Virus record (IMG/VR): IMGVR_UViG_3300007541_004782
Coordinates: 1-22,646 of that record
DNA length: 22,646 nucleotides
Source of the DNA: a virus
Reading direction: 5' to 3' (one strand)
In this document: in pieces, positions 1 to 22,646 of the stretch
Position numbering within the stretch: position 1 is the first letter of the stretch
Layout: each line of letters starts with the position of its first letter
Notes under the pieces: generated by a model
Databases searched by the model: none
What the model was told of the DNA's origin: nothing
Seen by the model: only the letters and a program-made list of their open reading frames with translations
Program-made: the position numbers and the translations under genes

Positions 1-146
1 ATGAAACAAGTCGTAGCAGCAAGTAGGCAAGGAATCATGAGGACTCCGAACCAACCGACATAAAGACGGTTATCGGTTGAAGTTACCCACTGGCAGAATT
101 GTTCCCAAGTATTCGATTGTCGTTGACGTGAAAGTGTAGCAGTCAT
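1..146 (-). CDS. psbA: Photosystem II D1 protein, N-terminal part (cut by window edge)
   Basis: Not a long ORF in this window, but the reverse strand from the ATG at 146 reads [20 protein letters not shown], followed by [19 protein letters not shown] and LLAATTCF. This is the conserved N-terminus and start of the first transmembrane helix of D1. The remaining 85 percent or so of the gene lies left of the window. D1 binds the photosystem II cofactors and turns over quickly in light; cyanophages carry psbA to keep host photosynthesis running during infection. No strong Shine-Dalgarno is visible before the ATG. The 120-nt leader has hairpins and promoter-like boxes, and the peroxiredoxin gene upstream ends in its own terminator, so psbA is probably a separate transcript. 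Confidence 0.95.
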
Positions 147-351
147 TTGTTTGAAAAGTAGTAAGACCATCAGGGAAATGGTGGAGTTACTATGCTCCCC
201 GCACCCTCAGCGGGGATATGAGAGACGTGATTTATACACCCTATAGGTCTCGGTTTGGGGTGTTTGTCAATGTTACATGAGATTAAAATCTCTTAACATT
301 TGTTTACCTATTTATCATACTACGGTTTCAAGAAGGAGTCAAGAGCCCAGA
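147..351 (-). other. psbA leader and intergenic region with hairpins
   Basis: No gene seen. Read toward psbA it contains a hairpin at 270-299 (ATGTTA/TAACAT enclosing GAGAT/ATCTC), a 7-bp GC-rich hairpin at 196-216 (CCCCGC/GCGGGG) and a small one at 166-182 (ACCAT/ATGGT). Minus-strand boxes resembling T4-type late promoters are at 308-315 (GATAAATA) and 229-236 (TATAAATC). The GC-rich hairpin lies about 50 nt before the start codon with no T-run after it, so it looks like a 5' leader structure rather than a terminator. Confidence 0.5.
240..270 (-). promoter_or_regulatory. Possible sigma70-like promoter for psbA
   Basis: Minus strand has a perfect TTGACA (265-270) and a TATAGG (240-245) 19 nt away, or CTATAG at 18 nt. 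The -10 and spacing are poorer than at other promoters here, so this is tentative. A late-type TATAAATC starts just downstream. Confidence 0.35.
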
Positions 352-376
352 CAAAAAAAATCCCCCTTTCGGGGGA
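352..376 (-). terminator. Intrinsic terminator after peroxiredoxin
   Basis: On the minus strand CCCCC-GAAA-GGGGG is followed by A and eight T residues, directly after the peroxiredoxin stop codon. It separates that transcript from psbA. Confidence 0.9.
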
Positions 377-381
377 GGAGA

Positions 382-918
382 TCATACAACCACTGCAGGA
401 GTGGAAGCTTTCACATATTCCAGAAGTTTTTCTGGAGTTGACCAGACATAAGGATCTTCAGAAGCATTATCTTCTTTACCATCTTCCATAAAGATCTGTT
501 CGATCACACCATCATTAATAACGGCGGCATAACGCCAGGAACGCATTGCAAATCCAAGATTAAACTTTTGGACTAACATACCCATGGCGTTAGTGAATTC
601 ACCATTACCATCAGGGATAAGTTTTACATTCTCAATATTTTGATCTTTAGCCCATGCGTTCATCACAAAAGCATCATTGACAGACAAACAGTAGATTTCA
701 TCAATACCGGCTTCTTTGAATTGAGAATAATTCTCTTCATAACCAGGGAGTTGATATGCACTACAAGTGGGAGTGAAAGCACCAGGAAGTGCAAACAGAA
801 CTACTTTCTTTTCGTTAAAAAGTTCTTCACTAGAACGAGTTACAAATTCACCGTTTTCACGGAACATAAAGTCCACTGAAGGGACTACAGATTTTTCTTC
901 AGGAGTTAGTTGGGGCAT
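382..918 (-). CDS. Peroxiredoxin, Prx5 type
   Basis: A 178-residue thiol peroxidase of the AhpC/TSA superfamily that reduces hydrogen peroxide and alkyl hydroperoxides with electrons from a thiol donor. The peroxidatic site is plain: LPGAFTPTCS at residues 44-53 has the Pro, Thr and Cys52 of the PxxxTxxC motif, in the PGAFTPTC form of the Prx5 subfamily. A later Arg (MRSWRYAAV) fits the substrate Arg. Length is usual for Prx5 without a fused glutaredoxin. The start overlaps the preceding 68-residue ORF by 20 nt, and an intrinsic terminator follows, so it is last in the ferredoxin operon. Its role is probably detoxifying peroxide in illuminated infected cells; the electron donor is unknown, though the encoded ferredoxin could feed it through host reductases. 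Confidence 0.93.
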   Translation of the reverse strand: MPQLTPEEKSVVPSVDFMFRENGEFVTRSSEELFNEKKVVLFALPGAFTPTCSAYQLPGYEENYSQFKEAGIDEIYCLSVNDAFVMNAWAKDQNIENVKLIPDGNGEFTNAMGMLVQKFNLGFAMRSWRYAAVINDGVIEQIFMEDGKEDNASEDPYVWSTPEKLLEYVKASTPAVVV

Positions 919-1105
919 GTTTTTGTTTCAGTTCAGGATTAGGGTTACAAATAAGTTTTTGTTTGACAGGTTTAATAACAATAAACTTGTCATTCTTAAG
1001 GGTGCCAGCGATCTTGACTTCTAGTTCTACATCTCGATCCCAAGCACCACTCTCAACAAGTTCTTGGAGGGCAACATTGAATTGCCCAAGCATGTTAGCA
1101 CTCAC
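899..1105 (-). CDS. Small protein between ferredoxin and peroxiredoxin, unknown function
   Basis: 68 residues, soluble, no signal peptide or membrane span. The middle ([11 protein letters not shown], then [14 protein letters not shown]) looks like beta-strands. I do not recognise it. The start overlaps the ferredoxin stop in an ATGA arrangement and the end overlaps the peroxiredoxin start by 20 nt, which indicates translational coupling within one operon and supports it being a real gene. A redox-related role is only an inference from its neighbours. Confidence 0.75.
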
Positions 1106-1395
1106 AGGTTTTCTTCCTGCTCAGTAAGGATTACACAGTCGCTGGTGGGATATGCCACACAAGTCAGCACCCAACCATCTTCAAGTTGTTCATCATCAAG
1201 GAAAGATTGTTCCGAATTATCTACGGTGCCAGAGATGAGTTTTCCTGCACAAGCCGAACAAGCGCCTGCCTTACACGATGAAGGGAGGTCAACACCTGCT
1301 TCCTCTGCAGCTTCAAGAATGTACTGGTCATCTGCACATTCAATGGTAGTTTCAGAACCATCGGGAGATTGAAGAGTGACGTTATATGTAGTCAT
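1102..1395 (-). CDS. petF: Plant-type [2Fe-2S] ferredoxin
   Basis: 97 residues, the usual size of photosynthetic ferredoxin. Cluster ligands are Cys41, Cys46, Cys49 and Cys79 (CKAGACSAC, then LTC), the C-x4-C-x2-C-x29-C pattern of the chloroplast and cyanobacterial family. Acidic residues ([14 protein letters not shown]) give the typical negative surface. It takes electrons from photosystem I and hands them to ferredoxin-NADP reductase, phycobilin reductases or other acceptors; cyanophage ferredoxins are thought to support bilin synthesis and phage-directed reductant flow. It has its own promoter-like sequence in the 67-nt gap to the upstream Hli gene and is coupled to the next ORF by an ATGA overlap. 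No clear Shine-Dalgarno is visible. Confidence 0.96.
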
Positions 1396-1418
1396 GTTTT
1401 AAAATAAATTACGAATAG

Positions 1419-1447
1419 AGTTTATCAAGAAACTATTAAGAAGTCAA
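1419..1447 (-). promoter_or_regulatory. Sigma70-like promoter for the ferredoxin operon
   Basis: Minus strand TTGACT (1442-1447), 17-nt spacer, TAAACT (1419-1424). An imperfect inverted repeat (AATAG-A-GTTT / AAAC-TATT, 1414-1438) overlaps the -10 box and could be an operator or leader hairpin. Confidence 0.5.
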
Positions 1448-1462
1448 CTTGTTGTATGCAAA

Positions 1463-1582
1463 TCACCATACTCCAGGAATAATTTGCCCAGTAGTAAGAT
1501 ATGTTCCAACAGCAATGACGAAACCGAGCATTGCCAAACGTGCATTGAGGATCTCTGCCTCAGGGGTGAATCCAAATTTCAT
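1463..1582 (-). CDS. hli: High-light-inducible protein (39 residues)
   Basis: Too short for a 60-codon cutoff. From ATG 1582 it begins MKFGFTPEAEILNARLAMLG, then a hydrophobic FVIAVGTYLTTG segment and a short tail ending PGVW. Glu10-x-x-Asn13-x-Arg15 is the chlorophyll-binding signature of the Hli/CAB family, here on a single transmembrane helix. Hlips sit in the thylakoid membrane and dissipate excess energy around photosystem II assembly and repair. A good Shine-Dalgarno (AAGGAG) lies 8 nt upstream, created partly by the stop codon of the 28-residue ORF. It is the smaller of two Hli genes in this cassette. Confidence 0.93.
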   Translation of the reverse strand: MKFGFTPEAEILNARLAMLGFVIAVGTYLTTGQIIPGVW

Positions 1583-1593
1583 AGTAGTTCTCC

Positions 1594-1680
1594 TTAGTAA
1601 GTTTCAGAAAGTTTTTCTACAGAAATTGCCAACAAAACAAAGAAGGCAATACTAGTAATTGTAAAGATTACTTCAGTCAT
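1594..1680 (-). CDS. 28-residue single-span membrane peptide, unknown
   Basis: Reads MTEVIFTITSIAFFVLLAIS, then VEKLSETY: one hydrophobic helix of about 17 residues with a charged tail. It starts 8 nt after the stop of the 67-residue Hli and stops 11 nt before the 39-residue Hli, whose Shine-Dalgarno overlaps its stop codon. Size and position between two thylakoid proteins recall small photosystem or cytochrome b6f subunits, but the sequence matches none that I know (PsbI, L, M, N, T, X; PetL, M, N; PsaM), so I assign no family. Its own ribosome-binding site is weak (GAGACAG), so coupling to the upstream gene is likely. Confidence 0.6.
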   Translation of the reverse strand: MTEVIFTITSIAFFVLLAISVEKLSETY

Positions 1681-1688
1681 CGTCTGTC

Positions 1689-1892
1689 TCAGAAGATACC
1701 GAAGAAGAGTTTGTTGGTGAATAGATAAGAAATTGCACCAGCAATAATACCCATCATAGCCCAACGACCATTATACATCTCGGTCATCTGCATAGGAGTC
1801 AAGAGACCTTTACGGCTATACTCTTGGTAAACCATTTGGGGTTCTTTTGCCCACATGTTTTGTTGACCACGATCATTCGTTGTTACAGTCAT
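1689..1892 (-). CDS. hli: High-light-inducible protein (67 residues)
   Basis: A soluble N-terminal 30 residues is followed by LTPMQMTEMYNGRWAMMG and a hydrophobic IIAGAISYLF segment. Glu38-x-x-Asn41-Gly-Arg43-x-Ala-Met is the ExxNGRxAM chlorophyll-binding motif of the Hli/CAB family. The protein is a single-helix thylakoid photoprotection factor. It is first in the photosynthesis cassette: a strong promoter overlapping the previous terminator lies directly upstream, and a perfect 7-bp inverted repeat (TTGTAAA/TTTACAA, 1900-1915) falls just upstream of the start codon, in the leader. No clear Shine-Dalgarno is present. Confidence 0.93.
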   Translation of the reverse strand: MTVTTNDRGQQNMWAKEPQMVYQEYSRKGLLTPMQMTEMYNGRWAMMGIIAGAISYLFTNKLFFGIF

Positions 1893-1916
1893 GTTACTTT
1901 TGTAAAGATTTACAAC

Positions 1917-1945
1917 ATTATATAGGAAAAATAAAGAGGGGTCAA
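1917..1945 (-). promoter_or_regulatory. Sigma70-like promoter for the hli cassette, embedded in a terminator
   Basis: Minus strand TTGACC (1940-1945), exactly 17 nt, TATAAT (1917-1922). The -35 box lies in the loop and second arm of the terminator hairpin of the upstream operon, so one 35-bp stretch ends one transcript and starts the next. Confidence 0.65.
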
Positions 1946-1952
1946 GCCCCTC
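1925..1952 (-). terminator. Intrinsic terminator after the exported-protein pair
   Basis: Minus strand GAGGGG-CTTGA-CCCCTC followed by TTTATTTTT, 45 nt past the stop codon of the second exported protein. Confidence 0.85.
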
Positions 1953-1996
1953 ATGTTACTGTATCCTAACTGAAGTAAGTATTAATGATTACAAAA

Positions 1997-2365
1997 TCAG
2001 AAGGTGTACTTCAGACCAACTTTGAGGTTGGTAAGGAACTCATCAAATTCCAGACCATTGGTACTGGCACCCCAGACCTCACCGTAAATACCGAGATTAT
2101 CGGTTGCAGCAACGTTGATACCGAACTTACCAGATACTTCCAGTTCAGTATCGCTACCATTAGGGATAGCAACAGCAGGACCAGCTTGAACGTAACCAGT
2201 CACAGTCTTACTAAGGTTGCCCTCATAACCGATGTGATTCTCGATTAGGGTAGCACCATAGTCACCACCAACTAGACCAGTGTTGGATTCGATGTTCACA
2301 TAAGGACCTGCCATAGCAGGTGCTGCCATCAGGGGGAGAGCAACAAGAGCAATAAGATTCTTCAT
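1997..2365 (-). CDS. Exported beta-rich protein, outer-membrane-barrel-like (second copy)
   Basis: 122 residues. The N-terminus MKNLIALVALPLMAAPAMAG is a clear signal peptide with an AMA-G cleavage site at about residues 19/20. The mature part alternates polar and hydrophobic residues (LSKTVTGYVQAGPAVAI, ELEVSGKFGINVAA) and ends LKVGLKYTF, a C-terminal aromatic beta-strand like the BAM signal of outer-membrane barrels. About 100 residues would make only a small barrel or beta-sandwich. It lies 5 nt after the 126-residue gene and is a paralogue of it: both mature proteins begin GPYV and both end in K-V-x-x-x-Y-x-F. Export to the periplasm or outer membrane of the cyanobacterium is well supported; function is unknown. 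Confidence 0.85.
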   Translation of the reverse strand: MKNLIALVALPLMAAPAMAGPYVNIESNTGLVGGDYGATLIENHIGYEGNLSKTVTGYVQAGPAVAIPNGSDTELEVSGKFGINVAATDNLGIYGEVWGASTNGLEFDEFLTNLKVGLKYTF

Positions 2366-2370
2366 AGTTA

Positions 2371-2751
2371 TCAGAAAGAATAACGAACTTTTACTTCACC
2401 GCCTACGGCAAATTCTTCGGAATCAAATCCATACTCTCCAGTAACTTTTGTCTTCAAAGACAGTTGTTTGGCAAGGGGGTATGAAAGACCAACTTCGGTG
2501 ACTACTACACCTTCATTAGTTCCACCATTGTTCCATTCGTAACCAGGACCAACTTCACCATAAACTTTCAGACCACTGGTGCCAACTTTGGTCTCATAGC
2601 CTCCACGAATTTCGGTTTGAGCACCTTTATAAGTACCACCATCGGTAATCACACCACCAGCAGTAGTTTTTGATTCGACATACGGACCAGCGAAAGCAGC
2701 GGTGGCAAGGAAAGGGGCAACAGCAGCGGTTGCAATAACAGATTTAATCAT
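2371..2751 (-). CDS. Exported beta-rich protein, outer-membrane-barrel-like (first copy)
   Basis: 126 residues with a signal peptide (MIKSVIATAAVAPFLATAAF, then AGPYVES) cleaved after AFA. The mature protein is glycine-rich with alternating strands (TEIRGGYETKVG, LKVYGEVGPGYEW, LKTKVTGEYGF) and ends EVKVRYSF, a barrel-type terminal strand. It is paralogous to the next gene. A good promoter (2830-2859), a leader with two small hairpins and a GAGG ribosome site about 10 nt before the ATG start this two-gene operon, which ends at the terminator at 1925-1952. Possible roles are changing envelope permeability or adsorption during infection; nothing in the sequence decides. Confidence 0.85.
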   Translation of the reverse strand: MIKSVIATAAVAPFLATAAFAGPYVESKTTAGGVITDGGTYKGAQTEIRGGYETKVGTSGLKVYGEVGPGYEWNNGGTNEGVVVTEVGLSYPLAKQLSLKTKVTGEYGFDSEEFAVGGEVKVRYSF

Positions 2752-2829
2752 TTAATTAATACCTCGTAAATTTACTTGCGGAATGGTTACCCGCAGATGA
2801 AAGAAGACTTGACTTGTCTTCGTTCTATC

Positions 2830-2859
2830 ATCTTAACATCGTCTTTATGATTCTGTCAA
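2830..2859 (-). promoter_or_regulatory. Sigma70-like promoter for the exported-protein pair
   Basis: Minus strand perfect TTGACA (2854-2859), 18-nt spacer, TAAGAT (2830-2835). The leader carries hairpins at 2803-2821 (GAAGAC/GTCTTC) and 2777-2795 (TGCGG/CCGCA). Confidence 0.6.
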
Positions 2860-2864
2860 GGTAG

Positions 2865-2888
2865 TAAAAACCCACCTTTCGGTGGGTA
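2865..2888 (-). terminator. Intrinsic terminator of the glycan operon
   Basis: Minus strand ACCCACC-GAAA-GGTGGGT followed by TTTT, immediately after the glycosyltransferase stop at 2896. It closes the 10.4-kb operon that begins at about 13.3 kb. Confidence 0.88.
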
Positions 2889-2895
2889 GTTTGAA

Positions 2896-3717
2896 TTATT
2901 CAGTTGGTGGTTGGGCTTCTGATGTCCTTCCCAAATATGGATCAAAGTCCATAAGTTTCTCAATTTCTAGATCAGAACCACGAGTCTGCCAGAGATTTCG
3001 GAGTCCATCATGAGATCCTCTGTGGAAAATCTCAATATGTTCTGGGTGAATTGAAGAACCAAGTTCAATTCTATACAAGAACAGCGGAATAGCAAAAGTA
3101 TTTCCAGAGTTGTAAATTAGATCATCAGCAACGGCACGAGGCTTAATAGCATGATCAAGTTTATATTTGTCTCCACGGCAGTGAAGTCTCACAACTTTCT
3201 CTGCATGATGTCGGGTAATAACATAACATGCTGTAGAAAAATCATTAACAAACCTGCGATGCAAGTTGACATGAAGTGTCCCTGGACAAATAATTGCGAG
3301 TTGAACTACATCATAATCATATGGAAGTCTCGCAACAAATTGATTCCATGTAAAATTCCAGTGTTTTGCAATACTGATATCTACATCATCTTCCATAACA
3401 ATACAATATGGAGAATCAGAAGTTTCGAGATAATGTTTGAGTAGTTTGAGGTGGGAAGTAACACAACCAACTTCACCAGAACTCATATTTGCAGGGTATC
3501 TCCCATGGATGATATCGCTAAGATCATCTTCCCTACCATCGTAGGCAGAGATACGTTCATAGTTTTCAATTTCCCAGTAGGAAAACATTGATTCCATGTA
3601 AGCTTGTCTTTCAGGTTGACCATCTAGATTGATGTAATAGATGGGTCCAATACCTTTTAGTTTGTATGCAGATTTGTTTTTATCCATTACAGCAGATTCC
3701 ATCAGAGAACTTCCCAC
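2896..3717 (-). CDS. Glycosyltransferase family 25 (LPS-type galactosyltransferase-like)
   Basis: 273 residues. Family features in order: IYYINLDGQPERQAYM at about 26-41 (the N-terminal INLxxxxxR of GT25), RISAYDGR at 55-62, SGEVGCVTSHLKLLKHY at 80-96, and YCIVMEDDVDI at 104-114 with Glu109-Asp110-Asp111 as the metal/nucleotide-sugar acidic motif. GT25 enzymes add hexoses to lipooligosaccharide or to collagen hydroxylysine. The first ATG overlaps the upstream fucosyltransferase by 16 nt; the ATG at 3702 (residue 6) forms a TGATG overlap with that stop and has GGGAAG just before it, so it may be the real start. It is last in the glycan operon. Donor and acceptor are unknown. Confidence 0.85.
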   Translation of the reverse strand: MGSSLMESAVMDKNKSAYKLKGIGPIYYINLDGQPERQAYMESMFSYWEIENYERISAYDGREDDLSDIIHGRYPANMSSGEVGCVTSHLKLLKHYLETSDSPYCIVMEDDVDISIAKHWNFTWNQFVARLPYDYDVVQLAIICPGTLHVNLHRRFVNDFSTACYVITRHHAEKVVRLHCRGDKYKLDHAIKPRAVADDLIYNSGNTFAIPLFLYRIELGSSIHPEHIEIFHRGSHDGLRNLWQTRGSDLEIEKLMDFDPYLGRTSEAQPPTE

Positions 3718-4556
3718 CCCTCACAATAAAGATCGTTAGTATTATTATGTCCATATGAAGGACCAAACCAATTCTTAGGTGCTACGATTTTACCAGCACC
3801 ATTCTGCAACCATGCACCCCACCAAGACAAAGTAGAGTTTGCAATGATACCACCCTTGCAATTAGCCATAATGCAAAGATCAACATAAGGAGTATAGGAT
3901 CCATCAGGATACTTTTCTTCTGGAGTGGATACATAGAAACGATCTGGTTTAAAAAGTTCTTGTTCCATAACCCACTCTGGCGAATCGGAAACAACAACAA
4001 CTTCCTGATCTTCTGGGAATAGTTTAAGAGCTTCTTCATAGTAATCCAGAGTTTGTGGTGGATGTTGATCAGAACATTCAGTATATGCCCACTTAAATCC
4101 ACGAGCATCGACTAGATTAGGATCGCCACGGCGTACATGAAGGAAAATGGGATCCTTCAATTCGGAAAGAAACCCTTGTACGGGTTCAACCAAATCATTA
4201 TGGAAGGTAAAATCTTTACGAATTTCGTCTTTAATATGTGCAAAATACTTTTCAGTTTGAAAAAATCCGTGTAGAGATACATCATTAGGGCAAAGTTGAA
4301 GAAGTTCTTCATCAAAATGAAAATGTTTTTCAGCCACGACTGGAGCAAAACCCCTATCAAGAATATACAGATTGGTAGACTTTACACTTTCCAGTGTAAA
4401 ACAATTAGCCAAACTATAATTATCTACTCTGCGAGTATTATATGGAGGAATGCACCAATCATATCCTTTTGCGGTTGCAATACCTCGTAAAGCTGCATAC
4501 TGGAACATCTGATTTCCCAGACGGCCAATATTTCCCAATTCATTAAACGCCAGCAT
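3702..4556 (-). CDS. GT11 alpha-1,2-fucosyltransferase-like (paralogue A)
   Basis: 284 residues, a normal length for bacterial GT11. Signatures: GRLGNQMFQYAALRG at 11-25, GFFQTEKYF at 97-105, the catalytic HVRRGD at 140-145 (the HxRRxD loop binding the GDP-sugar phosphates), VVSDSPEW at 188-195, and IIANSTLSWWGAWL at 237-250. GT11 enzymes move L-fucose from GDP-fucose to a galactose O2. Of the three paralogues here this keeps the canonical motif most fully. It overlaps both neighbours, so it is translated within the operon. The donor could be GDP-L-fucose or, given the GME-like gene upstream, GDP-L-galactose; the choice is inference. Confidence 0.9.
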   Translation of the reverse strand: MLAFNELGNIGRLGNQMFQYAALRGIATAKGYDWCIPPYNTRRVDNYSLANCFTLESVKSTNLYILDRGFAPVVAEKHFHFDEELLQLCPNDVSLHGFFQTEKYFAHIKDEIRKDFTFHNDLVEPVQGFLSELKDPIFLHVRRGDPNLVDARGFKWAYTECSDQHPPQTLDYYEEALKLFPEDQEVVVVSDSPEWVMEQELFKPDRFYVSTPEEKYPDGSYTPYVDLCIMANCKGGIIANSTLSWWGAWLQNGAGKIVAPKNWFGPSYGHNNTNDLYCEGWEVL

Positions 4557-5364
4557 TTAATTGTTCTCCTCTTGTCTTAATGTACTCTTGTTGTTGGTAG
4601 TATGATTGCAATTTTTGTGTATCCCAAGTTCTAATATTCTGCCAGAGATTATGGTTATCCATGAACTTTGGATTGTGGTAGTGTGAATTAAATGTTCTAC
4701 CATGTTCAAAGTGATAGATGTTCTCATTAACTCTACCTACTCTGACTCCAAATGCATTCAATCTAAAGTAAAACTCACAATCTTCTGCTCCCCAAGAAAT
4801 AAAGTTCTCATTCCACATTCCAACTTCGATTTCAACCTGTCTCTTCAGCATTTGTCCCCATCCAATAGAAGAGGCCACTCTGAATTTACAATCATTCAAG
4901 ACATCAAAGTTAAAATTAGAATCAAGAAATTGATTAAAAGTGGACTCAGAATAATTTACAGCCCATTGATACACTCCGCACCCAAAAGGATACACTACAT
5001 CAACATCTCCAGATACTATTGCATTGTAAGCAGATTCATAACTACCTTTTGGTAATACTACGTCTACATCATGATTATAAACGATAGGAGTTTCAGAAGC
5101 AACTAAAAGGTCATTTAAGATGCGAGTCTTATGAAAAAACTTTTCGTCACTCTCTTCAAAAATATGAGTAAGATTATTAGTATCTGTATATTTTTTGATT
5201 ACAGGTAGGGCTCTGAACTTAAAGTGTGAATGTTTATCTACTTCTTTTAAAATTACTTTAGCTTCTGGAAAGTTTTTTAGAAGATAAGTCGTAGAAGTAA
5301 TTACATTTTTAAGTCTATCTTCAGACTCAATTCGGCATGGGAGTAGAAATGTTAAATCTTTCAT
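4543..5364 (-). CDS. GT-A fold glycosyltransferase with WGxED motif (galactosyltransferase/chondroitin-synthase-like)
   Basis: 273 residues. It starts LTFLLPCRIESEDRLKNV, the usual first strand of inverting GT-A enzymes. VYNHDVDVVLP at 95-105 supplies the Asp99-x-Asp101 metal motif, and FISWGAEDCEFYFRL at 188-202 is the W-G-x-E-D acceptor/catalytic motif of the GT7 beta-galactosyltransferase C-terminal domain and bacterial polysaccharide polymerases. Substrates cannot be read from this; galactose, GalNAc or GlcA transfer are the usual ones. It sits between two GT11 paralogues with short overlaps at both ends. Confidence 0.85.
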   Translation of the reverse strand: MKDLTFLLPCRIESEDRLKNVITSTTYLLKNFPEAKVILKEVDKHSHFKFRALPVIKKYTDTNNLTHIFEESDEKFFHKTRILNDLLVASETPIVYNHDVDVVLPKGSYESAYNAIVSGDVDVVYPFGCGVYQWAVNYSESTFNQFLDSNFNFDVLNDCKFRVASSIGWGQMLKRQVEIEVGMWNENFISWGAEDCEFYFRLNAFGVRVGRVNENIYHFEHGRTFNSHYHNPKFMDNHNLWQNIRTWDTQKLQSYYQQQEYIKTRGEQLNAGV

Positions 5365-6257
5365 TGTTCTGCGGGTACTGGAGAAGGGTCATTGTGAATC
5401 TTCACCCATCTCTCAGGGATCATATCCTTCATGTTATAGTGTGCATATGCTGGACCAAACCAAGGATCGGGAACTACAACTTTACCAACATCACCCTGCA
5501 ACCATGCACCCCACCAACTCAGAGAAGAGTTAGCGATAATAGCACCACCACAAAGACTCATAAGACAAAGGTCAATGTAGGGGACGGCCGCACCGTCTCC
5601 GAAGGTCTCATAGGATGAATCGGAGAAGTGGAATCTATCTCCTTGAAGCCACTCTTGACGTTTACACCAATCAATAAGATCGGAAACAACAATAATATTC
5701 TTATCTTCGGGAAACTCTTCTAGAGCTTTGCGATAATATTCCTCTTTACAGAGTGGGTGGTATTCCTGCACCATCTGATAAGACCACTTTTCACCTCTCC
5801 TACCAGTAAGATTTGGAGAACCACGGCGAACATGAAGAAAAATACAATTATCCCTTCCGCCAAGACTATCAATAAACCCTTGACACGGTTCCAGATACGT
5901 TTTCTTAAAAGTGAAATCCTCACGGATAGACGAGGCAATCGCCTCAAAGTACTTTTCCGTTTGAAAATTACCCGAAAAATTCGTATTGTCCTCGCAATTG
6001 TTGAAGATATCTTCATTGAAATGCATATCCCTATACTCTACAGTCTTGTAGAAGGGCTCTCCAGTGTTCTTATTTAGATCACAATTGGTAAGTTCAAATG
6101 CATCAAACAAACCATAATTATCTAAACGATCTGCATCAGGGCCTGGAACAATCCAGTCAAACCCACGATTGGCAGCAAGACCACGAATAAATGCGTATTG
6201 AAACATTTGGTTTCCGAGGCGCCCCTCGTTACCAAGTCCTTTAAATGATACAGTCAT
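5361..6257 (-). CDS. GT11 fucosyltransferase-like (paralogue B)
   Basis: 298 residues, closely related in layout to its two neighbours: GRLGNQMFQYAFIRG at 12-26, NFQTEKYF at 97-104, HVRRGS at 142-147, VVSDLIDW, and IIANSSLSWWGAWL near the C-terminus. The last residue of the catalytic HxRRxD motif is Ser instead of Asp, though both arginines are kept. About ten extra residues follow the final conserved block, ending PSPVPAEQ. The 4-nt ATGA overlap with the downstream gene and a one-base junction with the upstream paralogue show a tight operon. It probably transfers a GDP-linked 6-deoxyhexose or hexose to a glycan; whether the Asp-to-Ser change alters donor choice is open. Confidence 0.88.
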   Translation of the reverse strand: MTVSFKGLGNEGRLGNQMFQYAFIRGLAANRGFDWIVPGPDADRLDNYGLFDAFELTNCDLNKNTGEPFYKTVEYRDMHFNEDIFNNCEDNTNFSGNFQTEKYFEAIASSIREDFTFKKTYLEPCQGFIDSLGGRDNCIFLHVRRGSPNLTGRRGEKWSYQMVQEYHPLCKEEYYRKALEEFPEDKNIIVVSDLIDWCKRQEWLQGDRFHFSDSSYETFGDGAAVPYIDLCLMSLCGGAIIANSSLSWWGAWLQGDVGKVVVPDPWFGPAYAHYNMKDMIPERWVKIHNDPSPVPAEQ

Positions 6258-7117
6258 TACTTACTCCACTCTTGAATAATCCAACGATCAGGAACAATGT
6301 CCGAAGTATCTAGGTTAGACATTGCAGTACCAAACCACTTTTTAGGATCAGGTGCAATCACTTTACCTCGATCATTTTGCAACCATGCTCCCCACCAAGA
6401 GAATGATGAGTTTGCAATGATAGCACCAGAACAAAGACTCATCAGACACAGATCAACCTGTGGTAGAAGAGTATTCTGCATTTTTCCAGTACCATCAATA
6501 GTACGATATGTATATCTACCATTACTTTCATTAAACAAGAACCGATCCTGTTTAAAGAATTCCTGAGCCTTACACCAATCAATGTCATCAGTAAAAACAA
6601 AACAAGGGGTGTCTTCAGAGAACTCCTTTAACGCATCTTCAAAATAAGAGATCGGGAGGATGGGGTGGTATTCTTCTCTACCAATGTTGTCAGACTGACG
6701 AATGTGGAGAAAGATAGGATTCCTATCCAAGCTACTAATGTACTCCATACAAGGAGTGAGATAATCTTTTCTAAATGTGAAGTCCTCACGGATCTCCTGT
6801 GCAATGTGGCTGAAATATTTTTCAGTCTGGAAATATCCATCAAGACTCACATTGTCGGGACATTCATCAAAAAACTCTGGAATAAAACAATGGTCATTCT
6901 CTTGTATATATTGACCTTCAACAAAACCAATGTTCGATTTCTTAACATTTGTTAGTTCAAATGTTTCAAACAATCCATAATTATCTTTATGGTTGTAGTC
7001 ATCTGAAGGAATAACCCAGTCATATCCTCGTTTTGCAGCGATACCTCTAAGGGAGGCATATTGAAACATCTGGTTACCCAAACGTCCGTTACTTCCTAAT
7101 CGATTATAACCAATCAT
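6257..7117 (-). CDS. GT11 fucosyltransferase-like (paralogue C, altered catalytic motif)
   Basis: 286 residues with the same framework: GRLGNQMFQYASLRG at 11-25, GYFQTEKYF at 94-102, IIANSSFSWWGAWL near the end. The catalytic loop reads HIRQSD (138-143): the second Arg of HxRRxD is Gln, while His, first Arg and Asp remain. It also lacks about 15 residues between this loop and the next helix that paralogues A and B have (the GxKWxY stretch). It may act on another donor or acceptor, or be less active. The start codon overlaps the dehydrogenase stop by 4 nt (ATGA). It belongs to the glycan operon. Confidence 0.87.
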   Translation of the reverse strand: MIGYNRLGSNGRLGNQMFQYASLRGIAAKRGYDWVIPSDDYNHKDNYGLFETFELTNVKKSNIGFVEGQYIQENDHCFIPEFFDECPDNVSLDGYFQTEKYFSHIAQEIREDFTFRKDYLTPCMEYISSLDRNPIFLHIRQSDNIGREEYHPILPISYFEDALKEFSEDTPCFVFTDDIDWCKAQEFFKQDRFLFNESNGRYTYRTIDGTGKMQNTLLPQVDLCLMSLCSGAIIANSSFSWWGAWLQNDRGKVIAPDPKKWFGTAMSNLDTSDIVPDRWIIQEWSK

Positions 7118-8253
7118 AGTTCAATCCAAAAAGCTTCTTCATTTGGAATACCAAATACTACTCTATCACCAAACTGGGATTTTAGGCGATCTTCAATTTG
7201 ATTTAAAATTAAATCATACTCTGTCACATAAACTTTATATCCAGACTCTAATAAGTCACAACACAGTTTGAACTGTTGACTTTCTGTAAGGATATCGGTT
7301 CCTTTTTTATAAGTAATATAATGGAAACAGAAAGGAAGATTATCTCTATTTTTACCAATAAAATAATTCTTCAAGAACTTTGCATGTTCATTATTAAAGT
7401 CATCGGTAGTTTTCCCTAAGTTATATTTCAAACCAAGTTTTTCTGCATACTTACCAAAAGCTCTATTGTCTCTAGGTAAACAAGGGCCACCAAAACCAAA
7501 TCCATACTTCAAGTATTTACTTCCAATTCTACTATCACTTGCAATAGATGAAAGCACTTGTTCAATTTCATTTTCTAATCCAGAAAGAACAAGAACTTCA
7601 CCAATCATATTTGCAAAACTGATCTTAGTAGTCATGTAACAGTTAATTGCAATCTTAACTATTTCTGCAGCCGTGGAAGACATGACAGAAATAACTGGCT
7701 TAGTAACTTGAATCTTTTTATAAATTTCAGAAAGAGTTTCTAATACTTCTTCATTATCTCCACCAAGAAGAACCATATCTGCATGAGTTAGATCCTTAAT
7801 GATTGATCCCTGTGCGATGAACTCTGGATTATAAATGACACTTACACCATAAGATCTAAGTTGTTCTTGGAACCTTGCACAGTCTCCAGGATTAGTTGTA
7901 CATCCAACAACTAAAGTCTTTCCAGAGACATCCTGAAACTCTTGAAAGTCTCTAACAACATCCCATACGGAACCTACATCATATAAACCATCTTCCAAAG
8001 ATGGAGTTGCAACGAGAGTAAAGATAATATCACACTCTGCGATTACTCTTTTATTATCAGTTGTCGCTTCAAGATACTTAGTTTGTTTTAAGTGTTCTTG
8101 TACAAAAGGTTCTGAACTAGAAATAATTTTTTTGTTGAGGTTCTCTACATAGTCCTCACGAATGTCAGAGACTAGAACATCATATCCTGCGTTCTCCATA
8201 AGGAGTGCAAGACAGATGCCTAGTCTTCCTGCGCCGATTAATCCAATTTTCAT
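7114..8253 (-). CDS. Nucleotide-sugar 6-dehydrogenase (UDP-glucose/GDP-mannose dehydrogenase family)
   Basis: 379 residues; classic members have 390-440, so it is compact. The Rossmann start is MKIGLIGAGRLG (usual GxGYVG has become GAGRLG). YNPEFIAQGS at 141-150 carries the Glu of the NPEF motif, AEIVKIAINCYMTTK at 196-210 has the conserved Lys, and GFGFGGPCLPRD at 251-262 holds catalytic Cys258. A C-terminal domain with YKKGTDILTES follows. These enzymes oxidise the C6 alcohol of a nucleotide sugar to a uronate with 2 NAD+. The exact substrate (UDP-Glc, GDP-Man or an amino sugar) cannot be told. The start overlaps the NAD synthetase stop by 4 nt, an apt pairing with an NAD-consuming enzyme. 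Confidence 0.88.
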   Translation of the reverse strand: MKIGLIGAGRLGICLALLMENAGYDVLVSDIREDYVENLNKKIISSSEPFVQEHLKQTKYLEATTDNKRVIAECDIIFTLVATPSLEDGLYDVGSVWDVVRDFQEFQDVSGKTLVVGCTTNPGDCARFQEQLRSYGVSVIYNPEFIAQGSIIKDLTHADMVLLGGDNEEVLETLSEIYKKIQVTKPVISVMSSTAAEIVKIAINCYMTTKISFANMIGEVLVLSGLENEIEQVLSSIASDSRIGSKYLKYGFGFGGPCLPRDNRAFGKYAEKLGLKYNLGKTTDDFNNEHAKFLKNYFIGKNRDNLPFCFHYITYKKGTDILTESQQFKLCCDLLESGYKVYVTEYDLILNQIEDRLKSQFGDRVVFGIPNEEAFWIEL

Positions 8254-9041
8254 AGCTTGAATGTGGGAATTTCTACCATCTTATGTTTGTTTTGTATGTG
8301 AAACTTCTGATACACATTGATTGCATTAGTCTGTTCTTCATTAAGGAACAGGGGATCTTCAGTTAGACCCCTTTCCATAACCCACTCTAAGAGTGCATAA
8401 GAAGTTCCAATCTGATCTTCATCAGTACGACCATCATCCCAAAGACCATCAGTGGGTGGGGCAGAGACAATTCTTTCATCTACTCCCAAATGTTCACCCA
8501 ACATCCATACCTCAGTCTTATAAAGATCTGCAATAGGAGCAATATCAATACCACCATCACCATACTTAGTGTAGAATCCTACACCATAATCTTCAACTTT
8601 ATTACCAGTGCCAACTACAATACCATTTACAGAAGTTGCAACCTGATATAAAGTTATCATACGAAGTCTTGAGCGGCTATTAGCTTGTGCTAACTTATTA
8701 GTTGCAAAGTTTTCACCAAGATCACTAGAAATAGTCTGAAGGAACTTATCATAGACCAAACTCATATCGGTCTTAATAAATTTTACATTACTAAATTTAG
8801 ACTCCAACCACTTACCATGAACATCAGAAAGAGACTCCTGATTCTCTAGTTGATTGATAGGCATTCCTACCACATAAGTAGGCATACCAGTCAAAGCACA
8901 AAGAGTAGAAACTACAGAGGAATCAATTCCTCCGGAGATTCCTACTACAAGACTCTTGATTTTAGGATTAATAATGCAATACTCAGAAATCCATCCTACA
9001 ATCCGATCTTCCAAGTCATCATAGTCATGAATACGATTCAT
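8250..9041 (-). CDS. nadE: NH3-dependent NAD+ synthetase
   Basis: 263 residues, the size of ammonia-dependent NadE without a glutaminase domain. The PP-loop VGISGGIDSSVV is at 33-44 (SGGIDSS binds ATP pyrophosphate). GTGNKVEDYGVGFYTKYGDG and the following IDIAPIADLYKTEVW are specific to NadE and distinguish it from sugar amidotransferases of the same fold. APPTDGLWDDGRTDEDQIG is the usual C-terminal substrate loop. It adenylates nicotinic acid adenine dinucleotide and amidates it to NAD+ in the cytoplasm. ATGA overlaps link it to the methyltransferase before and the dehydrogenase after. Three NAD(P)-dependent sugar enzymes in the same operon suggest a cofactor supply role. Confidence 0.93.
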   Translation of the reverse strand: MNRIHDYDDLEDRIVGWISEYCIINPKIKSLVVGISGGIDSSVVSTLCALTGMPTYVVGMPINQLENQESLSDVHGKWLESKFSNVKFIKTDMSLVYDKFLQTISSDLGENFATNKLAQANSRSRLRMITLYQVATSVNGIVVGTGNKVEDYGVGFYTKYGDGGIDIAPIADLYKTEVWMLGEHLGVDERIVSAPPTDGLWDDGRTDEDQIGTSYALLEWVMERGLTEDPLFLNEEQTNAINVYQKFHIQNKHKMVEIPTFKL

Positions 9042-9817
9042 AAGTCTTTCTCCTTAGCCAAAATTACAGTGTTTTCGTAGTCTTTATTTGTAGTGAATTC
9101 AAAACGTTCACTCATTTTTTCGGCAAAATTATTATAGTAGAAATCATTAAAGTTGACAAGATTGTAGATAATGTAAGCAAACTTAGAATTTGCAACCAAC
9201 TTATCATAGTAATTCACCTGGGTATCGTAATCACACTCAGAAAGTGCATAGTTACTAATAAACAGATCAACTTCCTTAACTTCCTCTACGTCATCACAAC
9301 TTACGAACTTACACTTTGTATAAAGTTCTGGGAAGTTCTTAAGATACTTTTCTTGAACTGCAACAGCCTCTGGAAGATCAACTAAAATATATTCATCAAA
9401 CTCGCAAACTACACTCAAGGTCTTGCACAGTCCGCCATACCCGCCACCAACTTCTACTATACGACTGATGGGTGCATCTCCTAAGAGAGTCGCCATCTCA
9501 AATACATTCTTGATGTATCGGATTGTAGTGGGAGAGATTTTACCCGTTTCTGGATAAGAGAACTTATCGGGAGTTCCAATAGTATCATTCTCTTTAAATC
9601 CTTCTAGATTTTCTAGAAGTGCATCTCCAGCCATTTCCATGGCGAGTTGGAGATACTCTGCACCCTGTCTAGGGGTGACGTGTTCTAGAATGTTTTTATA
9701 TCCTTGTAGAGATTTAAACTTTGCAAAGATCTCATCATCTGCAACTGCACTACGACAGGTCTCCAGATAATCAACTGCGATTTGTTCTTCGGCTTCCCAG
9801 CCCTTATAAGTACTCAT
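9038..9817 (-). CDS. Putative sugar O-methyltransferase (class I SAM-dependent)
   Basis: 259 residues. After an alpha-helical region of about 115 residues comes RIVEVGGGYGGLCKTL (119-134), the glycine-rich SAM motif I, then EYILVDLPEAVAVQEKYL with an acidic residue ending strand 2 and LFISNYALSECD as motif IV. The GGGYGG form with a long N-terminal helical part matches the putative sugar O-methyltransferase family found in surface-polysaccharide clusters. It probably methylates a hydroxyl of a glycan or a nucleotide sugar. The start overlaps the GT10 stop by 4 nt. Confidence 0.8.
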   Translation of the reverse strand: MSTYKGWEAEEQIAVDYLETCRSAVADDEIFAKFKSLQGYKNILEHVTPRQGAEYLQLAMEMAGDALLENLEGFKENDTIGTPDKFSYPETGKISPTTIRYIKNVFEMATLLGDAPISRIVEVGGGYGGLCKTLSVVCEFDEYILVDLPEAVAVQEKYLKNFPELYTKCKFVSCDDVEEVKEVDLFISNYALSECDYDTQVNYYDKLVANSKFAYIIYNLVNFNDFYYNNFAEKMSERFEFTTNKDYENTVILAKEKDL

Positions 9818-10614
9818 TTCCAGTAAGTTTCGTAGAGGTAATCTTCTGCAACTTGCAGATTGTTTGCACGTTCAAAGTTATCCTTGATCGCATCCATTTT
9901 AGAATAATAAAGTTCTTCTGTCAAAGTAGAAACATCAAAGTTATCATCTAGGAATATAATTCCATCTTCGTTGAAATACTCTGTGACTCCTCTGCATCCA
10001 TAGAATACCGGAATCGTTCCTGTGGCGAAACAGTCTGTAAGTTTCTCCGTAAAGTATGTATCATAGACGGCATTCTCTACAGCCACAGAGAACATATAGT
10101 CTTTCATACCCTCTTCTTTACGGGGAAGATCACGGAATCCACGACCATAAAGATCAACCTGATCCCTAAACTTATTCACAAACTCAAGTCTCTTACGATG
10201 ACCAGGAACCATGGCCTTATTTGAAGAGATCATAGAGACTAATTTAGTTTTCTCATAAATTTTTCTTTCTTCAATCCAAGGAGCTGCATTACTCAATGCG
10301 TACTGGAACTTCGGATACTTTTTACAAAGTTCCTCATCACAACTAAAAATACCATCCACTCGGGAAGCAACAAAGTCATAATTAGAAAGAATCCATTCAT
10401 AAATCCCCTGAATGATTTGTTTAGATTCAAGTAACCAGATATACTTAGGAGTAGAAGAAGTATCCCGAAGTACGTCCAATGAACGTTGATTTACATACAG
10501 ACTCACCGCACCAGAACCATCATACACCCACTCAGTAAACTTAGAAGTATTCTTGTCGGATGTGGATGGTTTAAGTGAATCGTTGCAGTGTAAATTAATT
10601 TTGAACTTCGTCAT
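9814..10614 (-). CDS. GT10 alpha-1,3/1,4-fucosyltransferase
   Basis: 266 residues from the ATG at 10614. A TTG at 10635 would add seven residues, but would overlap the upstream gene by 41 nt; the ATG gives 20 nt. The family hallmark is the C-terminal donor-binding block at about 175-206: FSVAVENAVYDTYFTEKL, then FATGTIPVFYG, which contains the FxxxxENxxxxxYxTEK consensus of GT10. YGRGFRD about 15 residues earlier is the usual strand leading to it. GT10 enzymes transfer L-fucose from GDP-fucose to O3 or O4 of GlcNAc/Glc (Lewis-type structures). Together with three GT11 genes it makes four fucosyltransferase-like enzymes in one operon. Confidence 0.92.
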   Translation of the reverse strand: MTKFKINLHCNDSLKPSTSDKNTSKFTEWVYDGSGAVSLYVNQRSLDVLRDTSSTPKYIWLLESKQIIQGIYEWILSNYDFVASRVDGIFSCDEELCKKYPKFQYALSNAAPWIEERKIYEKTKLVSMISSNKAMVPGHRKRLEFVNKFRDQVDLYGRGFRDLPRKEEGMKDYMFSVAVENAVYDTYFTEKLTDCFATGTIPVFYGCRGVTEYFNEDGIIFLDDNFDVSTLTEELYYSKMDAIKDNFERANNLQVAEDYLYETYWK

Positions 10615-10810
10615 TTTTCTTTTTATTAAATCCAAATGGAATCAAAGTATTTTCAAGTTTAAGTTTCATTGCAACAGTACCAACAGCTTCCATAACTTTA
10701 AGAATGTCTTCTGGTTTAGCATCTTCACCGAGTTCTTTTGCAATATACCAGTACTTAGGCCAAAACTCTTCACCTGCCTTTTGATAATCTTCAAGTGTTA
10801 ATAGTTTCAT
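10595..10810 (-). CDS. Small protein in glycan operon, unknown
   Basis: 71 residues, soluble, mostly helical by appearance (LTLEDYQKAGEEFWPKYWYI, then EDILKVMEAVGTVAMKLKLE), ending in a lysine-rich tail. The start overlaps the preceding SDR gene by 4 nt (ATGA), and the end overlaps the GT10 start by 20 nt, so it is embedded in the operon. I recognise no family. It could be an accessory or regulatory protein for its neighbours, but there is no direct evidence. Confidence 0.7.
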   Translation of the reverse strand: MKLLTLEDYQKAGEEFWPKYWYIAKELGEDAKPEDILKVMEAVGTVAMKLKLENTLIPFGFNKKKNDEVQN

Positions 10811-11664
10811 TCGTAACCATACTCCTTTTTCATTTCATTGAAGACTGCAGCAATTCCCTTATCTATACCAGTCTTAGGCATCCACCATCCAGTAATATAA
10901 GTATCTGCTTCGTTTCTTTTATCCATCTGAACACTATCTTTTGCAAGACCCGGTTTAATCCTAACGTCATATTTTTCGATAAGATTGAACTGACCTTGAA
11001 TAGTTTCTGCAACTTCTTTAATTGAAGTAGATCTAAAGGAAGTAATATGAAGGGGATCTTCCGGTTTGAAGTCGGTATAGTTCTCCATAATAGTCTCAAG
11101 AGCTTCACAACAGTCCTCAGCATACAAGAATTGACGTTCCTCTGTACCATCAGTAAGCATCTCAAACTCACCTTCCTCAAATCCTCTACGAATAAAGTCA
11201 GTGATTACGTGAGACTTTTCATGATCTTTCTCAATACCATATACATTCCAGAACTTAACCGTAAGTCCTTTCAGTGCAGTAGTGTAAAGTTCACCAACCC
11301 TCTTCATCACACCATATGGAGAGTAACTCATGTTACTCATCTGGGAAGATGCAAATACAAATCTCTTATTATACTTTTCAAGAAGACCAAAAACATTGGC
11401 CATCAATCTGGCATTATTATTAATGAACTCAAATGTGTTCTGGTATTTTTTGAGATAACGGGAACCACCCACATCAAATGCAAGGAAGAAAACAAAGTCT
11501 GCAGTCTCAATTGCATTCTCAAGATATTGATTTGGGATTACAGTCATATCATGATTAGGCGTTTCAACCTTATCAAAGTCAATAACTACATGACCCTTCT
11601 TACGAAGATACTCTGAAAGATAGGCACCGATTTGCCCACTTGAACCTAGATTTAGAATTTTCAT
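10807..11664 (-). CDS. NAD-dependent sugar-nucleotide epimerase/dehydratase (extended SDR)
   Basis: 285 residues. N-terminal MKILNLGSSGQIGAYLSEYL has the GxxGxxG dinucleotide motif. FVFASSQMSNMSYSPYGVMK at 102-121 supplies the active-site Ser and the Tyr117-x-x-x-Lys121 dyad. WNVYG at about 139-143 and RQFLYAEDCCEAL are typical of extended SDRs that act on nucleotide sugars. The reaction (4-epimerisation, 4,6-dehydration or reduction) cannot be told. A GDP-4-keto-6-deoxymannose epimerase/reductase role would complete a fucose route but lacks specific support here. It overlaps the preceding methyltransferase stop by one base (TGATG). Confidence 0.85.
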   Translation of the reverse strand: MKILNLGSSGQIGAYLSEYLRKKGHVVIDFDKVETPNHDMTVIPNQYLENAIETADFVFFLAFDVGGSRYLKKYQNTFEFINNNARLMANVFGLLEKYNKRFVFASSQMSNMSYSPYGVMKRVGELYTTALKGLTVKFWNVYGIEKDHEKSHVITDFIRRGFEEGEFEMLTDGTEERQFLYAEDCCEALETIMENYTDFKPEDPLHITSFRSTSIKEVAETIQGQFNLIEKYDVRIKPGLAKDSVQMDKRNEADTYITGWWMPKTGIDKGIAAVFNEMKKEYGYE

Positions 11665-12233
11665 CAGACAATAGTAATTTGGTGTACATTTCCGAAGTTA
11701 ACAATACCAGTACCACTCATATGGGCAATTTCAGTTACATCAAACTTCTCTTCGGGAATCTCATCCCACATAAGTTGAATGTCGGGCCAATCAGGACCAA
11801 TATCGTCATGAATTAGAATTCCTTTCCAACCTTTTTCACGAAGCCAATCCATCATAACACGTTCTTGATCTCCATCATGAGGATCGACATCAATCATAAC
11901 GATAGGAATATTATCCCAATCAAGATCTTCATCTTCCATGAAGTTCATAATCTTCCATGTGATGTTATCTTTTTGAATTGAACTTGCACCCTGTTCAACA
12001 AGATCATAACTAATCACCTGATTATTGGGATTATAAGATAAAGCTAGGGCAGACCCGCCGGTGCGAGTACCTACATCCAAAATTGTCACCTTGTTGAAAA
12101 AGGTAGAAAGATAAGCATAAAGTTTATACTCACTTTGACCTGCAGGAAGCCAATCGTTCTGATTAAGAGACATATCCCTCAAATGACTTACATCAAGTTC
12201 TTTTACATGTTCTTTATTAATTTCGATTTTCAT
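11664..12233 (-). CDS. Class I SAM-dependent methyltransferase (Methyltransf_24/TylF-like)
   Basis: 189 residues from the ATG at 12233. A start at 12317 is open but would overlap the GME-like gene by 101 nt, so I prefer the ATG with AGAAAG before it, which overlaps only 17 nt. VTILDVGTRTGGSALAL (about 49-65) is SAM motif I. IVMIDVDPHDGDQERVMMDW and GILIHDDIGPDWP are the Asp-rich IDxDxxH and HDD segments seen in metal-dependent sugar O-methyltransferases of the TylF/macrocin group and related CmcI-like proteins. It probably methylates a sugar hydroxyl. It is second in the operon and the second methyltransferase in it. Confidence 0.8.
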   Translation of the reverse strand: MKIEINKEHVKELDVSHLRDMSLNQNDWLPAGQSEYKLYAYLSTFFNKVTILDVGTRTGGSALALSYNPNNQVISYDLVEQGASSIQKDNITWKIMNFMEDEDLDWDNIPIVMIDVDPHDGDQERVMMDWLREKGWKGILIHDDIGPDWPDIQLMWDEIPEEKFDVTEIAHMSGTGIVNFGNVHQITIV

Positions 12234-13281
12234 TATTCTTTCTAGTAATTTGTTCAGAAATCCAATTATATGTTTTACGAATACCTTCTTCAAGTGTTTG
12301 CTGATAATCCCATCCAAGTTCTCTACGAATTACATCGTTGTTGGAATTACGTCCACGAACACCGAGAGGTCCATCAATGTGAATCTTTTGAACCTGTTTA
12401 TTTGCAACACGAGCAGCAGTTTCTACAAGTTGATTAATGGTAACCATTTCTTCTGAACCAATGTTTACTGGTCCAATAAACTCAGAATCCATTAGTCGTC
12501 TAGACGCTTCAATGCATTCATCAATGTACAGGAAGGAACGAGTTTGTAAGCCATCTCCCCACACCTCAATGGATCCGCCTTCCTCTGGAAGGTAAGCGAC
12601 TTTACGGCAGATTGCAGCTGGCGCCTTCTCTCTTCCACCGTCCCAAGTTCCTTCGGGTCCGAAGATATTGTGATAACGTGTAACGCGGACAGGAATGCCA
12701 TAATTCCTATGATAAGCGAAATAGAGACGTTCAGAGAAGAGTTTCTCCCATCCATATTCAGAATCTGGGTTGGCGGGATAGGCTGATTCTTCACGGCAAT
12801 CAGGGTTATCTGGATCTAGTTGATTATGTTCTGGATACATGCAAGCAGATCCAGAATAGAAAATCTTAGTAGTATTTTTACCAACTCTCTCATTCATCTG
12901 ACGTTGCATTTCAAGAACGTTCAGATTGATAGACACAGAGTTGTGCATGATGTCTGCATCATTTTCACCGGTGAAAACAAAGCCAGCGCCACCCATATCA
13001 GCAGCAAATTGATAGATTTCATCGAAAGGTTGAATGTAACGATAAGGAACATGATTGTAGAAATTACCACGATCACCTTTATATTCCAACACACGACGTA
13101 CAAAATCTACGTCACGAAGATCTCCACGAATAAATTCGTTGGCTTCATGTACAGAAAACTCAGGATATTTAAGGTCTACACCACGCACCCAATATCCTTC
13201 GGAACGCAATCTACGAACCATATGACTTCCAATAAAGCCACCAGCACCGAGAACAAGTGCCTTCTTAATATATTGACTCAT
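12217..13281 (-). CDS. GDP-mannose 3,5-epimerase-like enzyme (GDP-L-galactose synthesis)
   Basis: 354 residues, extended SDR. GAGGFIGSH at 12-20 binds NAD. AADMGGAGF at 93-101, FYSGSACMYPE at 141-151, EYGWEKL at 175-181 and RYHNIFGPEGTWDGGREK at 202-219 with APAAICRK after it are signatures of GME. Catalytic residues of Arabidopsis GME (Cys145, Tyr174, Lys178, Lys217, from memory) correspond to Cys147, Tyr176, Lys180 and Lys219, all with the same offset of two. The family converts GDP-D-mannose to GDP-L-galactose (and GDP-L-gulose) by double epimerisation. It is first in the glycan operon, behind a good promoter. The ATG at 13281 has no strong Shine-Dalgarno. A bacterial relative with altered product is possible. 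Confidence 0.88.
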   Translation of the reverse strand: MSQYIKKALVLGAGGFIGSHMVRRLRSEGYWVRGVDLKYPEFSVHEANEFIRGDLRDVDFVRRVLEYKGDRGNFYNHVPYRYIQPFDEIYQFAADMGGAGFVFTGENDADIMHNSVSINLNVLEMQRQMNERVGKNTTKIFYSGSACMYPEHNQLDPDNPDCREESAYPANPDSEYGWEKLFSERLYFAYHRNYGIPVRVTRYHNIFGPEGTWDGGREKAPAAICRKVAYLPEEGGSIEVWGDGLQTRSFLYIDECIEASRRLMDSEFIGPVNIGSEEMVTINQLVETAARVANKQVQKIHIDGPLGVRGRNSNNDVIRRELGWDYQQTLEEGIRKTYNWISEQITRKNNENRN

Positions 13282-13313
13282 TTTTGATCAAAAATAATAA
13301 TCTCATACTATAT

Positions 13314-13342
13314 ATTATACCAATTATAATGTGAAATTGCAA
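13314..13342 (-). promoter_or_regulatory. Sigma70-like promoter for the glycan operon
   Basis: Minus strand TTGCAA (13337-13342), 17 nt, TATAAT (13314-13319), with TGG before the -10 (extended -10). Transcription would begin about 25-30 nt before the GME-like ATG. The -35 box lies inside the first codons of the divergent plus-strand oxygenase gene. Confidence 0.68.
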
Positions 13343-13960
13343 GAGACCTTGAAAAATACAAACAAAGTATTTCATTTTGATGGAGAGTATTTCAGTAAGT
13401 CGTATCAAATTATATCTGAGTTAGATCGACTATCTCTCATAAAAGAATCCGAACAGTATCTGGAAACTCATAGGAAAATTGAAGAGTTACATCCACCAAT
13501 AATGGCTGAAAATTTTTTTGATGATAAAATTTTAGAGAAGGAATGTTGGAAAAATTTAACTGAAAAAGTAACTTTAGAGGCAAACAATTATAGTAAATTA
13601 CATCTGGGTATTGATATAAAGTTTGAATCTTGTTGGATAAACAAGGTAGGGAACTACACAGATGTTGACATAAAAAATACTTTATATTTTGATGAAGATG
13701 TTCAATCATATACAGATAATCACTACCATTCTCATCATGAGAATCAATTAATTGGTTGCATTTTTTATTTACAAAACCCTAGTGAAAAATATGGAACTCT
13801 AATAAGGACTGAGAAAGGATCTCTTGTCCTCGATGGAACAGAAAATTCATTAACTATTTTTGATCCAAGATTGTATCACACTGCACTTGTACCTAATTCA
13901 GAAGTAACTTCAAAATATCCAAGATATGTGATCTTAATGTCTTTTGTATCTTCATACTAA
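13331..13960 (+). CDS. 2OG-Fe(II) oxygenase-like protein
   Basis: The only convincing plus-strand gene. 209 residues from a GTG at 13331; no in-frame ATG occurs before residue 58, and no Shine-Dalgarno precedes the GTG, so the start is uncertain. YTDNHYHSHHENQLIGCIFYLQ (127-148, split here as YTDNHYHSHHENQLIGCIFY then LQ) has the His cluster and strand of the phage/bacterial 2OG-Fe(II) dioxygenase family. SLTIFDPRLYHTALVPN at 173-189 gives the distal His183, and Arg198 fits the 2-oxoglutarate ligand. Such enzymes hydroxylate proteins or small molecules using oxygen and 2-oxoglutarate; the substrate is unknown. Its base composition is more AT-rich than the glycan operon. It is convergent with the small-gene operon on its right and divergent from the glycan operon. 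Confidence 0.78.
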   Translation: MKLQETLKNTNKVFHFDGEYFSKSYQIISELDRLSLIKESEQYLETHRKIEELHPPIMAENFFDDKILEKECWKNLTEKVTLEANNYSKLHLGIDIKFESCWINKVGNYTDVDIKNTLYFDEDVQSYTDNHYHSHHENQLIGCIFYLQNPSEKYGTLIRTEKGSLVLDGTENSLTIFDPRLYHTALVPNSEVTSKYPRYVILMSFVSSY

Positions 13961-13982
13961 AAAAGGTGGGATCTCTCCCACC
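13958..13982 (-). terminator. Intrinsic terminator of the 14.85-14.1 kb operon
   Basis: GGTGGGA-GAGA-TCCCACC followed by TTTTTT on the minus strand, placed just past the plus-strand oxygenase stop. On the plus strand the hairpin is followed only by TTCAAAG, so it mainly serves the minus strand. Confidence 0.85.
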
Positions 13983-14129
13983 TTCAAAGTTCAGGCTCGC
14001 CACTTGTTTTGAGTACGAGAAAACAAGAAACTCGGCGGGGTTAACCCCATCCGCACCAGGGCACGATTAACGTCTGTCCGAGACGGGCATATTGGGGATG
14101 ACTCCACCACCTAGTTTTACTTAACTAGG
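13983..14129 (-). ncRNA. GC-rich structured tail or candidate small RNA
   Basis: This 147-nt stretch is more GC-rich than its surroundings and has no convincing gene. Minus-strand hairpins in order: CCTAGTT/AACTAGG (14110-14129, the stop codon of the upstream gene in its loop), CGTCT/AGACG (14071-14085), GGGG-TTAA-CCCC (14037-14048), and CTTGTTTT/AAAACAAG (14003-14027) flanked by CGCC/GGCG, then the terminator at 13958-13982. It could be a long 3' UTR or a separate small RNA. GTG-started frames of about 40 codons exist on the minus strand but have no ribosome site. No known RNA family was recognised. Confidence 0.45.
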
Positions 14130-14344
14130 AAAAGTTGGATTAGTTTTGGTATCTCAATAGCTGCATAAAAAGCACACAAAAAGAGAATATCCCAGAACTT
14201 ATATTTGATAGCAAAGGGAACAACAAAAATGTTTCCAATGCATTTAACAAACAATCCAATTTTCATATCTCCCCAAAGCAGGAAAAAATATCCCGATAAG
14301 AGAAGAAGATTGCCAATGTATCTGAATACATTAGATTTTGTCAT
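14117..14344 (-). CDS. Small membrane protein, unknown
   Basis: 75 residues with two hydrophobic stretches (YIGNLLLLSGYFFLLWG, then an amphipathic loop and FWDILFLCAFYAAIEIP) and a short basic start. It is probably a two- or three-span inner-membrane protein. I recognise no family. It is last of three co-directional small genes and lies 26 nt after the 87-residue gene. Its stop codon sits in the loop of a perfect 7-bp hairpin that begins the structured tail downstream. Confidence 0.7.
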   Translation of the reverse strand: MTKSNVFRYIGNLLLLSGYFFLLWGDMKIGLFVKCIGNIFVVPFAIKYKFWDILFLCAFYAAIEIPKLIQLFLVK

Positions 14345-14370
14345 AAGGGGTTTGCTCCCGACCAGTGCTG

Positions 14371-14634
14371 TTATAGACCATCCGTGTCTTCATCATCGTC
14401 CCTTATATAACAAGGAACGCGATCCGGATCTAACCATTTCGCATATTCAATGTCTTCCATTGCAGTAGTGCATTGTAGACCATTATCAAAAAGATAAATG
14501 TCATTCCAACGTTTGGTGTAATGATCTTTCTTTTGCATTCTATAATCAGGCATACCATTTAATTCAATGATACCCTTTTGAACAAACCTATATCCTTCTC
14601 GTTCGAGAAGAACTTTAGGAAGTGTTTCAATCAC
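14371..14634 (-). CDS. Small soluble protein, unknown
   Basis: 87 residues from a GTG that overlaps the previous stop as GTGA. The sequence mixes charged and aromatic residues (LLEREGYRFVQKGIIELNG, DHYTKRWNDIYLFDNG) and ends in an acidic run (DDDEDTD). No signal or membrane span, and no family recognised. The overlap with the 73-residue gene and shared promoter support it being real. Confidence 0.7.
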   Translation of the reverse strand: MIETLPKVLLEREGYRFVQKGIIELNGMPDYRMQKKDHYTKRWNDIYLFDNGLQCTTAMEDIEYAKWLDPDRVPCYIRDDDEDTDGL

Positions 14635-14852
14635 GATACAAGAGCTCCTTCGGCTTCAAGATCTGCATAGATATAATCAATCAACATCTCATAATCATCC
14701 AGAGGATCTCCGGAGAAAATTACACCATTAGATTCATAAAACTTACGAACTTTTTTGAAGAGTTTCGGATTTTTTACATCCAGATAAGATTCTCCGTTCG
14801 CAGCAGACTTCAGAGTTTGAATGTCTTTTTTGAATTTATCAGTGAGTGACAT
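14631..14852 (-). CDS. Small soluble protein, unknown
   Basis: 73 residues, charged and probably helical (MSLTDKFKKDIQTLKSAANG; KLFKKVRKFYESNGV; DDYEMLIDYIYADLEAEG). No family recognised. It is the first gene after a near-consensus promoter (14877-14905) and its stop overlaps the next GTG start by 4 nt. Confidence 0.72.
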   Translation of the reverse strand: MSLTDKFKKDIQTLKSAANGESYLDVKNPKLFKKVRKFYESNGVIFSGDPLDDYEMLIDYIYADLEAEGALVS

Positions 14853-14876
14853 TTGTTTGAATTTGTTTACCTTGTT

Positions 14877-14905
14877 ATTATAGGGGATTGACTTGGAGAA
14901 GTCAA
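14877..14905 (-). promoter_or_regulatory. Sigma70-like promoter for the three small genes
   Basis: Minus strand TTGACT (14900-14905), 17 nt, TATAAT (14877-14882). A palindrome TTGACTT-4-AAGTCAA (14888-14905) covers the -35 and half of the spacer and may be an operator. Confidence 0.7.
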
Positions 14906-14908
14906 TAC

Positions 14909-14928
14909 GGACAGTTCGGTTTCTGTCC
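14909..14928 (-). other. Hairpin after the CAU tRNA
   Basis: GGACAG/CTGTCC stem with an 8-nt loop, 3 nt beyond the tRNA 3' end and before the next promoter. It has no T-run, so it is a possible 3'-end processing or weak termination structure. Confidence 0.35.
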
Positions 14929-14931
14929 TAG

Positions 14932-15004
14932 TGCTCCTTGAGAGGATCGAACTCTCCTGAAACCGATTATGAGTCGGGTGCTTTCACCAGATAGCTAAAG
15001 GAGC
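14932..15004 (-). tRNA. tRNA with CAU anticodon (elongator Met or Ile2)
   Basis: Complete cloverleaf: acceptor GCTCCTT/AAGGAGC, anticodon loop CTCATAA, T-arm GAGAG-TTCGATC-CTCTC. The anticodon CAU fits elongator Met or a lysidine-modified Ile tRNA reading AUA; the CGACTCATAATCG arm resembles E. coli ileX. It lies 4 nt from tRNA-Ile(UAU). No encoded CCA. Confidence 0.9.
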
Positions 15005-15008
15005 AAAG

Positions 15009-15080
15009 TAGGACTGCTGAGAATTGAACTCAGTTCACACCGTTATAAGCAGTGGGCCTTAACCAATAGGCGACAGTCCC
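15009..15080 (-). tRNA. tRNA-Ile (UAU)
   Basis: Acceptor GGGACTG/CAGTCCT, anticodon stem CACTG/CGGTG with loop CTTATAA, T-arm CTGAG-TTCAATT-CTCAG. UAU reads AUA directly, an anticodon most bacteria avoid. Preceded by a consensus promoter at 15095-15123. Confidence 0.9.
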
Positions 15081-15094
15081 ATGAAACCAAGTCA

Positions 15095-15123
15095 ATTATA
15101 GAGGACTTGGAACTCCTTGTCAA
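15095..15123 (-). promoter_or_regulatory. Consensus sigma70 promoter for tRNA-Ile(UAU) and the CAU tRNA
   Basis: Minus strand TTGACA (15118-15123), 17 nt, TATAAT (15095-15100). The -35 overlaps the stop codon of the Phd-like gene. A CCAAGTC/GACTTGG inverted repeat (15087-15110) flanks the -10. Confidence 0.78.
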
Positions 15124-15290
15124 GAGGCTTCGTTATTTAACTCTGTGTATATGCGTATGAGTTCGTCATCTGCAGGAACCATCACCGCTGTACTCGATCC
15201 GTTAGTTATACCTATTCGTTCTCCACTTTCAACTCTACCAATCATTTCATCCCAACGTTGTTGAAACTCTTCCACTGTGTAAACTTGCAT
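15120..15290 (-). CDS. Phd/YefM-like antitoxin homologue, no toxin partner seen
   Basis: 56 residues. MQVYTVEEFQQRWDEMIGRV, then ESGERIGITNGSSTAVMVPA and a helical tail DDELIRIYTELNNEAS. The pattern of a short strand, F-x-x-x-x-(D/E) helix, SGE-x-I-x-I-T-x-G, and a strand ending in VP-A-D/E is that of Phd/YefM antitoxins, which bind operator DNA as dimers and neutralise RelE/Doc-type toxins. Only the DNA-binding domain and a short tail are present, and no toxin-sized gene adjoins it. The start is the ATG at 15290; no Shine-Dalgarno is visible, but a perfect TATAAATA late-promoter box sits 10 nt upstream. A DNA-binding regulator is an alternative to an anti-toxin role. Confidence 0.68.
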   Translation of the reverse strand: MQVYTVEEFQQRWDEMIGRVESGERIGITNGSSTAVMVPADDELIRIYTELNNEAS

Positions 15291-15299
15291 TTGTTAGTG

Positions 15300-15307
15300 T
15301 ATTTATA
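15300..15307 (-). promoter_or_regulatory. T4-type late promoter box (TATAAATA)
   Basis: Exact TATAAATA on the minus strand, 10 nt before the Phd-like ATG. In T4 and T4-like cyanophages this octamer is the -10 of late genes read with the phage sigma factor gp55. The start site would then be at or near the ATG, giving an almost leaderless mRNA. Confidence 0.55.
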
Positions 15308-15310
15308 AAG

Positions 15311-15384
15311 TCGGAATGATAGGATTCGAACCTACGGCCACTCGCTCCCAAAGCGAGTGCTCTACCAAACTGAGCTACATTCCG
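15311..15384 (-). tRNA. tRNA-Pro (UGG)
   Basis: Acceptor CGGAATG/CATTCCG, D-arm AGCTCAGTTTGGTAGAGC, anticodon stem CTCGC/GCGAG with loop TTTGGGA, T-arm with GGTTCGAATCC. Anticodon UGG. Preceded by a promoter-like site at 15397-15425. Confidence 0.95.
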
Positions 15385-15396
15385 ATTTACTATTAT

Positions 15397-15425
15397 ATAG
15401 TAACATTAATGATCGCGTTTGTCAA
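15397..15425 (-). promoter_or_regulatory. Sigma70-like promoter for tRNA-Pro
   Basis: Minus strand TTGACA (15420-15425), 17 nt, TACTAT (15397-15402); a TATATA lies 3 nt further on. The -35 is in the end of the 49-residue gene. Confidence 0.5.
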
Positions 15426-15555
15426 ATGGAGCCCAATGTTGCCAGTTATATTTGTGAATTGCCCACATTCCGATGATCGGTACAACGACCAAAGCAAAAC
15501 AAAGGACTCCAAGTGTGAATGGGGTTTCAAGAACCCAACGTGCAAAGTGTACCAT
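15406..15555 (-). CDS. 49-residue membrane peptide, unknown
   Basis: Starts MVHFARWVLETPFTLGVLCF, continues ALVVVPIIGMWAIHKYNWQH and ends WAPFDKRDH: one strong transmembrane helix of about 20 residues with an aromatic and basic C-terminal tail. The ATG overlaps the stop of the 39-residue gene as TGATG. No family recognised. It is the last protein gene of the talC-gnd operon before tRNA-Pro. Confidence 0.62.
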   Translation of the reverse strand: MVHFARWVLETPFTLGVLCFALVVVPIIGMWAIHKYNWQHWAPFDKRDH

Positions 15556-15674
15556 CAGTGCGCGGTTCCGTTCCCATCGTAATCATCAGTATCATAATAC
15601 CCTCCTTTTGTCCCAAAGTAAAGCGTTGTTAGAACAAAAGGAATTGCAACAAATAAAAGAGCTTTACCTAACAT
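15555..15674 (-). CDS. 39-residue membrane peptide, unknown
   Basis: Starts MLGKALLFVAIPFVLTTLYF, followed by the polar tail GTKGGYYDTDDYDGNGTAH: a single N-terminal helix and an acidic, Tyr/Asp-rich end. The start lies 11 nt inside the end of gnd and the stop overlaps the next ATG by one base, so the three genes are probably translated together. Function unknown. Confidence 0.62.
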   Translation of the reverse strand: MLGKALLFVAIPFVLTTLYFGTKGGYYDTDDYDGNGTAH

Positions 15675-16707
15675 GATGTCCCCCAAACATGTAACGCATT
15701 CCGTTTAGAACCTTGGACGCGAAAGCACCAAGACCGCGAGAATTAAATCTCTCATAGAGCGCAGTGGTGATAACAGGAGCGGGAACCCCCAGATCCACAG
15801 CGGCAGTAACTGTCCAGCGACCCTCACCGCTATCGGAAACCCCTCCAGAGAACTGTTTAAGCTCTGAGTCGCGGCGTAACACATCAGCAGTAAGATCGAG
15901 TAACCAAGACCCAACAACACTACCGCGGCGCCACAACTCAGCCACCTCAGCAACGTCAATATCATAACAGTAACTTTCTGGATCTGACATTGGTGCAACC
16001 TCAGCATCCCCTTCTTTAACATACTTGGCACCTGCATTGGCGTTCTTAATGATGTTAAATCCTTCTGCATACGCCTGCATTATACCATACTCTATCCCAT
16101 TGTGTACCATCTTCACGAAATGTCCTGCACCTGGACCACCACAATGCAACCAACCATGTTCCGCAGAAGTTATATCCGAGTCAAACTGAGTCCTCGGGGC
16201 AGCGTTGATTCCTGGGGCAAGTGCATCAAATATCTTTGCACAAGTGGAGACCGCAGTATTTCCGCCGCCAACCATAAGACAGTATCCACGATCCAAACCG
16301 TAAACACCACCGCTAGTGCCACAATCAATATATTGGATACCCAACTTTGCCAACCGTTCGGCTCTTTTCCGACTGTCTTTAAAATTGCTATTGCCATGAT
16401 CAATAATAATATCTCCTTCGTCACAATATCGTAGTAACTCATTGATCGTCTCCTCTACGTTTTCCGCTGGTACTACCATCATAAAAATACCCGGACCATA
16501 TTTGTCCGATACTCCACTCTGTCTATGTTTTACTACTTGAGTAAGGCTTTGTATAGTAGTTGTAATACCGTTAACATATCCGTTTTCATAGGCTTCGTTT
16601 GCTTTTTCATAATTTCTCCGATAACCCCAAACTTCTATTCCTGCTCTCATCATACGGCGAGACATTCCTTCTCCCATCCGTCCCAATCCGATAAGTCCTA
16701 CTTTCAT
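15664..16707 (-). CDS. gnd: 6-phosphogluconate dehydrogenase, decarboxylating
   Basis: 347 residues, close to the short form of the enzyme (about 300 residues) rather than the 470-residue one. MKVGLIGLGRMGEGMSRRMM has the GLGRMG NAD(P) motif at 7-12. IIDHGNSNFKDS is at 101-112 and CGTSGGVYGLDRGYCLMVGG at 129-148. HFVKMVHNGIEYGIMQAYAEG at 196-216 holds catalytic Lys199. GSWLLDLT and GEGRWTVTAA follow in the helical domain. It oxidises 6-phosphogluconate to ribulose 5-phosphate and CO2, yielding NADPH or NADH. With talC it forms the pentose phosphate module typical of cyanophages, giving reductant and ribose for phage DNA synthesis. The ATG has AAGG 10 nt upstream, and lies inside the preceding small gene. 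Confidence 0.96.
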   Translation of the reverse strand: MKVGLIGLGRMGEGMSRRMMRAGIEVWGYRRNYEKANEAYENGYVNGITTTIQSLTQVVKHRQSGVSDKYGPGIFMMVVPAENVEETINELLRYCDEGDIIIDHGNSNFKDSRKRAERLAKLGIQYIDCGTSGGVYGLDRGYCLMVGGGNTAVSTCAKIFDALAPGINAAPRTQFDSDITSAEHGWLHCGGPGAGHFVKMVHNGIEYGIMQAYAEGFNIIKNANAGAKYVKEGDAEVAPMSDPESYCYDIDVAEVAELWRRGSVVGSWLLDLTADVLRRDSELKQFSGGVSDSGEGRWTVTAAVDLGVPAPVITTALYERFNSRGLGAFASKVLNGMRYMFGGHHVR

Positions 16708-16858
16708 AATAGCAACCTTTAAATTTTTGTACTTCGTTTATTGATAATAAAAACATCATTATAGAACCTAAAAGGAATGCAAACACAAGTTGTGGAAAAT
16801 TGTAATTGCATTCATTTGCTGTTGGATCTTCCTCATCATTATGTGGATGCATACTCAT
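16607..16858 (-). CDS. Small membrane protein overlapping gnd, unknown
   Basis: 83 residues as an open frame. A polar N-terminus (MSMHPHNDEEDPTANE) is followed by one transmembrane segment (LVFAFLLGSIMMFLLSI) and a charged tail. The ATG comes immediately after the TAA of the upstream gene (TAAATG), which supports real translation. The last 33 residues or so are read out of frame through the start of gnd, a 101-nt overlap. That tail may be a by-product of losing the original stop. No family recognised. Confidence 0.5.
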   Translation of the reverse strand: MSMHPHNDEEDPTANECNYNFPQLVFAFLLGSIMMFLLSINEVQKFKGCYYESRTYRIGTDGRRNVSPYDESRNRSLGLSEKL

Positions 16859-17065
16859 TTAGTTCTCCCAAGACTGATATTGTTGTCTAAAATATACATC
16901 CACTTTGTTTAAATCGTCAAGATGAACATCACAAACATAATCATGATCATCACACCACTCTAAAGCGAACGCATGAAAAGTTTCTTCACTTTTTATTTTG
17001 TTAACTCCATATGTTCTTGCAAGTGATGACATTACAAAGTGCCAACATTGATGTTCAGGTTTCAT
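16859..17065 (-). CDS. Small protein, unknown
   Basis: 68 residues, soluble, rich in Asp, His and Cys (CWHFVMSSLARTYGVNK; ALEWCDDHDYVCDVHLDD). The His/Cys content could mean metal binding, but no known motif fits. It overlaps the upstream 53-residue gene by 4 nt (ATGA) and abuts the next start, so it is part of the talC-gnd operon. Confidence 0.68.
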   Translation of the reverse strand: MKPEHQCWHFVMSSLARTYGVNKIKSEETFHAFALEWCDDHDYVCDVHLDDLNKVDVYFRQQYQSWEN

Positions 17066-17223
17066 GATCTAGTTGGAACATACCCACTATCTTTAACAAA
17101 TTCGTCTAGGATCTCACCATACTCCTTAAACCTGCGATCTCCTGCAATAAAACATCTCTGTCTCATCCAAATTGCATCAGCTAAAAGTTTAACTTGTTCT
17201 TCTGTAAATGTGAATTCCTTCAT
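17062..17223 (-). CDS. 53-residue protein, unknown
   Basis: Starts MKEFTFTEEQVKLLADAIWM, then RQRCFIAGDRRFKEYGEILD and a short tail ending PTRS. Soluble, helical appearance. It follows talC by 12 nt with a clear GGAG ribosome site 6 nt before the ATG, and its stop overlaps the next start (ATGA). Function not recognised. Confidence 0.65.
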   Translation of the reverse strand: MKEFTFTEEQVKLLADAIWMRQRCFIAGDRRFKEYGEILDEFVKDSGYVPTRS

Positions 17224-17235
17224 TTTTTACTCCGA

Positions 17236-17895
17236 TTAGTTTTGTTTTTGAACCGAATCCCAGTCTTTCTGGAATTGTTCTAGACCTTTCTCTGTCATAA
17301 TGTTTTTATACATACCCCAGAAAACTACTGGTGGAATAGTTACCACATCAGCACCAAACAAGGCACACTTCTCAACTTGTCGTACATCACGAACTGATGC
17401 ACCAAGAATCTGGGTGGTAGTGAACCTACCATTTCCAGTGTATACTTCACGAATGTTCTTGATAAGTTCAAGACCATCTACAGAGTTATCTTCCCACCTA
17501 CCAACGAATGGTGAGATATATGCAGCTCCAGCCTTCTCTGCAAGGATTGCCTGTGCGACTGAGAACACCAAAGTCACATTGACCTTATAACCAGCAATGG
17601 TAAGTGCAAGACAGGCCTTAAGACCTTCTACAGTACAGGGAACTTTGATAGTAACGTTCCAAAGTCCTTGAAATGCGTTTGCTTGATCAATCATTTCCTC
17701 TGCAGTATCAGCAACAACCTCTGCAGAGATTGATTCTAATTGCGGAAATGTAGATTGAATTTCTTTAATGACTTCGATTGGATCACGACCACTCTTTTTA
17801 ATTAAAGTTGGATTTGTCGTTACTCCATTCAAAAGGCCAGTTTCATAAACTGGCCGGATCATGTCAACTTCTGCAGTGTCTAAAAATATTCTCAT
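17236..17895 (-). CDS. talC: Transaldolase, TalC/FSA type
   Basis: 219 residues from the ATG at 17895, the start used by the family (MRIFLDTAEVDMI); an upstream start at 17934 adds 13 residues that match nothing. NGVTTNPTLIKK at 23-34 has the Asn of the TTNP motif. NVTIKVPCT at 80-88 contains the Schiff-base Lys84, and QILGASVRDVRQV and VTIPP follow in order. It transfers dihydroxyacetone between sugar phosphates (sedoheptulose 7-P and glyceraldehyde 3-P to erythrose 4-P and fructose 6-P). Cyanophage TalC is a standard auxiliary metabolic gene that, with gnd, shifts carbon from the Calvin cycle to the pentose phosphate pathway. It is the seventh gene in an operon starting near 18.72 kb. Confidence 0.96.
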   Translation of the reverse strand: MRIFLDTAEVDMIRPVYETGLLNGVTTNPTLIKKSGRDPIEVIKEIQSTFPQLESISAEVVADTAEEMIDQANAFQGLWNVTIKVPCTVEGLKACLALTIAGYKVNVTLVFSVAQAILAEKAGAAYISPFVGRWEDNSVDGLELIKNIREVYTGNGRFTTTQILGASVRDVRQVEKCALFGADVVTIPPVVFWGMYKNIMTEKGLEQFQKDWDSVQKQN

Positions 17896-17903
17896 GTTTT
17901 TTC

Positions 17904-17993
17904 TTAAAAAGGATAGGCATGGGTCAATCCCCAAAAAACAAATAGTCCTATGGTTCCAAATATGACCAAAGTATATAGAGTCAGACTATTCAT
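17904..17993 (-). CDS. 29-residue membrane peptide, unknown
   Basis: Starts MNSLTLYTLVIFGTIGLFVF and ends WGLTHAYPF: a single transmembrane helix with almost no soluble part. It has a good GGAGA ribosome site and a TGATG overlap with the gene before. It stops 8 nt before the talC ATG. Size and composition recall small photosynthetic complex subunits, but I cannot match it to one. Confidence 0.6.
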   Translation of the reverse strand: MNSLTLYTLVIFGTIGLFVFWGLTHAYPF

Positions 17994-18118
17994 CACATAT
18001 CTCCCCCGTTACGAAATCCTACTATGTAACCAATAATAAGGCCGCACATGAATGCAATAAGCATGTAAAGCATATCAGATACAAAGTTGATAAAAATCAA
18101 CCAATCATTCGTCGTCAT
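17993..18118 (-). CDS. 41-residue membrane peptide, unknown
   Basis: Starts MTTNDWLIFINFVSDMLYML, continues IAFMCGLIIGYIVGFRNGGD and ends in Met. It is almost wholly hydrophobic: one long or two short transmembrane helices. It shares TGATG with the next gene and overlaps the previous one by 14 nt. Function unknown. Confidence 0.6.
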   Translation of the reverse strand: MTTNDWLIFINFVSDMLYMLIAFMCGLIIGYIVGFRNGGDM

Positions 18119-18215
18119 CTTCATAGGTGCATGGTTCTTCAAAGAGTTCATTCATTTTTTGTTGAAGAACTCTTTCTTGTAGTTCTTTTAAATCTTCTTC
18201 AGTTAAAATGGTCAT
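18105..18215 (-). CDS. 36-residue acidic peptide, unknown
   Basis: Starts MTILTEEDLKELQERVLQQK, then MNELFEEPCTYEDDDE. It is a helical, coiled-coil-like stretch followed by an acidic tail. Its ATG overlaps the stop of the preceding gene by 4 nt (ATGA). No family recognised. Confidence 0.58.
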   Translation of the reverse strand: MTILTEEDLKELQERVLQQKMNELFEEPCTYEDDDE

Positions 18216-18391
18216 TTATCTTTGAGTAGTTCTTCTATTCTTTTACGCATATTTGAACTGTCTTGTTTCAAATAATCACGAAGAGAATATCCCCTTTTAC
18301 CTCTCATAATACATGTCCCTTGATAGAACATTGTACCAGCAAATACTAATAGAAAAACGATACCTATTATTTCAGGGTAATGTTGAGCCAT
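18212..18391 (-). CDS. 59-residue membrane protein, unknown
   Basis: Starts MAQHYPEIIGIVFLLVFAGT, then MFYQGTCIMRGKRGYSLRDY and a basic helical tail KQDSSNMRKRIEELLKDK. One N-terminal transmembrane helix and a positively charged cytoplasmic part. Overlaps the previous gene by 25 nt and the next by 4 nt. Function unknown. Confidence 0.62.
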   Translation of the reverse strand: MAQHYPEIIGIVFLLVFAGTMFYQGTCIMRGKRGYSLRDYLKQDSSNMRKRIEELLKDK

Positions 18392-18573
18392 GGTAGTACG
18401 GGGGGAATAACACCAATAAGTCTTAGCAATCCTTCAGCAAATAAAGCAAGGACCACCCAACCAACGCACATAGAAATAATGGAAGCATTTCTATTGTGCC
18501 TTCGTATAGCAGCATCAATCATCTCCTGAACTTCAGATCGACTTACATACTCTTCATCAAAAGGTTCCATCAT
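18367..18573 (-). CDS. Small membrane protein, unknown
   Basis: 68 residues. An acidic N-terminal helix (MMEPFDEEYVSRSEVQEMID) leads to one transmembrane helix (IISMCVGWVVLALFAEGLLRL) and a short PPVLPWLN tail. The ATG overlaps the 49-residue gene stop as ATGA; the second Met at 18570 would give a TGATG overlap. Part of the small-gene run ahead of talC. No family recognised. Confidence 0.68.
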   Translation of the reverse strand: MMEPFDEEYVSRSEVQEMIDAAIRRHNRNASIISMCVGWVVLALFAEGLLRLIGVIPPVLPWLNITLK

Positions 18574-18719
18574 TTTTCGTCTCCAAGAAACTTCGCTAAA
18601 GGATCTCTTCGTGTTTTTACAATTTCACATGCTCTTTTATAGAACATATTGTTTAGATTACCTGAGGCCTCAAAGGTCTCTTTGATCTTCACCCAATTAT
18701 CGTAGGTATGTTGATCCAT
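18570..18719 (-). CDS. 49-residue soluble protein, first gene of the talC operon
   Basis: Starts MDQHTYDNWVKIKETFEASG, then NLNNMFYKRACEIVKTRRDP and LAKFLGDEK. Charged and helical. It comes after the 113-nt gap from tRNA-Ser(UGA), where a minus-strand TATAAT (18740-18745) lies 21 nt before the ATG without a convincing -35, so this may be the operon's first gene. Stop and next start overlap as ATGA. Function unknown; no other gene seen in 18720-18832. Confidence 0.62.
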   Translation of the reverse strand: MDQHTYDNWVKIKETFEASGNLNNMFYKRACEIVKTRRDPLAKFLGDEK

Positions 18720-18832
18720 GAGGTATTAACTTGTACATAATTATATACTAATCACGGAAGCTCTAACGGCAACCTTATGTGTTCAACTCGTAACACTGAT
18801 TAAGCAATAATTAAATTTGTAATAATTCTAAA

Positions 18833-18917
18833 CGGAAAGGAGAGGATTCGAACCTCCGGATGCTTTCACATCGACTGTTTTCAAGACAGTTGCCTTAAAC
18901 CACTCGGCCACCTTTCC
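18833..18917 (-). tRNA. tRNA-Ser (UGA)
   Basis: Class II tRNA of 85 nt: acceptor GGAAAGG/CCTTTCC, anticodon stem ACTGT/ACAGT with loop CTTGAAA, long variable arm GATG-TGAAAG-CATC, T-arm with GGTTCGAATCC. It ends 2 nt before tRNA-Ser(GCU). Confidence 0.95.
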
Positions 18918-18919
18918 AA

Positions 18920-19009
18920 CGGAAGTGGTTGGATTTGAACCAACGGATACACATTAAGTGCATCGGGGGATTAGCAATCCCCTGCATTAAACCGCTCTGC
19001 CACACTTCC
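18920..19009 (-). tRNA. tRNA-Ser (GCU)
   Basis: Class II tRNA of 90 nt: acceptor GGAAGTG/CACTTCC, anticodon stem GGGGA/TCCCC with loop TTGCTAA, long variable arm, T-arm GTTGG-TTCAAAT-CCAAC. Its 5' base is also the last base of the TAG stop of the zinc-ribbon gene upstream. Confidence 0.95.
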
Positions 19010-19260
19010 TATCGGATTTCAAAATCCAGTTTACGAACTTTACGAGCTCTCCTGGATTCTTGATATGCAAGATCTGAAGCACTGAGTACTCCAGAGTTTT
19101 TATTTTCTTTTATAGAGTTTAACATGATAACTTGATTTAAGTCAACAGCTGTAATAGTGTCACCTTTTACAAGTGTCATGTTATCACATCCACAACAAAC
19201 TGATTTTGTTGGATGAGACTCCAACTCGGTGTTACACACCTTACATCTTACTCTTAACAT
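19009..19260 (-). CDS. Zinc-ribbon protein
   Basis: 83 residues from the ATG at 19260; a TTG at 19275 would add five. Begins MLRVRCKVCNTELESHPTKS, then VCCGCDN: Cys6-x2-Cys9 and Cys22-x2-Cys25 form a four-Cys zinc ribbon. The rest (TITAVDLNQVIMLNS; DLAYQESRRARKVRKLDFEI) ends strongly basic. It could bind nucleic acid or act as a transcription accessory factor; neither is shown. Its TAG stop shares one base with the 5' end of tRNA-Ser(GCU), so the mRNA and tRNA must be cut from one transcript. It lies 15 nt after the Dps gene. Confidence 0.8.
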   Translation of the reverse strand: MLRVRCKVCNTELESHPTKSVCCGCDNMTLVKGDTITAVDLNQVIMLNSIKENKNSGVLSASDLAYQESRRARKVRKLDFEIR

Positions 19261-19275
19261 GGTCCAATACCTCAA

Positions 19276-19773
19276 TTATTCTTCAGTAGTTTCTTCCTTA
19301 GTTTCTTCAGTAGTTTCTTCCTTAGTCAATCCAGGAGAAGTCTCCATATATGAACGCAACATCCAAACGAATTTTCCATGTGACTCATTTAGATCATCAG
19401 CAAGATTTGAAGTTCCTCTTGACTTCTGTGCATCAGCTTCTTCAGCTACTTCAGTAAGAAGGTTACAGAAATCTTGGTTTGATTTCAACAGATCTTTAAC
19501 CATTTTATGACAATCTGTTGTACTTTGTCCAGTTTTTACTTTGGAAACTTCTACAATTCTTTCTAAACTATTGAGTGGTTTGACATTCAAAAACCTCATG
19601 TGTTCGGAAATACGATCAATTTCTTCAAACATAGTTTCGTATTGTCCACCAAAGAGAGTGTGAAGTTGTGGAAAATCTTCTCCTACTACATTCCAATGAT
19701 AAGCCCATGTCTTATGAAATAAGACAAAAAGAGAAGCTTGTGTATCACTTAGAAGTTTAAAAAGTTTTTCCAT
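19276..19773 (-). CDS. Dps-like mini-ferritin
   Basis: 165 residues. SLFVLFHKTWAYHWNVVGED and FPQLHTLFGGQYETMFEEID, then RISEHMRFL, match the Dps family. Ferroxidase ligands fall at His26, His38, Asp53 and Glu57, the same spacing (12, 15, 4) as E. coli Dps His51, His63, Asp78 and Glu82. Dps dodecamers oxidise and store iron with peroxide as oxidant, and many coat DNA. The C-terminal tail is an acidic repeat (KEETTEE twice) instead of a Lys-rich DNA-binding tail, so DNA binding through the tail is unlikely. A perfect TATAAATA late box lies 17 nt before the ATG, implying late expression. The zinc-ribbon gene follows. Confidence 0.85.
   Translation of the reverse strand: MEKLFKLLSDTQASLFVLFHKTWAYHWNVVGEDFPQLHTLFGGQYETMFEEIDRISEHMRFLNVKPLNSLERIVEVSKVKTGQSTTDCHKMVKDLLKSNQDFCNLLTEVAEEADAQKSRGTSNLADDLNESHGKFVWMLRSYMETSPGLTKEETTEETKEETTEE
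19279..19326. repeat. Two exact 24-bp tandem repeats in the dps tail
   Basis: TTCTTCAGTAGTTTCTTCCT plus TAGT occurs twice in a row at 19279-19302 and 19303-19326, in frame. It encodes two copies of an 8-residue Glu/Thr/Lys unit, so copy number could change without a frameshift. Confidence 0.9.
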
Positions 19774-19789
19774 TATACTCTTTTTGAAA

Positions 19790-19797
19790 TATTTATA
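19790..19797 (-). promoter_or_regulatory. T4-type late promoter box for dps
   Basis: Exact TATAAATA on the minus strand, 16 nt before the dps ATG, overlapping the end of the 317-residue gene. It matches the late -10 consensus of T4-like phages. Confidence 0.58.
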
Positions 19798-20746
19798 ACT
19801 TCAATTGAATCTTTGATATTTTAAGATATTCATTTCGTATTTCTTCTCCATATGATTGGTTTGAGTCTTTTCTACCTTTACAACTACCAACCCCACAAAA
19901 TCCACAATTTTTACCAACAACCAAATAATTATAAATTATATGTTTATATGTTTCAACAGGAGTTGTTTTATACAAATAACTAACATCTATATTATTGGAC
20001 TGAAGAATAGAAAGAGTGTTAAAAATAAAACTCATTCTATTATAGTGCATTAAAGAATTTGCTTCGCAAAATTGTAAATATGCATATTCGTCATTTTGAT
20101 AAAGACTATGCAGTAAAGCATAGACTGTTCCAATTTTATGTGATATTTCCGAAGATTTAAAAATATCAGCTACATCGGTTATTTTAGATTGTGAGTTGAT
20201 ATCTGTTAAACAATTTTTATCCCAAGGAAAATTCCAGTCATTTTGAATCATGTAATCCAAAAGGAGTCTAAGTTTTTTGGGTTCTGGATTAGTTAAATAA
20301 TTGTTTCTACCTTCCGGATAATCTACTTTTAAATAATACTGTTGTTCCTTTTCGTCAATGGTTTCGTATCCAAAAACCTCAATAGCATTGAATTCAAATC
20401 CATTCTCATCATAAAGATTTTCAAATATATTCAGTTCTTTAATACCACAAGCCCCAATCCAATCAGTGAAATGAGTTTGATATTTTTCCTGAAAAATTCC
20501 AGTCTTTCCTGCAAAGACTTTTTTTGAAACTAAATTACCAATATAAAAAACATCACATGTTTCAATAAAATCATATTCATCAGTTGTATCATCTGGATGA
20601 ATATGATGAAATTGATAAGGTACTCCTACGCCTTTATAATAAAATTTATTCCCCTTATAAACTCTACCATCAACATATTCGATAGAATCCTTAAGATCAA
20701 TTACCTTACTTACTTCACCAAATTTATCATAAACATTGATATTCAT
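19793..20746 (-). CDS. AT-rich protein of unknown function inserted in the tRNA array
   Basis: 317 residues, no signal peptide or clear membrane span. It opens MNINVYDKFGEVSKVIDLKD, has aromatic and acidic runs (YKGVGVPYQFHHIHPDDTTD) and ends with a Cys cluster (VGKNCGFCGVGSCKGRK, about 278-294) that might hold a metal. DVFYIGNLVSKKVFAGKTG at about 65-83 looks faintly like a GIY-YIG start, but the later Arg, His and Glu do not follow in place, so I do not call a nuclease. Codons are richer in A and T than in neighbouring genes. It lies 16 nt from tRNA-Val and just before dps, a usual place for accessory genes. Confidence 0.75.
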   Translation of the reverse strand: MNINVYDKFGEVSKVIDLKDSIEYVDGRVYKGNKFYYKGVGVPYQFHHIHPDDTTDEYDFIETCDVFYIGNLVSKKVFAGKTGIFQEKYQTHFTDWIGACGIKELNIFENLYDENGFEFNAIEVFGYETIDEKEQQYYLKVDYPEGRNNYLTNPEPKKLRLLLDYMIQNDWNFPWDKNCLTDINSQSKITDVADIFKSSEISHKIGTVYALLHSLYQNDEYAYLQFCEANSLMHYNRMSFIFNTLSILQSNNIDVSYLYKTTPVETYKHIIYNYLVVGKNCGFCGVGSCKGRKDSNQSYGEEIRNEYLKISKIQLKL

Positions 20747-20762
20747 TTTTTCTATTTTAGAA

Positions 20763-20834
20763 TGGGAGATACTGGATTCGAACCAGTGACTTCACACTTG
20801 TAAGGAGCGCACTCTACCGCTGAGTTAATCTCCC
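20763..20834 (-). tRNA. tRNA-Val (UAC)
   Basis: Acceptor GGGAGAT/ATCTCCC, D-arm AACTCAGCGGTAGAGT, anticodon loop CTTACAA, T-arm CTGG-TTCGAAT-CCAG. The anticodon stem has one T-T mismatch. Lies 3 nt after tRNA-Gly and in the same transcript. Confidence 0.93.
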
Positions 20835-20837
20835 GAG

Positions 20838-20909
20838 AGCGGAATACCGGATTCGAACCGGTGACATCCAACTTGGAAGGATGGCGTTCTACCACTGAAC
20901 TAATTCCGC
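20838..20909 (-). tRNA. tRNA-Gly (UCC)
   Basis: Acceptor GCGGAAT/ATTCCGC, D-arm AGTTCAGTGGTAGAAC, anticodon loop CTTCCAA, T-arm CCGG-TTCGAAT-CCGG. U73 as usual for Gly. One mismatch in the anticodon stem. Directly behind the consensus promoter at 20918-20946. Confidence 0.94.
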
Positions 20910-20917
20910 ATAAGACA

Positions 20918-20946
20918 ATTATAAACTATATAGTTTCAATTGTCAA
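20918..20946 (-). promoter_or_regulatory. Perfect consensus sigma70 promoter for tRNA-Gly and tRNA-Val
   Basis: Minus strand TTGACA (20941-20946), 17 nt, TATAAT (20918-20923). The whole site is a nested inverted repeat: GACAATT/AATTGTC outside and AAACTATATAGTTT inside (20914-20945). Confidence 0.85.
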
Positions 20947-20947
20947 G

Positions 20948-21029
20948 TGTCGATGAAAGGACTTGAACCTTCATGGATTGCTCCACTGGAACCTAAACCC
21001 AGCGCGTATACCAATTCCGCCACATCGAC
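20948..21029 (-). tRNA. tRNA-Leu (UAG)
   Basis: Class II, 82 nt: acceptor GTCGATG/CATCGAC, anticodon stem CTGGG/TCCAG with loop TTTAGGT, variable arm, T-arm GAAGG-TTCAAGT-CCTTT. Its 3' end directly meets the next promoter. Confidence 0.94.
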
Positions 21030-21040
21030 AAATGAGTAGT

Positions 21041-21123
21041 GAGTGTCCACCACCCGCAGAAGACACTTTCTGCAATTTTCACTGCATTAGAAGGCAGTGA
21101 AGATATGATAGAATCGGACATTT
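21041..21123. ncRNA. Three-way-junction structure among the tRNAs, not a tRNA
   Basis: Between tRNA-Leu and tRNA-Asn. Closing stem 21041-21048 with 21116-21123 (core TGTCC/GGACA; three further pairs only as plus-strand G-U or A-U). Inside are a 6-bp hairpin at 21056-21073 (GCAGAA/TTCTGC) and an 8-bp hairpin at 21078-21101 (TTCACTGC/GCAGTGAA). On the minus strand the 8-nt loop reads CTTCTAAT, like an Arg(UCU) anticodon loop, but there is no D-arm or T-loop sequence. It could be a decayed tRNA or a separate small RNA; the strand is undecided. Confidence 0.4.
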
Positions 21124-21136
21124 CCAACCCTATCAA

Positions 21137-21208
21137 CTCCCCCGGCTGGATTCGAACCAGCGACCGATCGGTTAACAGCCGATAGCTCTACCGCTGAGCT
21201 ACAGAGGA
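21137..21208 (-). tRNA. tRNA-Asn (GUU)
   Basis: Acceptor TCCTCTG paired with CGGGGGA (two G-T pairs), D-arm AGCTCAGCGGTAGAGC, anticodon stem ATCGG/CCGAT with loop CTGTTAA, T-arm GCTGG-TTCGAAT-CCAGC. Confidence 0.95.
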
Positions 21209-21294
21209 ATGATGGAGTAAACGTAATACATCTCATAAGGATATAACAGAGGTTTACCCTCTATCACTTTTATATATGGAGAATAAATCTCCAA
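21209..21294 (-). other. Gap between tRNA-Asn and tRNA-Arg with two hairpins
   Basis: No gene. It holds AGAGG/CCTCT (21248-21262) and GGAGA/TCTCC (21278-21292), spaced like two arms of a lost tRNA, but there is no acceptor or T-loop sequence. May aid processing of the tRNA transcript. Confidence 0.3.
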
Positions 21295-21368
<74 letters not shown>

Positions 21369-21376
21369 ATAAGACA

Positions 21377-21405
21377 ATCATACCAGTAAAAGATTTGATT
21401 GTCAA
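21377..21405 (-). promoter_or_regulatory. Consensus-type sigma70 promoter for tRNA-Arg
   Basis: Minus strand TTGACA (21400-21405), 17 nt, TATGAT (21377-21382) with TGG before the -10. GACAATCA/TGATTGTC inverted repeat (21373-21403) spans both boxes, as at 20914-20945. Confidence 0.78.
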
Positions 21406-21406
21406 G

Positions 21407-21480
<74 letters not shown>

Positions 21481-21483
21481 TCA

Positions 21484-21555
21484 TGGGATATCTCGGATTC
21501 GAACCGAGGACTAACCGGTTAAAAGCCGGATACTCTACCGCTGAGTTAATATCCC
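21484..21555 (-). tRNA. tRNA-Lys (UUU)
   Basis: Acceptor GGGATAT/ATATCCC, D-arm AACTCAGCGGTAGAGT, anticodon loop CTTTTAA in a CCGG/CCGG stem, T-arm CTCGG-TTCGAAT-CCGAG. Confidence 0.95.
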
Positions 21556-21560
21556 AGAGG

Positions 21561-21642
21561 TGGGCAGGGAGGGATTCGAACCCCCGAAGGCGGAGCCGGC
21601 GGATTTACAGTCCGCTTCCATTAACCACTCGGACACCTACCC
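21561..21642 (-). tRNA. tRNA-Tyr (GUA)
   Basis: Class II, 82 nt: acceptor GGGTAGG/CCTGCCC, anticodon stem GCGGA/TCCGC with loop CTGTAAA, variable arm GGCTCCGCC, T-arm GGGG-TTCGAAT-CCCT. Confidence 0.95.
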
Positions 21643-21646
21643 AAGG

Positions 21647-21733
21647 CGGAGAAAGAGGGATTCGAACCCTCGGTGAAGTTACCCCCACACAGACTTTCCA
21701 GGTCTGCACCTTAAACCACTCGGTCATCTCTCC
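21647..21733 (-). tRNA. tRNA-Ser (GGA)
   Basis: Class II, 87 nt: acceptor GGAGAGA/TTTCTCC, anticodon stem CAGAC/GTCTG with loop CTGGAAA, long variable arm, T-arm GAGGG-TTCGAAT-CCCTC. First tRNA of the array behind the promoter at 21742-21770. Confidence 0.95.
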
Positions 21734-21741
21734 ATATTTAG

Positions 21742-21770
21742 AGTATAGAGTGGGGGAGAAGTATTGTCAA
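21742..21770 (-). promoter_or_regulatory. Sigma70-like promoter for the first tRNA block
   Basis: Minus strand TTGACA (21765-21770), 17 nt, TATACT (21742-21747), just after the lysozyme stop and 9 nt before tRNA-Ser(GGA). It would drive Ser(GGA), Tyr, Lys and Ile(GAU). Confidence 0.78.
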
Positions 21771-21790
21771 CCCCTCCCTCCTATTCTGTT

Positions 21791-22456
21791 TTACACTTCT
21801 ACCGTGATCAGTCGGTTGGCATAATCATAGGCATACGATGTACGAGCACCATGATGCCCCCAACCAATCCAACTATACGCATAGTTCATGTAACGATCAA
21901 TAGACTTACCAGGAGTTTTCATACGGTCTACGATACGTTGCCATTGAACTTCAGTCGTTAGATAACGAAGTTGCGTTTCAAGTGATGATGGAGAACCACC
22001 ATACTTTTTAGCAAATTCACCTAATCCATGATAACGATTGGCAGATGTCCATTGGATCAGACCATAACCACCCCAACGGCAGCCTTGGTAACTGGTCCTT
22101 GCGCCACCTTCACAGATGTTAGGTACGAATGTTGATTCTTGCCTAATGTTGCCCATGATGGTAGCAAGGGCGTTTCTGTCTTTAATACCACGATCCTGGA
22201 AGTATGCCAGGGTAGCATTCTCATGTTCATTACACCCCTTACAAATTAGCCTTTTTTCTTTTGGCTTGGGTAATGCAACCTCGCGGATTGCTGTCTTCTT
22301 TTCATCTACAAGATCAAACTCTTTAATAACAGAGAATGGTACTTTTTCAACTGGAGGGGGAGGCCCCTGCATCTTGTAGTTGACGAATGGCAGTGATGCC
22401 GTTGTGGTTGTAACCGATGCCAAAAGGGGCAAGGCTACAGTAAAGATGTTTTGCAC
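21791..22456 (-). CDS. Phage lysozyme (Phage_lysozyme2 / tail-lysozyme type) with signal-like N-terminus
   Basis: 221 residues from a GTG at 22456. The N-terminus (MQNIFTVALPLLASVTTTTA) is a signal peptide or membrane anchor. A proline- and lysine-rich linker runs to about residue 80, then the catalytic domain: ALATIMGNIRQESTFVPN with the likely catalytic Glu in IRQES, GGYGLIQWTSANRYHGL, and LETQLRYLTTEV. These blocks match lysozyme domains found in phage tail lysozymes and in secreted endolysins. It would cleave peptidoglycan, either for lysis with export by the host Sec pathway or as a virion part. The GTG start shares a base with the TAG stop of the ORF before it. The tRNA promoter follows its stop codon. 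Confidence 0.88.
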   Translation of the reverse strand: MQNIFTVALPLLASVTTTTASLPFVNYKMQGPPPPVEKVPFSVIKEFDLVDEKKTAIREVALPKPKEKRLICKGCNEHENATLAYFQDRGIKDRNALATIMGNIRQESTFVPNICEGGARTSYQGCRWGGYGLIQWTSANRYHGLGEFAKKYGGSPSSLETQLRYLTTEVQWQRIVDRMKTPGKSIDRYMNYAYSWIGWGHHGARTSYAYDYANRLITVEV

Positions 22457-22539
22457 TAAATTAAATTGAACTCTACATCCGTATAGGCAAAGGAGAGGTT
22501 CCCCTTCTCAGGGGCAGTGCCCACGGCTCTAATTGTCAC
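22456..22539 (-). CDS. 27-residue ORF coupled to the lysozyme, possibly a gene remnant
   Basis: From a GTG it reads VTIRAVGTAPEKGNLSFAYT, then DVEFNLI, and its TAG overlaps the lysozyme GTG by one base. The sequence looks like the final beta-strands of a larger protein. The same frame is open three codons further up to a TGA, and a neighbouring frame there reads ITYDDLRHENLK and ends in a GTGA overlap with this GTG. It could be a real small gene, or the end of a longer structural gene broken by a frameshift. Confidence 0.4.
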   Translation of the reverse strand: MTIRAVGTAPEKGNLSFAYTDVEFNLI

Positions 22540-22567
22540 TTCAAATTCTCATGACGAAGATCATCAT

Positions 22568-22602
22568 AAGTGATTATTTAGTTTTGTTACTAAAAATCAC
22601 TT
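22568..22602 (-). other. Strong hairpin over the end of the upstream gene
   Basis: AAGTGAT/ATCACTT enclosing TTTAGT/ACTAAA with a 6-nt loop; the stop codon of the partial upstream gene lies in its stem. There is no T-run after it, so it is not a classical terminator. Confidence 0.4.
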
Positions 22603-22646
22603 ACAGTTTGTTCCACCATCGTTTCTCGGAATTCTTCATAAACTGC
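22590..22646 (-). CDS. C-terminal end of an unidentified gene (cut by window edge)
   Basis: The minus strand is open from the window edge and reads AVYEEFRETMVEQTVSDF before TAG. Eighteen residues are too few to identify it. Codon quality and the clean stop followed by further in-frame stops suggest a real coding end. Confidence 0.45.
   Translation of the reverse strand, partial: AVYEEFRETMVEQTVSDF

Follow-up and report, generated by a model that had tools for sequence, protein, structure and literature searches.

A GDP-mannose 3,5-epimerase gene heads a probable surface-glycan operon of a T4-like cyanophage

The stretch analysed here (22,646 nt, referred to as the window), which belongs to a marine cyanobacterial virus, contains an operon in which a gene for a GDP-mannose 3,5-epimerase (GME)-like enzyme is accompanied by four genes for fucosyltransferase-like proteins. 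Which sugar does such a virus make, and is it this sugar that the transferases attach? The best explanation as a whole, to which we assign a probability of about 60%, is that a T4-like cyanophage carries a surface-glycan cassette in which GME provides GDP-L-galactose to the transferases of families GT10 and GT11.

The ORF list of the window places 13 ORFs, all on the minus strand, between 13281 and 2896. Taking the listed starts, and MT1 as 11664-12233, neighboring genes overlap at 12 of 12 junctions, in line with the dozen or so overlapping genes originally predicted. Together with the signals around them the features are:

13989-14087, minus strand: wcaG RNA (RF01761), upstream element (cmscan 59 bits, gathering threshold 42, E 7e-9)
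13962-13985, minus strand: intrinsic terminator immediately following the wcaG RNA (10-pair stem and T-run)
13331-13960, plus strand: opposite-strand ORF between wcaG RNA and GME, outside the operon; 2OG-oxygenase-like by eye only
13314-13342, minus strand: promoter-like site TTGCAA-17-TATAAT with extended -10, before GME; this class of site is not above chance
12217-13281, minus strand: GME (sequence, catalytic residues, tree, fold)
11664-12233, minus strand: MT1, methyltransferase-like by eye, without family match
10807-11664, minus strand: SDR2, another SDR; closest in fold to GDP-sugar and UDP-sugar SDRs, with gaps opposite the catalytic Cys and Lys of GME
10595-10810, minus strand: 71-aa protein, phrog_2171 (PHROGs match)
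9814-10635, minus strand: GT10, alpha-1,3-fucosyltransferase-like (PF00852); the gene may instead start at an ATG near 10614
9038-9817, minus strand: NanM-type sugar O-methyltransferase (TIGR04371, 68.8 bits, cut-off 44)
8250-9041, minus strand: NAD-synthase (NadE)-like, NH3-dependent type (TIGR00552, 158.7 bits, cut-off 63.65)
7114-8253, minus strand: UDP-glucose/GDP-mannose dehydrogenase (UGDH)-like, catalytic-type Cys258 (TIGR03026, 215 bits, cut-off 189.8)
6257-7117, minus strand: GT11 copy c, motif HIRQSD (PF01531)
5361-6257, minus strand: GT11 copy b, motif HVRRGS (PF01531)
4543-5364, minus strand: GT2/GT7C-type glycosyltransferase (profile search)
3702-4556, minus strand: GT11 copy a, motif HVRRGD (PF01531)
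2896-3717, minus strand: GT25 glycosyltransferase, last gene (profile search)
2870-2887, minus strand: operon terminator (terminator search)

One promoter and one terminator had been proposed for this gene set. The terminator was found at 2887-2870. Promoter-like sites between 1900 and 14900 are no more common than in shuffled sequence (42 observed, 42.3 in shuffles), so a single operon promoter in front of GME is suggested by its position. The opposite-strand ORF at 13331-13960 had no match in family searches; its arrangement recurs in one further locus (L170).

The first gene of the operon encodes a GME. Compared with GME and GDP-4-keto-6-deoxymannose enzymes, the protein sides clearly with GME: its best solved relative is the Arabidopsis enzyme (E 4.5e-83, next family 3e-20), and the top five sequence matches among solved structures are all GMEs. 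Identity to GME is 47.6% over 313 positions versus 24.7-28.7% to Gmd, Fcl and RmlB. At each of the predicted catalytic positions C147, Y176, K180 and K219, the 2c59 chain has the same residue under the same number; the numbering of this chain equals the published numbering + 2. In the latter the residues are C145 and R306 (excerpt of PMC6678494) and Y174, K178 and K217 (PDB titles); R306 corresponds to R311 of the window protein. The GME signature residues are present (C147 and K219 as catalytic Cys and Lys, S145 with Y176 and K180 of YxxxK, R311 as the Arg near Cys, and G12/G15/G18 of GxxGxxG), and C147, K219, Y176, K180 and R311 are invariant in 12 phage proteins and likewise in a set of 19 phage and contig-derived proteins. 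In the tree the protein groups with cellular GMEs, apart from Fcl, Gmd and RmlB; the all-GME branch has support 87/90, in a tree with long-branch warnings and no UDP-sugar epimerase rows. The top 14 matches of a fold search are all plant GMEs. Profile scores, sequence matches, tree, residues and fold together rule out a UDP-sugar epimerase, Fcl or Gmd. The lead enzyme of the operon very probably supplies an L-galactose building block. Known GMEs yield GDP-L-gulose besides GDP-L-galactose.

All four predicted fucosyltransferase-like proteins lie above their Pfam cut-offs: the three GT11 proteins reach 75.5, 56.9 and 62.5 bits (PF01531, cut-off 23.9) and the GT10 protein 48.7 bits (PF00852, cut-off 23.9). 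Solved FucT relatives were found for GT10; a PDB search with GT11 copy a found none. HxRRxD, which we take to be the motif of GT11 fucosyltransferases, is kept in copy a, while copies b and c depart from it. GT25 relatives are also present in most related stretches.

No gmd or fcl was found in the window, as the original prediction had it. Only two Epimerase-family proteins are present. Both pass the broad PF16363 GDP_Man_Dehyd profile (89.8 and 38 bits, cut-off 27), both are far below the Fcl cut-off of 500 (91.7 and 41.5 bits), and TIGR01472 (gmd) is absent from the NCBIfam matches of both. The closest complete relative found, S-SCSM2R (244 kb, same operon), has no gmd over cut-off, its sole weak match being its own GME. 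We then considered 25 phage records picked for having GME or Gmd, 17 with GME and 8 others. A gmd over cut-off is missing in 16 of the 17; the exception, S-SCSM1, combines GME, gmd and fcl in one phage. Bellamy and SynMITS9220M01 each have a gmd relative at 164-165 bits, under the cut-off of 415. All 8 other records have gmd and fcl. GT11 occurs in 23 of the 25 records and GT10 in the remaining two, counts without an independent denominator since the records were chosen for GME or Gmd.

The gene directly 3' of GME is a GT10 (S-SM2, S-T4, Sf-CH5) or a GT11 (Bellamy, S-8S55, S-PRM1, S-CAM9, AG-345-L05, AG-345-E15, SynMITS9220M01) in 10 of the 17 GME records. Among 53 viral GME loci having at least 5 kb downstream, 44 carry a same-strand GT10 or GT11 within 6 kb of GME and 9 carry none. 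Linkage of GME with GT10/GT11 is conserved in viral loci.

Linkage of GME with GT10/GT11, and the lack of gmd over cut-off in 16 of the 17 GME records against its presence in all 8 others, lend comparative support to the proposal that the phage makes its own GDP-L-galactose for the fucosyltransferase-like enzymes; GT10 and GT11 may use it as donor. They might instead be ordinary fucosyltransferases working on host GDP-L-fucose, the GME sugar being destined separately for the GT2- or GT25-type transferase. Host GDP-fucose could be the donor because 195 of 300 genomes of the host (Prochlorococcus) family pass the gmd cut-off. Phage B23 (243.6 kb), which has a GT11 and no Epimerase-family match, also fits this alternative, as does the combination of GME, gmd and fcl in S-SCSM1. 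The immediate succession of GME and GT10 or GT11 in the 10 records speaks against it, as do the 8 chosen gmd records without GME, which bring fcl too, and we regard it as possible yet improbable. B23 is an exception that weakens any general rule of a donor module in all GT11-bearing phages. Further points against the best explanation are the departures of two GT11 copies from HxRRxD, the sub-cut-off gmd relatives in Bellamy and SynMITS9220M01, and the 9 GME loci without a nearby GT10 or GT11.

The GT11s of GME phages and of Gmd phages do not form two separate clades: one GT11 from S-SRM01, a gmd phage, clusters with GT11s from S-T4 and Sf-CH5 (support 99/95). Donor labels change 4 times on the GT11 tree versus 7.4 times in shuffles, and no more than 2 of 500 shuffles give so low a count. 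This clustering beyond the shuffled level leaves room for some specialisation by donor.

The donor could also be a derivative of the GME product. According to this alternative, GME would perform an earlier step, and the nearby-encoded SDR2 would convert GDP-L-galactose or GDP-L-gulose to the real donor sugar. When ten gene families were searched for, SDR2 came up first behind GME in 28 of the 53 viral loci, and GDP-heptose dehydrogenase Cj1427 and GDP-fucose synthetase are among the folds closest to it. However, SDR2 is missing within 6 kb of GME in 24 of the 53 loci, and in P-SSM2 it occurs together with Gmd and Fcl. We consider such a conversion quite unlikely.

At E 1e-70, GME was found in 1 of the 300 host-family genomes, namely the Prochlorococcus single-cell genome on which the sample was centred; there GME adjoins a UGDH-like gene. 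Four Prochlorococcus single-cell records contain GME (L257-L259, L261; surroundings viewed for L257). The count of one genome, the centre itself, weakens the idea that the phage GME was simply captured from its usual host, though these four records exist. The wcaG RNA (RF01761) had 0 matches in the 300 genomes, under filters that may miss matches.

Of the two methyltransferases originally predicted, that at 9038-9817 passes the curated NanM-type cut-off. Searches of Pfam, PHROGs, NCBIfam and PDB gave no match for MT1 at the limits applied; a PDB search with MT2 found nothing either. The NadE-like protein is under the PRK13980 equivalog cut-off (176 vs 255). The UGDH-like protein contains GFGGPC with C258, and its C-terminal UDP-binding domain is under cut-off (22.3 vs 30). 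Literature searches for NAD synthetase with UGDH in phage, or in O-antigen or uronic amidation, led nowhere.

The wcaG RNA has been a riboswitch candidate since 2010 (excerpt of PMC2864571). In the window it is not located in the 5' leader of GME: a terminator and the opposite-strand ORF intervene, which weakens the claim that wcaG regulates GME here and leaves other wcaG loci unaffected. Two observations are new here: in 39 of 51 distinct loci the orphan RNA precedes one or the other donor module (GME or Gmd), and its end is usually formed by a terminator with a promoter-like box behind it. The other 12 loci lack both GME and Gmd within 5 kb at the thresholds used, 4 having GT10/GT11 only and 8 neither; in one of these 8 (L175) a GME is cut by the contig end (82 bits). 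These 12 loci weaken the idea of wcaG as a sensor solely for GDP-L-sugar operons. Promoters upstream of the RNA are not above chance (12 of 109 vs 12.9 in shuffles). A low-threshold Rfam search for the modules lying upstream of the RNA returned a single, weak second match to wcaG, and a repeat search found no direct repeats in 13900-15700.

The cassette had been thought possibly undescribed, which does not hold: it is already known from cultured relatives. The phages S-SCSM2R (PQ898602), S-SSM7 (GU071098) and Sf-FS3 (PV340856) contain 12 of the 13 window genes in the same order, GME to GT25. Unlike the window, their cassettes lack a detectable 71-aa gene and have no opposite-strand ORF splitting the wcaG RNA from GME; in S-SSM7 an additional gene precedes GT25, and gaps in Sf-FS3 may hold extra genes. 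The pairing of GME with fucosyltransferases was published for S-SCSM1 in 2022 (PMC9602691), and GME is among the cyanophage cell-wall genes in a 2023 paper (PMC10665884). The S-SCSM1 cell-wall cluster (PMC9602691) shares GME, GT11, GT25, a GT2-type enzyme and the wcaG RNA with the window. It differs in having gmd and fcl as well; its record contains no GT10, and neither NadE nor UGDH occurs in the part of it that was inspected. In P-SSM2-type cassettes, too, an NDP-sugar module stands ahead of GT11 and GT25, but this consists of gmd and fcl without GME. A cellular enzyme, GM35E of Methylacidiphilum fumariolicum, has the same catalytic set and a predicted LPS role (excerpt of PMC6678494); it is likened to the window GME without sequence comparison.

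From gene content and order, the identity of GME and its linkage to GT10/GT11 we infer catalytic activity, donor use, acceptor and purpose as follows. Phage GME would convert host GDP-mannose to GDP-L-galactose (and GDP-L-gulose), and GT10 and GT11 would attach this L-hexose (a 6-hydroxy analogue of L-fucose) to a glycan partly built by the GT2-type and GT25 enzymes. The dehydrogenase may provide a uronic acid branch, the NanM-type enzyme may methylate, and SDR2 may modify a GDP-sugar. The glycan would most likely be located on the lipopolysaccharide of the infected host, with superinfection exclusion or altered recognition as a possible purpose. The GDP-L-fucose enzymes of chlorovirus PBCV-1 are reportedly used for capsid glycans. 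That other large viruses such as PBCV-1 encode these enzymes (excerpt of PMC9614988) would suit virion glycosylation instead of host-surface modification; the S-SCSM1 authors favour a host-surface change (PMC9602691), and we hold the virion purpose to be rather doubtful.

A wider joint reading is, taken whole, a long shot. GME (L-galactose) and Gmd plus Fcl (L-fucose) would be interchangeable modules of cyanophages feeding one shared GT10/GT11 pool, placed behind an orphan wcaG RNA acting as a sensor-terminator unit with an overlapping restart promoter. The RNA may respond to GDP-mannose, the substrate common to both modules, and in cassettes of the window's type the NadE-like protein would not synthesise NAD and would amidate the UDP-uronate from its constant neighbor UGDH to a uronamide sugar.

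If the cassette works as proposed, phages would install an L-hexose rarely made by their picocyanobacterial hosts (GME in 1 of 300 host-family genomes), and this sugar would be a clean chemical marker of phage-remodelled cell surfaces or virions. The swap of GME versus Gmd/Fcl offers matched natural pairs for testing donor specificity in fucosyltransferase families. For wcaG, an anatomy of RNA, terminator and promoter-like box emerges, along with a few candidate ligands. Both the swapping of sugar supply between viruses and the odd RNA beside the cassette are now testable.

The window (virus record, 22,646 bases) contains 14 tRNA genes. Genes characteristic of T4-like cyanophages, among them talC, gnd and petF, are present, and a PhotoRC-II RNA was also found at 182-275 (82.7 bits). 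On the minus strand, 13 ORFs between 13281 and 2896 make up the operon; with the listed starts they overlap at 12 of 12 junctions. The terminator and the overlapping genes of the original prediction were confirmed. A promoter-like site lies immediately upstream of the first gene. Since shuffling the sequence yields such sites just as often (42 observed against 42.3 expected), the single promoter proposed originally is only a plausible guess.

14087-13989, minus strand: wcaG RNA (RF01761)
12217-13281, minus strand: GDP-mannose 3,5-epimerase (GME), first gene
10807-11664, minus strand: second SDR (SDR2)
10595-10810, minus strand: 71-aa protein, phrog_2171, function unassigned
9814-10635, minus strand: GT10
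8250-9041, minus strand: NAD-synthase-like (NadE-like) gene
7114-8253, minus strand: UDP-glucose-dehydrogenase-like gene (UGDH-like)
6257-7117, minus strand: GT11 copy c
5361-6257, minus strand: GT11 copy b
3702-4556, minus strand: GT11 copy a
2896-3717, minus strand: GT25, last gene
2887-2870, minus strand: terminator

By sequence, residues, tree and modelled fold the lead enzyme of the operon is a predicted GME. Its match to Arabidopsis GME has an E value of 4.5e-83 and 47.6% identity over 313 aligned positions; other SDRs reach 3e-20 or worse. It is 66.2% identical to a GME-like protein of Hyphomonas, and only 24.7-28.7% to phage Fcl and the E. coli proteins Gmd, Fcl and RmlB. In the alignment with plant GME, C147, Y176, K180 and K219 correspond to the plant catalytic set, as had been claimed, and R311 to plant R306. 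All five residues are invariant in 12 phage proteins as well as in a set of 19 phage and contig-derived proteins. In a 44-row tree, 11 phage GMEs including that of the window lie among 23 rows taken as cellular, some of which are metagenome or single-cell contigs and may be viral. Gmd and Fcl form their own separate branches, and the branch uniting all GMEs has a support of 87/90, with long branches flagged. Placement with UDP-sugar enzymes had been named as evidence against a GME; the assignment stands, on a tree in which no row is a UDP-sugar epimerase. The structural model (mean pLDDT 80.3, residues 94-113 below 50), suggested earlier as a check, retrieved plant GMEs as its first 14 fold matches (E 1e-30 to 1e-27), followed by human UDP-xylose synthase (2e-21).

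The three GT11 proteins and one GT10 protein originally noticed all score above curated cut-offs, and GT10 also matches solved alpha-1,3-fucosyltransferases. The usual GT11 motif is HxRRxD. At this site copy b reads HVRRGS and copy c HIRQSD (5361-7117), and their orthologues in three relatives are likewise altered (HVRRGN or HIRQSD); all eight GT11 copies with an altered motif belong to a GME cassette. Of the two methyltransferases proposed, one is supported as a sugar O-methyltransferase by TIGR04371; a search for family matches to the other (MT1) returned none. In SDR2 the columns of the GME Cys and Lys are gaps in 17 of 17 aligned rows, and its model (pLDDT 87.8) is nearest in fold to Cj1427, UDP-galactose 4-epimerases and GDP-fucose synthetase. 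The 71-aa protein between SDR2 and GT10 also occurs in three other loci (L040, L058, L069).

In each of the 22 loci that extend far enough (1.5 kb or more), a UGDH-like gene follows the NAD-synthase-like gene within 2.5 kb (21 distinct proteins, as L017 and L206 share one). This constant neighborhood suggests one joint reaction of the two proteins. A GTGNKVEDYG stretch is common to 14 of 14 aligned NadE-like proteins, with a one-residue insertion relative to E. coli NadE; the NAD-synthase-like protein may amidate a uronic acid. The two genes are also adjacent in Pelagibacter phage HTVC008M. In a Prochlorococcus single-cell genome (L257, 7980-11220) GME adjoins a UGDH-like gene inside a sugar gene cluster, and the C-terminal half of this UGDH-like gene appeared oxygenase-like by eye.

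In the phage collection we found relatives of GME and Gmd (at least 60% identity) in 38 and 76 records, respectively, and of GT11 (E 1e-5) in 103, against a background of 507 records with a talC relative, not all of them cyanophages. From the matches listed we chose 25 records, leaving out duplicates, near relatives and some fragments: 17 with GME (from 37 rows at 60% identity or more) and 9 with gmd (from 60 Gmd rows). S-SCSM1, in whose cluster an asparagine synthase is annotated, belongs to both sets, and a few records are partial (66-149 kb). GT11 was above cut-off in 23 of the 25 records and GT10 in 9, including both that lack GT11. As gmd was above cut-off in only 9, 16 of the 17 GME records lack it at this level; Bellamy and SynMITS9220M01 have a gmd relative below cut-off (~165 bits). 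Among the best 80 of at least 600 GME loci in IMG/VR, 53 had 5 kb downstream, and 44 of these carry a same-strand GT10 or GT11 at most 6 kb away; three of the nine loci without either carry a second GME-like gene after SDR2. On cellular-genome contigs the fraction was 8/57, a rough contrast because the profiles were built from phage proteins.

In a tree of 38 phage GT11s the donor labels require 4 changes, as few as in at most 2 of 500 shuffles (shuffled mean 7.4); the starred branches force at least 2 changes. GME and gmd labels cluster, yet they do not split into two clades: a GT11 from S-SRM01, a gmd phage, falls in with S-T4 and Sf-CH5. Tree and linkage fit a single pool of transferases that either donor may serve. 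In the host family, gmd was above cut-off in 195 of 300 genomes, GT11 was present in 23, and GME (E 1e-70) in one, the centre genome. B23 contains GT11 and no Epimerase-family match in its 243.6 kb. B23 and the frequency of gmd in host genomes count against taking this fit as proof that GT10 and GT11 use a GME-derived donor; such use is likely. The system is real and coherent, and probably functional in supplying GDP-L-galactose, as the original prediction proposed.

The wcaG RNA occurs in 13 of the 25 records (11 above the gathering score), always upstream of GME or gmd on the same strand and within about 3.5 kb. To reduce bias we searched IMG/VR by the RNA pattern alone and obtained at least 120 loci (111 distinct), three of which had already been found through GME. 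Of 51 distinct loci that continue for 3.5 kb or more past the RNA, 25 contained GME, 9 Gmd, 5 both, 4 only GT10 or GT11 and 8 neither; in one of the latter (L175) GME is cut by the contig end. Within 5 kb upstream, on either strand, GME or Gmd was found in 0 of 58. In the remaining loci it stands ahead of glycan clusters, of rml type or other, or of an SLH-type porin with ferredoxin (identified by eye); the RNA is therefore not exclusive to GDP-L-sugars. The original paper states that wcaG typically regulates exopolysaccharide or high-light genes (PMC2864571).

An intrinsic terminator follows 100 of 108 distinct RNAs (loci L138-L254). In 77 of 90 such terminators a TATAAT-like hexamer lies 2-12 bases past the hairpin, compared with 31 of 147 other terminators of the same contigs; as the sequences are related, a p-value overstates this difference. 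A full two-hexamer promoter was called in 35 of 108 cases (shuffles 10.75), with the -35 within the hairpin in 30 of the 35. A promoter after the terminator would give transcripts that lack wcaG, a poor fit to a plain 5'-leader riboswitch. In the window (13962-14087) the terminator is retained, the -10 box seems by eye to be degenerate, and, as in L170, an ORF on the opposite strand lies between the RNA and GME. Upstream of wcaG we noticed by eye tandem self-similar stem modules (...GGTGGAGTCA..., ...CACTGGTCGG...; ~14345-14389), likewise present in several loci, e.g. L154, L157 and L160; an Rfam search of these modules returned just one weak second wcaG match (L154).

The suggestion of an undescribed system did not hold, and the cassette belongs to a known kind. 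S-SCSM2R, S-SSM7 and Sf-FS3 share 12 of the 13 operon genes in identical order; a 2022 paper already describes GME alongside fucosyltransferases in S-SCSM1 (PMC9602691), and a 2023 paper treats GME as one of the cell-wall genes that T4-like cyanophages carry (PMC10665884). In the paper library searched (GDP-L-galactose and phage, cyanophage epimerase, fucosyltransferase, L-galactose) we recognised nothing else on the pairing of GME with fucosyltransferases, and the passages checked in PMC8557907 and PMC10570341 do not treat it. Nor did we find, in the literature searched on wcaG RNA (passages of PMC2864571, PMC9602691 and PMC9964418), wcaG in cyanophages and this pairing, a description of the donor-module swap or of the wcaG-terminator-promoter anatomy. 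What the analysis adds is the swap of GME against Gmd/Fcl and the wcaG anatomy, both of which are directly testable.
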